A DNA stretch of 64,000 nt from positions 310,001 to 374,000 of the forward strand of contig NZ_WOAC01000002.1 of NCBI RefSeq assembly GCF_009749525.1. Reading direction: 5' to 3'. This stretch comes from Mesorhizobium xinjiangense. GTDB taxonomy: Bacteria; Pseudomonadota; Alphaproteobacteria; Rhizobiales; Rhizobiaceae. Of the stretch, positions 1-64,000 are shown in pieces. Position 1 is the stretch's first letter, and every line of letters begins with the position of its first letter. The notes under the pieces were generated by a model. The model searched no databases, was not told the DNA's origin, and saw nothing but the letters and a program-made list of their open reading frames with translations. The position numbers were made by a program, and so were the translations under genes.

Positions 1-1
1 T

Positions 2-226
2 CCCAAGGACGACCATGTCGAGCATCAGGGTGCCAATGTCTGGGTGGCGCCGGAAGCCGCATTGTTCCTGCTCGGAACGCAGATGGATTTCGAGGTGACG
101 AAGCTCAGGACGGGCTTCACCTTCAACAATCCCAACCAGTCCTCGGCCTGCGGCTGTGGCGAATCGGTGGAATTGAAGCCGGCCGATCTGAAGGCACTGG
201 CCGAAGCGCGCACCGGCGCGCCCTGA
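2..226 (+). CDS. HesB/IscA-family iron-sulfur assembly protein, 5' truncated by the window
   Basis: Only the last 74 codons are present, and the reading frame is open to the left edge. The visible part contains the A-type Fe-S carrier C-terminus: a F-N-N-P-N segment followed by S-A-C-G-C-G-E-S, whose paired cysteines are two of the three cluster ligands of the family. The third cysteine would lie upstream of the window. Proteins of this family accept or deliver Fe-S clusters to apo-enzymes in the cytoplasm. The short tail after the CGC motif (about 25 residues) is slightly longer than in minimal IscA. Whether this is an ErpA, SufA or IscA type cannot be decided from the fragment. Confidence 0.85.
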   Translation, partial: PKDDHVEHQGANVWVAPEAALFLLGTQMDFEVTKLRTGFTFNNPNQSSACGCGESVELKPADLKALAEARTGAP

Positions 227-352
227 ACGGCCGAATCCAGCCTCTCACCCTGAGCTTGTCGAAGGGCGAGGGCGCGGTGTCCCGCGACGTGCCGATGCTA
301 TCGGCTCACCTTTTCACGGAATCGGTTCGCCGATCTAACATTTTGATTCGAC

Positions 353-396
353 GCAATTCCGGACGGAGAACCGGATTCCACTTCTCCTGGAATTGC
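353..396. repeat. intergenic palindromic element
   Basis: An imperfect hairpin between two genes: outer arms GCAATTCC (353-360) and GGAATTGC (389-396), inner arms GGAGAA (365-370) and TTCTCC (382-387). Short palindromes of this style are common between genes in Rhizobiales genomes. It lies just downstream of the minus-strand GFA gene stop and may act as a 3' stabiliser or terminator for both converging genes; that role is inferred. Confidence 0.55.
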
Positions 397-397
397 T

Positions 398-895
398 TTA
401 GTCCACCCATAACCCGCGCTTCTTGTGCCAATCGGCGATCGATTCGGCCGGGTAGAGATCGAAACTCTGGTCGTTCTCCGCGATATCGGGCTCGACCCAC
501 GACGCCTTGTATTTGAGCATCAGGTGGACACGCTCCGGCGCCTTCGGCAGGTCGCTGTCGATCGCCGAGGCGAAGGGGTGGACGAGATCGGGCCAGGTCG
601 GATCAAAGAGCCATAGCGCCGAGCCGCATTGCCGGCAGAAGCGCCGCTCGCCCGTCGACAATTCGCATTGCGGCCGTTCCTCGTCCTCGATCCTGGCGCG
701 ATAGAGCCCAAGATGCTCTTCGCCCTCGATCTTGAGCGTGGCGGCATCGGCGGCCAGGTTGATCGCATATCCGCCGCCGCCCTGCTGCTTGCGGCAGATC
801 GAGCAGTAGCAGAGCTGATAAGGCACCGGCGTGTGGCTGTCGGCCTCGAAGCGCACGGCGTGGCAATGGCAGGAGCCTTTCAGCAGCATCGGCAT
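398..895 (-). CDS. GFA / CENP-V family zinc-binding protein
   Basis: A 165-residue protein of the glutathione-dependent formaldehyde-activating (GFA) fold. Zinc ligands are visible as G-S-C-H-C near the N-terminus, C-Y-C-S-I-C about residues 27-32 and F-C-R-Q-C-G about residue 85, the usual structural and catalytic zinc sites. The start at 895 was chosen because an AAGGAGA ribosome-binding site precedes it; an open frame extends further upstream without such a site. The founding member was described as acting on S-hydroxymethyl-glutathione, but most family members have no proven substrate, so the reaction here is unknown. It stands alone, convergent to the Fe-S gene and downstream of the helicase. 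Confidence 0.85.
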   Translation of the reverse strand: MPMLLKGSCHCHAVRFEADSHTPVPYQLCYCSICRKQQGGGGYAINLAADAATLKIEGEEHLGLYRARIEDEERPQCELSTGERRFCRQCGSALWLFDPTWPDLVHPFASAIDSDLPKAPERVHLMLKYKASWVEPDIAENDQSFDLYPAESIADWHKKRGLWVD

Positions 896-1069
896 GGGAC
901 ATCTCCTTGCACCTGTATGGGGCTCCAACGAGACCATTGCCTGGCGGGACGGGCAAGGTCCGTCTCGTGGCGCGGCATGCCGCTGCTGACAATTTCAATC
1001 AGATGCTCGTCTCGAGATGCCGCGCTGCGGCAGGTGGCCAGATGCCACCGTCGACACTGGAAACAGGCC

Positions 1070-2581
1070 TCAGACCTTGGCCGAAACCTTCATGAAGGCC
1101 GGGACATCCTCGCCGAAGCCGATCGTGCCGTCATCGAGGTTGTCGTCGCGTTTGCGGCGTTCCCGCTTGGGCTCCTGTGGACCGTCCTGCTGCTTGCCCC
1201 GGCGGTTCGAATTGTCCGCCTTGATGGCCTCGCGGTGATCGGACTTCGTCTTCTTCGGCGCCGTCTTTTCAGCCGTCTCAGGTGCATCGGTGGCTTCAGT
1301 TGAGGCCGGCTCGGACGTCTTCCCGCGCGGTGCGCGCTTGGTCTTGGCCGTTTCCTTGCCGCTGCGCCCGCGTCCGCGACGCGGCGCCTCGTCATCCTCG
1401 GAGGGCGGGGGCAATGCGGAGAGGTCGCCGTCGAGCCACTCGATCGTCTGACTGGTCAGCTTCTCGATCGCGTCGACATATTTCTTGTCGGCGCGGGTGA
1501 CGATGGTAAAGGCCTTGCCGCTGCGCCCGGCGCGGCCGGTGCGGCCGATGCGGTGCACATAATCCTCGGCATGGATCGGCACGTCGAAATTGAAGATATG
1601 GCTGACGTCGGGGATGTCGAGGCCGCGCGCAGCGACATCCGACGCCACCAGGAGCTTCAGCTTGCCGTTGCGGAAATTCTCCAGCATCGCCATGCGCGCG
1701 CGCTGGTCCATGTCGCCGTGCAGGGCACCGGCGTCGAATTCGTGCCGCGTCAACGAGCGGAACAGTTCGGAGACGTCCACTTTGCGATTGCAGAAGATGA
1801 TGGCGTTCTTAAGCGTCTCGTCTTCAGCCGTGATCAGGTCGCGCAAAACGGCGCGCTTGTCCCAGGCCTTCGATCCGGACTTGACGAGGCGCTGCGTAAT
1901 GTTGGCGCCGGTGGTGGCGGCGCGCGCCACTTCCACCCGCACGGGCGCCTGGAGGAACTGTTGCGTGAGCTTGGTGATCTCCGGCGGCATGGTGGCCGAG
2001 AAGAACAGCGTCTGGCGGGTGAACGGAATGAGTTTGCAGATGCGCTCGATGTCGGGAATGAAGCCCATGTCGAGCATCCGGTCGGCCTCGTCGATGACGA
2101 GGATCTCAACCCCGGTCAAAAGCAGCTTGCCGCGCTCGAAATGGTCGAGCATGCGCCCCGGCGTGGCGATCAGCACGTCCGCACCGCGTTCCAGCTTGCG
2201 CTCCTGTTCGTCGAACGACACGCCGCCGATGAGGAGCGCGATGTTGAGGCGATGGTTCTTGCCGTATTTGACGAAATTCTCTTCAACCTGGGCGGCGAGC
2301 TCGCGCGTCGGCTCCAGGATCAGGGTGCGCGGCATGCGCGCCCGCGCGCGGCCCTTTTCCAGCCGCGTGATCATCGGCAGCACGAAGGCCGCCGTCTTGC
2401 CGGTTCCCGTCTGGGCGATGCCCAGCACGTCCTTGCCGGCGAGCGCATGCGGTATGGCGCCGGCCTGGATGGGCGTCGGCTCGACATAGCCTGCGTCGGT
2501 GACAGCGGATAGAACCTTGGGCGAAAGGCCAAGGTCGGAAAATTTGATCGTTTCCTGAGCGTTCTGGGCGTCGGAGGACAA
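1070..2581 (-). CDS. DEAD-box ATP-dependent RNA helicase (RhlE-like)
   Basis: A 503-residue superfamily 2 RNA helicase. In order one sees the Q motif (around residue 35, P-T-P-I-Q), motif I A-Q-T-G-T-G-K-T, motif Ia P-T-R-E-L, T-P-G-R, the DEAD box as V-I-D-E-A-D, motif III S-A-T, and motif VI H-R-I-G-R-T-G-R-A-G-R. After about residue 390 the protein becomes a basic, low-complexity tail rich in Lys, Arg, Pro and Ala, typical of RhlE-like alphaproteobacterial helicases involved in ribosome assembly and RNA turnover in the cold. The longest frame begins with TTG at 2581; no strong ribosome-binding site is visible there, so the exact start is uncertain. It is monocistronic. Confidence 0.93.
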   Translation of the reverse strand: MSSDAQNAQETIKFSDLGLSPKVLSAVTDAGYVEPTPIQAGAIPHALAGKDVLGIAQTGTGKTAAFVLPMITRLEKGRARARMPRTLILEPTRELAAQVEENFVKYGKNHRLNIALLIGGVSFDEQERKLERGADVLIATPGRMLDHFERGKLLLTGVEILVIDEADRMLDMGFIPDIERICKLIPFTRQTLFFSATMPPEITKLTQQFLQAPVRVEVARAATTGANITQRLVKSGSKAWDKRAVLRDLITAEDETLKNAIIFCNRKVDVSELFRSLTRHEFDAGALHGDMDQRARMAMLENFRNGKLKLLVASDVAARGLDIPDVSHIFNFDVPIHAEDYVHRIGRTGRAGRSGKAFTIVTRADKKYVDAIEKLTSQTIEWLDGDLSALPPPSEDDEAPRRGRGRSGKETAKTKRAPRGKTSEPASTEATDAPETAEKTAPKKTKSDHREAIKADNSNRRGKQQDGPQEPKRERRKRDDNLDDGTIGFGEDVPAFMKVSAKV

Positions 2582-2745
2582 GTGCTTTGGCTGACTTTGC
2601 TGTTGATCTTGCCGCGTTCATGCGGTCGCGGTGCCGTTAGCGGCAACGATGCCGCATGGCGATATGACGATGCGGCCGATTTGTCAACCGATAGGCGCAA
2701 AATGGGGCAGGAGTGTCTTGCCGCCCGGTTGGATTGCGGTTCCTG

Positions 2746-2857
2746 GAACATGTCCCGCTCAAATGGAATCGTGTGAGCGAAAGGTACATGTTCCAGCATA
2801 TTGATCTGGCGCGCATGTCTTCGCTTCAAACGGTTCCGTTGAAGCAAACGCGCGCTA
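2746..2857. repeat. dispersed palindromic repeat, copy 1
   Basis: About 112 bp that recur near the other end of the window at 63771-63883 with few differences. The first half is a nested palindrome (GAACATGT ... ACATGTTC around CGCTCAAA ... TGAGCG), and the second half has the GCTTCAAACGG / CCGTTGAAGC palindrome. The right boundary ends in GCGCGCTA, whose last three bases are the complement of the nadK stop codon. It fits the small non-autonomous palindromic repeat families of Rhizobiales chromosomes. Confidence 0.75.
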
Positions 2858-3628
2858 ATTGGGAAACTGCTCGGTGAGGATCCTCTCCTCCCAGGGATGG
2901 CTGGCGTCGAAGAGGATGGTCGCGGTCTTGTCGCGCGATTCGCGGATGCGCACCGAAACGACCGACTTGACCTCCGTGTGATCGGCCACGGCGTTGACCG
3001 GCCGCTTGTCTGGTTCAAGCACCTCGATGTCGACGACCGAGCGGTTGGGCAGCAGGGCTCCATGCCAGCGCCGCGGACGAAACGGGCTCACCGGCGTGAG
3101 CGCCAGAAGCGGCGCGTCGAGAGGCAGGATCGGTCCCTGGGCCGACAGGTTGTAGGCGGTCGACCCGGCGGGCGTGGCGACCATCACGCCATCGCAGATC
3201 AACTCCCTCAGCCGCACATGGCCGTCTATGGATATCCTCAGCCGCGCCGCCTGGTAGGATTGGCGCAGCAGCGACACCTCGTTGATGGCCAGCGCGTCGG
3301 TCTCGCGCCCGTCGGCCGTCTGGGCATGCATGCGCAGCGGCCGGATGGTTTCGCCGATCGCCGCGCCGATCCGCTGGCGCAGGCCGTCCTCGCGATACTC
3401 GTTCATCAGGAAGCCGACAGTGCCGCGATTCATGCCGTAGATGCGCCGGCCCGAATTCATCACCTGGTGCAGCGTCTGCAACATGAACCCGTCGCCGCCG
3501 AGCGCGACGACGACATCCGCGTCCTCGAAGCGCTCCTGGCCATAGAGGGTCGCCAACCGCTGCGCCGCCTCTTGTGCATCGGGCGTGTCGGCCGAAACGA
3601 AGGTGAGCGTTGGCGCTTGGCTGTTCAT
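2855..3628 (-). CDS. nadK: NAD kinase
   Basis: A 257-residue cytoplasmic enzyme that phosphorylates NAD to NADP with ATP. The signature G-G-D-G-F-M-L (about residue 45) is the nucleotide-binding GGDG motif, followed by the N-E motif (I-N-E-V-S-L) and the conserved [14 protein letters not shown] glycine-rich segment. The start at 3628 gives a protein of normal length; the frame is open further upstream but that part is not family-like. Its stop codon lies exactly at the edge of the palindromic repeat to its left. It diverges from the tRNA-Thr gene. Confidence 0.93.
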
Positions 3629-3770
3629 CCTGGCGTCCGGCCGGTCCGATTTCGCGTTGACGGGCCGTGGGTTAGCACGCTGGGCGAGGCATGCAAAGAG
3701 TGTTGGTCGCACCGATCGGGGAGGCGAAACCCCTTTACTGCGGCGCCAATTGTGATAACGGAACGCGCGT

Positions 3771-3846
3771 GCCCTTGTAGCTCAGCTGGTAGAGCAGCGG
3801 TTTTGTAAACCGAAGGTCGGCGGTTCGATCCCGTCCGGGGGCACCA
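3771..3846 (+). tRNA. tRNA-Thr (anticodon TGT)
   Basis: A 76-nt cloverleaf with encoded CCA. Acceptor arms GCCCTTG and CGGGGGC pair with two G-T pairs, the D-stem is GCTC/GAGC, the anticodon loop is TTTGTAA (anticodon TGT, reading ACA) and the T-loop is TTCGATC. Its last 16 bases belong to the 17-bp prophage attachment core, so the functional tRNA is kept intact after integration. Confidence 0.95.
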
Positions 3847-3847
3847 T
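3831..3847 (+). repeat. attL core, 17 bp
   Basis: CCGTCCGGGGGCACCAT, covering the tRNA-Thr T-arm 3' strand, acceptor strand and CCA end plus one base. It is identical to 45919-45935; flanking bases differ on both sides. Confidence 0.95.
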
Positions 3848-3848
3848 G

Positions 3849-3858
3849 CTGCCACACC
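3849..3858 (-). promoter_or_regulatory. candidate integrase arm-type site 1
   Basis: CTGCCACACC, the complement of GGTGTGGCAG, begins two bases after the attL core. Identical decamers occur at 3932-3941 and 45823-45832, all close to an att core, which is the layout of tyrosine-integrase arm sites. Confidence 0.55.
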
Positions 3859-3866
3859 GGCAGAGT

Positions 3867-5129
3867 TTACCCGTTGATTTTGCGTACCTTTTTCTCGTCA
3901 TCATCGTCGCGGGACGCCACCGCCGCCGCAGGGTGTGGCAGAATGTTCCCGATTTCACCCCAATCGATACGAGCGACGGCCTGTCTGGCCAGCTTCGCCT
4001 GGCGCTTTTTGCGCGTGTAGATCTTCGATGTCTTGCCGTCGCGCCAGCCGAAGAAGCCGTCGAGCATCGAATCCGTCGCCTCGCTCTCGGCGAGGTTGGT
4101 CGCCAGACCCTTGCGGACGCTGTGTGCCGAGCAGTGCTTGAGGCCGGCCTGGTCGAACCATTCCGAAATCCGATTGCCGAGCCCCTTGGTGGTGTAGGGC
4201 TTGCCGAACTCGGTCAGCATGTAGTTCATGCCCTTGACCGGGTGCATGGCGAGCACGGCGTCGAGGACCGGGTGAATTGGTATCTCCAGTGTCACCGGCG
4301 TTCGGTTGCGGTTCTTGAACAGACGCAGCACGAACTTGTCGCCCCGGCGATGCTGCGGCCCGATCTGCCGCAGATCGGACAGGCGGATGCCGGTGTACAT
4401 CAACAGCACCACAGCGAAGACGGCTTTCGATCCGACGCCGTGATGGCGAACATACTGCTCGAGCTCGCTGTCGATGATCGTGTGGAAGCCATCCGTCGGC
4501 TTGCGGAAGGACTTCACGAGCTTGGCCGTGTTCTGCGGAACGATCTTTTCCGCCTTGCCGTCACGGCCCGGCTGTGTGGTCTCGAAGATCTGGCGCAGCG
4601 TCTTCATCCGCTCGTCGGCGGCAAAGGGCGTTGCGGCCTTGCGATCGCGCAGCACGGTGATGTTGGCCACGTCGAGCGCTGGCAGAGGCATGCCGGCGAA
4701 GATCCTGCCGTCGGGCTTCTTCGGGTCTACCGGCTCGCGCAGCATCGATTCGATGATCCTCTTGCGCTTGTACTGCGTTGTCGGGTCGAGCTCGGTGAAG
4801 ATCGCGCATTGCTGGTAGGCATGGCACAGCCAGCGGAAGGTGTTCGGCCTGGGCGGGCCTTTCATGTCGTCGTGGTGCTGATCCTCGCCCGCGCCGCCTT
4901 CCTCGAGCTTCGCACGTTCGGCCCAGTAGGCCTTCATGAAGGCCTCCGAATCCTTGTCGTCAGGCAGGCGGCAGACGCGCCGGCCGTCAACGCGGAAATA
5001 CCACCGCACGGTGCCGTGGCGCGAAACGTTCCGCTCGACATATTTGAGATCGATCGTGGCCAACTCGATCACGCCGACGCCCTCCATCCGGACAGATCGG
5101 CGCCCTTCCTTTCCGCTTCGGTCGGCCAT
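3867..5129 (-). CDS. int: tyrosine-type phage integrase
   Basis: A 420-residue site-specific recombinase that would join phage and host DNA at the tRNA-Thr 3' end. The catalytic domain shows Arg249 in T-G-I-R-L-S-D, Lys272 (probable beta-hairpin lysine), His336 and Arg339 in A-H-S-V-R-K, Trp362 at the His/Trp position and the nucleophile Tyr371 in K-I-Y-T-R-K. Residues about 90-190 form the core-binding domain and the N-terminus the arm-binding part. An internal Met at residue 15 (start 5087) is an alternative that shortens the overlap with the HTH gene upstream. It is the last gene of the leftward operon and ends 20 bp from attL. Confidence 0.95.
   Translation of the reverse strand: MADRSGKEGRRSVRMEGVGVIELATIDLKYVERNVSRHGTVRWYFRVDGRRVCRLPDDKDSEAFMKAYWAERAKLEEGGAGEDQHHDDMKGPPRPNTFRWLCHAYQQCAIFTELDPTTQYKRKRIIESMLREPVDPKKPDGRIFAGMPLPALDVANITVLRDRKAATPFAADERMKTLRQIFETTQPGRDGKAEKIVPQNTAKLVKSFRKPTDGFHTIIDSELEQYVRHHGVGSKAVFAVVLLMYTGIRLSDLRQIGPQHRRGDKFVLRLFKNRNRTPVTLEIPIHPVLDAVLAMHPVKGMNYMLTEFGKPYTTKGLGNRISEWFDQAGLKHCSAHSVRKGLATNLAESEATDSMLDGFFGWRDGKTSKIYTRKKRQAKLARQAVARIDWGEIGNILPHPAAAVASRDDDDEKKVRKING
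3932..3941 (+). promoter_or_regulatory. candidate integrase arm-type site 2
   Basis: GGTGTGGCAG, exact copy of the decamer beside attL and of the one beside attR. It lies inside the 3' end of the integrase gene. Confidence 0.5.
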
Positions 5130-5323
5130 TCCATCATGGCCGCCTCGATCTCGGACAATAGCCAGATTTTCCGGCGGTTCCAGAGCCGAGGGTGCGGAAG
5201 GCTGCCGTCGGCAACCATGGCGTCGACGGTGTTAGGGCTGACGCCCAGGGAAAGGGCAACTTCCATCCGGTTCAGGCCGACACGTGGGACGGGCCTGGAG
5301 AGGTGTCGAGCAGGGTCGCTCAC
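5069..5323 (-). CDS. excisionase-like HTH protein
   Basis: An 84-residue small DNA-binding protein with an AlpA/MerR-type winged helix: residues about 16-55 read as a helix-turn-helix (L-N-R-M-E-V-A-L-S-L-G-V-S-P-N-T-V-D) followed by a wing with the R-K-I-W motif. Its place directly upstream of the integrase and overlapping it is that of an Xis or recombination directionality factor, which would bind the att arms and steer the integrase toward excision. It overlaps the ASCH gene by 4 bp (ATGA). A small regulator of the operon is the other possibility. Confidence 0.75.
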   Translation of the reverse strand: MSDPARHLSRPVPRVGLNRMEVALSLGVSPNTVDAMVADGSLPHPRLWNRRKIWLLSEIEAAMMEWPTEAERKGADLSGWRASA

Positions 5324-5775
5324 AGCAGACTCCCGTCATCAGTATGGCCTGGCTCCGGCACTTCCATGATTCTCTTGCGCCACTCGAAGAAGCCGAGGGC
5401 GCCCTTCACCGGAATGAAAGGGATGGGCCGGGCATTCGCCAGGACGAAGCCATGAGGGCCGACGAACCAGTCGTCATCGGATCCGTCAATGCAATCGACG
5501 AGCTCGGCCACACCGACGATGCCGCCGGTGGCGATCGGAACGCCGTAGCATGCGGGATAGTCGATCCCAAGCAGCGTGCGCTCGCCGGTGACCGGATGAA
5601 CCCCGGCCGTCACCCAATTATGAGCGCCGGTGTCGATCTTCCGCCCGGCGTGGATGGCGACGGGGCCGCGATAGCGTGTCGGCCAGCTGCGGTTTTCGAC
5701 CGATTTGAAGCCGTTGCAGATCAGCCATGCCCATGGCTGCATGATCGACAGGGCGAGTTTGGGAAGTTCGCTCAT
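5320..5775 (-). CDS. ASCH-domain protein
   Basis: A 151-residue protein with an ASCH (ASC-1 homology) fold, a PUA-like RNA- or nucleotide-binding barrel. The N-terminal L-S-I-M-Q-P-W-A-W segment, then K-S-V-E-N-R-S-W and Y-R-G-P-V-A-I-H-A-G-R, are the classic ASCH blocks, and the C-terminal G-A-L-G-F-F-E-W closes the barrel. Phages often carry such proteins; characterised relatives bind nucleic acid and a few are amidohydrolases on modified cytidine, but the substrate here is unknown. Translational coupling by ATGA overlaps on both sides puts it in the leftward early operon. Confidence 0.85.
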   Translation of the reverse strand: MSELPKLALSIMQPWAWLICNGFKSVENRSWPTRYRGPVAIHAGRKIDTGAHNWVTAGVHPVTGERTLLGIDYPACYGVPIATGGIVGVAELVDCIDGSDDDWFVGPHGFVLANARPIPFIPVKGALGFFEWRKRIMEVPEPGHTDDGSLL

Positions 5776-6020
5776 TCCGGCACCTCGCCGACTTCCACCA
5801 TCACGGGTGGGTGGCCCGTGCCGATAATGCGCAGGATGATCGGGGCGCCGTTGTTTATCGCCTCGATCTCGGCCGGCGTGGGCAGCCAGGCCGTTTCCAT
5901 GGCCGGCGTGCCCGTGCCGTTGACGGCCTCGGTTATGATCACGTCACGGACCGGCAGGCCGAGATATCCTTGGCTCTTGCCGAGCACGCGCGTGCAGCCC
6001 TGTATGCGTCCAATCTGCAT
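5772..6020 (-). CDS. small phage protein of unknown function
   Basis: An 82-residue acidic protein. The start at 6020 (M-Q-I-G-R-I-Q) was chosen because the longer open frame upstream has shadow-like Arg/Ser-rich composition and would run over the neighbouring gene. Visible features are a central L-P-T-P-A-E-I-E-A-I-N stretch followed by G-A-P-I-I-L-R-I-I-G, resembling a small beta-rich accessory protein; no catalytic motif is seen. Overlaps the ASCH gene by 4 bp. I do not recognise a function. Confidence 0.7.
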   Translation of the reverse strand: MQIGRIQGCTRVLGKSQGYLGLPVRDVIITEAVNGTGTPAMETAWLPTPAEIEAINNGAPIILRIIGTGHPPVMVEVGEVPE

Positions 6021-6024
6021 CAGA

Positions 6025-6249
6025 TTAGCCTCCCTTGGCCGCCGCGAAGGCCGGGCAGCCGGCGCAGTCGCGGGCCGGCTCGATCGCCAGGCCGGGGCCG
6101 ATCTGGCGCAGGAGCCAACGCGGTGCGTTGCGGAATCGCTCCGGGTGCTGGTCGGGCCAGTCGCATAGATGGACCGTCGCGGGAGTCTCGATGCCGCTCG
6201 ACGAGATGGCATAGGCCTCGTCCGATCGTGAGAGGTATTTGCAGCGCAT
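6025..6249 (-). CDS. small cysteine-containing phage protein
   Basis: A 74-residue protein with the start at 6249, which overlaps the stop of the upstream gene by one base (TGATG). It has an N-terminal M-R-C-K-Y-L, a mid-protein H-L-C-D-W and a C-terminal D-C-A-G-C-P pair. The pattern could bind one zinc ion or a metal cluster, but the spacing does not match a named finger. The W-L-L-R-Q-I region is probably helical. The function is unknown; the position says leftward early operon. Confidence 0.65.
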   Translation of the reverse strand: MRCKYLSRSDEAYAISSSGIETPATVHLCDWPDQHPERFRNAPRWLLRQIGPGLAIEPARDCAGCPAFAAAKGG

Positions 6250-6524
6250 CAGAACATCCCCTCGCGATCGCCCGCGCGGCAGTCGGGGCAGGTGTGGCTG
6301 TATGGCTGGCGCTCGGCCTTGCCGGCTATCCTGCGGGCGGTGCCGAAGAGGTCCGACGTGTCGTCGTCGCGCTCGAGATTGTCCGTGACCTTGCGGATCG
6401 ACCAGCCCGCCGTCTTCGCGTCGGCGATCATCACCGCGAAATCCTCGTCGGCATAGGTGTTGGGATAGCTCGACGGACAGGTATCGCAGCAAATCTGGTT
6501 CTTGCCTTCCTCACGCACAATCAC
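6249..6524 (-). CDS. small zinc-ribbon-like phage protein
   Basis: A 91-residue protein started at a GTG (6524), chosen for the GGAGG ribosome-binding site just upstream. It holds an N-terminal C-C-D-T-C-P cysteine group and a C-terminal H-T-C-P-D-C-R pair, which together can form a four-cysteine zinc ribbon bracketing a helical middle (A-V-M-I-A-D-A-K-T-A-G-W). Zinc ribbons of this kind are frequent in early phage genes and usually bind nucleic acid or protein partners. No enzymatic motif is visible. Confidence 0.7.
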   Translation of the reverse strand: MIVREEGKNQICCDTCPSSYPNTYADEDFAVMIADAKTAGWSIRKVTDNLERDDDTSDLFGTARRIAGKAERQPYSHTCPDCRAGDREGMF

Positions 6525-6796
6525 GGGCGCCCCTCCTTTCCGAACAGTTCGGCGTCGAGGCGGCCGGCATGCATGACGTCGGGCATCCATGCGGGCTGGC
6601 CGGACATGTCCTGCCGGCCGATCGCCATCTCGATATCGAGGATGAGGGTGAGCGTTTCGGCGACGCGGTCCGCCGTCGCGCGATCGGACGTGCCCGGCCG
6701 CGGGCCGTCCTTGTCCATCACCCAGCCGCATTCGATATCGCTGGCAAGCGAATCGACGAACTGAGCATGGGCGCGTGCGAGCAGGGTATCCTTCAT
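6521..6796 (-). CDS. small phage protein of unknown function
   Basis: A 91-residue, mostly helical, acidic protein. The start at 6796 follows from the 4-bp ATGA overlap with the Gp37/Gp68-type gene upstream; the longer open frame is composition-poor. The sequence (R-A-T-A-D-R-V-A-E-T-L-T-L-I-L-D-I-E-M) suggests a helical bundle. No cysteines in ribbon spacing and no catalytic pattern are seen. The function is unknown; it is co-translated with its neighbours in the leftward operon. Confidence 0.65.
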   Translation of the reverse strand: MKDTLLARAHAQFVDSLASDIECGWVMDKDGPRPGTSDRATADRVAETLTLILDIEMAIGRQDMSGQPAWMPDVMHAGRLDAELFGKEGRP

Positions 6797-7941
6797 CGGG
6801 CTGCCTCCGGCCAATCGTTGTGCTCGCGGCCGTCTAGCGTGCGGCCCGCGGCCTTCTTGCCAACGCGCTGTGCCCATGCGGAGACCTCGAAATACCGGCT
6901 ACGTCTGAGACCTGTGTGCATCGCGCCATCCGGATCCCACATCACGTAATTTCGCGAGGCGAGCTGAGGCGGCACGTGACGAGGTCCCCAGCCGCCATCT
7001 TGCCAGTGCGCAACTCGGCGACCGTCGCCGAAGCCATCGAACACGTCGTTCTGTCCGGGAAGCCAAGCACCCCACTGCTTGAAGAAGAAGGCCGTGCCGG
7101 CTGCGGCGCATTGGTCGCGGATCGAGCGCGCCCAGGCCGGATGCATCGGCCGCGCGCCCGGGCCGCTCTCGCCGCCAACGATGATCCAGTCGAGCTTTTC
7201 GTGGCCGCGAGAGATGGTTCCGGGATGATCGTCGGGAACGTCGTGCCACCAGTTTCCACGAAGCGCGTCGATGAACTTGTGTCCGTTGCAGAAGTCATCA
7301 AACTGGATCGGCCCCAGCAGCGGCTCGGCCGAGACGAAGCGGACGGCGGCCGGCGTGGCCAGCAGGTGCGGAATGCGCTCGTCGGCCTCCTGCTGGCGCT
7401 CGGCCGAGATGCCGAGCCAGACATTGGGAAGGTTCTTGCCGCCCCAGTATGCGAGGGTCTTGCCTTCCGGGATACGGGCCATCTGCCGAGCGCAATGTTC
7501 GATGTAACCCCAGCGGCCGAATCCATCATCGTGGGCAAAATAGTCCCGCATCCGCTCCGCCCGTTTGGTGAGGATCTGGTAGGCGTGCTGCGGAGTGAGC
7601 GCCATGACGGCGAAGACGCGGTCGATCAGCTCGTCCGGCACATCCTCGTGGAAGAGGTCCGACATGGAATTGACGAAGATCGTGCGCGGGCTCTTCCAGC
7701 GCAGCGGCGCCGTCAGGATGCGGTCGGGCGCGGCGGCGATCTTCCCGGTCCAGACCGCGCCAGCCTTCGAGGCCGTCGTCGTGCCGGCATAGTGCGGCGC
7801 GGTACCCATCTTCTCGATGCGCGCCGCCATCTTCATGGCGTAGCAGTTTGTGCAGCCGGGCGAGACGATCGAGCAGCCAGCGACCGGGTTCCAGGTCTCG
7901 CCCTTGGTGCCCGGGCGGTGTGTCCATTCGATCGCGGTCAT
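6793..7941 (-). CDS. phage Gp37/Gp68 (DUF5131) family protein, radical-SAM-like
   Basis: A 382-residue protein beginning M-T-A-I-E-W-T, with W-N-P-V-A-G-C-S-I-V-S-P-G-C-T-N-C-Y-A at about residues 17-35. This C-x6-C-x2-C cysteine triad is what defines the Gp37/Gp68 family and resembles a radical SAM [4Fe-4S] motif, with an F-V-N-S-M-S-D-L-F-H block and I-V-G-G-E-S-G-P-G-A-R-P-M further on. The family is widespread in phages and its reaction is not established. It is the largest gene of the leftward operon and overlaps both neighbours by 4 bp. A role in modifying nucleic acid or protein during infection is only a guess. Confidence 0.88.
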   Translation of the reverse strand: MTAIEWTHRPGTKGETWNPVAGCSIVSPGCTNCYAMKMAARIEKMGTAPHYAGTTTASKAGAVWTGKIAAAPDRILTAPLRWKSPRTIFVNSMSDLFHEDVPDELIDRVFAVMALTPQHAYQILTKRAERMRDYFAHDDGFGRWGYIEHCARQMARIPEGKTLAYWGGKNLPNVWLGISAERQQEADERIPHLLATPAAVRFVSAEPLLGPIQFDDFCNGHKFIDALRGNWWHDVPDDHPGTISRGHEKLDWIIVGGESGPGARPMHPAWARSIRDQCAAAGTAFFFKQWGAWLPGQNDVFDGFGDGRRVAHWQDGGWGPRHVPPQLASRNYVMWDPDGAMHTGLRRSRYFEVSAWAQRVGKKAAGRTLDGREHNDWPEAAR

Positions 7942-8102
7942 TGGTCAGCCTCACGTGGCTGTTCCTCGCCCTCGCTGCGCTCAGCCTGACGCCGGCGCAT
8001 TTCCTCGACATAGCGTTGGACGGGGATGATGCCGGCATCGGCCCATGCGCGAAGCATGGCCGTTTCGACGCCTGCAAGAGTGATCTTCGACGTTGCCGTC
8101 AT
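7938..8102 (-). CDS. very small phage protein of unknown function
   Basis: A 54-residue protein; start 8102 chosen from the 4-bp ATGA overlap with the upstream gene, whereas the open frame upstream of it is Arg/Ser-rich shadow sequence. It has a helical middle (M-L-R-A-W-A-D-A-G-I-I-P-V-Q-R-Y) and a highly charged tail rich in Glu, Arg and Gln. It is too short for a domain call. Its strict coupling with the genes on both sides supports that it is translated. Confidence 0.6.
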   Translation of the reverse strand: MTATSKITLAGVETAMLRAWADAGIIPVQRYVEEMRRRQAERSEGEEQPREADQ

Positions 8103-8353
8103 CGCCTCAATGCTCCCTTGGCTTTCGCGATCGCGCGGCGCGCACAGAACACTGCGGTGTCGTCGCCGGCGTCCATCGCATGGGGAAGCAGCGATTCCGT
8201 CGCCTGGACGAGGCCGGCAAGGATTTCGCGTTGCTCGGCAGGGCCACCGGGCTTGCGCTTGGCATTCCGCCAACTGGCCCGGCAATCCTCGCAGTTGCGA
8301 TAAGGGCTGCCATTCGATCGACCGCAGGTGGCGCAATGGGGAAAGGCCCTCAT
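8099..8353 (-). CDS. small zinc-finger-like phage protein
   Basis: An 84-residue protein. The start at 8353 overlaps the upstream stop as ATGA; an earlier Met at 8362 is possible. The N-terminus has H-C-A-T-C-G-R-S and N-C-E-D-C-R, two C-x2-C pairs about 13 residues apart, a compact zinc ribbon, followed by a basic K-R-K stretch and a long helix. This build is seen in small phage proteins that bind nucleic acid. No more specific function can be given. Confidence 0.68.
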   Translation of the reverse strand: MRAFPHCATCGRSNGSPYRNCEDCRASWRNAKRKPGGPAEQREILAGLVQATESLLPHAMDAGDDTAVFCARRAIAKAKGALRR

Positions 8354-8526
8354 GCCGGCCATCCCATGACGAGGCCGACGGCGAGGGCGGCGATCAGCAG
8401 GCAGATGAGCAGGGCGTCGATAATGCGCAGCCTGGTCGGTCGCGCGGCCGCCGGAACCTGTTCCTGCTCGGGCCAGTCATTGCCGCCGAAGCGGGCGGCC
8501 TCTTCGAAGCGCTTGTTGTCGTTCAT
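8350..8526 (-). CDS. 58-residue single-pass membrane protein
   Basis: Translating the minus strand from the ATG at 8526 gives M-N-D-N-K-R-F-E-E-A-A-R-F-G-G-N, a charged N-terminal 34 residues, then a hydrophobic helix of about 20 residues (I-I-D-A-L-L-I-C-L-L-I-A-A-L-A-V-G-L) and a short W-P-A end. It overlaps the genes on both sides by 4 bp. It is likely an inner-membrane protein with the N-terminus in the cytoplasm. Early phage membrane proteins of this size are often involved in exclusion or host takeover, but nothing in the sequence proves this. Confidence 0.6.
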   Translation of the reverse strand: MNDNKRFEEAARFGGNDWPEQEQVPAAARPTRLRIIDALLICLLIAALAVGLVMGWPA

Positions 8527-8606
8527 CCGGCCAGCCCTCCGAGCAGCTGGGCGATGCCAGCCACGAAGATGGCCATGGCGATGAACGATGCGAGGTCTTT
8601 AAACAT
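8523..8606 (-). CDS. 27-residue hydrophobic peptide, candidate leader of the leftward operon
   Basis: The ATG at 8606 opens a frame M-F-K-D-L-A-S-F-I-A-M-A-I-F-V-A-G, almost wholly a membrane helix, ending in a TGA that overlaps the next ATG. It is the first possible gene after the operator pair at 8645-8693. It has no clear ribosome-binding site; the overlap pattern and membrane-like content are the only support. It could be a small membrane effector or simply a leader that couples translation of the next gene. Confidence 0.4.
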   Translation of the reverse strand: MFKDLASFIAMAIFVAGIAQLLGGLAG

Positions 8607-8644
8607 ATCCAGACATCCATTCCGCGTATCGATTGGCGAAGGAT

Positions 8645-8693
8645 ATCGGGAAAAATACCGATTATCAATATGGGAGCCGGGAAAAAAACCGAA
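8645..8693. promoter_or_regulatory. left operator pair (OL) of the prophage repressor
   Basis: Two copies of one palindromic motif, CGG-N8-CCG with an A-rich centre: ATCGGGAAAAATACCGAT at 8645-8662 and CCGGGAAAAAAACCGAA at 8677-8693, 32 bp apart. The same motif occurs three times next to the repressor gene at 9918-9993. The position upstream of the leftward operon makes this the likely PL operator. Confidence 0.7.
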
Positions 8694-8761
8694 GGAATAA
8701 AGGCAGATCTATCACCCGGTCCGACGCGCAGCGATGTTCAGACCGATTGTTGGATATCTCT

Positions 8762-9061
8762 CTAGCGCTGCCTGGACTTGCCGGATGTAGCGCGGCGAGG
8801 GCGCTTTGGCTGGCGCTTCTGCAGGATCTCGACTGCGTCGGTGATGAGCTTGATCATCTTTACGCGGTCGGCCGCGTCGAGATCGCTGAGGATCGGCCGA
8901 AACACTTCCGCCAGCTGCATGGCCGGGTCGGGCTCGAGCGAACGATCGAGCCTCTCGACGATTTCCGAATTAAGGCTGCTCTCGCCCTTCACCTCAAGGA
9001 GCCTCGCCTTGATCTCTGGTGGCAATCGCAGATGGAAACTCGGGTTCTCGGGCTGAGACAT
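8762..9061 (-). CDS. Arc-family ribbon-helix-helix DNA-binding protein
   Basis: A 99-residue protein whose first 50 residues match the Arc/MetJ ribbon-helix-helix pattern: a strand (P-S-F-H-L-R-L-P), P-P-E-I-K-A-R-L-L-E-V as helix 1, and S-S-L-N-S-E-I-V-E-R-L as helix 2. The C-terminal half is helical and ends in a basic tail. Arc-like proteins bind palindromic operators as dimers of dimers; palindromes lie directly upstream of this gene (9079-9101, 9127-9138). In P22 the equivalent repressor controls ant and immunity genes, so a regulatory role in the lysis-lysogeny region is likely here. Confidence 0.85.
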   Translation of the reverse strand: MSQPENPSFHLRLPPEIKARLLEVKGESSLNSEIVERLDRSLEPDPAMQLAEVFRPILSDLDAADRVKMIKLITDAVEILQKRQPKRPRRATSGKSRQR

Positions 9062-9078
9062 GCCCGACTTATGGCCGA

Positions 9079-9138
9079 AACGATTGCCATGCGAAATCGT
9101 TCCAGAGTCATGGCTAATGCTTTGAAAATGGTACCATT
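9079..9138. promoter_or_regulatory. candidate operators of the Arc-like gene
   Basis: Two palindromes upstream of the Arc-like start: AACGATT (9079-9085) with AATCGTT (9095-9101), and the perfect 12-bp AATGGTACCATT (9127-9138). The spacing of 18 to 77 bp from the start codon suits autoregulation. Confidence 0.45.
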
Positions 9139-9170
9139 GTCACCGCTATTCACAGCATATCAGCAAATGA

Positions 9171-9187
9171 CAATTTTCCTAAAATTG
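9171..9187. promoter_or_regulatory. palindrome in the AT-rich divergent region
   Basis: CAATTTTCCTAAAATTG, a perfect 7-bp inverted repeat with 3-bp spacer, in the region between the minus-strand Arc gene and the plus-strand gene at 9313. It could be an operator or part of a promoter; no function is shown. Confidence 0.35.
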
Positions 9188-9312
9188 GACAGTCAGGATC
9201 GCTTGTCCCACACTGCAAAGGCGGCCGTGGTGGGCCGCATTTGTGTGTAAGTGATCCGATTTCGTGCTGTGGGAGGGCGAATGAGGGGCGGATTGGTAAA
9301 GGGTTACGCAAT

Positions 9313-9579
9313 ATGCAGGCGATGGGCAGGGCAGGCGAAATATCGGATGGAATCGAGGAGCTTATCGAAGGGAGGGTGATCAGCCGCCGAGGGCTTCTTG
9401 GCGGCATGGCAGCGGCTGCAGTACCGGCCAGTGTGGAGGAGATGCTGTCGCTGGAGGAGAGAGTCGAACTCGCAGCAGAAGTTCTGGCGATGTCGATGAA
9501 GGCATTGCACGGCGGCGAATGTATCGTGCGTGTCAGCCATGAGCACGGCTACGTGGCTGTCGCCCGCGACTTCTCGTAG
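9313..9579 (+). CDS. possible small phage protein of unknown function
   Basis: An 88-residue open frame, M-Q-A-M-G-R-A-G-E, with alternating acidic helices and a hydrophobic G-G-M-A-A-A-A-V-P segment, ending in V-A-V-A-R-D-F-S. It is on the plus strand between two minus-strand regulators and overlaps the 3' end of the repressor gene by 31 bp. It has no recognised domain. Composition looks protein-like, but the unusual orientation leaves doubt whether it is expressed. If real it would be transcribed toward the repressor and could oppose it by antisense as well as by product. Confidence 0.4.
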   Translation: MQAMGRAGEISDGIEELIEGRVISRRGLLGGMAAAAVPASVEEMLSLEERVELAAEVLAMSMKALHGGECIVRVSHEHGYVAVARDFS

Positions 9580-9917
9580 TTGGACAGCAGAAACTCTGCA
9601 TAGTCCTCGATCTGGGCGCGAACTTCGGGCGAAGCGTTAGCCGCCCGAAGGAGTAGCTGCTGGATCTTCTGCGACTCTTTGGGAACAACCTCCGGGCCGC
9701 ATTCTTCAAGCAGCCAGGACGCTGTTGTCTGCAGGATTGGCGCAAGCGCTACGAGCGTACGGGTCGAGACACCGCGGTCATTCGAGCCTGCCTTCACGGT
9801 GCGTCGAATGTCACGGATCGCGGAGTTGCTGAGGCCAGCCTGTTTGGCAGCTGCGGACTCGGTCAGTCCGACGGCTTCGAGCCGTGCGTCTATGCGCGCA
9901 AGGATATCTTTCAACAT
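9549..9917 (-). CDS. prophage repressor, XRE-type HTH
   Basis: A 122-residue DNA-binding protein. Residues about 1-55 contain the helix-turn-helix (L-T-E-S-A-A-A-K-Q-A-G-L-S-N-S-A-I-R-D-I-R-R in two blocks), followed by a helical C-terminus that probably dimerises. There is no LexA-type Ala-Gly cleavage and Ser/Lys peptidase domain, so induction is unlikely to be by RecA-stimulated self-cleavage. The start at 9917 is chosen for a GGAGA upstream; a Met at 9974 lies in frame but lacks a ribosome-binding site and overlaps operators. Three operator copies flank the start, implying autoregulation. Confidence 0.82.
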   Translation of the reverse strand: MLKDILARIDARLEAVGLTESAAAKQAGLSNSAIRDIRRTVKAGSNDRGVSTRTLVALAPILQTTASWLLEECGPEVVPKESQKIQQLLLRAANASPEVRAQIEDYAEFLLSNYEKSRATAT

Positions 9918-9993
9918 TTCGGGATTTTCTCCGAGAGCCGCGCATTTGGGTATCGGGAAGATGACCGTTGACATGTTCGGGAAAATAACCGAA
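9918..9993. promoter_or_regulatory. right operator cluster (OR), three sites
   Basis: Three copies of the CGG-N8-CCG palindrome: TTCGGGATTTTCTCCGAG (9918-9935), ATCGGGAAGATGACCGTT (9952-9969) and TTCGGGAAAATAACCGAA (9976-9993, perfect 5-bp arms). They lie between the repressor start and the first rightward gene, spaced 34 and 24 bp. This mirrors the three-site operators of lambdoid phages. The leftmost copy overlaps the repressor's own translation start region. Confidence 0.72.
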
Positions 9994-10004
9994 TGTTCGC
10001 GGCC

Positions 10005-10247
10005 ATGATCGGTATTCCTGACCTTCTGGCCGTCACCGGCGAATATATCCGCGTCACCCAGATCAAGGAGGTGACGCTGAGCTTTCGCGTATTCGGCGAC
10101 AGCAAGAAGCTGAAGATGCTTCGCGAAGGCGCGGACATCACCCTGGGCAAGTTTAACGCGGCACTCCTGTGGCTCTCGACCAATTGGCCGGAGGGTGCGG
10201 AATGGCCGCGCGATGTGCCGCGGCCCATCGCGGAGGCCGCCGAATGA
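10005..10247 (+). CDS. first gene of the rightward early operon, unknown function
   Basis: An 80-residue protein starting M-I-G-I-P-D-L-L-A-V (10005); an in-frame ATG at 9993 overlaps the operator and is less likely. The N-terminal half reads like a small beta sheet (Y-I-R-V-T-Q-I, T-L-S-F-R-V-F), and the rest is a short helix with W-P-E-G. It occupies the cro position, directly under the OR sites, but no helix-turn-helix is visible, so calling it Cro would be unfounded. A 4-bp overlap couples it to the next gene. Confidence 0.65.
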   Translation: MIGIPDLLAVTGEYIRVTQIKEVTLSFRVFGDSKKLKMLREGADITLGKFNAALLWLSTNWPEGAEWPRDVPRPIAEAAE

Positions 10248-10732
10248 CGTTTTCTCCGAAACCTCCCAAGCGCGGTGTCATGCCCGCGCCAACTGCCGGC
10301 CCGGGTGTACCCGCCACCCCGAAGCCCGGGCCGGCATTTTCTGTTTGTCCCCATGGCGATCGGGCCTTCGCCCGGCGCCGTGAAGCAGTCGACGACGACC
10401 GGGGCCCAGTCGGGGCCACGGGTGCCCGGCGTCGTCGGCTGCGTCTGCCGCTCGAGCTCTCCGACGACGTGTCGGTGCTGCTCGCGGTCGTCGCTGCGCA
10501 TGACCGTATCAGCCAGGCCGAGTTCGTTGCGCGCGCCGTTGTCGTTCGCGCCGAGGCGATCGGTATCACCAATCTCGCATTGCAGGGTGGAGAAGCAGCA
10601 TCTCGTCTGGCTCATAACCAGAAGATCGCCGGTGCAAATCCGGCCCCTGCAACCACCCACAACCCTGAGAGCGAGAAGGGGCCGGAGGGCGTGCCGCGTG
10701 GCGCCCTCCGGTCGCCGCCCAAGCCGCCGTAG
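10244..10732 (+). CDS. possible protein whose 3' part overlaps a tRNA gene
   Basis: An open frame of 162 codons with high third-position GC, coupled to the upstream gene by ATGA. The N-terminal 35 residues are Pro-rich and encode both arms of a perfect GC hairpin (10295-10335). Residues about 65-108 (L-P-L-E-L-S-D-D-V, then I-S-Q-A-E-F-V-A-R-A-V-V) look like a ribbon-helix-helix. From codon 113 the frame runs through a complete tRNA(CAT), so the C-terminal 50 residues are probably not selected as protein. The true gene may be shorter or may have been interrupted by tRNA capture. Confidence 0.4.
   Translation: MTFSPKPPKRGVMPAPTAGPGVPATPKPGPAFSVCPHGDRAFARRREAVDDDRGPVGATGARRRRLRLPLELSDDVSVLLAVVAAHDRISQAEFVARAVVVRAEAIGITNLALQGGEAASRLAHNQKIAGANPAPATTHNPESEKGPEGVPRGALRSPPKPP
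10295..10335 (+). terminator. perfect 11-bp GC hairpin, terminator-like
   Basis: GCCGGCCCGGG (10295-10305) and CCCGGGCCGGC (10325-10335) are exact inverted repeats with a 19-nt loop, followed by ATTTTCTGTTT. It would stop early rightward transcription soon after the promoter, a typical site for antitermination control. It sits within the preceding open frame. Confidence 0.5.
10581..10655 (+). tRNA. phage tRNA with CAT anticodon, initiator-like
   Basis: A full cloverleaf with CCA: acceptor TGCAGGG/CCCTGCA (7 pairs), D-stem GAGA/TCTC, anticodon stem TCTGG/CCAGA with loop CTCATAA, 5-nt variable loop, T-stem GCCGG/CCGGC with loop TGCAAAT. The layout, including a weak U1-A72 pair, resembles the initiator-like tRNAs found in many phages. 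Oddities: a shortened D-loop without the usual GG, G instead of T at position 55, and no run of three G-C pairs in the anticodon stem. Elongator Met or Ile2 cannot be excluded. Confidence 0.8.
10682..10711. other. perfect hairpin after the phage tRNA
   Basis: CCGGAGGGCG (10682-10691) and CGCCCTCCGG (10702-10711) pair exactly with a 10-nt loop, 26 nt after the tRNA CCA end. No T-run follows, so it is more likely a processing or stability element than a terminator. Confidence 0.4.
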
Positions 10733-10806
10733 GTCATGTGAATTGCGGGCCGTCTGTTCGTTCTTCGTCATGCCCGCACTCTGAACACAACCAGCCTTTC
10801 CCGCCA

Positions 10807-10831
10807 CGGGAAACGACGCCGGGGTTTCCCG
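10807..10831. promoter_or_regulatory. inverted repeat upstream of the early operon
   Basis: CGGGAAAC (10807-10814) and GTTTCCCG (10824-10831), with a third half-site GCGGGAAC just after. It lies 36 bp before the gene at 10868. It shares the CGGGAAA core with the repressor operators but has a different spacing, so it may bind another factor or form an RNA hairpin. Confidence 0.35.
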
Positions 10832-10867
10832 GTGCGGGAACCTTTTTGCACCCTGACGGAGGTCGCA

Positions 10868-11368
10868 ATGTCTCATTTCGGCGATGCCTGGTTTCACCGG
10901 CTCAAGGCCGCCCAGCGCGATCTGATCAAGATGGCCGGCGGCATCGAGCGCACGGCCGAGCTCACCAGCTTCTCCAAATCCGAGGTCGGGCGCTGGAACT
11001 TGGCCGGCGAGGGGCAGCTCATGCCGCTTGCCGCCGTCTTCGCGCTGGAGATGGAGGTCGGTGTGCCGATCGTCACCTCGGCCATGGCCGGATTGCAGGG
11101 CAGGCGGCTTTCCGATCCGGCGGAGGATGAGGCACGCGTCGGCGACGTGCTGGCGCGCTTTTCCGACGCGGCCCGCCAGTCTGCCGATCTCACAGCTGCC
11201 GGCGCCCTGGCGCTTGCCGACGGCAAGATCACGCCGGCGGAGGCCTCCGAGATCGATCGCGCGGCAAGCCGGCTGCAGCAATCGATCGTCGACCTGCGCA
11301 ACGCACTCGCCGGCACGAAGGCTGCGGGCGGCTTCTCGGTGGTCGATGGAGGGCGGGCCAATGGTTGA
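10868..11368 (+). CDS. early phage protein with HTH-like N-terminus
   Basis: A 166-residue protein. The start at 10868 has a GGAGG site 8 bp upstream. Residues about 8-50 (A-A-Q-R-D-L-I-K-M-A-G-G-I-E-R-T-A-E-L and S-K-S-E-V-G-R-W) look like a degenerate helix-turn-helix in the style of CII or Cro-like regulators. The rest is helical, with a long Ala-rich amphipathic region toward the C-terminus. It is the first gene after the tRNA and hairpin block, in the place where lambdoid phages have cII or the start of replication genes. A regulator of the rightward operon is the best guess. Confidence 0.65.
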   Translation: MSHFGDAWFHRLKAAQRDLIKMAGGIERTAELTSFSKSEVGRWNLAGEGQLMPLAAVFALEMEVGVPIVTSAMAGLQGRRLSDPAEDEARVGDVLARFSDAARQSADLTAAGALALADGKITPAEASEIDRAASRLQQSIVDLRNALAGTKAAGGFSVVDGGRANG

Positions 11369-11616
11369 TCCGCATGCGACCTATGACGCGGCGTGCCGGC
11401 ACGTGTCGCTTGCCGAGCTCGAATGGGCACGACTGCCGCTTCCCGGTCGGGGCGTCGGATGCGGCGGTTGGCCGGCACCTCTTTTGCGGCAATCCCGCCG
11501 CGCCGGGATCCTCCTATTGCGCGCACCATGCCGAGCGTTCGGTGGGCGAGGGCACGCGCGGCGAGCAGCAGGCAGCGAAAACGCTGGAGGTTCTCGGCCG
11601 GGAGAGGGCGGCGTGA
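11361..11616 (+). CDS. GcrA C-terminal-like protein with an apparent frameshift
   Basis: Frame 2 (from ATG 11365) carries D-C-R-F-P-V-G, then L-F-C-G-N-P-A and S-S-Y-C-A-H-H, the cysteine/histidine motif at the C-terminus of the cell-cycle regulator GcrA. The preceding frame, from ATG 11361, reads V-S-L-A-E-L-E-W, the sort of sequence expected just before that motif. The two join if one G of GGG at 11425-11427 is removed. So this is either a frameshift mutation, a sequencing slip or a recoding site; otherwise the 83-codon product from 11365 is made alone. GcrA proteins bind methylated promoters with sigma70; here methylase genes follow closely. Confidence 0.6.
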
Positions 11617-11723
11617 ACCGCTACATCCTCGCCCTCGTCGTTTATCCCGCCATGGTCGCCGCCGTTGGCGCGGTGCTGGCGATCGTTTTCCCATGGCATG
11701 CGCTTCCCGGGAGGCCCTGGTGA
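11613..11723 (+). CDS. 36-residue single-pass membrane protein
   Basis: A GTG start at 11613 overlaps the upstream TGA (GTGA). The product [20 protein letters not shown] is mostly one hydrophobic helix with a short polar tail ([11 protein letters not shown]). The stop overlaps the ATG of the GapR-like gene as TGATG. It is too short for a family call, but the tight coupling on both sides argues it is translated. Confidence 0.45.
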
Positions 11724-12058
11724 TGGCTGACGATCAGGCATACGACCCCTATGCGCCGCGCGGGCCGGCGCGCGAGCGACCCGGCGCCAAACTGAAGGAC
11801 GATGAAGGCGAGGCGAGCGGGCCGCAGACAATCGCGGCCGGGCAGCTGCGCGCCTTCATCGAGCGGGTCGAGCGCGTGCAGGAAGACATCGACGAGCTGA
11901 CAGACGATCGGAAGGAGATATACGCCGAGGCGAAGTCCACGGGCTTCGACACCAAGGCCATTCGCACCATCGTCAAGCTGCGCAAGATGGACCAGGGCGA
12001 ACGGCAGGAAGCCGAGGCGATCATCGATCTCTACAAGCATGCGCTCGGGATGGATTGA
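11723..12058 (+). CDS. GapR-like (DUF2312) nucleoid-associated protein
   Basis: A 111-residue protein. The first 38 residues are a variable acidic leader; residues about 39-111 match DUF2312/Gap[15 protein letters not shown] followed by a coiled coil ([18 protein letters not shown]), G-F-D-T-K-A-I-R and L-R-K, ending L-Y-K-H-A-L-G-M. In Caulobacter GapR clamps overtwisted AT-rich DNA ahead of replication and transcription. A phage copy could aid phage DNA replication or displace the host protein. It lies directly before the methylase genes, with TGATG coupling. Confidence 0.88.
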
Positions 12059-13212
12059 TGGGGACGTATCAGCTCCTCCCGCCGCTTTCGGCCGAAGACT
12101 ACGCCGCGCTCGAGGCGTCGATCGTCGAGCACGGCGTGCTCGTGCCCGTCGAGTATGACGAGGACGGCAATATTCTCGACGGCCATCACCGCGTGCAGGT
12201 GTGCGAAAGCCTCGGCCTGGTCGACTGGCCGCGCTTCGTGCGCAAAGGGCTGGACGAGGCGGAAAAGCGGACCCTGGCGCGCGAGCTCAATGTTTCGCGC
12301 CGGCACCTGACCAGCGCGCAAAAGCGCGAGCTGATCGAGGGGCAGCTTCGCGACACGCCTTCGATCTCGTCGCGCGCAATCGCTGCCATGCTGGGCGTCG
12401 ACGACAAGACGGTTTCCAAGGTGCGCCGGCAGCTCGTCGATGCTGCGGAAATTCCGCACCACGACGAAGTGGAGGGCCGCGACGGAGTCAGGCAGCCGGC
12501 CAGCAAGCCGATCCGCACGGCCTATCTGCCGGATCCGGACAACCGGCGCGAGCTGATGAAGGTGGCGAAGGATCTGCGCTCCGAGCAGCAGCATGCGCGC
12601 CACCAGGTTCGCCTTGCCCATATGGACATGGTCGCCGAGCGCGGCCGGGCTAATGCGCCGGGCAAGCTCGACCGCGCCTATCCCGTCTATTACGCCGACC
12701 CGCCGTGGAAGTTCGGCGTGCGCTCGGAGGTGACTGGGCGCGAGAAGAGCGCCGAAAACCACTATCCCACCATGACGACCGACGAGATCGTCGAACTGAT
12801 GGCCGGGCTGATTGCCGGCGACAATCCCGCGGTGCTTTTCCTTTGGGCGACCAACCCGATGCTGCCCGACGCGCTGCGTGTCATGGAGGCCTGCGGCTTT
12901 GCCTATGTGCATCACTGGATCTGGGACAAGGAAGACATCGGCAACGGCTATTGGGGCCGCGACCGGCACGAACTCTTGCTGATTGGCCGGCGCGGCGACG
13001 TGGCCGCGCCCTTGCCCGGCACGCAGCCCGAGACGGTCTACCGCGAGAAGAAGGGCCCACACTCGGCCAAGCCCGACTATTTCGCCGAAACGATCGAGCG
13101 GCTCTATCCGGGCATTGCGCGGCTGGAGCTCTTCGCCCGCCACGCGCGCCCGGGCTGGGATGTTTGGGGGTTTGAAGCCGGTGGTGACGCAACGGCGGAG
13201 GCAGCGCAATGA
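12058..13212 (+). CDS. ParB-like / MT-A70 adenine methyltransferase fusion
   Basis: A 384-residue two-domain protein. Residues 1-100 form a ParB/Srx N-terminal domain (Y-A-A-L-E-A-S-I-V-E-H-G-V-L-V-P-V, then I-L-D-G-H-H-R), followed by a HTH (I-S-S-R-A-I-A-A-M-L-G-V-D-D-K-T-V). Residues about 210-375 are an MT-A70 domain with the catalytic D-P-P-W at about 216 and L-F-L-W-A-T-N-P. It would put N6-methyl groups on adenine in DNA, guided by the ParB-like module. The start at 12058 overlaps the GapR stop (TGATG). This fusion occurs in phages and integrative elements; its target sequence is unknown. Confidence 0.9.
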   Translation: MGTYQLLPPLSAEDYAALEASIVEHGVLVPVEYDEDGNILDGHHRVQVCESLGLVDWPRFVRKGLDEAEKRTLARELNVSRRHLTSAQKRELIEGQLRDTPSISSRAIAAMLGVDDKTVSKVRRQLVDAAEIPHHDEVEGRDGVRQPASKPIRTAYLPDPDNRRELMKVAKDLRSEQQHARHQVRLAHMDMVAERGRANAPGKLDRAYPVYYADPPWKFGVRSEVTGREKSAENHYPTMTTDEIVELMAGLIAGDNPAVLFLWATNPMLPDALRVMEACGFAYVHHWIWDKEDIGNGYWGRDRHELLLIGRRGDVAAPLPGTQPETVYREKKGPHSAKPDYFAETIERLYPGIARLELFARHARPGWDVWGFEAGGDATAEAAQ

Positions 13213-14120
13213 CAGATGCGCTCAAGCCGACCCGTCCGGTTCTGCGCTGGCATGGTGGCAAGTGGAAACTTGCCCCGTGGATTCTCTCACATTTTCCGCT
13301 GCACAGGATCTATGTCGAGCCGTTCGGCGGTGCGGCGAGCGTGCTGATGCGCAAGCCGCGCAGCTATGCCGAGGTCTATAACGATCTCGACGACGAGGTC
13401 GTGACGCTGTTCCGCGTTTTGCGGGACCGCGAACATGCAGCCCGGCTGGTCGAATTGCTCGAGTTCACGCCTTTTGCCCGCACGGAGTTTCGCGACGCCT
13501 ATGAGCCGACCGACGATCCGGTCGAGCGGTCGCGCCGATTAATCGTCCGCGCGTATATGGGGTTCGGCTCGAATGCCCATAGCTCGCAACACAAGGGCCA
13601 TCGATCGACAGGTTTCCGCGCCAACTCGTCGCGTTCCGGTACAACGCCGGCGCAGGATTGGGCCAATTATCCGACGGCATTGGCCGCCCTCATCGAACGC
13701 CTTGCTGCTGTCGTTGTCGAGAATCGCGACGCCTGCCAGGTGATGGCTCAGCACGATTCGTCGGACACTCTGCATTATGTCGATCCGCCCTATCTCCCCG
13801 AGACGCGGGCGCGTGGCAATCGCTATGACCTCGCCTGGCGCATGTATCGCCACGAACTCAGCCGAGACGATCATGCCGACCTCCTCTCCTTCCTGTGCGG
13901 CCTTGAGGGCATGGTTGCGCTGTCCGGTTATCCGGACCCGCTATACGACGACACGCTTGCCGACTGGCGCCGGGTAGAGGTCAAGGCCTTTGCCGATGGC
14001 GCGCGCGAACGGGTTGAGGTGCTGTGGCTCAATCCTGCGCTGTCCTGCCGGCTCGATCTTGAGCGCGCCGCCCATGCCGGCGGCCATGGCACGCCACTGT
14101 TTGCGGAGGCGGCGCAATGA
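13209..14120 (+). CDS. Dam-type DNA adenine N6-methyltransferase
   Basis: A 303-residue D12-class enzyme. N-terminal L-R-W-H-G-G-K-W-K-L is the SAM-binding motif with the Dam-family G-G-K, followed by Y-V-E-P-F-G-G-A-A-S-V, and the catalytic D-P-P-Y lies at about residue 193. The insert after D-P-P-Y is a target-recognition region. Such solitary phage enzymes methylate adenine in a short site, protecting phage DNA from restriction or altering gene regulation. The target cannot be read from sequence. It overlaps the preceding methylase by 4 bp, so two different adenine methylases are co-translated. Confidence 0.93.
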   Translation: MTDALKPTRPVLRWHGGKWKLAPWILSHFPLHRIYVEPFGGAASVLMRKPRSYAEVYNDLDDEVVTLFRVLRDREHAARLVELLEFTPFARTEFRDAYEPTDDPVERSRRLIVRAYMGFGSNAHSSQHKGHRSTGFRANSSRSGTTPAQDWANYPTALAALIERLAAVVVENRDACQVMAQHDSSDTLHYVDPPYLPETRARGNRYDLAWRMYRHELSRDDHADLLSFLCGLEGMVALSGYPDPLYDDTLADWRRVEVKAFADGARERVEVLWLNPALSCRLDLERAAHAGGHGTPLFAEAAQ

Positions 14121-14584
14121 CCGGCGAGCCCGACATTGACCGCGCCATGGCGCGGCTGCGCAAAGCGCTGATGCGGCGCATGCAGCGCGACGAGCGGGCC
14201 GAGGAACTGGCCGACCGCGCGCCTCGGCCGATCCGCTGTGGCGAGCTGGCCGCCTATGACACCGCCGCGCTCGGCCGGCGGCTCAGGCCGATGCTGGAAT
14301 TCGACGGGCGCGGCTGGCGGGCCTTGGCGGCCGAGATCGGCGTCACCTCGCCGGACCTTTCGCGCGTGATGGCTGGCCAGGACGTCTCGGTGGCGAAAAT
14401 CTTCGCAATCTGCGACTGGGCCGGGCTCGACCCCCGCGCCTACTACAGGGCGCCGCGCGGTGCGCCCCTGCCGCGCAAACGGGCACGGCCCTCGTTCAAA
14501 TCTCCTGCCTCACGCGCCGATACGCCGCCTGAGGCCGCCGCGTGTTTCACGGGAATAGCACTGAAACAGCGGGGTGGCTCGTGA
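14117..14584 (+). CDS. HTH protein of unknown function
   Basis: A 155-residue basic protein. Residues about 65-112 (G-W-R-A-L-A-A-E-I-G-V-T-S-P-D-L-S-R-V-M, A-K-I-F-A-I-C-D-W) form an XRE-like helix-turn-helix. The N-terminus is a charged helix (R-K-A-L-M-R-R-M-Q-R) and the C-terminus is a disordered basic tail. It is probably a DNA-binding regulator of the early operon; coupling by ATGA to the Dam gene is clear. Confidence 0.75.
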   Translation: MTGEPDIDRAMARLRKALMRRMQRDERAEELADRAPRPIRCGELAAYDTAALGRRLRPMLEFDGRGWRALAAEIGVTSPDLSRVMAGQDVSVAKIFAICDWAGLDPRAYYRAPRGAPLPRKRARPSFKSPASRADTPPEAAACFTGIALKQRGGS

Positions 14585-14862
14585 CCGACACCATGATTCC
14601 CATCATCCGCCAGATGCATGAGGCCGAGGACGACCGCGCTCGGGCACGCGCGCTGCTGATCGTCTCCGACCAGGTTCTGATGAAATACCGCCATGTCTAT
14701 GAGGACGCCTGCCGGCGGGTCGGGTTCGACCTCGGGCTGCGCTTCATCGACGTGCGCCGCGCGGCCTGGCACGCGATCCGAAGCGCTGATGGCACGCACA
14801 AGAATCCGCTTTTCGAGGAAGTCCGCGCCTCCATGGCCGAATTCGCCGGGAGCGGGGAATGA
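14581..14862 (+). CDS. conserved small phage protein, unknown function
   Basis: A 93-residue, mainly helical protein. The GTG start at 14581 overlaps the upstream stop (GTGA); a longer open frame upstream lies on top of the HTH gene. It contains I-R-Q-M-H-E-A-E-D-D-R-A-R-A-R-A, L-M-K-Y-R-H-V-Y-E and F-D-L-G-L-R-F-I-D-V-R-R-A-A-W-H. No catalytic motif is seen. Its neighbours suggest a replication or early-gene accessory role. Confidence 0.68.
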   Translation: MTDTMIPIIRQMHEAEDDRARARALLIVSDQVLMKYRHVYEDACRRVGFDLGLRFIDVRRAAWHAIRSADGTHKNPLFEEVRASMAEFAGSGE

Positions 14863-15338
14863 AGGCGGTCGAGCCCATCACGGTTTCCCTCTCCGGCACG
14901 CGGGCGCTGCGTCTGCGCGCCGAGGCCAAGGCCGCCGGCATCGCACCGGAGCGGCTGGCCGATGCCATGGCGGAGTGGTGGCTTTCCAGCGGCAACCTGC
15001 CGGTGCTGGCGGAACAGCTGAAGGTGCGCCGGCGCCGGCGCAAGCCGTCCGTCGTCATGACCCCGATGCGCAGCGCGCTCGTCTACATCATCGCGATCCA
15101 TTGTGACATCGACGGCATCGCGAGGCTCAAGCCGAAGGATTTCGAGCCGCTGATCGAGGGAAGCCGGGCCGACGCCATCGCAGAGGCGCTGCTCAAGCTG
15201 GAGGCGGCGGGGCTGATCCAGCGCCATGCCCCGCGTGAAACGCGTGTGCCCGCTGCCTGGCGGATGACAGAGGAAGGACGGCAGGTGGCGAGCGACCTGA
15301 CCGGCATCGGCTTCTTCGATCCGGGAGGGCAGGGATGA
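14859..15338 (+). CDS. winged-helix-like phage protein
   Basis: A 159-residue protein. The first 60 residues are helical with basic R-R-R-R-R-K before residue 65; the second half (I-A-I-H-C-D-I-D-G-I-A-R-L-K, then A-I-A-E-A-L-L-K-L-E-A-A-G-L-I-Q) has the pattern of a winged helix, ending in W-R-M-T-E-E-G. It probably binds DNA. Overlaps by 4 bp on both sides place it firmly in the early operon. No family name can be given with certainty. Confidence 0.6.
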   Translation: MKAVEPITVSLSGTRALRLRAEAKAAGIAPERLADAMAEWWLSSGNLPVLAEQLKVRRRRRKPSVVMTPMRSALVYIIAIHCDIDGIARLKPKDFEPLIEGSRADAIAEALLKLEAAGLIQRHAPRETRVPAAWRMTEEGRQVASDLTGIGFFDPGGQG

Positions 15339-16018
15339 GATCGGCGGCGGAAAAGGAAATTCGCGACGCCGTCGTGGCGCGGCTCCGGCAGCTGATGCCG
15401 AACGCCCGGATCGTCCACGAGCTGAACGTCGCCGGCACCGGAACGAACCGGATCGACGTGGCGGCCGTGGCATCGCGGGCCATCGTCGGCGTGGAGATCA
15501 AGTCCGAAAAGGACAAGCTCGACCGGCTCGCCGATCAATGGGATGCCTTCAGCAAGTGCTGCCATCGCGTCGTCGTCGCAGCCCATGACAAGCATTTCCG
15601 CGACTATCGACCGAAACACTATCGCGACGACCTTCCTCCCTATCGCTATCTCGACCATCCGCTGTTCTTCGACAAACCGTGGCACGACTTCCACGTCTGG
15701 CGGTTTCCCAGACCGGATAAGCCCAACCAGTCTTATCACAAGCCGTGGACCTTCGACGCGCTTCGGGACACGCAGGTCCAGCCTCGAGCGACAGACATGT
15801 TGCGCATGCTCTGGGCGGAGGAGCTTCGCGAAGAATGCGGGCGTCATCGCATCCCGGCCAATTCACGTTCGACGCGCCACTTCATGATTCAGCAGATGGT
15901 CTGGCTCATGACGGGCCGCGAGATCTGCGAGGCGGTGTGCAGGCAGCTGCGTGCCCGGCCGTTCGCCGAGGGCGATAAGCAAATCGTCGAGATGAAGACG
16001 CAGGTGGCGGCGGAATGA
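15335..16018 (+). CDS. PD-(D/E)XK-like phage nuclease candidate
   Basis: A 227-residue protein. Residues 1-80 resemble a restriction-endonuclease fold: A-E-K-E-I-R-D-A-V-V near the start, N-R-I-D-V-A-A-V with the active-site Asp, then V-G-V-E-I-K-S-E-K-D with the Glu-x-Lys pair, and W-D-A-F-S-K. The order D...E-x-K is that of PD-(D/E)XK nucleases. The rest is a helical, His- and Trp-rich domain. It could resolve phage DNA or degrade host DNA. Sequence alone cannot tell whether it is catalytically active. Confidence 0.65.
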   Translation: MRSAAEKEIRDAVVARLRQLMPNARIVHELNVAGTGTNRIDVAAVASRAIVGVEIKSEKDKLDRLADQWDAFSKCCHRVVVAAHDKHFRDYRPKHYRDDLPPYRYLDHPLFFDKPWHDFHVWRFPRPDKPNQSYHKPWTFDALRDTQVQPRATDMLRMLWAEELREECGRHRIPANSRSTRHFMIQQMVWLMTGREICEAVCRQLRARPFAEGDKQIVEMKTQVAAE

Positions 16019-16599
16019 CTGTGGCTGCGCACAATCCGGCCATGTCCGAAGGCGAGCGCCTGCGTGAGATTCGCGCCGCCCTCGAGGCGATCGAGCCCGG
16101 CCGCTGGCAGCGCGCCGCCGATGCCGAGGGCGAGCTCGTCGAGGCCTTCGGCGAGCAGGGCGAGCTCCTGCCGATCGCGCGGTTTCATCCCGGCGCCACG
16201 GCCGACGAGGTTGCCTTCATCACGGACGCACCGGCAATGGTGCGATTCCTGCTGGGGCTGGTGGATCGGGCGATTGCTGCTTCTCGCGCTCACGGCCGTG
16301 CCGCGCCTTCGGCGCTGGCCTCCGCGGGGGCGGCCTCGGGCGAAGATCGCGCTGAGCATGCCGGCAAGAACTATTCCGCCGAAGCGGCGATGAAGTGCCA
16401 GGAGCCGGCGTTCAAGCGGTTCCTGCATGAGCGGCACGGGCTGGACAAGCCGATGACCACCGAACGCACGGCGCAAAAGTTGCGCTCGCTGCTCGGCGTC
16501 ACCAGCCGCGCCGACATCAACAACGGCGGCGAAGCACTGACACGCTGGAAGCGCCTGCGCGGCGAATTCTTCGAATGGATAAAGGAGGGGCGGGGATGA
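16015..16599 (+). CDS. early phage protein of unknown function
   Basis: A 194-residue protein with two parts: an N-terminal 90 residues resembling a small alpha/beta domain (L-R-E-I-R-A-A-L-E-A-I-E, then D-E-V-A-F-I-T-D-A-P-A-M-V-R-F-L), and a C-terminal 60 residues (C-Q-E-P-A-F-K-R-F-L-H-E-R-H-G-L) that look like a helical adaptor. The middle is Ala-rich and likely disordered. A role with the neighbouring nuclease or methylase is inferred only from overlap. Confidence 0.65.
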   Translation: MTVAAHNPAMSEGERLREIRAALEAIEPGRWQRAADAEGELVEAFGEQGELLPIARFHPGATADEVAFITDAPAMVRFLLGLVDRAIAASRAHGRAAPSALASAGAASGEDRAEHAGKNYSAEAAMKCQEPAFKRFLHERHGLDKPMTTERTAQKLRSLLGVTSRADINNGGEALTRWKRLRGEFFEWIKEGRG

Positions 16600-18761
16600 A
16601 GGTCCTGTTCGAGGACGATTCTGAGCCGTCGGGGCCCCCGCGCTCACGCTGGCGCTGCCTGCCGTGCCCTGGGCGATACCCGGCCGCGAAAGTGCCGGTT
16701 CCGTCAATACCGCCGGCGAAGAATGGGGCACGCAAGATCGTCGTCGCGGACGGGTTCGCAGGCGGAGGAGGTGCCACAAACGGGATTGAGGCTGGGCTCG
16801 AGCAGCTTCATGCCATGGAACTGCTGCCCGCCGGGCACCCGCTGCACGTTACCTATGCGATGAATCACGACGACGCGGCGATCGCCATGCACAAGGTGAA
16901 CCATCCGCGCACGATCCACCTGCCGGCGAACGTCTGGCAGGTCTCGATGCGCGAGATGTTGGGTGACGACTTGTTCGGGCTTCTCTGGCTGTCGCCGGAC
17001 TGTCGCGACCATTCACCGGCCAAGGGCGGCCCCATCACGTCGCGGGCGGTGCGCGATCTCGCCTGGGTCGCGATCAAGTATCTGAAAGAGCTACCAGCTT
17101 GGCAGCGGCCGTGGATCATCTGCCTGGAGAACGTGAGCGCGTTCGCCAAATGGTCGCCGCTGATCGAGCGGCCGGACGGGCAGGGATACATGCGTGACCC
17201 GGACCGTCTCGGCTGGACCTTCCACCAGTTCGTGCACGCGCTTTCGCGCTACGGCTACTCGATCGGCTGGAAGGAGGTCGTCGCCTGCGATCACGGCGCC
17301 CCGACAATCCGCAAGCGGTTGAAGCTGGTGGCGCGGCGCGACGGTCTGCCGGTCGAGTGGCCCGAGGCAACGCATGGTGATCCGAAATCCGAGGCCGTGA
17401 AATCGGGCGCGCTGAAGCCGTGGCCGGTTGCGGCCGACATTCTCGACTGGTCGGAAGATTGCCCTTCGATCTTCATGACCAAGGAGGAGGCGAGGGAATA
17501 CACGAAGCGCACCGGCAAGCGGATCATCCGGCCCCTGGTGGTGAAGACGCATGCCCGGCTGGCTTACGGCGTCAAGCGCCATGTGCTCGACGCGGGCGAC
17601 GACGCCTTTGTGGTGACCTGCAACCATGCCGGCGACGGCTTCCGGGGGCAGGGGCTTGGGAAGCCGTTCGCGACGGTTGCCCGGGCTCGCGATGCGCACG
17701 GGCTTGTGGTGCCGCATGTCGCGGTGTTCCGGGGTGATAGTTCGGGCAAGCCAGTCACGGACACTATGCCAACCGTCACGGCCAACAGCTTTATCAACAG
17801 ACCTGGTGGCGCATCTCCCCTTGGCTTGGTGGAGGCGGCGATTTCGCCCTTCGTCAGCCGCGGCCAGCACGGCGGAGGCAATCGGCCGGCAACCGAGCCG
17901 GTGCACACGATCGCGGCCTCGGACGGCGACCAGAACCAAATTGTCGTGCCCTACCTCGTCCCGCGTTATGGCGAGCGCGACGGGCAAGCGCCGCGCAGTG
18001 TGGGTGTCGATCGGCCTGCGCCGACGCCGGTACCGGACGGCAATCAGGGCAGCCTGGCAGCGGTCTATCTCGCGCAGCACAACAACGACAGCCGAAGGGT
18101 GACGGGCGTCAATCCCGGCCGTCCGGCGGGCAAGCCGCTGTCCACCATCACGCATGAGGCGTCGCAGCAGCAGGTGGTGGCCGCGTCGATGCTGTCGCTC
18201 AAAGGCAGCGATAGGCGCGACGGTTCCTGCGAGGATCCTCACCCGGCCGTCTGCGCCTCGGGCCAGCACTCGGCCGTCGTGACGCTCCCGCTGATGACGG
18301 CCTACTATTCGACCGGCGGGCAGCACGCACGCGTCGACAGTCCATCACTGACCGTCCCGACCAAGGCGCGTTTCGGCCTGACGGAAGTCGATGCGGCGAT
18401 GCCGCCGCTCTCGTCGGCGCAGTGGGCACGAGCGCGCCAGGTCGCGGCGTTCCTGCGCGCGCATGGCTGCTGGGACGGCGGCGAGATCGTGACGCTGACG
18501 ATCCGCGGCACGGTCTTCATCATCGTTGACATTGGCATGCGCATGTTGAAGCCGCGCGAGCTCGCCCGGGCGCAGGGCTTTCCGGACAGCTACGTCCTCG
18601 ATCCGATCTTCAACGGCAAGCCGCTGTCGGAGACCGAGCAGCGGCACAAGATCGGGAACTCGGTCTGTGAGAAGCCCGCAGCGGCCGTGATCGTATCGAA
18701 CTACCGGCCGCCGCTCGAATGGGGCGAGCAGGCGGCACCATTCATGGAGGCAGCGGAATGA
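16596..18761 (+). CDS. phage DNA (cytosine-5-)-methyltransferase
   Basis: A 721-residue enzyme, longer than most. The SAM motif F-A-G-G-G-G-A-T is at about residue 54, motif IV appears as W-L-S-P-D-C-R-D-H-S (about 131) with Asp in place of Pro before the catalytic cysteine, and motif VI E-N-V at about 178. Between residues 330 and 610 are several repeats with the core P-x-x-T-(I/V) and a following Q/N-rich turn, a target-recognition region. Motif X (K-I-G-N-S-V-C) closes the fold. It methylates cytosine in an unknown site. It is the third methylase of the operon, and the start at 16596 is set by ATGA overlap. Confidence 0.9.
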   Translation: MKVLFEDDSEPSGPPRSRWRCLPCPGRYPAAKVPVPSIPPAKNGARKIVVADGFAGGGGATNGIEAGLEQLHAMELLPAGHPLHVTYAMNHDDAAIAMHKVNHPRTIHLPANVWQVSMREMLGDDLFGLLWLSPDCRDHSPAKGGPITSRAVRDLAWVAIKYLKELPAWQRPWIICLENVSAFAKWSPLIERPDGQGYMRDPDRLGWTFHQFVHALSRYGYSIGWKEVVACDHGAPTIRKRLKLVARRDGLPVEWPEATHGDPKSEAVKSGALKPWPVAADILDWSEDCPSIFMTKEEAREYTKRTGKRIIRPLVVKTHARLAYGVKRHVLDAGDDAFVVTCNHAGDGFRGQGLGKPFATVARARDAHGLVVPHVAVFRGDSSGKPVTDTMPTVTANSFINRPGGASPLGLVEAAISPFVSRGQHGGGNRPATEPVHTIAASDGDQNQIVVPYLVPRYGERDGQAPRSVGVDRPAPTPVPDGNQGSLAAVYLAQHNNDSRRVTGVNPGRPAGKPLSTITHEASQQQVVAASMLSLKGSDRRDGSCEDPHPAVCASGQHSAVVTLPLMTAYYSTGGQHARVDSPSLTVPTKARFGLTEVDAAMPPLSSAQWARARQVAAFLRAHGCWDGGEIVTLTIRGTVFIIVDIGMRMLKPRELARAQGFPDSYVLDPIFNGKPLSETEQRHKIGNSVCEKPAAAVIVSNYRPPLEWGEQAAPFMEAAE

Positions 18762-19936
18762 GCGCCTTGCTGCTGGGAACCGGATTTAGCGCCGACATGG
18801 GCACCTGTGTACGCAAGTTGGTGCTCCTGAAGCTGATCGATGCTTGCGAAAATGACGGCACGCGCATCTTCCCTGCCGTTGCGACGGTGGCGCGGGTGGC
18901 GCAGTGCTCGACCCGCCAGGTGCAGCGCGAGCTCAAGAGCTTCGTCGAGATCGGCCTGCTCCGCCTCGTTCGCGAGGGCGGCAAGGGCCGGCGCTCGACC
19001 AACGAGTATGCGATGGACCTGGGCGTTCTGGCCGAAATCTGCCGGGAGGGCTGGGACGCCCATGTCGCATCCAAGGGTGACAGGGAGTCACCCTTGGATG
19101 CAGGTGCCAAGGGTGACGTAGACGGTACCGATAGGGTGACACAGGCGACCCTTAAGGGTGACATCAGGAGTCACCCAACCCCTCCAGACTCCTCCAATGA
19201 ACCCTCCATGGCGCGCGAGAGCACGCGAGAGAGAGGCGATCTCAATGATGAAGGGAATGAAGAAGAGGGGAATGGATCGGTCGATGACCCTGCGAAATTC
19301 GAGAAGAGGGTGAAGAAGGTTGCGGCCGATACGGCATGGCCTGGCTGGGCTGGCTCCTCGACGGGATGGACCGTACGCCAGTTTGCCGGGCTGACCGACG
19401 CGGAACGGGCAGAGGGTGAGAAATCCGCCGATCGATATCTCAACCATTGCCGGTCGAAGAAGATCAGTCCCGTCTCCCTCGGTGTGTTCTTCCGGGATCG
19501 CAAGTGGACCGACCTGCCGGATGAGGTGCTGAACCCAATGGCGGGCAAGCCGGACGACTACGCGCCGCCCTTCGGGCCGGTGTGGGGGCTCTGGCGGATG
19601 ATGCACATGCTGGTGACAGGCAGTCCGGATGAAGACGGCCGCTGGAAGTTGGTGGAGCATCTGAACCGGAAAGCGCGCATCGGACAAGGGCATCGGTTCG
19701 CGGAGCGTTTTCACAGGAAGGAACTTCTGGCGCTTATGGAAGCCGTCCCGGTGGGCTCGGAGATCTATGCGGCATGGGAGCGTGAGCACGAGAAGCGCGG
19801 CTGGCCATGGGTGCCGGACCCGGGCGGGCAGCGGGTGGTCTACTTCCCGGCCGGTGGCCCGGATGGCTTGAGCGAATTCGAAGCGGCGATGCGAGGGAAC
19901 AGTGATGATGACGGCACGCGGCAAGCAGCTGAATGA
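18758..19936 (+). CDS. phage replication initiator-like HTH protein
   Basis: A 392-residue protein. Residues about 30-90 are a winged HTH (F-P-A-V-A-T-V-A-R-V-A-Q-C-S-T-R-Q-V, E-I-G-L-L-R-L-V-R-E-G-G-K-G) of the kind found in phage O-type and plasmid Rep proteins. An acidic, low-complexity linker follows, encoded over the iteron cluster at 19071-19176, then a C-terminal domain. The linker's encoding of iterons parallels the lambda O gene. It overlaps the m5C methylase by 4 bp and the NusG-like gene by 35 bp. It likely opens the origin and recruits host helicase, though no helicase loader is obvious next to it. Confidence 0.75.
   Translation: MSALLLGTGFSADMGTCVRKLVLLKLIDACENDGTRIFPAVATVARVAQCSTRQVQRELKSFVEIGLLRLVREGGKGRRSTNEYAMDLGVLAEICREGWDAHVASKGDRESPLDAGAKGDVDGTDRVTQATLKGDIRSHPTPPDSSNEPSMARESTRERGDLNDEGNEEEGNGSVDDPAKFEKRVKKVAADTAWPGWAGSSTGWTVRQFAGLTDAERAEGEKSADRYLNHCRSKKISPVSLGVFFRDRKWTDLPDEVLNPMAGKPDDYAPPFGPVWGLWRMMHMLVTGSPDEDGRWKLVEHLNRKARIGQGHRFAERFHRKELLALMEAVPVGSEIYAAWEREHEKRGWPWVPDPGGQRVVYFPAGGPDGLSEFEAAMRGNSDDDGTRQAAE
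19071..19176. other. iteron cluster, candidate phage replication origin
   Basis: Several copies of the core GGGTGAC in about 106 bp: direct at 19075-19081, 19111-19117, 19134-19140 and 19156-19162; inverted at 19087-19093 and 19170-19176; a variant inverted copy at 19146-19152. CCAAGGGTGAC (19071-19081) and its inverse (19087-19097) form a perfect 11-bp palindrome, and the first form recurs at 19107-19117. The position inside the initiator-like gene matches lambdoid origins. Confidence 0.65.
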
Positions 19937-20558
19937 GGCCAAACCAATCAATCTCGACCGGTGCTATGCCGAATCGGATCGGCAGATGGAGGTGGGCCGT
20001 CGTCAGCAGGCATTGCTTGCAGCAGCGGGTATGGACGGGCCTGTGCGGCGCTGGGCAATCGTCAAGGTTGCGCCGAACCGCGAAAATGATGTGGATAAGT
20101 CGCTGTCGGCGGCACTGATCGAGCATTGGCTGCCGCTGAGGAAGGCCGACAAGAACGTCGGCGGGCGTAGGACTGGGAGCAATGGAGACGCAATCTGGGT
20201 GCTCGCCTGGCCCGGCTACATCTTCGTGAAGGTGCCCGATCTGCCAGAGGCCTGGGCGGGGATCGCGACCGTAAAGCACACGCTCTCGGTGCTCGGCGCG
20301 GATGAAAGGCCTTTCTTCATTGACGACGCTACGATGTTGAAAATCAAGGCGGAACTATCGACGCTGAAAGACCTGCCGCGCAACGCCGGCACAATGTTCG
20401 CCAAGGGCGACAAGGTGCGTGTGGAGGAAGGGCCGTTCGCCTCGTTCCCGGCCACGATCGACGAGATCGGCAAGGATGGACGGGCGCGCGTCGAGGTGAT
20501 GATCTTCGGGCGGATGTCGCCCGTCGAGCTCGATCTTGCGCAATTGGCGAAATCGTAA
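19902..20558 (+). CDS. phage NusG-family transcription elongation / antitermination protein
   Basis: A 218-residue NusG paralogue. Residues about 48-150 are the NGN domain (R-R-W-A-I-V-K-V-A-P-N-R-E-N-D, W-P-G-Y-I-F-V-K-V), and residues about 165-218 the KOW domain (G-D-K-V-R-V-E-E-G-P-F-A-S-F, V-M-I-F-G-R-M). The host NusG at 51750 shows the same G-P-F-A-S-F and I-F-G-R blocks, so the relationship is visible within the window. It would bind RNA polymerase and let it pass terminators into the late genes. An N-terminal extension of about 45 residues is not in the host protein. It ends the early operon, like phage antiterminator genes. Confidence 0.85.
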   Translation: MMMTARGKQLNEAKPINLDRCYAESDRQMEVGRRQQALLAAAGMDGPVRRWAIVKVAPNRENDVDKSLSAALIEHWLPLRKADKNVGGRRTGSNGDAIWVLAWPGYIFVKVPDLPEAWAGIATVKHTLSVLGADERPFFIDDATMLKIKAELSTLKDLPRNAGTMFAKGDKVRVEEGPFASFPATIDEIGKDGRARVEVMIFGRMSPVELDLAQLAKS

Positions 20559-20622
20559 TAGCGAGTCTGCCTCAGGAGACCCGACAGAGTCGCACTCCAG
20601 GTGAGCAGCACCATCGGGCCCA

Positions 20623-20657
20623 GGCAAAGCGGATCGATCAGTGATCTCAGCTTTGCC
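20623..20657. other. hairpin between the NusG-like gene and HNH gene
   Basis: GGCAAAGC (20623-20630) and GCTTTGCC (20650-20657), exact inverted repeats with a 19-nt loop. It lies in the 128-bp gap where the late operon begins, and could be part of an antitermination or promoter region. Confidence 0.35.
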
Positions 20658-20686
20658 GCGATGGGGACCTATGGGACATCATTGAC

Positions 20687-21088
20687 ATGCCGCAGATGCC
20701 GGGCACCTTTCGCCCGAAGCACATGCCTTCGCGCCAGGAGCAACGGCGCGAGCACGATCAGCGGCGCGGCAGTGCGCGCGAGCGTGGGTACACCACGGCG
20801 TGGGACAAGGCGGCACGCGGGTTCAAACGCTCGCATCCGCTGTGTCTCGGATGCCATGCTGTTGGCAGGGTGAAGCCGACCGAGGTCGTTGACCACGTTG
20901 TTCCGCATCGCGGTGACAATGCGCTGTTCTGGGACAGGACCAACTGGCAGGCGAGCTGCCACTGGCACCACGATGCGGTCAAGCAGCGTCTCGAACTGCT
21001 CTTCGATCAGGGAAAGCTCAAGCAATCCGATCTTCGCCTCGACAGTGACGCGGCGATGAAACTGACGCTGGACCTCGATCCGCGCTGA
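20687..21088 (+). CDS. HNH endonuclease of the packaging module
   Basis: A 133-residue protein. A C-x2-C at H-P-L-C-L-G-C-H, then V-V-D-H-V-V-P-H-R, N-W-Q and C-H-W-H-H form a zinc-stabilised beta-beta-alpha-metal HNH site. HNH genes directly upstream of the small terminase are standard in HK97-type phages, where they work with the terminase to cut concatemeric DNA during packaging. The N-terminus is basic. Confidence 0.92.
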   Translation: MPQMPGTFRPKHMPSRQEQRREHDQRRGSARERGYTTAWDKAARGFKRSHPLCLGCHAVGRVKPTEVVDHVVPHRGDNALFWDRTNWQASCHWHHDAVKQRLELLFDQGKLKQSDLRLDSDAAMKLTLDLDPR

Positions 21089-21221
21089 CGGGGAGGGGGA
21101 GGGCAAAAGTCTCCAGCCTCCCGCTCCGGGACCGGCGGTCTCCCACAAAAAGTTTGCGCGCGAGTTTCCGGAAGATTTTTTTATGGGGCCTCGGACGCGG
21201 GGCGCCGGCATGAGGTGAACC

Positions 21222-21785
21222 ATGGGCCGCAGAGGACCGAAGCCGGAACCGGCCAGCATCAAGAAGCAGAAGGCTTCGTCGCGCCGACCGATCGGTGAGG
21301 ACGCGACGGCGCAGGAAGCGGAAACGAACGTCGCGGCTGCCCCGAGCGTGTCGCCGCCGGCCTGGCTGAAGAAGGATGGGCTTGTCGTGTGGAAGCGCCT
21401 GGCGCCGCGGCTGATCGGCCAGAAGCTCCTGTCGCGGATCGACGCCGAGACCTTCGCCCGCTACTGCAAGAATTTCGCTCGCTGGCTGAAGATGCAGCAG
21501 CGGCTCGACGAGATGGGAGAGATCTACGAGATCAAGACGGCGAGCGGCACCGTACGCCGCGCCGATCCCGCCTACATGATCGCTGATCGCCTGGAGCGTC
21601 AGCTTGTAACGGCAGAAGCGAGCTTCGGCCTCAACCCCGCGGAGCGCCAGCGCATATTCGCGGCGCGCGCCGCCAATCCGCTCGGCGACTTGTTCGAGCC
21701 GTCGCGCGCATCGGAACAGCCGAAAGCGCCCGGCAAGAAACCGACGCAGATGCCGGATGGCAGCGCGGTCGGGTTTTTGAACTGA
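21222..21785 (+). CDS. terminase small subunit, P27 family
   Basis: A 187-residue protein with the G-R-R-G-P-K-P N-terminal hallmark of P27-type small terminases, a central helical region (W-K-R-L-A-P-R-L-I-G-Q-K, F-A-R-Y-C-K-N-F-A-R-W) and G-L-N-P-A-E-R-Q-R-I near the C-terminus. It recognises the packaging site and recruits the large subunit. It sits 16 bp before terL. An HK97-type cos site is likely upstream, but no defined cos sequence is visible. Confidence 0.9.
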   Translation: MGRRGPKPEPASIKKQKASSRRPIGEDATAQEAETNVAAAPSVSPPAWLKKDGLVVWKRLAPRLIGQKLLSRIDAETFARYCKNFARWLKMQQRLDEMGEIYEIKTASGTVRRADPAYMIADRLERQLVTAEASFGLNPAERQRIFAARAANPLGDLFEPSRASEQPKAPGKKPTQMPDGSAVGFLN

Positions 21786-21801
21786 CACTCCGGGGTGCCG
21801 T

Positions 21802-23538
21802 ATGGCTGCCAAGGTCGGGCGCGCAGCGCACCGGAACGGACCGCGCGCGAGACCCGGCGGCGTTGGGATCGATGCGGTCTGGTCCCACGATCGGCAATGT
21901 TGGGTCGAGGGTGATTTCTGGTTCTACGAGAAGGCGGCCGACAAGGCGGTTGCGTTCTTCCCGAACCATTTGTGCTTTACGAAAGGCGAATGGGCCGGTC
22001 GCCCGTTCCACCTCGAGGTCTGGCAGGCGAACGACATCGTCCGTCCACTCTTCGGATGGAAGCGGCCAGACGGCACGCGGCGATATCGTCGCTGCTATGT
22101 CTGGGTGCCGCGCAAGAACGGCAAGACCGAGCTGGCGGCAGGTATCGCGCTCCTGGTGTTGCTCGGCGACGGAGAGCTTGGCGGCGAGGTCTATTCGATC
22201 GCCTCGCACGAAGGGCAGGCCAGACTGGTGTTCGACCAGGCCGCCACGATGGCCGGCAAGTCGGAGACCCTGGGCAACGACTTGGTCTGCCTCAAATCGT
22301 CGATCTACTGCCCGGCGCTCAATGCCGCGTTCAAGCCGCTCTCTGGTAAGGCGGAAGGCAAGCATGGCTTGAATGCCTCGGGGCTGATCGGCGACGAAAT
22401 CCATGAATGGACGTCGGGCGACCTATACCAGTTCGTTCACGATTCCCAAGACTCGCGCCAGCAGCCGCTGGAGTTCCTGATCTCCACAGCGGGCAAGAAA
22501 GGCACTTACGGCGAAGAGGTCTGGGACGAGTGCATCAAGATCCGCGACGGCACGTTCGAGGATCCCGAAACCCTGGTGGTGATATACGCCGCCGATCCGG
22601 AAGACGACTGGCATTCGGAAGAGGTCTGGCGCAAGGCGAATCCCAATCTCGGCGTGTCGAAGAAGCTCGACACGATGCGCACCAATGCTCGCCGCGCCCG
22701 TCAGCTGCCGCGCCTGGAGAACCATTTCAAGAACTATCACCTCAACATGTGGACCGAGCAGGCAGTGCGCTGGCTGCCGATGGACGCGGTCGACGATGAG
22801 GGAAACAAGTTCGGCTGGGATCACTGCGCCGGCCCGATCGGCTGGAAGGATCTGGAGGAAACGCTTCGGCACAAACGCTGCTTCGGCGGCCTAGACCTCT
22901 CGGCCGTGGTCGACCTGTCGGCGCTGGTCTGGTGGTTTCCGGTGCAGGACGGCCTGGACAAGCCTGTCGTGTTGCCACGCTTCTTCAAGCCGGCCGATCT
23001 GATCAAGCAGCACTCGCGCCGGGATAAGCTGCCCTATGACCGTTGGGTCGATGAAGGGGCGATCACAGCCACGCCCGGCAACGTCGTCGACTACGCCTTC
23101 ATCCAGCAGCAGATCTACGAGGATGCCGAACGGTTTCAGATCGCTCATGTCGGCAATTCTCGACGCGAGGCTGGTGAGGGTGGCATCGCCATCGATCGCT
23201 GGAACGCAACCGAGACGGCGGTGAAGCTCGAGCAGGAGGGCCTGCCCGTCGTGCTGTTCGGCCAGGGCTTCGCCTCGATGTCGGCACCGGCGAAAGAGCT
23301 GGAGCGCCTGGTGCTGTGCAACGGGTTTCACCATGGCGGCCATCCGGTGCTGCGGCGCCATGCTCAGGTGGTCGCGGTGGAGGAAAACCCTGCCGGCGAC
23401 ATCAAGCCGGCGAAAAACAAATCGACCGAACGCATCGACGGCATAGTCGCCCAGGTGATGGGAATAGGCATCGCCTCCAAGGACAAGGGCGGCGACGGCC
23501 CGTCGGTCTATGAAACTCGCGGCATATTGGTGATTTAG
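21802..23538 (+). CDS. terminase large subunit
   Basis: A 578-residue packaging motor. Walker A is R-K-N-G-K-T in W-V-P-R-K-N-G-K-T at about residue 108, and I-G-D-E-I-H supplies Walker B Asp/Glu. The C-terminal nuclease has G-G-L-D-L-S at about residue 362, with further acidic residues. It translocates phage DNA into the prohead with ATP and cuts it. It is followed after 3 bp by the portal gene. The length and order are normal for the HK97 type. Confidence 0.95.
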   Translation: MAAKVGRAAHRNGPRARPGGVGIDAVWSHDRQCWVEGDFWFYEKAADKAVAFFPNHLCFTKGEWAGRPFHLEVWQANDIVRPLFGWKRPDGTRRYRRCYVWVPRKNGKTELAAGIALLVLLGDGELGGEVYSIASHEGQARLVFDQAATMAGKSETLGNDLVCLKSSIYCPALNAAFKPLSGKAEGKHGLNASGLIGDEIHEWTSGDLYQFVHDSQDSRQQPLEFLISTAGKKGTYGEEVWDECIKIRDGTFEDPETLVVIYAADPEDDWHSEEVWRKANPNLGVSKKLDTMRTNARRARQLPRLENHFKNYHLNMWTEQAVRWLPMDAVDDEGNKFGWDHCAGPIGWKDLEETLRHKRCFGGLDLSAVVDLSALVWWFPVQDGLDKPVVLPRFFKPADLIKQHSRRDKLPYDRWVDEGAITATPGNVVDYAFIQQQIYEDAERFQIAHVGNSRREAGEGGIAIDRWNATETAVKLEQEGLPVVLFGQGFASMSAPAKELERLVLCNGFHHGGHPVLRRHAQVVAVEENPAGDIKPAKNKSTERIDGIVAQVMGIGIASKDKGGDGPSVYETRGILVI

Positions 23539-23541
23539 CCC

Positions 23542-24783
23542 ATGAAGCTATTGAACATTTTTCGCCGCGAGCAGCCGAAATCGGCAGCCCCGCGAGTCTA
23601 TTCAATGGCCGAGGCCGCCGAGTTCTTCGGGTTCGACGATCCGCAGATGAAGGAGTTCATCCGCAATGGCGGCAGTGGCGCCTCATCGGTTTCGGTCAAG
23701 GAGGCCATGCGCAACACGGCAGTGTTCCGCAGCGTCAGCCTGATCTCCTATGCAATCGGGTATTTGCCGCTTCAATTGCTGAACAGCGACACGAAGGAGA
23801 AGGCGAAGGAGCATCCGCTCTATCCGCTCCTGAGCCGCGAGCCGAACAACTGGCAGACGGCATTCAACTTCAGGGTGCTGATGCAGCGCCGCGCCCTGGT
23901 AAACGGCAATGCCTATGCATTGATCGTCCGCAGCGGCAACAAGGTCATTCGCCTCGTACCGCTCGACCCGACCATGGTCGAACCTCACCAGCGCAGCGAT
24001 TGGTCGGTCGAATACCGATACACTCCGAAGAATGGCGGCACACGCACTCTTCAACCGCACGAAGTCTTGCACGTCTATGCCGATTCCGAGGACGGGATAT
24101 GCGGCACGTCGCTGGTAAAGGTTGCGGCGCAGGCAATCGAGCTCGCCCGCGACCTGGAGACGGCGCAGGCCCGGTTCTTCAAGAACGGGATGCTTCTCGG
24201 TGGCATGTTCACAACGGACAACCAGCTCAGCCCAGAAGCTTACAACAACCTCAAAACATCCTTGCGCGACGAATACAGCGGCTCTGAAAACGCTGGCAAA
24301 TGGTTGATTGGCGAAGAGGGGCTGAAGCCTCACCAGTTCACAAGCTCGGCGAAGGACAGCCAGCAACTCGAAAGCCGAAAGATGCAGATCGAGGAAATCG
24401 GCCGCGTCTTCGGCGTGCCGCGCCCGTTCCTCGGCCTCGACGACACGAGCTGGGGCAGCGGCATCGACGTGCTGGGCCAGATATTCGTTCGCTACACGCT
24501 GAACCCATGGTTCGCGGCATGGGAGCAGGCGATCGAGCGGTCGTGCTTCACGGATGCGGAGAAGGAACAACTCGACGTGAAGTTCAACGCCGGCGCTCTG
24601 ATCCGCGGCAATATGAAGGACCAGGGCGAGTTCTTCGCCAAGGCGCTCGGATCCGGCGGCCATCAGCCATGGATGGATTACGCGGAGGTCCGCGACACGA
24701 TGGACCTTCCCGAGAAAGAGATCGCGCCGAACGCGCTGGCGCAAAACACGGGGAATGGCAATGAGCCTCAAGAATCTGCCTGA
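23542..24783 (+). CDS. portal protein, HK97 family
   Basis: A 413-residue protein with the HK97 portal pattern: V-K-E-A-M-R-N-T-A-V-F-R-S-V near the N-terminus, N-N-W-Q-T-A-F-N-F, G-N-A-Y-A-L-I, G-T-S-L-V-K and M-Q-I-E-E-I-G-R-V-F-G-V-P. Twelve copies form the channel at one vertex through which the terminase pumps DNA. It overlaps the protease gene at its 3' end. Confidence 0.95.
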   Translation: MKLLNIFRREQPKSAAPRVYSMAEAAEFFGFDDPQMKEFIRNGGSGASSVSVKEAMRNTAVFRSVSLISYAIGYLPLQLLNSDTKEKAKEHPLYPLLSREPNNWQTAFNFRVLMQRRALVNGNAYALIVRSGNKVIRLVPLDPTMVEPHQRSDWSVEYRYTPKNGGTRTLQPHEVLHVYADSEDGICGTSLVKVAAQAIELARDLETAQARFFKNGMLLGGMFTTDNQLSPEAYNNLKTSLRDEYSGSENAGKWLIGEEGLKPHQFTSSAKDSQQLESRKMQIEEIGRVFGVPRPFLGLDDTSWGSGIDVLGQIFVRYTLNPWFAAWEQAIERSCFTDAEKEQLDVKFNAGALIRGNMKDQGEFFAKALGSGGHQPWMDYAEVRDTMDLPEKEIAPNALAQNTGNGNEPQESA

Positions 24784-25612
24784 GATCAAGGCCGAACGAC
24801 TTCCGACGATCTGCGCCTTCGAGCCGGATGCGGATGCGGTCGAGCGCTGGAACGCCGGCATCATGGCCGCGCAGTCACCGGAGAACACGATCTCCATCCT
24901 CGACGTGATCGGGGAGGATTTCTGGACCGGCGGTGGCGTGACCTCGAAGCGGGTCGCGGCCGCGCTGCGGGCCATCGGCGACCAGGAGGTGTTCGTCGAT
25001 CTGAACTCGCCGGGGGGCGATTTCTTCGAGGGCGTTGCGATTTACAATGCCTTGCGCGCGCATCCTCACAAGGTGACAGTTCGAATCCTCGGTCTGGCCG
25101 CATCGGCCGCATCCGTCATCGCCATGGCCGGTGACGACATCCAGATCGGCAAGGCTGGTTTCCTCATGGTGCATAACGCATGGGTGATCGCCATTGGCAA
25201 TCGGCACGATCTCGTCGAGGCCGCAAAGGTTATGGAGCCATTCGATGATGCCATGGCGACGGTCTATTCCGACCGCGCCGGGGTGAAAAAGGCCAAGGCC
25301 GCCGAGTGGATGGACAACGAGACATGGTTCAATGGCGAGCAGGCCGTAGCCGAAGGTCTCGCCGACGCCTTTCTTCCTGCCGATCAGGTGTCGGAAGACA
25401 AGACAAGGGCGGAGGCGGGCAAGGCGGTGAATGCCACGCGCCGTGTCGACGCTCTTCTCGCCAAATCCGGAATTCCTCGCGATGAGCGCCGTAGCCTCAT
25501 CGGTGAGGTGAAAAGCCCGTCTGCCGTAGCGCCGGGCGAACGTCCTGCCGTAGCGGACGACGATGCACTGAATGCTGCCCTCGAGCAGCTTCGATCCACA
25601 ATCCGCTCATAG
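24761..25612 (+). CDS. ClpP-like prohead maturation protease
   Basis: A 283-residue serine protease of the S14/ClpP fold used by many HK97-type phages. Motifs seen: D-L-N-S-P-G-G-D-F-F-E-G, the Ser nucleophile in G-L-A-A-S-A-A-S, and M-V-H-N-A-W with the catalytic His, followed by an acidic residue. The last 80 residues look like a scaffold-like delta domain. It cleaves capsid and scaffold inside the prohead. The start at 24761 has GGGGA at the right distance; ATG at 24755 is too close to it. Confidence 0.92.
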   Translation: MSLKNLPEIKAERLPTICAFEPDADAVERWNAGIMAAQSPENTISILDVIGEDFWTGGGVTSKRVAAALRAIGDQEVFVDLNSPGGDFFEGVAIYNALRAHPHKVTVRILGLAASAASVIAMAGDDIQIGKAGFLMVHNAWVIAIGNRHDLVEAAKVMEPFDDAMATVYSDRAGVKKAKAAEWMDNETWFNGEQAVAEGLADAFLPADQVSEDKTRAEAGKAVNATRRVDALLAKSGIPRDERRSLIGEVKSPSAVAPGERPAVADDDALNAALEQLRSTIRS

Positions 25613-25621
25613 GAGAAAACG

Positions 25622-26860
25622 ATGAGCAAGCATTTTGCAATGCCGCGCCGCGGCATTGTCGCTGTGCGCGCGGACGCGACCGGCGACATCAAGGCGACCA
25701 TCACCGACCTCAACAAGGCGTTCGAGGAATTCAAGGCCACCATGGCCGAGAAGGACAAGGAACTCGCCCAAAAGTTCGATGACGTCGTCACGACGGAGAA
25801 GCTCGATCGCGTCAATTCCAGCGTCTCCGATCTCCAGAAGCTGGTCGACGATACCAACGCCAAGATCGCCGCCATTTCCGTGGGCGCCGGTAGTGAGCGC
25901 GAGATCAAGGACCCGGAATACTCCGAGGCCTTTCGCGCCCACTTCCGCAAGGGCAGTGTCAATGCGGCACTTGAAAAGGGCACCGATCCCGAGGGCGGCT
26001 ACCTCGCTCCCGTCGAGTGGGATCGGACGATCACCGACGCGTTGATCGAGGTCTCTCCGATGCGGCAGATTGCGTCGGTGCAGACGATTTCGACGGCCGG
26101 CTTCAAGAAGGTCTACAATCTGCGCGGTACCGCATCCGGATGGGTCGGCGAGACGGCCGCTCGCACCGAGACCAATACGCCGACCTTTGGCTCTCAGGAC
26201 TTCATCCCTGGCGAGATCTACGCCAACCCGGCAGCGACACAGCAGATGCTGGATGACGCGCAGATCAACCTGGAGCAGTGGCTCGCCGGCGAGGTGGAAA
26301 CCGAGTTTTCCTATCAGGAAGGCCTCGCCACCATTTCCGGGGACGGGACGAACAAGCCGGCCGGTTTCCTCACCTTCGCCACGGGCGGCGCCAACGCGGC
26401 GACCAATCCGCTCGGCTCGATCGAGGTTCTCACATCGGCCGTGGCCGGTGGCGGCCTGGATTCGGACGAACTGATCGACCTCATCTACATGCTGCCGTCG
26501 GCATTCACCCAGAACGCGCGTTGGGTGATGAACCGTTCGGTTCAGGGCGAGGTGCGGAAGCTGAAGGATGGCGACGGGAACTATCTCTGGCAGCCGTCCT
26601 ACCAGGCCGGGCAGCCTGCCATGGTCGCCGGCTATCCGGTCACCGAAATGCCCGGCATGCCGGATATTGCGCTGAGCTCCATGCCCATCGCCTTCGGTGA
26701 CTTCCGGCGCGGCTACCTGATTGTCGATCGCACCGGCGTTCGCGTCCTGCGCGATCCGTACACCAACAAGCCCTACGTGCACTTCTACGTCACGAAGCGC
26801 GTCGGCGGTGGCGTCCAGAACCCGGAGACGATCAAGATCCTGCAGATGGCGGCTGCCTGA
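25622..26860 (+). CDS. major capsid protein, HK97 family
   Basis: A 412-residue protein. About 100 N-terminal residues are a coiled-coil scaffold domain (K-A-F-E-E-F-K-A-T-M-A-E-K-D-K-E), after which the HK97 fold begins at about residue 115-125 (L-E-K-G-T-D-P-E-G-G-Y-L-A-P). Conserved blocks such as G-T-A-S-G-W-V-G-E and V-M-N-R-S and G-Y-P-V follow. The protease upstream probably removes the N-terminal part. A terminator-like hairpin follows the gene. Confidence 0.95.
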   Translation: MSKHFAMPRRGIVAVRADATGDIKATITDLNKAFEEFKATMAEKDKELAQKFDDVVTTEKLDRVNSSVSDLQKLVDDTNAKIAAISVGAGSEREIKDPEYSEAFRAHFRKGSVNAALEKGTDPEGGYLAPVEWDRTITDALIEVSPMRQIASVQTISTAGFKKVYNLRGTASGWVGETAARTETNTPTFGSQDFIPGEIYANPAATQQMLDDAQINLEQWLAGEVETEFSYQEGLATISGDGTNKPAGFLTFATGGANAATNPLGSIEVLTSAVAGGGLDSDELIDLIYMLPSAFTQNARWVMNRSVQGEVRKLKDGDGNYLWQPSYQAGQPAMVAGYPVTEMPGMPDIALSSMPIAFGDFRRGYLIVDRTGVRVLRDPYTNKPYVHFYVTKRVGGGVQNPETIKILQMAAA

Positions 26861-26876
26861 TCAGGATAACGCCAGG

Positions 26877-26907
26877 CGGGCGGCCCACGGGCCGCTCGTT
26901 TCCCCTT
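26877..26907 (+). terminator. terminator-like hairpin after the capsid gene
   Basis: GCGGCCC (26880-26886) and GGGCCGC (26889-26895) with a 2-nt loop and then CGTTTCCCCTTTTT. Partial termination here would raise capsid transcripts relative to downstream genes. Confidence 0.55.
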
Positions 26908-26933
26908 TTTCAACTGCAACGGAGTGGAAATCC

Positions 26934-27095
26934 ATGGTTGACCAGAACAAGGCGGCGGCTTCCGCAAAGAAGCGGCCAAGCGTCGCGACCGGCAAACAGA
27001 GCATGACGGCCGAGAAGGCCAAGGCTCTTGGCCTCGATCCGAAGCCCTATGGCAAGCCGAGGCCCCCGAAGGCACAGGACGAGGCGAAGAAGTAA
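26934..27095 (+). CDS. small basic phage protein, unknown function
   Basis: A 53-residue Lys/Ala-rich protein (M-V-D-Q-N-K-A-A-A-S-A-K-K-R-P), with T-A-E-K-A-K-A-L-G-L-D in the middle. The start at 26934 follows a CGGAG ribosome-binding site. It is located between capsid and head-tail connector, where small head-associated proteins are common. It is probably disordered and DNA-binding or a head decoration component; nothing proves it. Confidence 0.6.
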   Translation: MVDQNKAAASAKKRPSVATGKQSMTAEKAKALGLDPKPYGKPRPPKAQDEAKK

Positions 27096-27098
27096 GCC

Positions 27099-27710
27099 AT
27101 GAAGCCCGTCCGCGTCGCTCCCCCCGCCGAACCGGTGGTCACGCTTGCCGAGGCCAAGGCACATTTGCGCGTCAATGCCGAAGGCGAGGGGAGCCTGCTG
27201 CCGAACGAGGATGACAGCCTTATCACCGGCCTGATCGCTGCTGCGACGGAGCATCTGGACGGCTGGGCGGGCATTCTCGGCCGGTGCCTGGTCAATCAGG
27301 ACTGGCGCATCGATCTGCCAGCCTGGCCGGCAACATGCATCGCGCTGCCGTTCTCTGACGTGTCGTCGGTAACGGTGAATTATTTCGATCAGGATGACGT
27401 GGAACAGACCTTGTCGTCATCGGAATACGAACTTGCCGCGTCGGCAACCGGCACGGTGGTGCGCTTCAAGAAGACGTTCTCACGCCCGGCTCTCAACGAT
27501 GACCGCGCCGACGCGGTGCAGGTGACGATGACGGCAGGCTATGGTGCGGCCGCGGACGTGCCGCAGCCGATCAAGCAGGCCATCCTGCTCCTGGTCGGTG
27601 CCTGGTACGAGAACCGCGAGGAAACGGTGATCGGCACGATCGCAAGCCCCTTGCCTGACAGCGTAGCGGTCAATGCGCTGATCACACCCTATCGTAGGGT
27701 GATGTTCTGA
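27099..27710 (+). CDS. head-tail connector (gp6-like) protein
   Basis: A 203-residue protein. The N-terminus V-T-L-A-E-A-K-A-H-L-R-V plus I-A-A-A-T-E-H-L-D-G-W-A-G is the gp6-like/Gp15 connector signature, followed by a beta region (V-N-Y-F-D-Q-D) and the helix A-I-L-L-L-V-G-A-W-Y-E-N-R-E. It forms the ring under the portal on which the tail is built. Confidence 0.9.
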   Translation: MKPVRVAPPAEPVVTLAEAKAHLRVNAEGEGSLLPNEDDSLITGLIAAATEHLDGWAGILGRCLVNQDWRIDLPAWPATCIALPFSDVSSVTVNYFDQDDVEQTLSSSEYELAASATGTVVRFKKTFSRPALNDDRADAVQVTMTAGYGAAADVPQPIKQAILLLVGAWYENREETVIGTIASPLPDSVAVNALITPYRRVMF

Positions 27711-27729
27711 TGGTTCGGCGGAGCTCATC

Positions 27730-28047
27730 ATGAGAGCGGGCAAGATCGATCGGCGGTTGACGATCCGGCGCTTTACCGTCGTCGGGACCAATCCACTCAA
27801 CGAAGACATATATGATTGGGCCGATATCGCCACGGTCTGGGCGCAGCAGCGACCGAACCGGGGGAACGAGCGGTTCGCGGCCCAGCAGATCGCCGGCAGC
27901 GCGGTCATGACCTTCCATATCCGATATCGCGACGTGAGCGTGACCGACCGGCTGCGCTACGCGGGAAAGGAATGGAACATAACGGACGTTCGCGAGATCG
28001 GGCGCGGTGTGGTGACCGAGATCGACGCGGTCGCGAGGCAGGACTGA
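27730..28047 (+). CDS. phage head-tail closure protein (SPP1 gp16 / Gp9-like)
   Basis: A 105-residue beta-barrel protein: M-R-A-G-K-I-D-R-R-L-T-I-R-R at the N-terminus, W-A-Q-Q-R-P-N-R-G-N-E-R, then a strand-rich F-H-I-R-Y-R-D-V and W-N-I-T-D-V-R-E-I-G-R at the end. This is the usual head-closure family, acting as the plug and docking site for the tail. Next gene is coupled via TGATG. Confidence 0.88.
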   Translation: MRAGKIDRRLTIRRFTVVGTNPLNEDIYDWADIATVWAQQRPNRGNERFAAQQIAGSAVMTFHIRYRDVSVTDRLRYAGKEWNITDVREIGRGVVTEIDAVARQD

Positions 28048-28514
28048 TGGCGACACGCGTCAAGATCGACGGTCTGAAGGAACTCGAGCGCGCCTTGGCC
28101 GAACTGCCGAAGGCGACGGGCAAGAACGTGCTGCGGCGCACGCTGAGGAAAGCGGCACAACCGGTGGCGGACGCGATGCGGGACAAGGCCCCGGACGATC
28201 CGAACACAGGCGGCAATGATCTACGCTCATCCATCGCGGTGTCGACCAAGCTCTCGAAGCGGCAGAAGTCACAGCATCGCAAAATGTTCAAGAGCGACAA
28301 GGCGTCGGTCGAGATCTTCGTCGGTGCCGGGCCGTTGCCACAGGCGCACCTTCAGGAATTCGGCGCACCGCAGCATGGTCCGCAGAGCTTTGCCCGTCCG
28401 GCCTGGGATGCCAACAAGCGCCAGGTCCTCGACACGATCAAGGACGATCTCGGCGAAGAGATCGTGAAAGCCGCGAAGCGACTGGCGAAGAAAGCCGCAA
28501 AGGCCAAGGGCTGA
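28047..28514 (+). CDS. HK97 gp10-like tail completion protein
   Basis: A 155-residue protein. V-K-I-D-G-L-K-E-L-E-R-A-L-A-E-L-P near the N-terminus and G-N-D-L-R-S-S-I-A-V plus A-H-L-Q-E-F-G and F-A-R-P-A-W-D identify the HK97 gp10 family. It joins the finished tail to the head. The C-terminus is a basic helix (K-A-A-K-R-L-A-K-K-A). Confidence 0.9.
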   Translation: MATRVKIDGLKELERALAELPKATGKNVLRRTLRKAAQPVADAMRDKAPDDPNTGGNDLRSSIAVSTKLSKRQKSQHRKMFKSDKASVEIFVGAGPLPQAHLQEFGAPQHGPQSFARPAWDANKRQVLDTIKDDLGEEIVKAAKRLAKKAAKAKG

Positions 28515-28521
28515 TCAATCC

Positions 28522-28905
28522 ATGAAAGAACTGATCACCGCGTTGCTGGCGCCGATCGCCGGCGGCCGCCGCTACTGGGTTGCCGCGCCGCAGAAACTGT
28601 CCGACGGGAACCCGCCGGCCAAACCCTACCTGGTATTGAACCGGATTGACGGCATTATCGATTATCACACGCAGGGGCCGTCTGGCCTTGTCGAAAGCCG
28701 GCTCCAGGTCGATGTCTACGACGTCACGCGTTGGGGTGCCGAGGTCACGGTACGGCAGGTCAAGGCCATCCTCTCGGGTTACCGCAACGGCGCGATTAGG
28801 GGCGCCTTCATCAACGACGAACGCGACCTGCCGGCGTCCGACGCTGGCGACGTGACGCAACTCTTTCGCATCTCCCTCGACCTCACCATCCACCACACGG
28901 AGTAA
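28522..28905 (+). CDS. tail terminator-like protein (DUF3168)
   Basis: A 127-residue protein: the N-terminal helix M-K-E-L-I-T-A-L-L-A-P-I-A-G-G-R, P-Y-L-V-L-N-R-I-D-G, and the strand L-Q-V-D-V-Y-D-V-T match the DUF3168 tail-terminator family. It caps the tail tube once the tape measure has been filled. The gene lies in the expected place before the tail tube. Confidence 0.85.
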   Translation: MKELITALLAPIAGGRRYWVAAPQKLSDGNPPAKPYLVLNRIDGIIDYHTQGPSGLVESRLQVDVYDVTRWGAEVTVRQVKAILSGYRNGAIRGAFINDERDLPASDAGDVTQLFRISLDLTIHHTE

Positions 28906-28910
28906 GGACA

Positions 28911-29627
28911 ATGCCCGACACGGAAGCCTCGATCGGCTATGGCATCACGTTCGAAATGGCGGACGTCGCCACGCCAACGGATTTCACCTATCTCGCCGAG
29001 ATCTACAATCTCACGCCGCCGTCGGACACGACCGACAATGTCGACGTCACCCATATGCAATCGCCCAACAAGACGCGCGAATTCATCGACGGTCTGACCG
29101 ATCCGGGCGAGGCCTCGTTCGAGATGAACTATGTTCCGGGCTCGGCGTCCGATCTGGCGCTGATCGCGGCGAAGGGCAAGCGCAAGTGGAATCGGATCAC
29201 CTTCCCGAACGGCGTGCAGGTACTCTTCACCGGCACACGTCAGGGCTATGAGAAATCCGCCCCGACCGACGACAAGAAGACAGCGACGGTAACGTGGAAG
29301 GTCTCGGGGGAACCGATCCAGACGCCGGCCGCCGCGCCACGCGCGATCGCCTCGCCGTCGATCGCCGGCACGGCGCAGGTCGGTGTGCCTCTTACGCTTG
29401 ATCCCGGCATATGGGCCGGTGCGACGGACTTCGCGATCCAGTGGCAGGTCTCCGACGATGCCGGCGCCGGCGCGTCCTGGGTCGACATCACCGATGCCAC
29501 TGGCATGGCCTATGTGCCGGTTACGGGCGATGTCGGCGAGCTCATCCGCGTCAAGGTGACGGGGTCGAACGCAAGCTTCAGCACCGAAGCGACGTCCGAT
29601 CCGACCGCCGCCGTTATTGCAGCGTGA
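28911..29627 (+). CDS. major tail tube protein with C-terminal Ig-like domain
   Basis: A 238-residue protein. Residues 1-140 (I-G-Y-G-I-T-F-E-M-A-D, D-N-V-D-V-T-H-M-Q-S-P-N-K-T-R-E) are a siphovirus tail-tube domain of the lambda V type. Residues about 145-238 form an Ig-like domain (P-S-I-A-G-T-A-Q-V-G-V-P-L-T, I-Q-W-Q-V-S-D-D-A-G, Y-V-P-V-T-G-D-V-G). Such accessory domains decorate the tail surface and may bind host surface sugars. The gene order is typical. Confidence 0.9.
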   Translation: MPDTEASIGYGITFEMADVATPTDFTYLAEIYNLTPPSDTTDNVDVTHMQSPNKTREFIDGLTDPGEASFEMNYVPGSASDLALIAAKGKRKWNRITFPNGVQVLFTGTRQGYEKSAPTDDKKTATVTWKVSGEPIQTPAAAPRAIASPSIAGTAQVGVPLTLDPGIWAGATDFAIQWQVSDDAGAGASWVDITDATGMAYVPVTGDVGELIRVKVTGSNASFSTEATSDPTAAVIAA

Positions 29628-29635
29628 GGTGAACC

Positions 29636-29992
29636 ATGGCCAATCCACATCGCGGCCAGGTCTCGCTCGAGGCGGGAGACAAGGCCTATACGCTGTCCTT
29701 CTCCGTCAATGCGATCTGCGAACTCGAGGATGCGCTTGATCGCCCCGTTGCTCGAATTGCCGAAGAGCTGAACGACCCCGAGAACATCCGGATGTCGACG
29801 GTTCGATCGGTGATCTGGGCGGCGCTTCAGGACTGCCATCCGGGCACAACGATCCAGGAGGCGGGCGAGATAGCCACGGTTGCCGGCACGACAGCGATCA
29901 TGGAAGCCTTGGGTCGGGCGTTCCAGCTCGCGTTCCCGGATGCCGCGGAGGGAAAGGGAAAGCCGCGCCCTCGGAAGGCGAAAGCCGGATAG
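29636..29992 (+). CDS. tail assembly chaperone, G-type
   Basis: A 118-residue protein, resembling the GTA/phage tail assembly chaperone (Y-T-L-S-F-S-V-N-A-I-C-E-L-E-D, W-A-A-L-Q-D-C-H-P). It aids packing of tail tube onto the tape measure. Its 3' end contains a tandem slippery sequence, so a fraction of ribosomes would enter the -1 frame and make a longer G-T fusion, as in lambda. The direct stop lies at 29990-29992. Confidence 0.88.
   Translation: MANPHRGQVSLEAGDKAYTLSFSVNAICELEDALDRPVARIAEELNDPENIRMSTVRSVIWAALQDCHPGTTIQEAGEIATVAGTTAIMEALGRAFQLAFPDAAEGKGKPRPRKAKAG
29950..29962 (+). promoter_or_regulatory. programmed -1 frameshift signal, two tandem slippery heptamers
   Basis: GGGAAAGGGAAAG: two overlapping copies of GGGAAAG (29950-29956 and 29956-29962), each in the zero-frame register G GGA AAG. 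This is the same heptamer as used by lambda gpG/gpGT. The -1 frame is open until 30306. Confidence 0.85.
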
Positions 29993-30306
29993 ACTGGCTT
30001 TCGCTTCTCGAGGAATGGGCGAGCACCGGTCGTGACGATGAACGCTTCTGGCGTCTTACGCTTCGCGAAATCAACGTCATCATGAAGGGCGAATCCAAGC
30101 GACTGCGCCGCACGCACAATGAGCGGGCTTGGCAGGCTTGGCATACGGCGTTCCTCTCGGCCTTTCCCCCAGCAAAACCGAGCAAATTCATCAAGCTGGA
30201 CAGGCTCATGATGACCGAGAAAATCGACCGCGCGAAGCGGTCGAGCTGGGAAGACGACTTTGCCGCCGCGAAGGCGTGGGTCGCATCGGCTACCAGGGGC
30301 AGGTGA
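29962..30306 (+). CDS. tail assembly chaperone T extension, reached by -1 frameshift
   Basis: An open frame of 114 codons in the -1 frame relative to the G-type gene. It has no upstream start codon of its own that would include the first part (I-D-W-L-S-L-L-E-E-W-A-S-T-G-R), so fusion via the slippery site is the simplest reading. It would give a 223-residue G-T protein. The T part is helical, with W-R-L-T-L-R-E-I-N and K-F-I-K-L-D-R-L-M-M, and is probably the section that binds the tape measure. The stop falls 2 bp before the tape-measure start. Confidence 0.8.
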   Translation, partial: AAPSEGESRIDWLSLLEEWASTGRDDERFWRLTLREINVIMKGESKRLRRTHNERAWQAWHTAFLSAFPPAKPSKFIKLDRLMMTEKIDRAKRSSWEDDFAAAKAWVASATRGR

Positions 30307-30307
30307 A

Positions 30308-32389
30308 ATGGCAGGCTCATCGGTCATCGGCGCGTTGAGGGTCAACCTCGGCATCGACAGCGCCCAATTCAACACCGGTCTGAAGGACGCTCAGACCGGT
30401 GCCGAACGGTTCGCGAAGGTGGCAAAGACCGCCTTCGCGGCCGTCGGGGCGGCGGCTGTCGCGATGGCCAGCGCCTTTGCGGTCGGCGTTCGACGCTCCC
30501 TGACCGAGGCCGACGATCTGACCAAGATGGCGCAGAAGATCGGCATTCCGATCGAGGAACTGTCGAAGCTGAAATATGCCGCTGATCTATCTGGCGTCTC
30601 GCTCAGCGGCCTATCGACAGGTGTCCGGCGCCTTTCCCAGAATATGAACGATGCCGCGCATGGCGTGGGTGAGGGGGCGGAAGCCTTTGAGCAGCTGGGC
30701 ATCAATGTGCTCGGTGCCGATGGCAAACTGAAATCCTCCAGCCAGATCCTGGCCGAGATCGCAGACCGCTTCGAAAAGATGCCGGATGGGGCCGAGAAGA
30801 CGGCCCTTGCGATGGACCTCATGGGCCGTTCCGGCGCCGATCTCATTCCATTGCTGAACGGCGGTTCGGCCGCGCTCAATTCCCTGCTGCTTGAGGCCAA
30901 GGCGTTCGGGCTTGAGATCAGCCAGAAGACGGGCAAGGCCGCCGAGATATTCAACGACAACCTCGCGCGCATGAGCTACGCCCTGCAGGGTGTCACGCTC
31001 AGTCTTACCGCCGCACTCGCACCAGCCCTCGTTGTCGTGTCGGAGGCCATGGTCAACCTGGCGCAGATGTTCGTCGACGCGCTCCAGTACCTGCCGACAC
31101 TGGCGGAATATGCCGCCGTTGCCGGTGGGGCGCTCGCTGCCATGGTCTCACCGGCCATTCTCGCTGCCTTCGGCAACCTGACGACGGCTATTGCGGTCGG
31201 GCTTGTGGGTGCTGTGCGCGCCCTGACCGCGGTCATTGCGGCCAATCCGCTCGGCGCGCTCGCTGTCGGTATCGCCGCTGCTGTCACGGCGGCCTACCAT
31301 TTCCGTGACGAGATCCAGAAGGCCATCGGCGTTGACGTGGTGCAGCTCGCCAGGAACGCTGCAAACCTCGTGATCGGCTCATTCGTGGCCGCCTATGAGG
31401 ACATCAAGTTCGTCTGGACGAATTTCCCCGACATCATCGGTGCCGCCGTGATCGGAGCCGCCAACGCGGTCATCGCCGGCACGGAGAATATGATCAATGC
31501 CGCAACCGGCCTGCTCGACTCCTTCATTGCCAAGGTGAATTCGGCATTGTCGGCGCTGCCCGGCGGGCTGGAGATCGGTCAGATCGGCGCTGTTAGCATC
31601 GGCAGGATCCAGAACGATGCGGCTGCCCGTTTGAGCAGCGCGGTCGGCAATCGGAACGCGGCGGTCAGCGCAGCGCTGAACTTCGACTACATCGGCGAGA
31701 TCGGTTCTGCCTTCGAAGGTGCGACGGCGGGGGCCCAGAATTTCGGGGCGGCGGTGGGCGGCGTCAACGATGAGCTGGAAGACCTCGGCGGCTCCGGCGG
31801 CGGCGGCAAGAAGGGAGGGTCCGGCAAGGCGAAGAAGGCAAGCGACGAACTGAAGAAGATGGCCGAGGCCATGCAGAACGCCAAGGAAACCCTTGGAGAG
31901 GGTTTCGGATCGGTCATTCAAGGGCTGGTCAAAGGGACGCTCGATTGGAAGGATGCGATCGTTCAGGCGGGCCAGTCGCTCCTTCGCTATCTGAACGAAA
32001 TCAATGTTGCCCGCGGCAGCTCCGGATTGTTCGGCGGTGGCTTGTTCCAGGGGCTGCTGGGATCGCTCCTTGGCTTTCGTGCCAATGGAGGGGGTATCAG
32101 CGCAGGCAACCCGTATGTTGTCGGGGAGCGCGGACCAGAGCTGATTGTCCCGAACACGAACGGGACCGTGATTTCCAACAGGGATATGCAGGGGCTCGGC
32201 GGTGGACTCCGCATCTCGGTCGCATCCGACGTCGACAATTCGGGCAACATCACGCCCTTCGTCACCTCGATAGCACGCGAGGAAAGCACGAAGGCGGCGG
32301 GGCGGGTCGCCCGCAGCGTCGACAGCCAGGTCGATCAGCGCAACGAGAACCGGGATGTCCGGCGTATCCGGCCAAGGAGTCCGTTCTGA
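30308..32389 (+). CDS. tape measure protein
   Basis: A 694-residue protein. The start at 30308 lies 2 bp after the T stop. N-terminal R-V-N-L-G-I-D-S-A-Q-F-N-T-G-L-K is the phage tail length-tape-measure start, followed by a coiled-coil part, two or three hydrophobic segments between residues about 230 and 340, and a Gly-rich linker around residue 500. The C-terminus has G-G-G-I-S-A-G-N-P-Y-V-V-G-E-R-G-P-E, common to these proteins. Length sets the tail length and it also helps DNA entry. Confidence 0.93.
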   Translation: MAGSSVIGALRVNLGIDSAQFNTGLKDAQTGAERFAKVAKTAFAAVGAAAVAMASAFAVGVRRSLTEADDLTKMAQKIGIPIEELSKLKYAADLSGVSLSGLSTGVRRLSQNMNDAAHGVGEGAEAFEQLGINVLGADGKLKSSSQILAEIADRFEKMPDGAEKTALAMDLMGRSGADLIPLLNGGSAALNSLLLEAKAFGLEISQKTGKAAEIFNDNLARMSYALQGVTLSLTAALAPALVVVSEAMVNLAQMFVDALQYLPTLAEYAAVAGGALAAMVSPAILAAFGNLTTAIAVGLVGAVRALTAVIAANPLGALAVGIAAAVTAAYHFRDEIQKAIGVDVVQLARNAANLVIGSFVAAYEDIKFVWTNFPDIIGAAVIGAANAVIAGTENMINAATGLLDSFIAKVNSALSALPGGLEIGQIGAVSIGRIQNDAAARLSSAVGNRNAAVSAALNFDYIGEIGSAFEGATAGAQNFGAAVGGVNDELEDLGGSGGGGKKGGSGKAKKASDELKKMAEAMQNAKETLGEGFGSVIQGLVKGTLDWKDAIVQAGQSLLRYLNEINVARGSSGLFGGGLFQGLLGSLLGFRANGGGISAGNPYVVGERGPELIVPNTNGTVISNRDMQGLGGGLRISVASDVDNSGNITPFVTSIAREESTKAAGRVARSVDSQVDQRNENRDVRRIRPRSPF

Positions 32390-33096
32390 TGCTGCGACTG
32401 ATCACCTGGCCCGACGGTCTGTGGGGCTTTGTCGACATCAATCCGGTCAGCGGGCCAAAGGCACGCAGTTCCGGCGGCAACACGGCGCAGGACGGAACCG
32501 AACAGACCTTCGAAGGCATCGGCGACCTGGTGGCGCTGGAGCTCGTATTCTCGGCCAAGAACGGCGTGACGGGCGCGCGGCGCCAGCGCGGCCTGGTGAC
32601 GGCGCTGCACAGCGGCGCCAACGCCATGCGGCTCCAGTTCAACGATCCCGACATCATGACGCCGGCCGAGGCGGGCGTGTCGTGCCCCGAGGAACAGAAC
32701 TGGAGCAATGGCGAGCCCTGGTCGAACGGGGAGGGCTGGGCGCCCACCTATCCGGTCGTGCCGGTCGCGGCGGCGGCCGGGTTCGACACCGGGATCGTCC
32801 GCCTCGCCAACGAATTCTGGGGGCACACGCTCGGCTATGGCGACTATCTCGGGTTCTTCCCGTTCCACTTCGGTATCTACATGGTCACTGAGGTGATCGA
32901 GCCCGGGCAATACAGGGTCTGGCCGCGTCTGCGAAAGGCGCTGACGGCGGAGGATTACGCCACGCTCTACCCTACGCTCGTGATGAAGGCCGTGGGGACA
33001 ACAGTCGCACCGCCGCGCGACCTGGTTGCCACGGGCGGCAGCATCACGCTGGTCGAGGTGATCGACCCTTACGTGCGCAGCGATTTTACAGGCTGA
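32389..33096 (+). CDS. minor tail protein, distal-tail-like
   Basis: A 235-residue protein directly after the tape measure and overlapping it by TGATG. N-terminal L-R-L-I-T-W-P-D-G-L-W-G-F and later L-A-N-E-F-W-G-H-T, G-F-F-P-F-H-F-G-I-Y and V-W-P-R-L-R-K-A are mostly beta strands. Position argues for a distal tail or tail-tip protein. The family name is not certain from motif alone. Confidence 0.78.
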   Translation: MLRLITWPDGLWGFVDINPVSGPKARSSGGNTAQDGTEQTFEGIGDLVALELVFSAKNGVTGARRQRGLVTALHSGANAMRLQFNDPDIMTPAEAGVSCPEEQNWSNGEPWSNGEGWAPTYPVVPVAAAAGFDTGIVRLANEFWGHTLGYGDYLGFFPFHFGIYMVTEVIEPGQYRVWPRLRKALTAEDYATLYPTLVMKAVGTTVAPPRDLVATGGSITLVEVIDPYVRSDFTG

Positions 33097-33098
33097 CC

Positions 33099-33665
33099 AT
33101 GGCACTCGATCTTGACGCTCTCTCCGGCCTGCATATCCAGCGCGCCTGGTTTGCCGCGGTCGACTTTCCTTCGGGCCTTCGCCGGCTCCATACCGGGCTC
33201 GGGCCCAAGGAGATCGGCGGCTTTACCTGGGAAGGCATTTCCGATCCCTTCGGCGGGCAGCTCGTCTCGGTCGGATCGATCGAGGAGCCTGACTTCGGCC
33301 AGGCGCCGAAGGTCGATGTCGTCATGTCCGGGGCGAACAAGGCCTTCCTCAAATCCATGTGGGACGATCGGCACGCTGTCGAAGGCGCGGCGTGCGATCT
33401 CTATTTCGCGATCTTCGATGCCGAGACAGGTGAGGCGCTGTCCGGTCTGGAGCATATGTTCCCCGGCAAGATCACCGCGCCGAAATTCGCCTTCACCGGG
33501 GCGACGATCCGGGCGATCCAGCTTTCGATCGTCTCGGAATGGGAGGGGCTGAACTTCCCGGCCACTGGCGCGATGTGGTCGCCGGCCGGCCAGCGGGCGC
33601 GCTATCCCGGCGATGCCGGCCTGGACTACATCAACGTGCCCGCGACGGAGTTCTACCGGAAATGA
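33099..33665 (+). CDS. tail-tip protein (DUF2163-like)
   Basis: A 188-residue beta-rich protein (A-W-F-A-A-V-D-F-P-S-G, G-S-I-E-E-P-D-F-G-Q-A-P, F-A-F-T-G-A-T-I-R). Genes with this order after the tape measure in Rhizobiales phages and gene-transfer agents encode a tail-tip protein before a cell-wall peptidase, which follows here. The 3' end overlaps the next gene by 4 bp. It is likely part of the tail-tip complex. Confidence 0.72.
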   Translation: MALDLDALSGLHIQRAWFAAVDFPSGLRRLHTGLGPKEIGGFTWEGISDPFGGQLVSVGSIEEPDFGQAPKVDVVMSGANKAFLKSMWDDRHAVEGAACDLYFAIFDAETGEALSGLEHMFPGKITAPKFAFTGATIRAIQLSIVSEWEGLNFPATGAMWSPAGQRARYPGDAGLDYINVPATEFYRK

Positions 33666-34081
33666 CCATCACGGCGGAGCAACGTGAGCGCGGAGAGCGG
33701 CTGCGGGCGCTCGTGGAGCACCTGAAGGGCAAGCCGGTTGAATACGGCGTCGACGATTGCTCGATGCTGCCGGCACAATGGGTGGCCGATGTGACCGGCC
33801 GTGAATTTGACTGGCCGGTTTATGGCAGCCGCGACGGAGCCGCGGCGATCATCGATGCGGCCGGCGGGCTGGTGAATGTCTGGCTGCCCGTTGTGCGGTC
33901 GCTCGGGCTCATCGAGCGCTTCGACGTGCCGGAGATCGGCGACATCGGCATCATCGATACGAGCCATGGCCATGTCGGCGGTATCTGGCTGCACGGGCAA
34001 ACCTTCCTGTGGCGCGCCGATCAGGGCGTGCGCGTGCTCGGGGTGCGCTCGCACCGCATCGTTAGGATCTGGCAAGTCTGA
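33662..34081 (+). CDS. NlpC/P60-like tail-tip peptidase
   Basis: A 139-residue protein. The motif D-D-C-S-M-L-P-A-Q-W (about residues 31-40) carries the catalytic Cys and H-G-H-V-G-G-I-W at about 103 the His, the pattern of NlpC/P60-like papain-fold peptidases. At this place it is expected to open the host cell wall during infection. It is shorter than classic NlpC proteins, as is usual for phage tail forms (DUF6950-like). A 4-bp overlap couples it to the gene upstream. Confidence 0.8.
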   Translation: MTITAEQRERGERLRALVEHLKGKPVEYGVDDCSMLPAQWVADVTGREFDWPVYGSRDGAAAIIDAAGGLVNVWLPVVRSLGLIERFDVPEIGDIGIIDTSHGHVGGIWLHGQTFLWRADQGVRVLGVRSHRIVRIWQV

Positions 34082-34082
34082 C

Positions 34083-36266
34083 ATGAAGCTGAAGACGGCT
34101 CTTCTGGCTGGCACGTCGCTGCTGGCGATGACAGCGCACGCCCATGCCTTCTCCGCCATCGGCTCGGCCGTGATATCGGCGCTGCTGTCGGTGGGCGCGG
34201 CGGGGATATTGCCGGCGGCCAGCGCCACGGCGATCGGGCTCGCCACGGTCGGCATTGCCGCTACGGTGGCGCAGATTGGCCTTTCGGCCGCGCTCTTCGG
34301 TCGCCAGCCCTCCGTCGATCCTGGCGAGATCAAGAACACGACGCAGGGCACTGAGGGACCCGGCCGCTATGCCTTCGGCCGCGTACGGCTGGCTGGCAAG
34401 ATCGGCTTCGGCAATACGGCCGAGTACGATATCTATCGGCTCCTGCTCAATTGCTTCGGGCCGATCTCGGCGATCGAGGAATGGTTCTACGACAACCGCT
34501 CCGTGACCGTCGATCCCGGCGGGTCCGTCACCTCCCCGCCCTGGGCGATCAGCGGCGGGTCACGTCTGTGGCTCAAATGGAAGGCCGGGACGGGCAGCGA
34601 AGGCGCGTGGCCGGAGCTTATCAACGATTTCCCGACGCTCTGGACTTCGGCGCATAGGGTTCGCGGTATCGGGCAGGTGCTGCTTCGGGCGATCAATCCC
34701 GGCACGGCCGATGATGATTTCGCGACGCTTTTCCAGGGCGGCATCAAGGAACTGGAGATCCTGGCCCGCGTGGGCGAGTTCTTCGACCCGCGCGATTCCT
34801 CGACCGACTGGACGATGAACGGTGTCCTGCATTGCCTGCACTGGCTGCGCATGTTGCCGGGCGTGACGGACGGCAACATCGATTTCGACGCCATTGAGGC
34901 AGTTGCCGATCAGGCGGAAGACATGGTGCCGACGCTTTCGGGCACCGCGCCGCGATGCCAGCTTTCGGGCGGATGGGAAGGGCCGCTGACGCACGACATC
35001 GTGCTCGACATGCGCGACAGCGCAGGTCTCGAGATGGTGCGCCAGGACAATGGCAAATGGACGTTCCGTTTCCTGGAGGACTATCCGGATTCTGAAATCA
35101 CCTTCCTTGCCCGACACATCATCGACATCTTCCCGCAGGCCGGGCCGGAAGGGGCGAAGCGGCCGAATGTCTGCAAGCTGGAATATTTCTCGCCGGAGCG
35201 CGCCTACGAGATCGCGGAGATCGACCTGACCAATGCGCCCTGGGCGAAGGTGCAGAGCGAGGCCAATCGATACGGCGAGCAGGAATACCGCGCCCAGCTC
35301 ATCTTCTGCACCAATGCCAGCCAGGCACAGAGGATCGCGCGGCGCCGGTTCTACATGGAGCGGGCCGACTACGGCATCCTGAAAACCACCTTCGCCGGTG
35401 TGGCGGCATGGGGCAAACGCACCGCCGACATAGAAATCCCGGACGTGGGCGAGGACGGGGCCAGCATCTTCGTCAGGGCGAGGCTCGGCACTGTGCGCGT
35501 CAATGACGACGAGGGCACCTGCGAAATCCCGTTCAAGATCATCCCGGACGAACTCAAGACGGCATGGAACCCGGCGACGATGGAGGTTGCACCGCCGCCA
35601 CAATTGCCCGCGTTCCAGTATGAAAGCGAACTCGACCAACCGGCAATGCCGAGCGCGGCGACCGTAGTGCAGTATCCTGGCGGGGCCTACGAGACCAGGA
35701 TGAAGTTTTCCGGCGTTGCCGGCGGCACCACGGCCGAGGCGAACTATCGGGAGTATGTCGGCGGACTGCCCGAGCCATGGACTGGCATGACCGAATATCA
35801 GGGTGCTTCGGGCGCTTGGTACGGCTGGGACGCGGGAGACGCCCGGCCGCAGGCGGATTTCCGGGCTAGGTTCTTCAACAATGACGACGAGGGAAGCTAT
35901 TTCTCGCCAGAGCTCGAAGTTGAGCCGCTTGCGATCAACAACTCATCTCCGGCCGCGCCGGTGGTGAGCGGCAGCCTGATCGGCGATCAGCTTACGGGCT
36001 ACCAACTGCAGGTGACGGCTCGCACGACGCAACTCCGCGTCGTCAAGATGCTGTTCGAATACAATCACGACGGCGGCGGATGGAACATTTTTGCGACCGT
36101 CGATAACGTCCGCCCCGACCAAGGCGTCACCCGGACAACCATACCCTTTCCGCAGGCGCAAGACGACCAGGTGCTGAGCTGGCGGGTTTCGTGCTTCACC
36201 TCAAACAACACGCAAGGTGCCTATGACAGCGGGGCAGTCATCATTCCCGGCACTGGTGGCGCTTGA
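34083..36266 (+). CDS. tail hub / host specificity protein (gpJ-like)
   Basis: A 727-residue protein in the gpJ position. The N-terminal 22 residues (M-K-L-K-T-A-L-L-A-G-T-S-L-L-A-M-T-A-H-A) read like a signal peptide, and a hydrophobic Ala-rich region follows to residue 80, which is unusual for a virion protein. The central part (residues about 90-520) is a beta-rich hub (L-L-L-N-C-F-G-P-I-S, W-T-M-N-G-V-L-H-C-L-H), and the C-terminal 130 residues look like a fibronectin-type module (N-S-S-P-A-A-P-V-V-S-G-S). It carries the fibre and helps DNA entry. Confidence 0.82.
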   Translation: MKLKTALLAGTSLLAMTAHAHAFSAIGSAVISALLSVGAAGILPAASATAIGLATVGIAATVAQIGLSAALFGRQPSVDPGEIKNTTQGTEGPGRYAFGRVRLAGKIGFGNTAEYDIYRLLLNCFGPISAIEEWFYDNRSVTVDPGGSVTSPPWAISGGSRLWLKWKAGTGSEGAWPELINDFPTLWTSAHRVRGIGQVLLRAINPGTADDDFATLFQGGIKELEILARVGEFFDPRDSSTDWTMNGVLHCLHWLRMLPGVTDGNIDFDAIEAVADQAEDMVPTLSGTAPRCQLSGGWEGPLTHDIVLDMRDSAGLEMVRQDNGKWTFRFLEDYPDSEITFLARHIIDIFPQAGPEGAKRPNVCKLEYFSPERAYEIAEIDLTNAPWAKVQSEANRYGEQEYRAQLIFCTNASQAQRIARRRFYMERADYGILKTTFAGVAAWGKRTADIEIPDVGEDGASIFVRARLGTVRVNDDEGTCEIPFKIIPDELKTAWNPATMEVAPPPQLPAFQYESELDQPAMPSAATVVQYPGGAYETRMKFSGVAGGTTAEANYREYVGGLPEPWTGMTEYQGASGAWYGWDAGDARPQADFRARFFNNDDEGSYFSPELEVEPLAINNSSPAAPVVSGSLIGDQLTGYQLQVTARTTQLRVVKMLFEYNHDGGGWNIFATVDNVRPDQGVTRTTIPFPQAQDDQVLSWRVSCFTSNNTQGAYDSGAVIIPGTGGA

Positions 36267-36382
36267 AAACTGACGCGGCCGGCGTGCCGCACCTGACCTG
36301 AAACGACCAATCCCTTTTTCCGGCGGTCGCTGTCTTGGCAGCCGCACGATCGACCTCACCCTGACATTTCGGAGATTGATGA

Positions 36383-39172
36383 ATGACCGTTTGGACCAAA
36401 CGCGGCGTTGACATTGCTGCCTCCTATGACGCCGCAGGCGAAGCCCGCAAGGTCGCCAATGGCGAAATGCAGGTCTGGATGACCGAGGCCGAGCGCGCGA
36501 TCGACGGCGCCGCCATCGGCCGCATCGACCAAGTGACCTGGGCCGATCTCGCGGCGATCACCGGCGAGACTGAGGGCCAGCCGGCGCAGGTGGTCGGGCC
36601 GGATGCCGGCACACATACCGATCCGGTCACCAGCGCCACGGTAGACAATGAGGGCTCCTTTATCTGGTCGTCCTCGCCGGCCGGCTGGCGGCGTGTGGGC
36701 GGGTTGCCGAATGAGATCATCAACGGTACGAACACCGGTGCTGGCACGGCCAACGCCGTCCAGGCCGACACGATCCCGGTCGGCTTCAACACCAATCCCT
36801 ACCAGGCGCTGATCTCCGTCAATTTCGTGGCTGCCAACGATGATGCCATGACGCTCTCGCTCAACGAAGAGCCGCCGCGCGACCTGGTGACGAATACGGG
36901 TGATCCGATCCCTGCCGGTTATGTTCAGCCTGGCATGGCTGCCCTTGTCATCGTTGATGGCAATGGCGACTATCGCTTCTTCAGCTACGGGGATGCGAGC
37001 GCCATCCAGGCGGCAGCGGAAGCGGCGGCTGCGGATGCAGCAGCGAGCGCTGCGGCAGCACAAGCGGCGGTTCCAAACGTCTTTCCGGCTGACATAGCAG
37101 CCCTGCAAGCCGTTGATACCGGCGTCAACACTGTGGCCTATCTGACCGATTCGTCGCGCGCCGGGCAGTTCGTGTGGGATGCATCGGACTTTTCGGGCAC
37201 GCTGCTCGGGCCGGACATCGTGTCGTCGTCTGTCGATGATGGCACAGACACGATTACGTCTGCCGGGCATGGCCTGATGCTCGGTCAGGCGGTTATCGTC
37301 ACGGCTGCGGTCAATGGGCTCGCCACCAACACGATCTATTACGTTATCAAGGTGGATGACGACAACTTCCAGCTTGCCGCAAGCTTCGATGATGCGCACG
37401 ACGGCACGCCTGTCAATTTGACGGGAACGACCACAACAACTGTCAAATGGCATCACGATGCCGCACAGGGCGTCTATGTGACGCCCGCAACTGATATCTC
37501 GGGTGCTTCAGGTGCATGGGTGCGACGACAGGCCGATAACAGGCTAAATCCGCGGTGGTTTGGCGCAACGGGCGGTGCATCGACCGACGACAGCGAGGCG
37601 ATCAATCTATGCATCGATTTCATGCGCGCTTTCCGAGACAGCAGTACATTCACCTATGTTGTCGACGGTCAGAGCGCAAAGTATGCGCACGATCGGTCAT
37701 TGAATTTCACGAGCATCCGAGGCCGTTCCTGGGGCCTGTTCAACATCAAGTTTTTGGCCCGATGCACTGACCAGATCGCGGTCGATTTTACCGACAGTCA
37801 GTTCGGGCGGATCGATGATGCGACAGTGCAGGGCGATGCAACCAATACCCCTGATGTCGGGTTCTTCTTCGGTCGTCGCGATGATGGGGGTGGTATCCCG
37901 TATCCGACCGCTCAGGGCTTTGACATCGGCGTGATCGAGTATTTCGGCACGTTCAAGAAGTTCGGCCTTCTCAATCTGGCGTCCGAGGTCATGCACATCG
38001 ATACGGCTCAGGGCGCTAACAACTACCCCTCCGCAAATGCTGCCGTTGATGCGTTCGTCGGGCACTCGGATGTGATCGCCAATTTCTGCGGCATGCCGAC
38101 TTCGATCTACCAGACGATCGGTCTCGGCTCTCAGTCTCTCGCGTCGGTCATCATCGACAACCACAACGCACAGCGCGGCAGCGCCTACGCCTACACGATT
38201 ACGAACATCTCAAAGAGCAATCCGGCGGTCGTCACCATTGCGCCTGCCGACGCCGCCGACGGCAACGCTAATTTTGGTCTCGTGAATGGTGCGGCCATCT
38301 TCCTTGATGTCATTCAGGGCACCAATCCCGCATGGCTTGAGCAGCTTTCATGGAAAACCTTCACTGTCGCCAACCTGAATGTCGGTGCGGGCACGTTCGA
38401 ACTTTCCGGCATCGATACGACTGGCACGACAGGAACGTTCACAAGCGGTATTCTGCGCAACAATACCGGCCCGGCGACGGTTCTTGGTCAAAATGCGCTC
38501 TATAAGGAGGCAGGCGGTTATCTGGTGGCATACAGCACCGCCAAATATCGTCTCGACGCGCGCGGCGATGATGATTGGAATTGGCACATCGAGCTTGCCG
38601 GGCGCTACGAACCGCCAACGCGCGAACTTGTTACCGTGTTCGGTGGGGTGGGTGGTGCCATATCGAAAATTCGCCATCTGAAAATCACCGATGACAACAG
38701 CGCTTCGTTGACCTCCGTTCTACGCGCCGCCGCCGTCAGCGGCGGTGGCGTGATCCAGTTGCAGGGTTTCGAACTGGAGATCAGCCATGCTGCTCAGGTT
38801 CCGGATGGCGGCACATTCCAGTTGGCATCGCAATTCGAGGTGTTGATCGGTCGTCTTAGTGTGCCCGACGATGCATTCTATCAGGCCGCTGGTTCCTTCG
38901 CTGCGTTTCATGGCAAGTGGGAAATTGGCGAAGAAGGAAGTTTCGCACAACAATCGTTCGAAGGCCGTGTCGCTTTCGCAGGTGGGCTGTCAGTGCAGAG
39001 CGCTACATCGACGCAAATCGCCTCGGCCACGGACCCGATTAACACGGTCAACAAGTATGTCGGGAAAATCATCCTGGACACGACAAACCATCGCCTGATG
39101 GTAGCGCGTGGCGGCATTGTCGGTTCGCAATGGGACGTTTGCGATGGCTCCGCTGTCGTCGTTCCGTCATAA
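36383..39172 (+). CDS. tailspike with beta-helix domain
   Basis: A 929-residue protein. Residues 1-230 form the N-terminal virion-binding part, with a T-W-A-D-L-A-A-I-T-G segment, followed by an Ala-rich coiled coil (residues about 210-235). From residue 390 (N-P-R-W-F-G-A-T-G-G-A-S-T-D-D-S-E-A-I) begins a pectate-lyase-like beta-helix start motif typical of tailspikes. Such proteins bind and often cleave surface polysaccharide. Catalytic residues cannot be assigned from the sequence. Confidence 0.85.
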   Translation: MTVWTKRGVDIAASYDAAGEARKVANGEMQVWMTEAERAIDGAAIGRIDQVTWADLAAITGETEGQPAQVVGPDAGTHTDPVTSATVDNEGSFIWSSSPAGWRRVGGLPNEIINGTNTGAGTANAVQADTIPVGFNTNPYQALISVNFVAANDDAMTLSLNEEPPRDLVTNTGDPIPAGYVQPGMAALVIVDGNGDYRFFSYGDASAIQAAAEAAAADAAASAAAAQAAVPNVFPADIAALQAVDTGVNTVAYLTDSSRAGQFVWDASDFSGTLLGPDIVSSSVDDGTDTITSAGHGLMLGQAVIVTAAVNGLATNTIYYVIKVDDDNFQLAASFDDAHDGTPVNLTGTTTTTVKWHHDAAQGVYVTPATDISGASGAWVRRQADNRLNPRWFGATGGASTDDSEAINLCIDFMRAFRDSSTFTYVVDGQSAKYAHDRSLNFTSIRGRSWGLFNIKFLARCTDQIAVDFTDSQFGRIDDATVQGDATNTPDVGFFFGRRDDGGGIPYPTAQGFDIGVIEYFGTFKKFGLLNLASEVMHIDTAQGANNYPSANAAVDAFVGHSDVIANFCGMPTSIYQTIGLGSQSLASVIIDNHNAQRGSAYAYTITNISKSNPAVVTIAPADAADGNANFGLVNGAAIFLDVIQGTNPAWLEQLSWKTFTVANLNVGAGTFELSGIDTTGTTGTFTSGILRNNTGPATVLGQNALYKEAGGYLVAYSTAKYRLDARGDDDWNWHIELAGRYEPPTRELVTVFGGVGGAISKIRHLKITDDNSASLTSVLRAAAVSGGGVIQLQGFELEISHAAQVPDGGTFQLASQFEVLIGRLSVPDDAFYQAAGSFAAFHGKWEIGEEGSFAQQSFEGRVAFAGGLSVQSATSTQIASATDPINTVNKYVGKIILDTTNHRLMVARGGIVGSQWDVCDGSAVVVPS

Positions 39173-39294
39173 TCCAGACCCTACGATGGGTGATTGTGGC
39201 AACGCTGGAAAACCTAGCCGATCGAAGCCCACACCGTTGAGTTGCAGTGCGGCGACTGATAGACGTGCAACCTCTTCAACTTAGAGGGGGTCTC

Positions 39295-40062
39295 ATGGAC
39301 CATCTTACTCCACCCGTCGAACTGATTGCGCAAAACAACGTTGGTATCCATGACAAGGAAAACATTCTTGCCGAGTATCGGAAGATCGGCACCTATCTCT
39401 TCACGGTGCTCAAAAACCGGGCCGGCGTTCGCCCGGACAGCGACATCCTCGACATGGGCTGCGGACTGGGGCGCGTGGCGGCTCCATTCACGACATATCT
39501 GACCAGCGGCAGCTACACCGGCGTCGACGTCGTCAAGTCGTCGATCGACTGGTGCGCGGAGCGGTATTCCGGCCTGCCGAACTTCCGTTTCATCCACGCC
39601 GACCTCTACAGCGAGTTCTATAATCCGAAGGCGACCGTAAGTGCTGAAAACTACCGTTTTCCGTTCGAAGACGGCAGCTTCGACGTGGTCTGGTCCTCGT
39701 CGCTCTTCACTCACATGCTGTTCGACGCGGTCGACAATTATCTGGGGGAAATGTCGCGGGTGCTCAAGCCGGGCGGGCGCATCTGGAACAGCTACCTCCT
39801 GCTCGACGAGATCTCCGAACCGCTGGTGCACGGTCGCCCCCGGTCGGATGGCCGGCGCATGGAACACGAGGTCAAGGGCGGGCGTGTCGGATGGAAGGAT
39901 AAGCCGGAATGGGTCGTTGGCCTGCGCCTGGACGGCATTAACGAACTGCATCGAAAACATGGGCTCGAGATCGTCGAGACGCAGCTTTCGAACTGGTCCG
40001 GAGGGCGCGAAGACGTTCCTTACAAGGGGCAGGATGTCATCATCGCGCGGAAGGCCTCCTAG
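39295..40062 (+). CDS. SAM-dependent methyltransferase after the tailspike
   Basis: A 255-residue class I methyltransferase. The SAM site is D-I-L-D-M-G-C-G-L-G-R (about residue 53), then Y-T-G-V-D-V-V-K-S and F-D-V-V-W-S-S-S-L-F-T-H-M, and L-K-P-G-G-R-I-W. The start at 39295 has GAGGGGG before it. Small-molecule or glycan methylation is more likely than DNA methylation because no D-P-P-Y/W motif exists. It ends in a stop shared with the convergent gene (CTAG). Confidence 0.88.
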   Translation: MDHLTPPVELIAQNNVGIHDKENILAEYRKIGTYLFTVLKNRAGVRPDSDILDMGCGLGRVAAPFTTYLTSGSYTGVDVVKSSIDWCAERYSGLPNFRFIHADLYSEFYNPKATVSAENYRFPFEDGSFDVVWSSSLFTHMLFDAVDNYLGEMSRVLKPGGRIWNSYLLLDEISEPLVHGRPRSDGRRMEHEVKGGRVGWKDKPEWVVGLRLDGINELHRKHGLEIVETQLSNWSGGREDVPYKGQDVIIARKAS

Positions 40063-40862
40063 CTTCGCGTGATCGCGTAGACATGCTGGAGGCTATGGGG
40101 CTGCCCGACGTAGCGAGCCCCATAGCGCTTCAGATAGGCATCAGTGACCACGGCGTGGCCGAACACCTTGTCGGCGTCGAGCACGCCGTCCGACGAGGTG
40201 AAGAGGATGCCGCGGTCGTTCAAGACCTGGTGTAGATCGGCCTCGCGGCCTTTGAAATTGTGGTCGATGAATTCATCTCGGCGAACAGTGAAGTAGAACG
40301 TTCCTCCGGGCTTGAGGGCCGTTACCAGCACGGGGATGTTGCGCTCGAAGGACGTAGGGTTCAGGTGGGTGAACACCGAGAAGGAGAGGATGAAATCGTA
40401 GGCGCCCGTCGGAATATCACCGATGGACAGGATCTCCGGAACCTTCGTCACCTTGTTGGTGAAGCGGCCGTTCGCGAGGATGCTCAATGTGTGCGGCCAT
40501 GCATCACATAGGTCGAGTTGCTCCGGCAGTCCTTTGGATAGCAGTGTCGAGGCGAACCGCCCCCATCCGCATCCGTAATCCAGGCCGCGCCATCCCGGCT
40601 TGAATGCACCATCCTTGTCTAGCATTTCTATAAAGTCGAAAGCGCGCTTCACGAGTCCGGGGCCGCTCATGGCGGTGTATCCGGCTTGGAGCTTTTCGTC
40701 CGGCCAGAGAGGGCCAAATTGCCCGGTCATCAGTCCGTCATAGATTTCCCGGTGGTTCAATCCCTCAAACGGATTTCTGTGCTGGATCACTGGCATCCCC
40801 TTGGTTGTTCTGATCCCTAAACCACACACGCCATCTGAAAACTCAACGCCGAAGAGATGCAT
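40059..40862 (-). CDS. second SAM-dependent methyltransferase, convergent
   Basis: A 267-residue class I methyltransferase, with G-L-D-Y-G-C-G-W-G-R-F-A (about residue 93), D-L-C-D-A-W-P, F-I-L-S-F-S-V-F-T-H-L-N and L-K-P-G-G-T-F-Y. It shares the V/L-F-T-H and L-K-P-G-G blocks with the plus-strand neighbour but is not a close copy. The start at 40862 has GAGG at 5 bp; a Met at 40796 fits family length equally. It runs against the late operon and is probably an accessory gene transcribed alone. Confidence 0.85.
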   Translation of the reverse strand: MHLFGVEFSDGVCGLGIRTTKGMPVIQHRNPFEGLNHREIYDGLMTGQFGPLWPDEKLQAGYTAMSGPGLVKRAFDFIEMLDKDGAFKPGWRGLDYGCGWGRFASTLLSKGLPEQLDLCDAWPHTLSILANGRFTNKVTKVPEILSIGDIPTGAYDFILSFSVFTHLNPTSFERNIPVLVTALKPGGTFYFTVRRDEFIDHNFKGREADLHQVLNDRGILFTSSDGVLDADKVFGHAVVTDAYLKRYGARYVGQPHSLQHVYAITRS

Positions 40863-40869
40863 CGCCGCC

Positions 40870-41175
40870 TCAGTGCACCGTGCCTGACCGCAGACACATC
40901 GTCATGATCCGCTCCAGCCTGGCGCGCAACATGTCCTGGATCGGCGTGAGGTTTACGCCGGGCATCGGCATGGGGCCACCCGGCCCGGTCATTTCCAACG
41001 TGCCGATCATCATCTCGTAGTCGCCCGCGAACAGGTCGATCTCACCCACGAGCTCGTCTGTCTCGGGCGCGCCGAGCGTGGCCTTGAGCATGAGCCGTCT
41101 GGCTCTTCCGGCCGCACCCTCGGTCGGGCCGGACGGGCTCTCGATCATCTGGCGAAGTTCTTCGAACGGATCCAT
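40870..41175 (-). CDS. small protein upstream of the minus-strand methyltransferase
   Basis: A 101-residue acidic, helical protein (M-D-P-F-E-E-L-R-Q-M-I-E, L-V-G-E-I-D-L-F-A-G-D-Y-E-M). It ends 7 bp before the methyltransferase start and is likely its operon partner. No motif is recognised. No clear ribosome-binding site is seen. Confidence 0.55.
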   Translation of the reverse strand: MDPFEELRQMIESPSGPTEGAAGRARRLMLKATLGAPETDELVGEIDLFAGDYEMMIGTLEMTGPGGPMPMPGVNLTPIQDMLRARLERIMTMCLRSGTVH

Positions 41176-41228
41176 GACGCGGCACGATAGCTGCGCAATC
41201 CACCCCTGAAAACCCGAAAGGAAACGGC

Positions 41229-41897
41229 ATGGCTACGAAAGTCAGCCAGCGCGGGCTCGTGGAGATCGCGAGCCACGAGGGCATTGTCAATGCGCCTTAT
41301 CGAGACAGTCGAGGCATTTGGACGGTTGGCATCGGCCATACGGCCAGCGCTGGACCGCCCGACCCGGCAACCAAGCGGGGCGAATACTCCATGGACGAGA
41401 TCATGGACATCTTCGCGCGGGACATCGCCACATTCGAGGCGCGGGTACGTAATGCCTTCTCCGTTCCGCTGACGCAGCGCCAGTTCGATGCGGCGGTTTC
41501 GTTCGATTTCAACACGGGAGGCATCGATCGCGCGACATGGGTGCAGAAGTTCAATGCCGGCGATGTGGCCGGGGCGCGCAAGGCGTTCATGAACTGGAGC
41601 AAGCCGAAGGAGATCATAGGCCGCCGCAAGAAGGAGCGGGCGCTGTTTTTCGATGGCGTCTATTCGAGCGGCGGAACGGCAATGCTCTACCCGGCGAACT
41701 CGGCTGGCGAAGTGTTGTGGAGCCGCGGCAAGCCGGTTGATGTGGTCGCGGAGATGAAAGGCGGCGCCCCCTCTCCCACGCCCCGCCCCTCCGGCAAGGG
41801 CGGGCTCATTGCCGCGCTTATAGCTGCGCTGGCGGCTGCGGGCGCTTGGCTGGTTTCTCTGCCGTGCAATTTGTTCGGAATTTGGTGCGGAGGCTGA
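41229..41897 (+). CDS. phage lysozyme endolysin (GH24) with C-terminal membrane segment
   Basis: A 222-residue muramidase. The catalytic triad Glu17, Asp26, Thr32 has the same spacing (9 and 6) as T4 lysozyme, in H-E-G-I-V-N-A-P-Y-R-D and G-I-W-T-V-G-I-G-H-T. Residues about 198-216 form a hydrophobic C-terminal helix, unlike secreted or N-terminal signal-anchor endolysins, so it may be tethered or escape through holin. It starts the lysis cassette. Confidence 0.93.
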   Translation: MATKVSQRGLVEIASHEGIVNAPYRDSRGIWTVGIGHTASAGPPDPATKRGEYSMDEIMDIFARDIATFEARVRNAFSVPLTQRQFDAAVSFDFNTGGIDRATWVQKFNAGDVAGARKAFMNWSKPKEIIGRRKKERALFFDGVYSSGGTAMLYPANSAGEVLWSRGKPVDVVAEMKGGAPSPTPRPSGKGGLIAALIAALAAAGAWLVSLPCNLFGIWCGG

Positions 41898-41899
41898 TC

Positions 41900-42133
41900 A
41901 TGCAGTTTTGGCGATGCGAGTGCGGCAAGTGCGAGAAATACGAGAGCGGAATGCCGCCTCAACCTTGCGAAGGCTGCGACGAGTGCGGGACGGCATTCGC
42001 GCAGCGTCCCGGCGATCACGTCCAAAAGATAGGGCACGACTGGAAGCCGCAATTCGACGGCGATGCGGGCAAGCCCGCGCGGCCGATCTGTAAGCGATGC
42101 TACGCGCGTGGCCCCAAGCCAGAAGGAGCGTGA
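41900..42133 (+). CDS. small zinc-finger-like protein in the lysis cassette
   Basis: A 77-residue protein with many Cys: R-C-E-C-G-K-C-E-K-Y near the start, C-E-G-C-D-E-C-G in the middle and I-C-K-R-C-Y near the end. It likely folds around two zinc ions. The function is unknown. It lies 2 bp after the endolysin and 2 bp before the next gene, so is co-transcribed. Confidence 0.65.
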   Translation: MQFWRCECGKCEKYESGMPPQPCEGCDECGTAFAQRPGDHVQKIGHDWKPQFDGDAGKPARPICKRCYARGPKPEGA

Positions 42134-42135
42134 CC

Positions 42136-42381
42136 ATGTGGCAGCGCATCAAATCGTTCTTCAAGGACAGCGAGACCATCTTCTTCGCCCGGCTCCAGAT
42201 GGCCGTCGGCATCATCCTTGAAATCGTCACCACGGCAGACCCGTATCTATTCGCCCCGATCTTCGGTGAATACTTCCCGTGGTTCCTGCTGGCGAACGGC
42301 ATCCTGACCGAGTACCTGCGCCGCCGCCGTGACGACACGCTAGCCCGCAAGCCGGACGAGTTCCACGGGGAGCAGGTCTGA
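42136..42381 (+). CDS. small membrane protein, holin candidate
   Basis: An 81-residue protein with one to two hydrophobic segments (M-A-V-G-I-I-L-E-I-V-T, Y-F-P-W-F-L-L-A-N-G-I-L-T) and a charged C-terminus (L-R-R-R-R-D-D). Position and size fit a holin, but the pattern does not match a named holin class. The TGATG overlap with the following gene is seen. Confidence 0.6.
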   Translation: MWQRIKSFFKDSETIFFARLQMAVGIILEIVTTADPYLFAPIFGEYFPWFLLANGILTEYLRRRRDDTLARKPDEFHGEQV

Positions 42382-42578
42382 TGGGCGGCGGCAACGACAC
42401 CAGAGACATCCTGATCGATATGATCTCGATGTACTTCGCGATCCCGCTTGCTATCAAGGCGGCTGCCGTGCTCGCCACATGGGCCGTGTTCGGCCTGCCC
42501 TACGCCGTGGCCGTACTGGCCGGCATCGTCGTGTCTGCCGGCGCATGGGCCGCCAACGAATGGTGGCTGAACCGATGA
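42381..42578 (+). CDS. small two-helix membrane protein, second holin candidate
   Basis: A 65-residue protein with two hydrophobic helices (I-L-I-D-M-I-S-M-Y-F-A-I-P-L-A-I-K-A-A and L-P-Y-A-V-A-V-L-A-G-I-V-V) and a W-W-L-N-R end. This is the shape of class II holins or antiholins. The start overlaps the previous stop (TGATG) and it is followed by the spanin. Confidence 0.65.
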   Translation: MGGGNDTRDILIDMISMYFAIPLAIKAAAVLATWAVFGLPYAVAVLAGIVVSAGAWAANEWWLNR

Positions 42579-42826
42579 TGGCTTTCCTATTCTCCCGCGT
42601 CGGGGCAGCGCTGGCCGGCGTTCTCGTGCTGGCCGGTGTCATGGCCTACACGCACTATGCCGCCTATCAGCGAGGCGCAGCGGCGGAAAGGACGGCTGCC
42701 CTGCAGAAGTCGGTTGAACTGCTTCGCGAAAGGAACGCGACCGATGAGCAAATTCGCGACATGGATGATCGGCAGCTTTGCGTTGCTCTCGGTGGCCGGT
42801 TGTCAGACGACGGCACCTGCGAGTGA
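42575..42826 (+). CDS. Rz-like inner-membrane spanin
   Basis: An 83-residue protein: an N-terminal membrane helix (V-G-A-A-L-A-G-V-L-V-L-A-G-V-M) then a periplasmic coiled coil (A-A-E-R-T-A-A-L-Q-K-S-V-E-L-L-R-E-R). The Rz1-like lipoprotein gene starts inside it in another frame. Together they span the periplasm and fuse the two membranes in lysis. It is shorter than lambda Rz. Confidence 0.8.
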   Translation: MMAFLFSRVGAALAGVLVLAGVMAYTHYAAYQRGAAAERTAALQKSVELLRERNATDEQIRDMDDRQLCVALGGRLSDDGTCE

Positions 42827-42956
42827 CTGCGACGGGTGGCGGAAACTGAACCCCGCGTCGCAGACGCGCAGCTTCATCATCGAGAACGACAGACCGTTCG
42901 CAGAGCAGGTGGCGGGGCATAACACCTTCGGCGCGAGCCGGGGGTGCTGGGATTGA
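42744..42956 (+). CDS. Rz1-like outer-membrane spanin lipoprotein
   Basis: A 70-residue protein with a lipoprotein signal: F-A-L-L-S-V-A-G-C with lipobox and Cys20. It is nested 83 bp within the Rz-like gene, in the +1 frame, then extends past it. This overlapping arrangement is typical for Rz/Rz1. A mature part of about 50 residues is larger than lambda Rz1. Confidence 0.82.
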   Translation: MSKFATWMIGSFALLSVAGCQTTAPASDCDGWRKLNPASQTRSFIIENDRPFAEQVAGHNTFGASRGCWD

Positions 42957-43000
42957 AACACAGGAGCGGGGCATTGGCAGGAGACACGAAGGATCAGCAC

Positions 43001-43354
43001 ATGAGAACGCCGACATGGCAATGGACGTGGAACTTAAACACCGTGGTCCTTCTGGTCGGCCTTGTGGCCGGCATCGCCGCATGGGGGGCAACGTGGGAGC
43101 GTGTAAGCTCCAATCAACGGATCAACGCTGAAAAGATCGAGCGCATTGACAAGCGTGTCACGTCGCTGGAAACCACGGCCCGCATTCTGGACAACCACGA
43201 ACTGCGAATAACCGCGGTGGAAGAGCAGGCCAACGATGCCGCCGACGCCATGCGATCGGTCGAGAGCGCCATCCACGGCTTGAGCTCCGACATGCGTGTT
43301 GTGAGGGAGATACTGCAGCGGCTCGAAAACCGGACCTCGCGGCCGCCGCCTTGA
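43001..43354 (+). CDS. membrane-anchored coiled-coil protein
   Basis: A 117-residue protein with a membrane helix at about residues 13-30 (V-V-L-L-V-G-L-V-A-G-I-A-A-W) followed by a long coiled coil (A-E-K-I-E-R-I-D-K-R-V-T-S-L-E). It is similar in shape to phage accessory lysis or tail-related anchored proteins. The start at 43001 excludes a poorly supported upstream stretch that overlaps Rz1. Confidence 0.65.
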   Translation: MRTPTWQWTWNLNTVVLLVGLVAGIAAWGATWERVSSNQRINAEKIERIDKRVTSLETTARILDNHELRITAVEEQANDAADAMRSVESAIHGLSSDMRVVREILQRLENRTSRPPP

Positions 43355-43537
43355 TTGTAGTTTTGAGGCAAAAAGTATAACCGCCTCTCACCCGGGATTG
43401 TACCCGACTATAGCGCCCGCTGGCCGATTGCAGCGGCCGCCGGTGCCGCCAGCGCATGGTACGCGATGACGGGACGTCCGCCGCCTTGACGAAATCCGCG
43501 CCCGGCGGTTCCGGGTATCATCAGAAGGAGAAGACCG

Positions 43538-43753
43538 ATGACGGTCCAGGTAAGAGCGAAGTTCAAGTGCTGGCGGATTGAGCGCAACAAATCGACCGAT
43601 CCGGATGATCAGATGGCCCGTGTGCATCTCATGCCCGTCTATGAGGACGGCAAGGGCGTGAACGCCGAATGGTCGAAATGGACGCCAGGCGGCCAGATCG
43701 AGATGTACATCACAGGCGGCGAGTATTTCATGGACTTCACGCGCGCAGACTGA
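43538..43753 (+). CDS. conserved small phage protein of the late region
   Basis: A 71-residue protein with a GAAGGAG ribosome-binding site (spacing 7). It contains V-R-A-K-F-K-C-W-R-I-E, A-R-V-H-L-M-P-V-Y and W-T-P-G-G-Q-I-E-M-Y-I. A beta-rich small domain is likely. It is followed at once by a strong terminator and so ends the late transcript. Confidence 0.72.
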   Translation: MTVQVRAKFKCWRIERNKSTDPDDQMARVHLMPVYEDGKGVNAEWSKWTPGGQIEMYITGGEYFMDFTRAD

Positions 43754-43778
43754 TATCTGCCGCGCCTCTCAGGCAAAG

Positions 43779-43813
43779 AGCCCCGCGGTCGAAAGGCTGC
43801 GGGGCTATTTTTG
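43779..43813 (+). terminator. rho-independent terminator ending the late operon
   Basis: AGCCCCGC (43779-43786) and GCGGGGCT (43799-43806), loop 12 nt, then ATTTTTG. Strong GC stem plus U-run. Confidence 0.88.
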
Positions 43814-43830
43814 TTTCGGCCGGAGCTACC

Positions 43831-44109
43831 TCATGGAGCATACCAGATGGAATTGATCTCCAAGATGGGTGGTTTGTCCCAAGTACTCACGATACCTGCG
43901 TGTGCGTCGATTACTGCAAGCTTGTCGCCGGCATCCATGGCTTCGTTGACGATCGCATAGGCTTGCTGTGGCGTGTAGGTCGTATTGACGTAGAAAAGTG
44001 ACAATTGAAACTGATGCCACTTTCCGAGCCCTTTAATTGCATCACGGACACCATCGTAATTTTGGCCCGGATGAATGAGATCGTAAGCGATAAACAGGTT
44101 GTATGCCAT
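43831..44109 (-). CDS. Cas2-like / SinR-like lone protein
   Basis: A 92-residue ferredoxin-fold protein: Y-N-L-F-I-A-Y-D-L with Asp10 at the strand end, P-G-Q-N-Y-D-G-V-R-D-A-I-K, then Q-L-S-L-F-Y-V-N and D-K-L-A-V-I-D-A-H. This is the Cas2-like/SinR-type pattern. No cas1, other cas gene or repeat array is in the window, so it is not part of a CRISPR system here. It may be a small nucleic-acid-binding or nuclease protein; activity is not known. It lies after the late terminator on the opposite strand, an accessory-gene position. Confidence 0.72.
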   Translation of the reverse strand: MAYNLFIAYDLIHPGQNYDGVRDAIKGLGKWHQFQLSLFYVNTTYTPQQAYAIVNEAMDAGDKLAVIDAHAGIVSTWDKPPILEINSIWYAP

Positions 44110-44203
44110 TGAACTCTCCTTTGTCTTCTTGGAGAGCTATAGTGAACACTTGACGATTCGTCCCGTTATGCTCAGTCACATTTTGGGGAGCTGTCCGCCA
44201 CAT

Positions 44204-44854
44204 CTACGCCGTTATCTGTTCAAGCCTTACCATACGCTCATCCGGCAGCGGCCGCTGCAGCTGCTTCGCCTCTTCCCACGGCGCCGTCATCCATAGCTCG
44301 ATCTCGTCGGGCTCGGTAAGCATGACAGGCATGGCCTTCTTGTGCACCGGGCCCACGATGCCGTTGGGCTCCGTGGTCAGGAAGCCGTAGAGCTCGTGGT
44401 CGGCCGGATCCTCCTTCGCCTTGCGCTTGCCCGTCCAGGGCGTCCAGAGACCGGCGAAGAGGAACAGCGGTTCGTCTTCATTCAGGGCGAACCAGGCGAT
44501 CGGGGTTCGCCCGCCCTCGACCTTCGATGCCGGGTCCGGCTCGGCAAAGCGTGTCACCGGAACCAGGCAGCGGTTTTCGACGCCGAGCCAGCGCCGCCAG
44601 TGTGGCGAGGTGGTGTTGCGGATGTTCGTCACGCCGTAATCGTAATTCTTGCCCTTGAGAGCGAAATGCGGGGAGGGCATGCCCCAGCGCGCCGCGACGA
44701 GCTCGCGCTTGCCGTCCTCGCCCTTGCGCACGATCGGGCCGAAGGTGTTGGGGTAGACGTCGCCCGGCGCCAGGTTGCCGGCGCGGTTGGTCATGGCCCG
44801 GGTGAAATCGAGGATCATCTGCGGGCCGGCGCGGTGATGGTACAGGTTGCACAT
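44204..44854 (-). CDS. SRAP / YedK-type DNA-protein crosslink protein
   Basis: A 216-residue SOS-response-associated peptidase family protein. It begins M-C-N-L-Y; after removal of Met, Cys2 is the residue that crosslinks to abasic sites in YedK/HMCES. The conserved blocks W-G-M-P-S, N-I-R-N-T, C-L-V-P-V-T-R-F-A-E and H-K-K-A-M-P-V-M-L are seen. Phage and host versions protect abasic sites in single-stranded DNA. It lies head-to-head with the gene at 44866. Confidence 0.92.
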   Translation of the reverse strand: MCNLYHHRAGPQMILDFTRAMTNRAGNLAPGDVYPNTFGPIVRKGEDGKRELVAARWGMPSPHFALKGKNYDYGVTNIRNTTSPHWRRWLGVENRCLVPVTRFAEPDPASKVEGGRTPIAWFALNEDEPLFLFAGLWTPWTGKRKAKEDPADHELYGFLTTEPNGIVGPVHKKAMPVMLTEPDEIELWMTAPWEEAKQLQRPLPDERMVRLEQITA

Positions 44855-44865
44855 GGCGATCTGAG

Positions 44866-45519
44866 ATGATTGCCGAAAAGGCCTTGACGGGTGACAACTG
44901 GCTTTACCGAAATTATGAGGATATTTTTGAGATGCCGCAACCTATAAGGGGACCGATCCAGGGCCTTTGTGGCGCGCAAGCACTGGCGCTCAGGCCCAAT
45001 CATATGGCGATGATTGGTCTGGTAATTAGTTCTTGGGCCGAATTCGAAGACGCATTGGATCGTATTGTTCTATCAACATTTAGGCAAGATGCCTTTCAGG
45101 CTTATCGATTAGTTTTGTCGGTAGTTAATATAGATATCCGTCAAAAAATCATTTTGGCATCGCTTGAGTCTCTGCCGGACACTGAAGAGAAGTGGAAAGC
45201 GATACAATTTTTGTCAGGTAAGAAGCTAAAATCAATAAAGAGACGTCGGAATAATGTAGCTCACTCCACATGGATGGTTTCTGAAAAGTATGAAGGAATG
45301 ATCATACGTAGGCCTAGATCGGCGTTTTCGGGAGAACCGCATGAGAAATGGTCAGTGAGCGACTTCAATTCGATTTTGACATCTATTCAGGGTCTCACTG
45401 CAGAAGCGGGGCAGCTTGGCATTCAGTTGGACAAGGCTTACGAAGGCTACATCAACCTCCGACTGCCTGCTGGTTGGGATTTGGTCCCGAAAGAACGTGA
45501 TGAGCCAACAGGCGAGTGA
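44866..45519 (+). CDS. AT-rich HEPN-like protein, candidate defence gene
   Basis: A 217-residue protein in a clearly AT-rich stretch compared with its neighbours. R-R-R-N-N-V-A-H (Arg128 to His133) matches the R-x4-H motif of HEPN ribonucleases, within a helical protein (M-A-M-I-G-L-V-I-S-S-W-A-E-F-E, I-R-Q-K-I-I-L-A-S-L-E). HEPN RNases act in toxin and abortive-infection systems. No obvious antitoxin is coupled to it. The low GC suggests recent transfer. The start lies only 11 bp from the YedK-type start, so the promoters overlap. Confidence 0.65.
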   Translation: MIAEKALTGDNWLYRNYEDIFEMPQPIRGPIQGLCGAQALALRPNHMAMIGLVISSWAEFEDALDRIVLSTFRQDAFQAYRLVLSVVNIDIRQKIILASLESLPDTEEKWKAIQFLSGKKLKSIKRRRNNVAHSTWMVSEKYEGMIIRRPRSAFSGEPHEKWSVSDFNSILTSIQGLTAEAGQLGIQLDKAYEGYINLRLPAGWDLVPKERDEPTGE

Positions 45520-45528
45520 GTGCGTTTC

Positions 45529-45792
45529 CTAGCCGGCGTGGAACTTCTTGCGATCGGCCGCGCCGTCGCTATTGATCAGGGCAATGTTCTTCGATCCGCA
45601 TTTGGAGCAGACGAGCTTCGGCGCGAGCGCCCGTGCCAGCGTGGAATGCTCGAAGCCGAGACGGCGGCCGAGTGCTTCAAGGTCGAGTCGACAATGATGC
45701 CGGCATGCATTGCAGTGTGCGGTGAGGTTGTGGTCGTAGTCGATCATCGACCGGATGCTGTCTATGACGATGCCTCTGCTCATGCCGATCAA
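45529..45792 (-). CDS. zinc-ribbon protein next to attR
   Basis: An 87-residue protein. It has H-C-N-A-C-R-H-H-C (about residues 27-35) and C-S-K-C-G-S-K-N (about 62), consistent with a four-Cys zinc ribbon. The N-terminal region is helical. The position between the HEPN-like gene and attR suggests an accessory gene; function unknown. Confidence 0.65.
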   Translation of the reverse strand: MIGMSRGIVIDSIRSMIDYDHNLTAHCNACRHHCRLDLEALGRRLGFEHSTLARALAPKLVCSKCGSKNIALINSDGAADRKKFHAG

Positions 45793-45822
45793 ATAGGATC
45801 ATGTTCCTATATTCGTCAAGCA

Positions 45823-45832
45823 GGTGTGGCAG
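45823..45832 (+). promoter_or_regulatory. candidate integrase arm-type site 3
   Basis: GGTGTGGCAG, third exact copy of the decamer seen beside attL. A related inverted GCCACACC at 45874-45881 lies nearer the core. Confidence 0.5.
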
Positions 45833-45918
45833 GGTATCACCTAAGCCATTGAAAACTGGTGCGCGCTGTTGGCGCCACACCAAGGCGCAAGCCATTGAAT
45901 TCGCAGAATTGGCGAACT

Positions 45919-45935
45919 CCGTCCGGGGGCACCAT
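45919..45935 (+). repeat. attR core, 17 bp
   Basis: CCGTCCGGGGGCACCAT, identical to 3831-3847, without the rest of a tRNA. It marks the right end of the prophage. Confidence 0.95.
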
Positions 45936-46004
45936 CGGTTATCGGGACGAGACTGCTGCTCACGTGCTCGCAGTGCCCATCATTCTTGCGCGTCCGGGGC
46001 AGCC

Positions 46005-46199
46005 TCAGTTCGGCCTGGCCTGCCGGGCGAGGCGCAGCCATTCGGCACGCTGGAGAATGACGGTCGAGCGCTCCTCGGCCTCCTCCCGACGCATCGGCGT
46101 TGCCGAAGGTGCGGTCCTGACGGCCGGCATGCTGCCCCATGGTGTCCAGACGATGGCGCCTGCCGCGCCTTCACCATACTTGCTTGGCCGTACATTCAC
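46005..46199 (-). CDS. small host protein between attR and rlmB
   Basis: A 64-residue frame with GTG start at 46199, AGGAGG 7 bp upstream and high third-position GC. The product (V-N-V-R-P-S-K-Y-G-E-G-A-A-G-A, ending Q-R-A-E-W-L-R-L-A-R) has no recognised motif. It may be a small hypothetical protein or the remnant of one. Confidence 0.45.
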   Translation of the reverse strand: MNVRPSKYGEGAAGAIVWTPWGSMPAVRTAPSATPMRREEAEERSTVILQRAEWLRLARQARPN

Positions 46200-46275
46200 A
46201 GATGCGCCTCCTCTCGTTCAGCTTAGCCTTTTTGGGCGGCAATCGGTTCTTTTTTGAGGCAGGCGTGCCACATTT

Positions 46276-47169
46276 TCATGACGCATCGCCGGCTTTTCGG
46301 CCGATGCCGGCGGGGGTTTCGCCGGGTTCGTCGAGGTGGCGGCGCGCTGCATAGAGCGCGATCGCGGCGGCATTGGAGACGTTGAGCGAGCGGATGGCGC
46401 CGGGCATGTCGAGGCGCGCCAGCCTGTCCACGGTTTCGCGCGTTTTTTGCCGCAATCCCTTGCCTTCCGCTCCCATGACGAGTGCCACGCGGTCGCCGCC
46501 GAGCGTCGCCTCGAGCCGCTTCGGCCCCTCCGAATCAAGACCGATGGTCAGGATGCCGGCCGCCTTGAGCTCGTCCAGCGCCTGGGCCAGGTTTCTCACC
46601 TCGATCAGATCGATATGCTCGAGCGCGCCCGAGGCCGCCTTGGCCAGGACGCCTGATTCGGCCGGGCTGTGGCGCTTGGTCGTGATCAGCGCGCCGGTGC
46701 CGAAGGCAACGGCCGTGCGCAAAATGGCGCCGACATTGTGCGGGTCCGTCACCTGGTCGAGCACCACGATGAGCGGCGTGTCGCCAAGCGCCGAAATCGC
46801 CTTTGGCCGCAACGGCTCGGCTTCGATGACAACACCCTGATGCACGGCGTCGGGGCCGGTGAGGCGGTCGATCGCGCGTGGCTCTACGATCTCGACCGGA
46901 AAGGACAGGCCGGCCGGGTCGGCCAGCTTCAGCCGCTCGGCGGCATTGCGCGTCACCATCATGCGATGAATGGTGCGGTTGGGATTGTCGAGCGCGGCGC
47001 GCACAGTGTGCAGCCCGTAGAGCCTGACCAGCCCGTCGCCCGGTGGGGCCGGCGACTGGGAACGTGCCGGTTTGTGTTCGCTGCGTCCCGGCGATTGCTC
47101 ATCGCGATGGGCGCGGCGAAGCCGTGCATAGTGGCTGTCCTTGCGGGTGCGTGATGTCTGGTCGCTCAT
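46276..47169 (-). CDS. rlmB: 23S rRNA (guanosine-2'-O-)-methyltransferase RlmB
   Basis: A 297-residue SpoU/TrmH-type enzyme. After a basic N-terminal stretch come L-Y-G-L-H-T-V-R-A-A-L (substrate-binding domain), L-D-Q-V-T-D-P-H-N-V-G-A-I-L-R (motif 1), V-M-G-A-E-G-K-G-L-R (motif 2) and I-R-S-L-N-V-S-N-A-A-A-I-A-L-Y (motif 3) of the trefoil-knot SPOUT fold. It methylates guanosine 2251 in E. coli numbering. The start at 47169 gives normal length. Confidence 0.92.
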   Translation of the reverse strand: MSDQTSRTRKDSHYARLRRAHRDEQSPGRSEHKPARSQSPAPPGDGLVRLYGLHTVRAALDNPNRTIHRMMVTRNAAERLKLADPAGLSFPVEIVEPRAIDRLTGPDAVHQGVVIEAEPLRPKAISALGDTPLIVVLDQVTDPHNVGAILRTAVAFGTGALITTKRHSPAESGVLAKAASGALEHIDLIEVRNLAQALDELKAAGILTIGLDSEGPKRLEATLGGDRVALVMGAEGKGLRQKTRETVDRLARLDMPGAIRSLNVSNAAAIALYAARRHLDEPGETPAGIGRKAGDAS

Positions 47170-47376
47170 GCACTCTCTATAGCGCCTGTCGCACGCATTG
47201 GATATGCGGCGATCGGTGCCGCGGGCAGGCGCGGCAAAAAGGGGCGCGCATGCTCCGACTATCGGTTGACAGGGCGCAGTCATGTCGCCATAAGGCGCTT
47301 CGCATGATTTCCGGTTGCGGCCACGCGGCCGAATTTACATGCTGGAAGACCTCGTCGCATGGCTCCGGCGCAGTAC

Positions 47377-47461
47377 GGAGGGGTGTCCGAGTGGTTAAAG
47401 GAGACGGACTGTAAATCCGTTGGCTATGCCTACGCTGGTTCGAATCCAGCCCCCTCCACCA
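47377..47461 (+). tRNA. tRNA-Tyr (anticodon GTA)
   Basis: An 85-nt class II tRNA, with acceptor GGAGGGG/CCCCTCC, anticodon loop around GTA (A-C-T-G-T-A-A-A), a long variable arm and encoded ACCA. It precedes tRNA-Gly by 25 bp. Confidence 0.95.
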
Positions 47462-47486
47462 CTGCACATCCGGAGCTGATTGCCTT

Positions 47487-47560
47487 GCGGGTATAGCTCA
47501 ATGGTAGAGCAGCAGCCTTCCAAGCTGAATATGCGGGTTCGATTCCCGCTACCCGCTCCA
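47487..47560 (+). tRNA. tRNA-Gly (anticodon TCC)
   Basis: A 74-nt tRNA, with acceptor GCGGGTA/TACCCGC, anticodon loop CTTCCAA (TCC), T-loop TTCGATT and encoded TCCA end. It follows tRNA-Tyr in the same direction, probably one transcript. Confidence 0.95.
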
Positions 47561-47668
47561 GGCAACTTTTTGAAATCACTTCTGTTTTTACGATCGAGCA
47601 TTTGAGCCGTTTCACTGCGCGGCAGAGTAGCGGTTGCTTGCCGGCTTCGTTAGGCACCAGTCAGTTGC

Positions 47669-48775
47669 TCACACTTTCGAGCGAGCCGCAGGCGCGAATG
47701 CATTTTGGTTTCGAGGGTGGCGGGCTGCCTTTTCTGTTGGCGCGAGGCGCCGCCGTTGCAGGGCAGCAGTGATGGGCTTTTCCAATAGTCGGTAGCTGAT
47801 GATGCCCGCCACCGCGGACGCGACAATCATCGCCATATAGCCCACGCCCAGGCCAATCGAGCTCTGGTTCATCTGCGTCACGTCCATGATCTTGCTGATA
47901 ATCTGCAAGACGAACACATGGAGCAGATAGATCGAATAGCTGGCGGCTCCGAGGAGCAGCAGCAGAGGAGAAGTAACCTTCGAATCGTTCCGCTCCAGAA
48001 CGAGGGCCGCGACAACGATCCCCGCAGCCGGTAGGCCGAATGCCATGGAGCGCGCCTCCATGGGAGAATGTTGCGCTGCTACCAGGAGCCAGACGACACT
48101 CGATGCGATCAACAGCCATGCGCCGATTTTGGCATCGCGCGTCTTTGAAATCGTCATTGCGGGAAGAGAGTATGCGATGAGGATGCCAAACACGAACTCC
48201 CATATGACATTGTTGGCGTAGTAGCCGAGAACCTTGTCGCCGGAGACGACCGCGGCAGCGGTCAAAGCCGCGAAGATCGGAACGACGAGCAATCCCCGAT
48301 GCGCCAGGTTGCGTCCGCAGACCAGCGTCAGCGAAAAGCAGACATAGAAGAACATCTCGAAATTCAGCGTCCAGCCAACCAGCACGATCGGCATCAGGTC
48401 CACGCCGTTGCCGTCGAACTCAGGCAGGAACAGCAGTGACTTGAGAAGGTAGGATGCCTGAATCTCGTGGTGCCCGAAAAACGGCAAACCGGCCAGAACG
48501 GCAAATACCGTGGCAATCGTCACCAGCCAGTACATCGGAATGACTCGTGTGGCACGATTCCGGAGGAAATCCATCATCGTGGGGGCCGATGCACGCGTAG
48601 TGTAGACCATTATGAACCCGCTGATCACGAAGAACAGATCGACGCCGGATGCGAAAATTTCCGTGTCTTTATACCCGGCCGCGTGAATCACGTGATGGAG
48701 GACCACCATCAGGGCAGCAATTCCCCTGAGCGTCTGAAGATTCGATAACAAGCCAACCCCCTGATTGCGCGACAA
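47669..48775 (-). CDS. acyltransferase 3 family membrane protein
   Basis: A 368-residue integral membrane protein. The start L-Q-T-L-R-G-I-A-A-L-M-V-V-L-H-H carries the conserved Arg-Gly and His of the family; G-V-D-L-F-F-V-I-S-G-F follows. It has about ten hydrophobic helices. Family members acetylate or acylate extracellular polysaccharide or lipid sugars (OafA/NodX type). The C-terminus is basic. It is a lone gene, convergent to the tRNA pair. Confidence 0.9.
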   Translation of the reverse strand: MSRNQGVGLLSNLQTLRGIAALMVVLHHVIHAAGYKDTEIFASGVDLFFVISGFIMVYTTRASAPTMMDFLRNRATRVIPMYWLVTIATVFAVLAGLPFFGHHEIQASYLLKSLLFLPEFDGNGVDLMPIVLVGWTLNFEMFFYVCFSLTLVCGRNLAHRGLLVVPIFAALTAAAVVSGDKVLGYYANNVIWEFVFGILIAYSLPAMTISKTRDAKIGAWLLIASSVVWLLVAAQHSPMEARSMAFGLPAAGIVVAALVLERNDSKVTSPLLLLLGAASYSIYLLHVFVLQIISKIMDVTQMNQSSIGLGVGYMAMIVASAVAGIISYRLLEKPITAALQRRRLAPTEKAARHPRNQNAFAPAARSKV

Positions 48776-49112
48776 TCTTAGCCGCCAGGGGGCTATCGGC
48801 CCAATCGTCCATTGGGGTTTGATGTACTCAAAAAGGATAGGCTCAATTAGCTGTCAATCAAGCGCGTCACGGCTGCTCTCGCCTTCGCCGCGCGCCCACC
48901 GCAACTGTGTATTGCCTCCGTAGTCGTCATCAACGTTGGCTTCATTCCATGGTCGAGGGGCATCGTCGCCAGTCCCGATTTTATTTCCGGCAGCGATTGT
49001 AGTTGGCCAGGCACCGCCTCTCGGCCAAAAGGGCCTTGTATTTTGTGGACTTTGCCGCTAATCGCCCCGCATCCGAACCGAATTACAGTTCTGGCCGCCA
49101 GGGAATGACAAA
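48776..49112 (+). other. intergenic region upstream of tuf
   Basis: 337 bp between the divergent acyltransferase and tuf. It should hold the tuf promoter, but I cannot point to a firm -35/-10 pair. Apart from short GC palindromic pieces near 49014-49035 I see no gene or defined RNA in it. Confidence 0.4.
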
Positions 49113-50288
<1,176 letters not shown>

Positions 50289-50330
50289 TCGGGCAAAATC
50301 CCGAAAGCTGCCGACGGATTCTAAGATCTG

Positions 50331-50353
50331 ACACAGCGCGAGACGCGCTGTGT
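50331..50353. terminator. 9-bp perfect hairpin after tuf
   Basis: ACACAGCGC and GCGCTGTGT with loop GAGAC. No U-run follows, so it is a weak terminator candidate or RNA stability element. Confidence 0.4.
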
Positions 50354-50356
50354 GGC

Positions 50357-50389
50357 GGCGCCGGGATTGTTGCTTCGATCACGGAGTGA
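50357..50389 (+). repeat. duplicated 3' end of tuf
   Basis: 33 bp identical to 50256-50288, which are the last codons and stop of tuf. No ORF begins before it, so it is a non-coding remnant. Confidence 0.85.
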
Positions 50390-50503
50390 ACGAGGATTAC
50401 AGACCAATGTCAGGAAAGGGCGGCGGAAACGTCGCCCTTTCTTTATTGCCGCCCCGCGAGTTCCTATGATGCCCGGTGAAGTTTGTCGTGACGGGGCCAC
50501 TTC

Positions 50504-51058
50504 ATGGATGCAACGGACACAAGGGTCGTGCGGTGGCGCGAGGTCGAAGGCGGCGGTCTCGAGCATCTCGTGATGGCCGCACGAGGCGATGCGATCCTCT
50601 TCGACGGCGTGGTCATTCCCGGCGGGCAGGACTACGCGGTCGAATACCACATTGCCTGCACGGCCAACTGGCGCGTCGAGCGGGTCGAGGCGGCCATCAT
50701 CGGCGGGCAGGGCAGTCTATTGCTCGAGCATGACGGTCGGGGGCACTGGAAGCGCAATGGCCGCGCCGCACCTTCGCTTGACGGGGTCTTCGAGCCCGAT
50801 CTCTCGGTCTCGCCTCTCACCAACACGTTTCCCATCCGCCGCCTCGGCCTGAGCCAGGGGGAGAGCGCGGATATCCGTACCGCCTATGTCAGCTTCCCCG
50901 ATTTCGCGGTCTTCGCCGATCCGCAACGCTATACCTGCCTGGAGGAAAACAGGCTCTACCGCTACGAATCGCGCGACAGCGATTTTTGCCGCGATATCGA
51001 GGTCGATGCGGACGGCTTCGTGATCGATTATCCGGGTCTGTTTCGCCGCATGGAGTGA
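50504..51058 (+). CDS. putative glycolipid-binding protein (DUF1089)
   Basis: A 184-residue protein. V-R-W-R-E-V-E-G-G-G-L-E-H near the start, V-E-Y-H-I-A-C-T-A-N-W-R-V and L-S-P/V-S-P-L-T-N-T-F-P-I-R-R-L are typical of the DUF1089 family, a lipoprotein-lipase-like beta-barrel seen in many bacteria. A binding role for glycolipid is predicted only. It stands between tuf and tRNA-Trp. Confidence 0.78.
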   Translation: MDATDTRVVRWREVEGGGLEHLVMAARGDAILFDGVVIPGGQDYAVEYHIACTANWRVERVEAAIIGGQGSLLLEHDGRGHWKRNGRAAPSLDGVFEPDLSVSPLTNTFPIRRLGLSQGESADIRTAYVSFPDFAVFADPQRYTCLEENRLYRYESRDSDFCRDIEVDADGFVIDYPGLFRRME

Positions 51059-51159
51059 AGCGCGCCCGTCGGTCTTTTCGCGCGCCGGGGCATTCGCCTC
51101 TTTACAGACGCGCCGGAAATTCATAGGAAGCGCTGCCGTACGCGAAATGCGTTGGATCT

Positions 51160-51235
<76 letters not shown>

Positions 51236-51517
51236 GGCCGCGCGCGGCGCAAGGCCAGGATGCTGCCGGAACGATTGGATGGTTCCGGGGCCGCTGCATT
51301 GAATTTCGAATTGAGCACTTGCAACGGTGACGGTTCGCAATTATGTAGGGGCATTCAAACACGCGGTGCGTGGAGCCGGGTATCGGCTTGGCGCGCCCTT
51401 ATTGCATGGGCGAAAGATGCTCTGATTCGAGTGACTTGCGTCCAGATGCGGCAATGTCCCGCTTGTCGGGATCGTCCAGAAGGCCCGGCAAACGGGCTCT
51501 CGAAAGCAGAGCGGCAC

Positions 51518-51721
51518 ATGGCGTCAAAGTCCACGAATCCTTTTGTCTTCCTGCAGCAGGTGCGTCAGGAGACGGCGAAGGTTACCTGGCCGTCCCGGCG
51601 CGAAACGATGATTTCGACGGCGATGGTGCTGATGTTCGCGTTTCTAGCGGCGATATTCTTTTTTGCAGCCGACCAGGTGATGGCCCTGGGTGTCGAGCTC
51701 ATTCTCGGCATCGGGCAATAA
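51518..51721 (+). CDS. secE: preprotein translocase subunit SecE
   Basis: A 67-residue short SecE with one membrane helix (I-S-T-A-M-V-L-M-F-A-F-L-A-A-I-F-F-F) after the amphipathic helix Q-Q-V-R-Q-E-T-A-K-V-T-W-P-S-R. It stabilises SecY in the translocon. The start at 51518 gives the usual length for Rhizobiales; a longer frame upstream is not SecE-like. It is followed after 28 bp by nusG. Confidence 0.93.
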   Translation: MASKSTNPFVFLQQVRQETAKVTWPSRRETMISTAMVLMFAFLAAIFFFAADQVMALGVELILGIGQ

Positions 51722-51749
51722 TTACCGGCAAATACGGAGAGCACCTGAG

Positions 51750-52277
51750 ATGACTGCGCGGTGGTACATCGTTCACGCCTATTCGAACTTCGAGAAGAAG
51801 GTCGCCGAGGACATAGAGCACAAGGCGAAGCAGAAGGGCCTCGATGGCCAGATCGAGCACATCGTCGTGCCGACGGAGAAGGTTGTCGAGGTGCGTCGCG
51901 GTCGCAAGGTCGATGCGGAGCGCAAGTTCTTTCCAGGGTATGTGCTGGTTAAGGCGAACCTCACCGATGCGGTGTTCTCGCTCATTAAGAACACGCCGAA
52001 GGTGACTGGGTTTCTTGGTGATTCCAGGCCCGTGCCGATCACGGAAGCCGAGGCCGACCGCATCCTGCATCAGGTGCAGGAGGGCGTTGACCGGCCGAAG
52101 CCGTCGATCACCTTCGAGATTGGCGAGCAGGTGCGTGTTTCGGATGGGCCGTTCGCGTCCTTCAACGGCTTCGTTCAGGAAGTCGATGAGGAGCGTTCGC
52201 GGCTGAAGGTGGAGGTGTCGATCTTCGGGCGCGCCGTGCCGGTCGATCTTGAATTCGGTCAGGTCGAGAAGGGCTGA
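51750..52277 (+). CDS. nusG: transcription termination/antitermination factor NusG
   Basis: A 175-residue protein with NGN domain (R-W-Y-I-V-H-A-Y-S-N-F-E-K-K-V, F-F-P-G-Y-V-L-V-K) and KOW domain (G-E-Q-V-R-V-S-D-G-P-F-A-S-F-N-G). It links RNA polymerase with Rho and the ribosome. It is the host version; the prophage has a relative at 19902. Confidence 0.96.
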   Translation: MTARWYIVHAYSNFEKKVAEDIEHKAKQKGLDGQIEHIVVPTEKVVEVRRGRKVDAERKFFPGYVLVKANLTDAVFSLIKNTPKVTGFLGDSRPVPITEAEADRILHQVQEGVDRPKPSITFEIGEQVRVSDGPFASFNGFVQEVDEERSRLKVEVSIFGRAVPVDLEFGQVEKG

Positions 52278-52450
52278 CCAGTCGTCGCCGCGCCGCTGTG
52301 CGGATGACGGTCGCCGGCCCATGGGGCTGCGGCAAACGGGTGGAAGGAGAAGGCGGCTTGGCCGGCCGTATGATCTCCGTACCACCGAACTGCAACCGCT
52401 GGCCCGCCTGTTCGACAGGGTGGCCGGCATGAAGAAAAGGCAGACGAGTA

Positions 52451-52879
52451 ATGGCTAAGAAGATTGCGGGCCAGCTCAAGCTTCAGGTTCCCGCGGGGTC
52501 GGCAACGCCGTCGCCCCCGATCGGTCCGGCGCTTGGTCAGCGTGGCATCAACATCATGGAATTCTGCAAGGCGTTCAACGCGCAGACGCAGGAGATGGAG
52601 AAGAACGCGCCTATTCCGGTGGTGATCACCTACTACCAGGACAAGTCGTTCACCTTCACCATGAAGACGCCCCCGGTCACCTTCTTCCTGAAGAAGGCGG
52701 CCAACCTGAAGTCGGGTTCCAAGGAGCCCGGCAAGTCGACCGCCGGCAAGATCTCCCGCGACAAGGTACGCGAGATCGCCGAGGCGAAGATGAAGGATCT
52801 CAATGCGAACGATGTGGACGCGGCCATGCGTATGGTCGAAGGCTCCGCCCGTTCGATGGGCCTGGAAGTGGTGGGCTGA
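52451..52879 (+). CDS. rplK: 50S ribosomal protein L11
   Basis: A 142-residue protein with the conserved [19 protein letters not shown] and C-terminal rRNA-binding domain. L11 binds the GTPase-associated region of 23S rRNA. It is separated from nusG by 173 bp, which probably holds a promoter or leader; no clear element is seen. Confidence 0.97.
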
Positions 52880-52883
52880 TATT

Positions 52884-53585
52884 ATGGCGAAGAAAATTGC
52901 AAAGCGCATTGCGAAGTCGCGCGAGGGTATCGATGCCGACAAGGCCTATGATCTGGCCGAGGCGATCAATCTGCTCAAGGAACGCGCTACCGCCAAGTTC
53001 GACGAGACGATCGAGGTGGCCATGAACCTCGGCGTTGATCCGCGTCATGCCGACCAGATGGTTCGCGGCGTCGTGAACCTGCCGAACGGCACGGGTCGTG
53101 ACGTGCGCGTCGCCGTCTTCGCGCGTGGCGACAAGGCCGATGAAGCCAAGGCTGCAGGTGCCGACATTGTGGGTGCCGAGGACCTCGTGGAGACGGTGCA
53201 GAAGGGTGAGATCAATTTCGATCGCTGCATCGCCGCGCCAGACATGATGCCGCTCGTCGGCCGTCTCGGCAAGGTGCTGGGCCCGCGCGGCATGATGCCG
53301 AACCCGAAGGTCGGCACGGTGACGGCCGATGTCGCCGCGGCGGTCAAGGCGTCGAAGGGCGGCGCTGTGGAGTTCCGCGTCGAGAAGGCGGGCATCGTGC
53401 ATGCCGGCGTCGGCAAGGCGTCGTTCGATGCCGACAAGATCGCCGAGAATGTGCGCGCCTTCGCCAACGCTGTCATCAAGGCCAAGCCGACCGGCGCCAA
53501 GGGCAACTACGTCAAGAAGGTTGCCGTGTCGTCGACCATGGGCCCCGGCCTGAAGATCGACGTGGCCACGCTCGGCGCGGCCTGA
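52884..53585 (+). CDS. rplA: 50S ribosomal protein L1
   Basis: A 233-residue protein, normal length. It contains the L1 signature ([14 protein letters not shown]). L1 forms the stalk at the E site and in many bacteria represses its own operon. It is 4 bp after rplK. Confidence 0.97.
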
Positions 53586-53951
53586 TTCGATATTTGAGGA
53601 GCGGGCGCTAACATCCCGCTTCCACAACAAGAATTCGGGCCCTCGGGCCCGAATGGCGGAAGCCGCAAGGTTTCCAGCTATCCTGTCCGAGATTGCAGGC
53701 GGCTCGCCTTAATTCTGTTGAAGGGCCTGCATGAGACGGGGTCGACCCGGTTTTAGGAGCATTTGCTCCGGATTGGTTCGAACCGTGTGTGCCTTTTGTC
53801 AGCGCGTCGGTCCGCATGCGGGCCGGCGAGGCGAGAAGGGGACAGGATCCTCGAGCGTCGTTCGGGAATCCGCAAGTCCGGATCGCCCGGCCGGCAAAAG
53901 GCAACCCGGCAGCCATGTCCGCAAGGGCAGGTTGCCAACTGGAGATAGGCA
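53586..53951 (+). promoter_or_regulatory. rplJL leader region
   Basis: 366 bp without a gene. It begins with a strong hairpin ATTCGGGCCC / GGGCCCGAAT (53633-53654), a terminator-like stem after rplA. Further on are GGGTCGACCC (53739-53748), GGAGC-ATTT-GCTCC (53756-53769) and GGTTCGAACC (53775-53784). This is where the L10 leader, bound by L10-(L12)4 to repress rplJL, is expected. The fold is inferred. Confidence 0.5.
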
Positions 53952-54470
53952 GTGGACAGAGCGGAAAAACGCGAACTCGTCACGGACCTCAACGCTGTTT
54001 TCGCGAGCAGCGGCTCGATCGTCGTGGCCCACTATGCCGGTATCACCGTCGCGCAGATGAACGATTTTCGTTCGAAGATGCGTGAAGCCGGCGGTACCGT
54101 CAAAGTCGCGAAGAACCGTCTCGCCAAGATCGCTCTTCAGGGTACGGAATCCGAGGGCATGTCGGATCTGTTCAATGGACAGACCTTGATAGCCTATTCG
54201 GAGGATCCGGTTACGGCGCCGAAAGTCGCGTCCGATTTTGCCAAGGGGAATGAGAATCTCATCATTCTCGGCGGCGCTATGGGCGCAACTTCTCTCGACG
54301 CCAATGGTGTGAAGGCGCTTGCGACCTTGCCGTCGCTCGACGAGCTTCGCGCCAAGATCGTCGGCATGATCCAGACGCCGGCAACCCGGATCGCCCAGGT
54401 CGTCAACGCACCGGCAGGCCAGCTTGCCCGCGTGTTCGATGCCTATGCCCGGAAGGACGAGGCGGCATGA
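53952..54470 (+). CDS. rplJ: 50S ribosomal protein L10
   Basis: A 172-residue protein with a GTG start at 53952 behind a GGAGA site. The N-terminus [14 protein letters not shown] and K-V-A-K-N-R-L-A-K match L10, which anchors L12 dimers to the ribosome. It represses its own operon through the leader upstream. Confidence 0.96.
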
Positions 54471-54524
54471 GGCCGTTCCTCGCTGTCACCTACACACATT
54501 CGAACCTGATAAGGAACTGAACAA

Positions 54525-54905
54525 ATGACTGATCTTGCAAAGATCGTTGATGACCTTTCCAGCCTGACCGTCCTCGAGGCGGCCGAGCTTTCCAAGATGC
54601 TTGAAGAGAAGTGGGGCGTTTCGGCCGCTGCTCCCGTCGCTGTCGCGGCTGCTGGCGGCGGTGCTGCTGCTGGTGCCGAGGCTGCCGAAGAGAAGACCGA
54701 GTTCGACGTCGTTCTCGCCGAGGCGGGCGCCCAGAAGATCAACGTCATCAAGGAAGTCCGCGCCATTACCGGTCTTGGCCTGAAGGAAGCCAAGGACCTG
54801 GTCGAAGGCGCGCCGAAGCCCGTCAAGGAAGGTGTTTCCAAGGACGAGGCCGAGGAGATCAAGCAGAAGCTCGAAGAGGCCGGCGCCAAGGTCGAGCTGA
54901 AGTAG
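54525..54905 (+). CDS. rplL: 50S ribosomal protein L7/L12
   Basis: A 126-residue acidic protein: N-terminal dimer domain ([19 protein letters not shown]), Ala-rich hinge, then C-terminal domain ([19 protein letters not shown]). It recruits translation GTPases. It is followed by a hairpin and rpoB. Confidence 0.97.
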
Positions 54906-54966
54906 CTGGCGTACCCGGCGGACGGCGCGAGCCGTTCGCCGGTTCTGCCCGCCGGGGCATGGAGAG

Positions 54967-55014
54967 GAAACCCATTTCCTGTGGGTCGGCGACGGCTCAC
55001 AGGAAACGGGTTTC
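54967..55014 (+). terminator. attenuator-like hairpin between rplL and rpoB
   Basis: GAAACCC (54967-54973) with GGGTTTC (55008-55014), and TTTCCTGTG (54975-54983) with CACAGGAAA (54998-55006), separated by single A and C bulges. The stem is 16 bp long. It may partially end transcription before rpoB, as the rplL-rpoB attenuator does in E. coli. Confidence 0.55.
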
Positions 55015-55095
55015 AACCCGTTTTGAATGGATGGCCGCGGAGTTTTCTGCAGCGCGCGGTTGAGAGACGAGCCAGTAAGGCAGCAAGGAGCGACG

Positions 55096-59232
<4,137 letters not shown>

Positions 59233-59241
59233 GAAAAGCGG

Positions 59242-59270
59242 CGCATCGCGGACCAGGCGTTCGCGATGCG
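59242..59270 (+). other. 9-bp hairpin in the rpoB-rpoC gap
   Basis: CGCATCGCG (59242-59250) and CGCGATGCG (59262-59270), loop 11 nt, 10 bp after the rpoB stop. A second inverted pair (CCGGGACC, near 59353) lies before rpoC. They may be processing sites or weak attenuators. Confidence 0.4.
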
Positions 59271-59416
59271 TCCCCGCCAGCGGGCTTTCCGCCGGCTAGT
59301 CGATGCTGCGGTCACCGGCCTGGCAGTCGAGCCGGCGGACCGCACACCAAGCCCGGGACCAGGTCCCGGCATTGCTCGAATAGAGGAAGCCCCATGGCTT
59401 CGAACAGGAGAACGGC

Positions 59417-63616
<4,200 letters not shown>

Positions 63617-63641
63617 TCGCACCGGCAAGGATCGAAGAAAA

Positions 63642-63671
63642 GGCCGCCGGGCTGTTCCGGCGGCCTTTTTT
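63642..63671 (+). terminator. rho-independent terminator of rpoBC
   Basis: GGCCGCCGG (63642-63650) and CCGGCGGCC (63657-63665) with loop GCTGTT, followed by TTTTTTG. Confidence 0.93.
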
Positions 63672-63726
63672 GTTGCCCGTATCGTCATGCAAGGCGGCGG
63701 TTCAAGGGTGGACTGGCGTCGTCTAT

Positions 63727-63883
63727 AGCGCATTCGCTTCAAACGTTTCCTTTTGAAGCGAACGCGCGCAGAACATGTCCCGCTCAAACGGCATCGTTTG
63801 AGCGAAAGGTACATGTTCCAGCATATTGATCTGGCGCGCATATCTTTGCTTCAAACGGTTCCGTTTGAAGCGAACGCGCGCTA
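63727..63883. repeat. dispersed palindromic repeat, copy 2
   Basis: The part at 63771-63883 matches 2746-2857 closely, with more perfect palindromes here (CGCTCAAACG ... CGTTTGAGCG; CTTCAAACGG ... CCGTTTGAAG). An extra palindromic unit at 63727-63770 has the same CGCTTCAAACG / TTTGAAGCG style. As in copy 1, the right end GCGCGCTA supplies the stop codon of the neighbouring minus-strand gene. Confidence 0.75.
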
Positions 63884-64000
63884 AGCCGCCGGAAATTTGC
63901 GCTCATCCACCGCCAAGGTGAAATATCTCACATACGTCGGCAGCGTATGCTCGATACTTGACGATGCGGCATGCGAATGGGTTTCGACCTCTCGGCCGCA
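63881..64000 (-). CDS. 3' end of an unidentified minus-strand gene
   Basis: A frame open from the right edge to a TAG at 63881-63883, 39 codons. It reads E-H-T-L-P-T-Y-V-R-Y-F-T-L-A-V-D-E-R-K-F near the end. The composition looks protein-like, but no family is recognised. The start lies beyond the window. Confidence 0.5.
   Translation of the reverse strand, partial: CGREVETHSHAASSSIEHTLPTYVRYFTLAVDERKFPAA

Follow-up and report, generated by a model that had tools for sequence, protein, structure and literature searches.

The overlapping genes at positions 10868–14120 of the window (the whole stretch of 64,000 nucleotides of Mesorhizobium xinjiangense DNA that was analysed) are part of the early block found in temperate Rhizobiales phages akin to Mesorhizobium phage vB_MseS-P1. 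The explanation to which we give roughly even weight is that a temperate prophage of the vB_MseS-P1 kind has these genes as its early regulatory operon, which includes swappable host-takeover genes; among the latter, a GcrA protein reduced to its sigma70-interacting domain (SID) would act on sigma70. The set resembles host-takeover add-ons exchanged among related viruses more than a copy of a host circuit. Phage GcrA itself is already in print; the new element here is the phage GcrA proteins reduced to the SID, and a phage GcrA that lacks the DNA-binding domain was not found in the open-licence literature, as far as it was searched.

The prophage occupies positions 3867–47169 (forward strand), with the left edge placed at the start of the IMG/VR contig L094 (window position 3867) and the right edge calculated from the length of this contig, 43,303 bp. 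At the left edge, a tyrosine integrase gene (3867–5129, reverse strand; PF00589, 47.6 bits) adjoins a tRNA-Thr gene (3771–3846); a search for att sites between 3601–4000 and 46001–49000 yields only 12 bases in common with another tRNA. A repressor-like HTH regulator is encoded on the reverse strand at 9549–9974 (phrog_8, 4e-6; phrog_4, 3e-5). The early leader carries a tRNA-Met(CAT) gene (10581–10655, forward strand, identified by ARAGORN) and, directly before cII, a terminator-like hairpin with a T tail (10826–10840, forward strand; fold z -1.86); such hairpins number 3 in the scanned stretch vs 3.0 expected by chance. Relatives show similar palindromes before cII, as judged by eye, and 23 of 96 distinct loci carry a tRNA gene in the 900 nt that precede CII. 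A search of 8900–11700 for sigma70-type promoters gives no match.

The first gene of the operon (10868–11368) lies where the cluster of the earlier note begins; its assignment as GcrA is rejected, the product being a CII-type transcription regulator (phrog_101, 1.4e-20). The same-strand run of head-to-tail overlapping genes described in that note is confirmed. It includes, all on the forward strand, a GcrA SID-like gene (11361–11616), a 36-aa ORF that appears hydrophobic by eye when its sequence is read (11613–11723), GapR (11723–12058), a ParB/MT-A70 adenine methylase (12055–13212) and a D12 (Dam-type) adenine methylase (13209–14120). The cluster does not end at 14120, as had been proposed; the chain continues with an HTH protein (14117–14584; PF13560, 0.003, below the cut-off), a C5 cytosine methylase-like protein (16575–18761; PF00145, 51.1 bits), another HTH protein (18719–19936; PF13551/PF13730, below cut-off), located where vB_MseS-P1 has its annotated replication initiation gene, and a NusG paralogue, a putative antiterminator (19902–20558; PF02357, 41.3 bits), which scores below the cut-off with every NCBIfam nusG, LoaP and RfaH model. 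The genes for the small and large terminase subunits follow (21222–23538, forward strand; PF05119, PF20441, PF03354).

Comparison of related loci reveals a conserved frame that consists of CII, a variable slot, the ParB/MT-A70 methylase, the HTH replication-type protein and NusG. The order CII-(GcrA)-(GapR)-ParB/MT-A70-(D12)-(C5)-HTH-NusG is found again in relatives (among the best 80 loci of each scan) and in vB_MseS-P1. After removal of 58 near-copies (ParB-MT identity of at least 90% with the same content; the D12-containing L172 is one of these), 116 complete slots were reduced to 58; L021, L099 and L100 are left out of the counts because CII was not found in their stretches, and L175 (G003), which has a weak 48-base match to the GcrA-like region, gives no match to the survey models on the strand scanned. 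The examined stretches of the 58 loci encode the HTH protein in 52 cases and NusG in 51. GapR is present in 27 slots, GcrA in 16 and both in 9, with no excess of co-occurrence (Fisher p=0.27), and D12 is found in two loci. The conserved linkage of four families predicted earlier thus survives in part: the complete set occurs in 1 of the 58 slots, that of the window, so that a conserved four-gene module is rejected, and the linkage of GcrA, GapR and adenine methylases does recur. None of the 116 complete slots is accompanied by a first-pass GcrA or GapR match outside the slot, and GapR-GcrA adjacency recurs in phages outside this operon family. The linkage is a recurring minority theme of the early regions of alphaproteobacterial phages.

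The presence of a GcrA family member in the cluster is upheld for the gene at 11361–11616 (forward strand) and for its SID part only. This gene matches PF07750 with 36.6 bits (cut-off 26.9) over profile positions 102–143 of 155, and is split over two reading frames, with N-terminal homology in one and core homology in the other. The residues encoded from the ATG at 11361 resemble the full-length GcrA proteins of L078 and L030 (p 0.0005, the lowest value that 2000 shuffles can give) and show no significant similarity to L274, Atu_ph08 or host GcrA (p 0.15–0.42); the CCCH core sits in the frame of 11365–11616. At most 29 codons precede the SID match, the N-terminal methylated-DNA-binding domain (residues 1–45) is absent, and the HMM of this domain has no match in the window slot. 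The score against the NCBIfam equivalog NF050816 is 19.8 bits vs the required 280. Relatives carry intact copies, and the window's gene, which has no single intact frame, may be inactive. The window and L094 are identical at 18,343 of 18,343 compared bases, but L094 probably comes from the same isolate, so that this identity cannot decide between an assembly error and a true frame break.

Reduction to the SID is the prevailing state among the slot GcrA proteins, 13 of 16 of which contain no detectable DNA-binding domain. In 10 of these 13 genes, fewer than 45 codons precede the SID match, and many start overlapping the CII stop codon. A split GcrA with the DNA-binding half encoded by a separate slot gene is rejected: the DNA-binding-domain HMM detects nothing in any SID-only ORF or in its slot (13 of 13), and weak HTH matches (E 0.002–0.003) are limited to the slots of L106 and L108. 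Three slot proteins (L030, L078 and L158) are full-length, and a fourth, L058, looks so: its DNA-binding half lies in a 188-aa ORF, the C-terminal half of which is SID-like by eye only. L058 was missed by the SID search; with its inclusion, GcrA is found in 17 of 58 slots. Thus, some members of the family, these three and apparently L058, keep the methyl-reading domain. The SID-only proteins lack it and cannot be assumed to recognize methylated GANTC on their own.

The SID-only frames are open in 12 dereplicated relatives, which share 13 invariant columns, including a CCCH pattern, and, between their second and third cysteines, a W- and PG-containing insertion that is absent from the window copy. 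Comparison of the SID-only and full-length GcrA alignments with hhalign gives a probability of 97.6 (E 3.5e-12). An AlphaFold model of the L123 protein (mean pLDDT 76.9) reaches Z of at least 2 with GcrA entries only; the best superposition (Z 4.3, rmsd 2.5, 47 of 48 residues) is on 5yix_B, the SID in complex with sigma70 domain 2. A Z of 4.3 is modest, and in Foldseek the GcrA chains come up at no better than E 0.53 and 1.2. Among 397 genomes of the order, a search for SID-only proteins yields 9 weak matches (best E 2.1e-6), presumed to be host GcrA.

The GapR (UPF0335/DUF2312) homologue predicted at 11723–12058 is borne out by a PF10073 match of 106.9 bits (cut-off 22.6) and by similarity to GapR in the PDB (E 1.6e-19). 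It scores above the threshold of the subfamily NF010247 (107.6 vs 94) and below that of the GapR equivalog NF052541 (86.6 bits vs 140). At the DNA-contact positions K34, K42, K49, K56, K59, K60, R63 and K66, the window protein has I, K, K, K, R, T, K and K, that is, 6 basic residues of 8 vs 7 in the host rows (one host row has H at position 60); position 34 is I in 9 of the 27 slot GapRs, the window included, and K in four host rows. In the GapR tree, the window protein falls in a starred clade of nine phage rows (support 100/99), and the starred branches imply no fewer than six switches of the operon label if all CII-linked rows, including 11 assigned to the operon by a CII match in their stretch, are counted as operon. 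The slot GapRs come from several separate lineages. No function of phage GapR was found in the open-licence literature, as far as searched, and the word 'phage' is absent from the text of the host GapR paper (PMC7373187).

Both adenine methylases proposed earlier are recovered as well. The product of 12055–13212 combines a ParB-like N-terminus, as indicated by PHROGs matches (phrog_21315, 1.3e-155), with an MT-A70 domain (PF05063, 68.5 bits; DPPW motif), and that of 13209–14120 is a D12 enzyme (PF02086, MethyltransfD12, 67.5 bits, cut-off 22; DPPY motif) that resembles Dam structures and scores below the threshold of the Dam subfamily TIGR00571 (59.6 bits vs 114.85). Neither contains the NPPx motif, and neither has a significant blastp match (E of at least 0.25) to the host PF01555 protein, presumably CcrM, or to phiLM21 p027, the sole GANTC-specific phage methylase compared. 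Not a single GANTC begins within 9857–12484, a region that includes the early-operon leader. The prophage as a whole is depleted of GANTC (54 vs 103.9 expected), and so are the host flanks (43 vs 57.9). Enrichment of GANTC upstream of cII as a sign of GcrA control is rejected: in 57 loci, the 420 nt that precede CII contain 65 sites vs 109.8 expected from dinucleotide shuffles. Compared with 400-nt tiles, there is an excess, with a site in 45 of the 57 loci and a mean of 1.18 vs 0.55, and the sites bunch within the last 120 nt. A leader block with GAATC, chosen by the neighbouring TTC[CA]TTG, is present in 30 dereplicated relatives (29 in the scanned block; L158, whose anchor fell elsewhere, by eye). 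Host CcrM might control those family members that have GAATC shortly upstream of cII; the middle base, however, is A in all 30 loci, so that a protein-binding site explains the block equally well.

Taken together, CII, the ParB/MT-A70 methylase, the HTH replication-type protein and the NusG paralogue can be viewed as the usual frame of the operon, and the interval between CII and the methylase as a slot in which small genes for host takeover are exchanged. The slot GapR most likely works like host GapR, and would bind overtwisted DNA ahead of phage forks and polymerases. The methylases are best read as putative orphan self-protection enzymes. The most likely binding partner of the SID-only GcrA is domain 2 of host sigma70, as the homology and the L123 model suggest, with no reading of methylated DNA; the protein would then compete with host GcrA and loosen the GcrA/CcrM programme during phage replication. 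The broader proposal that, in a group of Rhizobiales temperate phages, the stand-alone SID is an early sigma2-directed takeover factor that unplugs methylation-coupled cell-cycle transcription is put forward tentatively.

The same structural evidence (the hhalign comparison and the L123 superposition) is equally compatible with a Crl- or RbpA-like sigma70 activator devoid of DNA specificity that boosts phage promoters. Crl, an activator that binds sigma2 without DNA contact (PMC7403470), is a precedent, and a sigma-only activator of this type fits as well as a decoy; however, the N-terminal domain of known GcrA recognizes methylated promoters, and activation goes together with this recognition, according to the same source, and the window has no recognizable sigma70-type promoter in the region searched, so we regard this possibility as rather doubtful. 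Ordinary mosaic early cargo, whereby small early genes merely cluster in temperate phages and the GcrA remnant is decaying, is compatible with the lack of excess GcrA-GapR co-occurrence, the frame break in the window and the rarity of D12. We nevertheless consider it unlikely, given that open frames with 13 invariant columns are not expected of decaying genes, that GcrA and GapR matches are confined to the slot in the 116 complete cases, and that their adjacency recurs outside the operon family. The phage copy of the host GcrA/CcrM/GapR circuit suggested in the earlier note, which would rewrite host promoter methylation or place phage replication under a methylation-read switch, is very improbable: all the families are present in overlapping genes, full-length GcrA is known in the phages phiCbK and Atu_ph08 (PMC3556154, PMC6630229), GANTC specificity is documented for some methylases of sinorhizobial phages (PMC5537653), and the prophage GANTC deficit and the GAATC block would fit, but the window protein has no methyl-reading domain, the methylases are unlike the CcrM type, the leader is devoid of GANTC, sites are depleted in the host flanks and upstream of CII too, and the four families meet in a single slot.

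On its own, the window is more ordinary, with a broken GcrA-like copy and a four-gene circuit that is not conserved. If the preferred reading of a slot of host-takeover genes with a sigma70-directed SID is correct, the phage-borne SID would represent a phage-encoded factor directed at sigma domain 2 and at the cell-cycle programme of alphaproteobacteria; the sigma-repressors listed in the review PMC7403470 are phage proteins in all but one case, and are described as targeting sigma domain 4. It would also be a natural separation-of-function GcrA that lets sigma binding be studied apart from methyl-DNA reading. The linkage is present in vB_MseS-P1, an isolated, inducible phage (PMC11409702), and is therefore directly testable.

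Among known systems, vB_MseS-P1 (PP232116) has the same kind of early-operon layout, with CII, GcrA (106 aa), an ORF, GapR, ParB and ParB/MT-A70, followed further downstream by a C5 methylase, the replication protein, NusG, HNH and terminase; it differs in the intact GcrA frame and in having no D12 within the 17.7 kb examined. The text of PMC11409702 does not contain 'GcrA', 'GapR' or 'cell cycle'. Phages that encode full-length GcrA include phiCbK, where gp222 is a pfam07750 member (PMC3556154), and Atu_ph08, where the GcrA gene (gp5) adjoins a GapR gene; the DNA-binding half kept in Atu_ph08 is missing in 13 of the 16 slot proteins. As in phages of the phiLM21 type, orphan adenine methylases are located in the replication region of a rhizobial phage (PMC5537653), but the GANTC-specific enzymes have NPPx in place of DPPW and DPPY. 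Host GapR (PDB 6OZX, 6CG8) shares PF10073 and most DNA-contact residues with the window protein, which differs by I instead of K at position 34 and by its score below the equivalog cut-off. Finally, Caulobacter GcrA (PDB 5YIX), the SID of which binds sigma2 (PMC7403470), has the same C-terminal CCCH-containing SID; the phage SID-only proteins differ in the absence of the N-terminal methyl-DNA-binding domain, in their location in a phage operon and, in the 12 relatives though not in the frame-broken window copy, in the W/PG insertion.

The prophage that holds the genes in question is delimited in IMG/VR as a 43,303-bp contig beginning at position 3867 of the window, within a source genome of 5.26 Mb, and encodes an integrase, terminase, portal and capsid. 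The overlapping gene cluster described in the earlier note stands, as a single chain of ORFs on one strand. The start coordinate given there, 10868, belongs to the first gene of the chain, a CII-type regulator (10868-11368; phrog_101, 1.4e-20). It is followed by the GcrA-like gene (11361-11616), a 36-aa hydrophobic ORF, GapR (11723-12058), a ParB/MT-A70 methylase (12055-13212) and a Dam-type methylase, D12 (13209-14120). Further downstream lie small ORFs, a cytosine (C5) methylase, an HTH protein and a NusG paralogue, and then the terminase genes. The left arm encodes an ASCH-domain protein (5320-5775) and a DUF5131 protein (6793-7941, minus strand, 318.5 bits); in a similar place, phage vB_MseS-P1 has gp5, annotated as ASCH, and gp6, annotated as spore photoproduct lyase.

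Relatives were collected with the ParB/MT-A70 methylase, chosen as the anchor because it was expected to be phage-specific, and scanned among the best 77 of 193 matches in genome contigs and the best 80 of 143 in viral contigs. The usual order in Rhizobiales loci is CII, a variable slot, ParB/MT-A70, (D12), (C5), an HTH replication-type protein and NusG; this order is absent from remoter loci in bacteria of other phyla. Complete CII-to-methylase slots number 116 sequences, including the window, vB_MseS-P1 and Agrobacterium phage Rivra, or 58 after dereplication, with the HTH protein in 52/58 and NusG in 51/58 of the dereplicated stretches. The slot is real and specific: across the 116 sequences, 38 GapR and 22 GcrA matches fall inside it and none outside. 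Among the 58, GapR occurs in 27, GcrA in 16, both in 9 and neither in 24, with no excess of co-occurrence found (Fisher p=0.27, relatedness uncorrected). D12 lies within 5 kb downstream in only two, the window and locus L046, and the window alone combines all four families, so that the four-gene set is not a conserved linkage.

The window's Pfam GcrA match (36.6 bits) covers only profile positions 102-143, which correspond to the sigma70-interacting domain (SID) at the C terminus. This agrees with the earlier description of a GcrA C-terminal-like gene, except that the gene lies at 11361-11616 and is split over two frames. The residues read from the ATG at 11361 resemble the stretch preceding the SID core in the full-length GcrA proteins of L078 and L030 (p 0.0005, the floor for 2000 shuffles); the same stretch read in the core-holding frame matches them more weakly (p 0.03 and 0.006). 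Against the GcrA of L274, Atu_ph08 and the host, the ATG 11361 residues give no significant similarity in the shuffle test (p 0.20, 0.42 and 0.15). With homology divided between two frames, the gene is broken or misassembled. The prophage's IMG/VR contig (L094) is identical to the window over 18,343/18,343 bases and probably represents the same isolate; intact copies of the gene are present in relatives.

Among the 16 slot GcrA proteins, 13, including that of the window, lack the DNA-binding half, and three (L030, L078 and L158) are full-length; 10 of the 13 have fewer than 45 codons ahead of their SID match. A DNA-binding-domain HMM run over 877 slot ORFs matches L030, L078, L158, a 188-aa ORF of L058 whose C-terminal half is SID-like by eye only and, weakly, two short HTH ORFs, with no match in any SID-only ORF or its slot. 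The three SID-only relatives compared with Pfam stay below its cut-off of 26.9 (18.0 for vB_MseS-P1 gp15, 21.8 for L123, no match for L017), in contrast to the core of the window gene at 36.6. A profile comparison of 13 SID-only proteins with seven full-length GcrA proteins gives a probability of 97.6 (E 3.5e-12). Leaving out the window's copy, the other 12 have 13 invariant columns in common, among them the CCCH-pattern residues C34, C48, C65 and H68. In a structure comparison of an AlphaFold model of the L123 protein (84 aa, mean pLDDT 76.9), GcrA entries alone reach Z >=2: 5yix_B, the SID with sigma70 domain 2 (Z 4.3, rmsd 2.5, 47/48 residues), 7ye2_G (Z 4.3) and 7ye1_G (Z 4.2); Foldseek finds GcrA chains at E 0.53 and 1.2. 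The Z values of this predicted fold are modest; the comparison draws its weight from GcrA being the sole family listed and from the independent sequence evidence. The window SID lacks a W..PG insertion found in the other twelve, and its best blastp matches are the SID-only reading adjoining GapR in L274 (54.7 bits), SID-only L104 (47.4) and full-length L030 (43.1). Given that both types are represented, the window gene may or may not have lost its reader domain separately.

The window GapR is closer to a phage GapR (79%, vB_MseS-P1) than to that of its own host (67%). In a tree of 95 columns and 106 rows, in which many forks are unresolved, it falls in a nine-row phage clade with support 100/99. 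Six of its eight DNA-contact positions are basic; contact position 34 is I in 9/27 slot GapRs, including the window's, versus K in 4/4 host rows, and the slot GapRs with I make up that starred clade in full. The starred branches require at least five slot-label changes, or six with CII-linked rows of the GapR scan counted as operon members, so that several GapR lineages entered, left or were swapped in the slot.

The host has its own GapR and full-length GcrA, together with a single PF01555 methylase that is presumably CcrM. The phage adenine methylases carry DPPW and DPPY motifs, not NPPx, and show no significant blastp similarity to the host PF01555 protein or to the GANTC-specific phiLM21 p027, the only such enzyme compared; PMC5537653 names two further GANTC enzymes. 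GANTC is scarce in the prophage (54 seen, 103.9 expected) and also in the host flanks (43 versus 57.9). No GANTC starts within 9857-12484, which covers the leader of the window operon; thus, this leader does not stand out as a target of GcrA/CcrM. The idea that the cluster resets host promoter methylation, or puts phage replication under a GcrA-like switch, is unlikely for the window, with the reader domain missing, no GANTC in the leader and methylases without significant similarity to the presumed CcrM or to phiLM21 p027.

Among relatives, 30 dereplicated loci that share one leader type (e.g., L152, L036, L104) have a block with GAATC, a CcrM target, some 60 nt ahead of cII (approximately TTCAYNGAATC...TTCCTTGA), 29 of them in the scanned block and L158, whose anchor is placed elsewhere, by eye; it is absent from the window, where the early-operon promoter was not located. 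The block resembles an inverted repeat and shows no middle base other than A, so that methylation and binding of a phage regulator are equally likely roles for the site. In 23/96 distinct loci the early leader has a tRNA gene ahead of cII, in most cases tRNA-Met(CAT) (the window at 10581-10655, L005, L006 and others), including two isolated phages, vB_MseS-P1 (Met) and Rivra (Leu). Directly before cII, palindromes and a T-tailed hairpin (10797-10847) recur by eye in many relatives. A terminator search of the stretch around it finds 3 against 3.0 expected by chance, and the hairpin fold has z -1.86; by analogy with lambda tR1, the hairpin and the widespread NusG paralogue suggest a terminator/antitermination pair.

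In the proposed working, the slot genes would be expressed early, SID-only GcrA would bind sigma70 and compete with host GcrA, GapR would act on phage DNA, and the methylases would serve self-protection. Known GcrA binds sigma2 through its SID, whereas recognition of methylated promoters is the task of its N-terminal domain (PMC7403470). A SID devoid of the reader domain is thus not expected to form a methylation-read switch on its own; it can act either as a decoy or as a cofactor of the Crl type.

Full-length phage GcrA has been published for phiCbK and Atu_ph08 (PMC3556154, PMC6630229), and a table of phiLM21-like prophage ORFs lists GcrA and COG3750/UPF0335 (PMC12429752); in the open-licence literature, no paper on reader-less phage GcrA was found. 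Phage vB_MseS-P1, which shares the operon order, is described for RcGTA relatives (PMC11409702), in a text on this phage where the words 'GcrA', 'GapR' and 'cell cycle' were not found, and its record annotates gp15 as GcrA; Rivra has the order without GcrA or GapR. Three phage records assigned by label to Microcystis or Pseudanabaena, PP438406 (L007), ON014757 (L008) and PP395640 (H8), contain genes annotated GcrA or DUF2312. These families are typical of Alphaproteobacteria, and the host labels may be wrong. A GapR scan of viral contigs, confined to the best 80 loci among the matches listed (77 distinct GapR domains, at least 11 with CII nearby that may belong to the operon family), finds a GcrA gene within 1.2 kb in 6, 2.5 kb in 9 and 5 kb in 11, and MT-A70 or D12 within 1.2 kb in 9 and 5 kb in 17. 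The linkage of families suggested earlier therefore does recur, as GcrA, GapR and adenine methylases meet elsewhere too, but as a minority pattern. GapR is followed by SID-only GcrA in L274 and by full-length GcrA in Atu_ph08; the closest parallel to the originally noted gene set is provided by two phages outside the operon family, L242 (GapR, full-length GcrA, D12) and L009 (GapR, then full-length GcrA).
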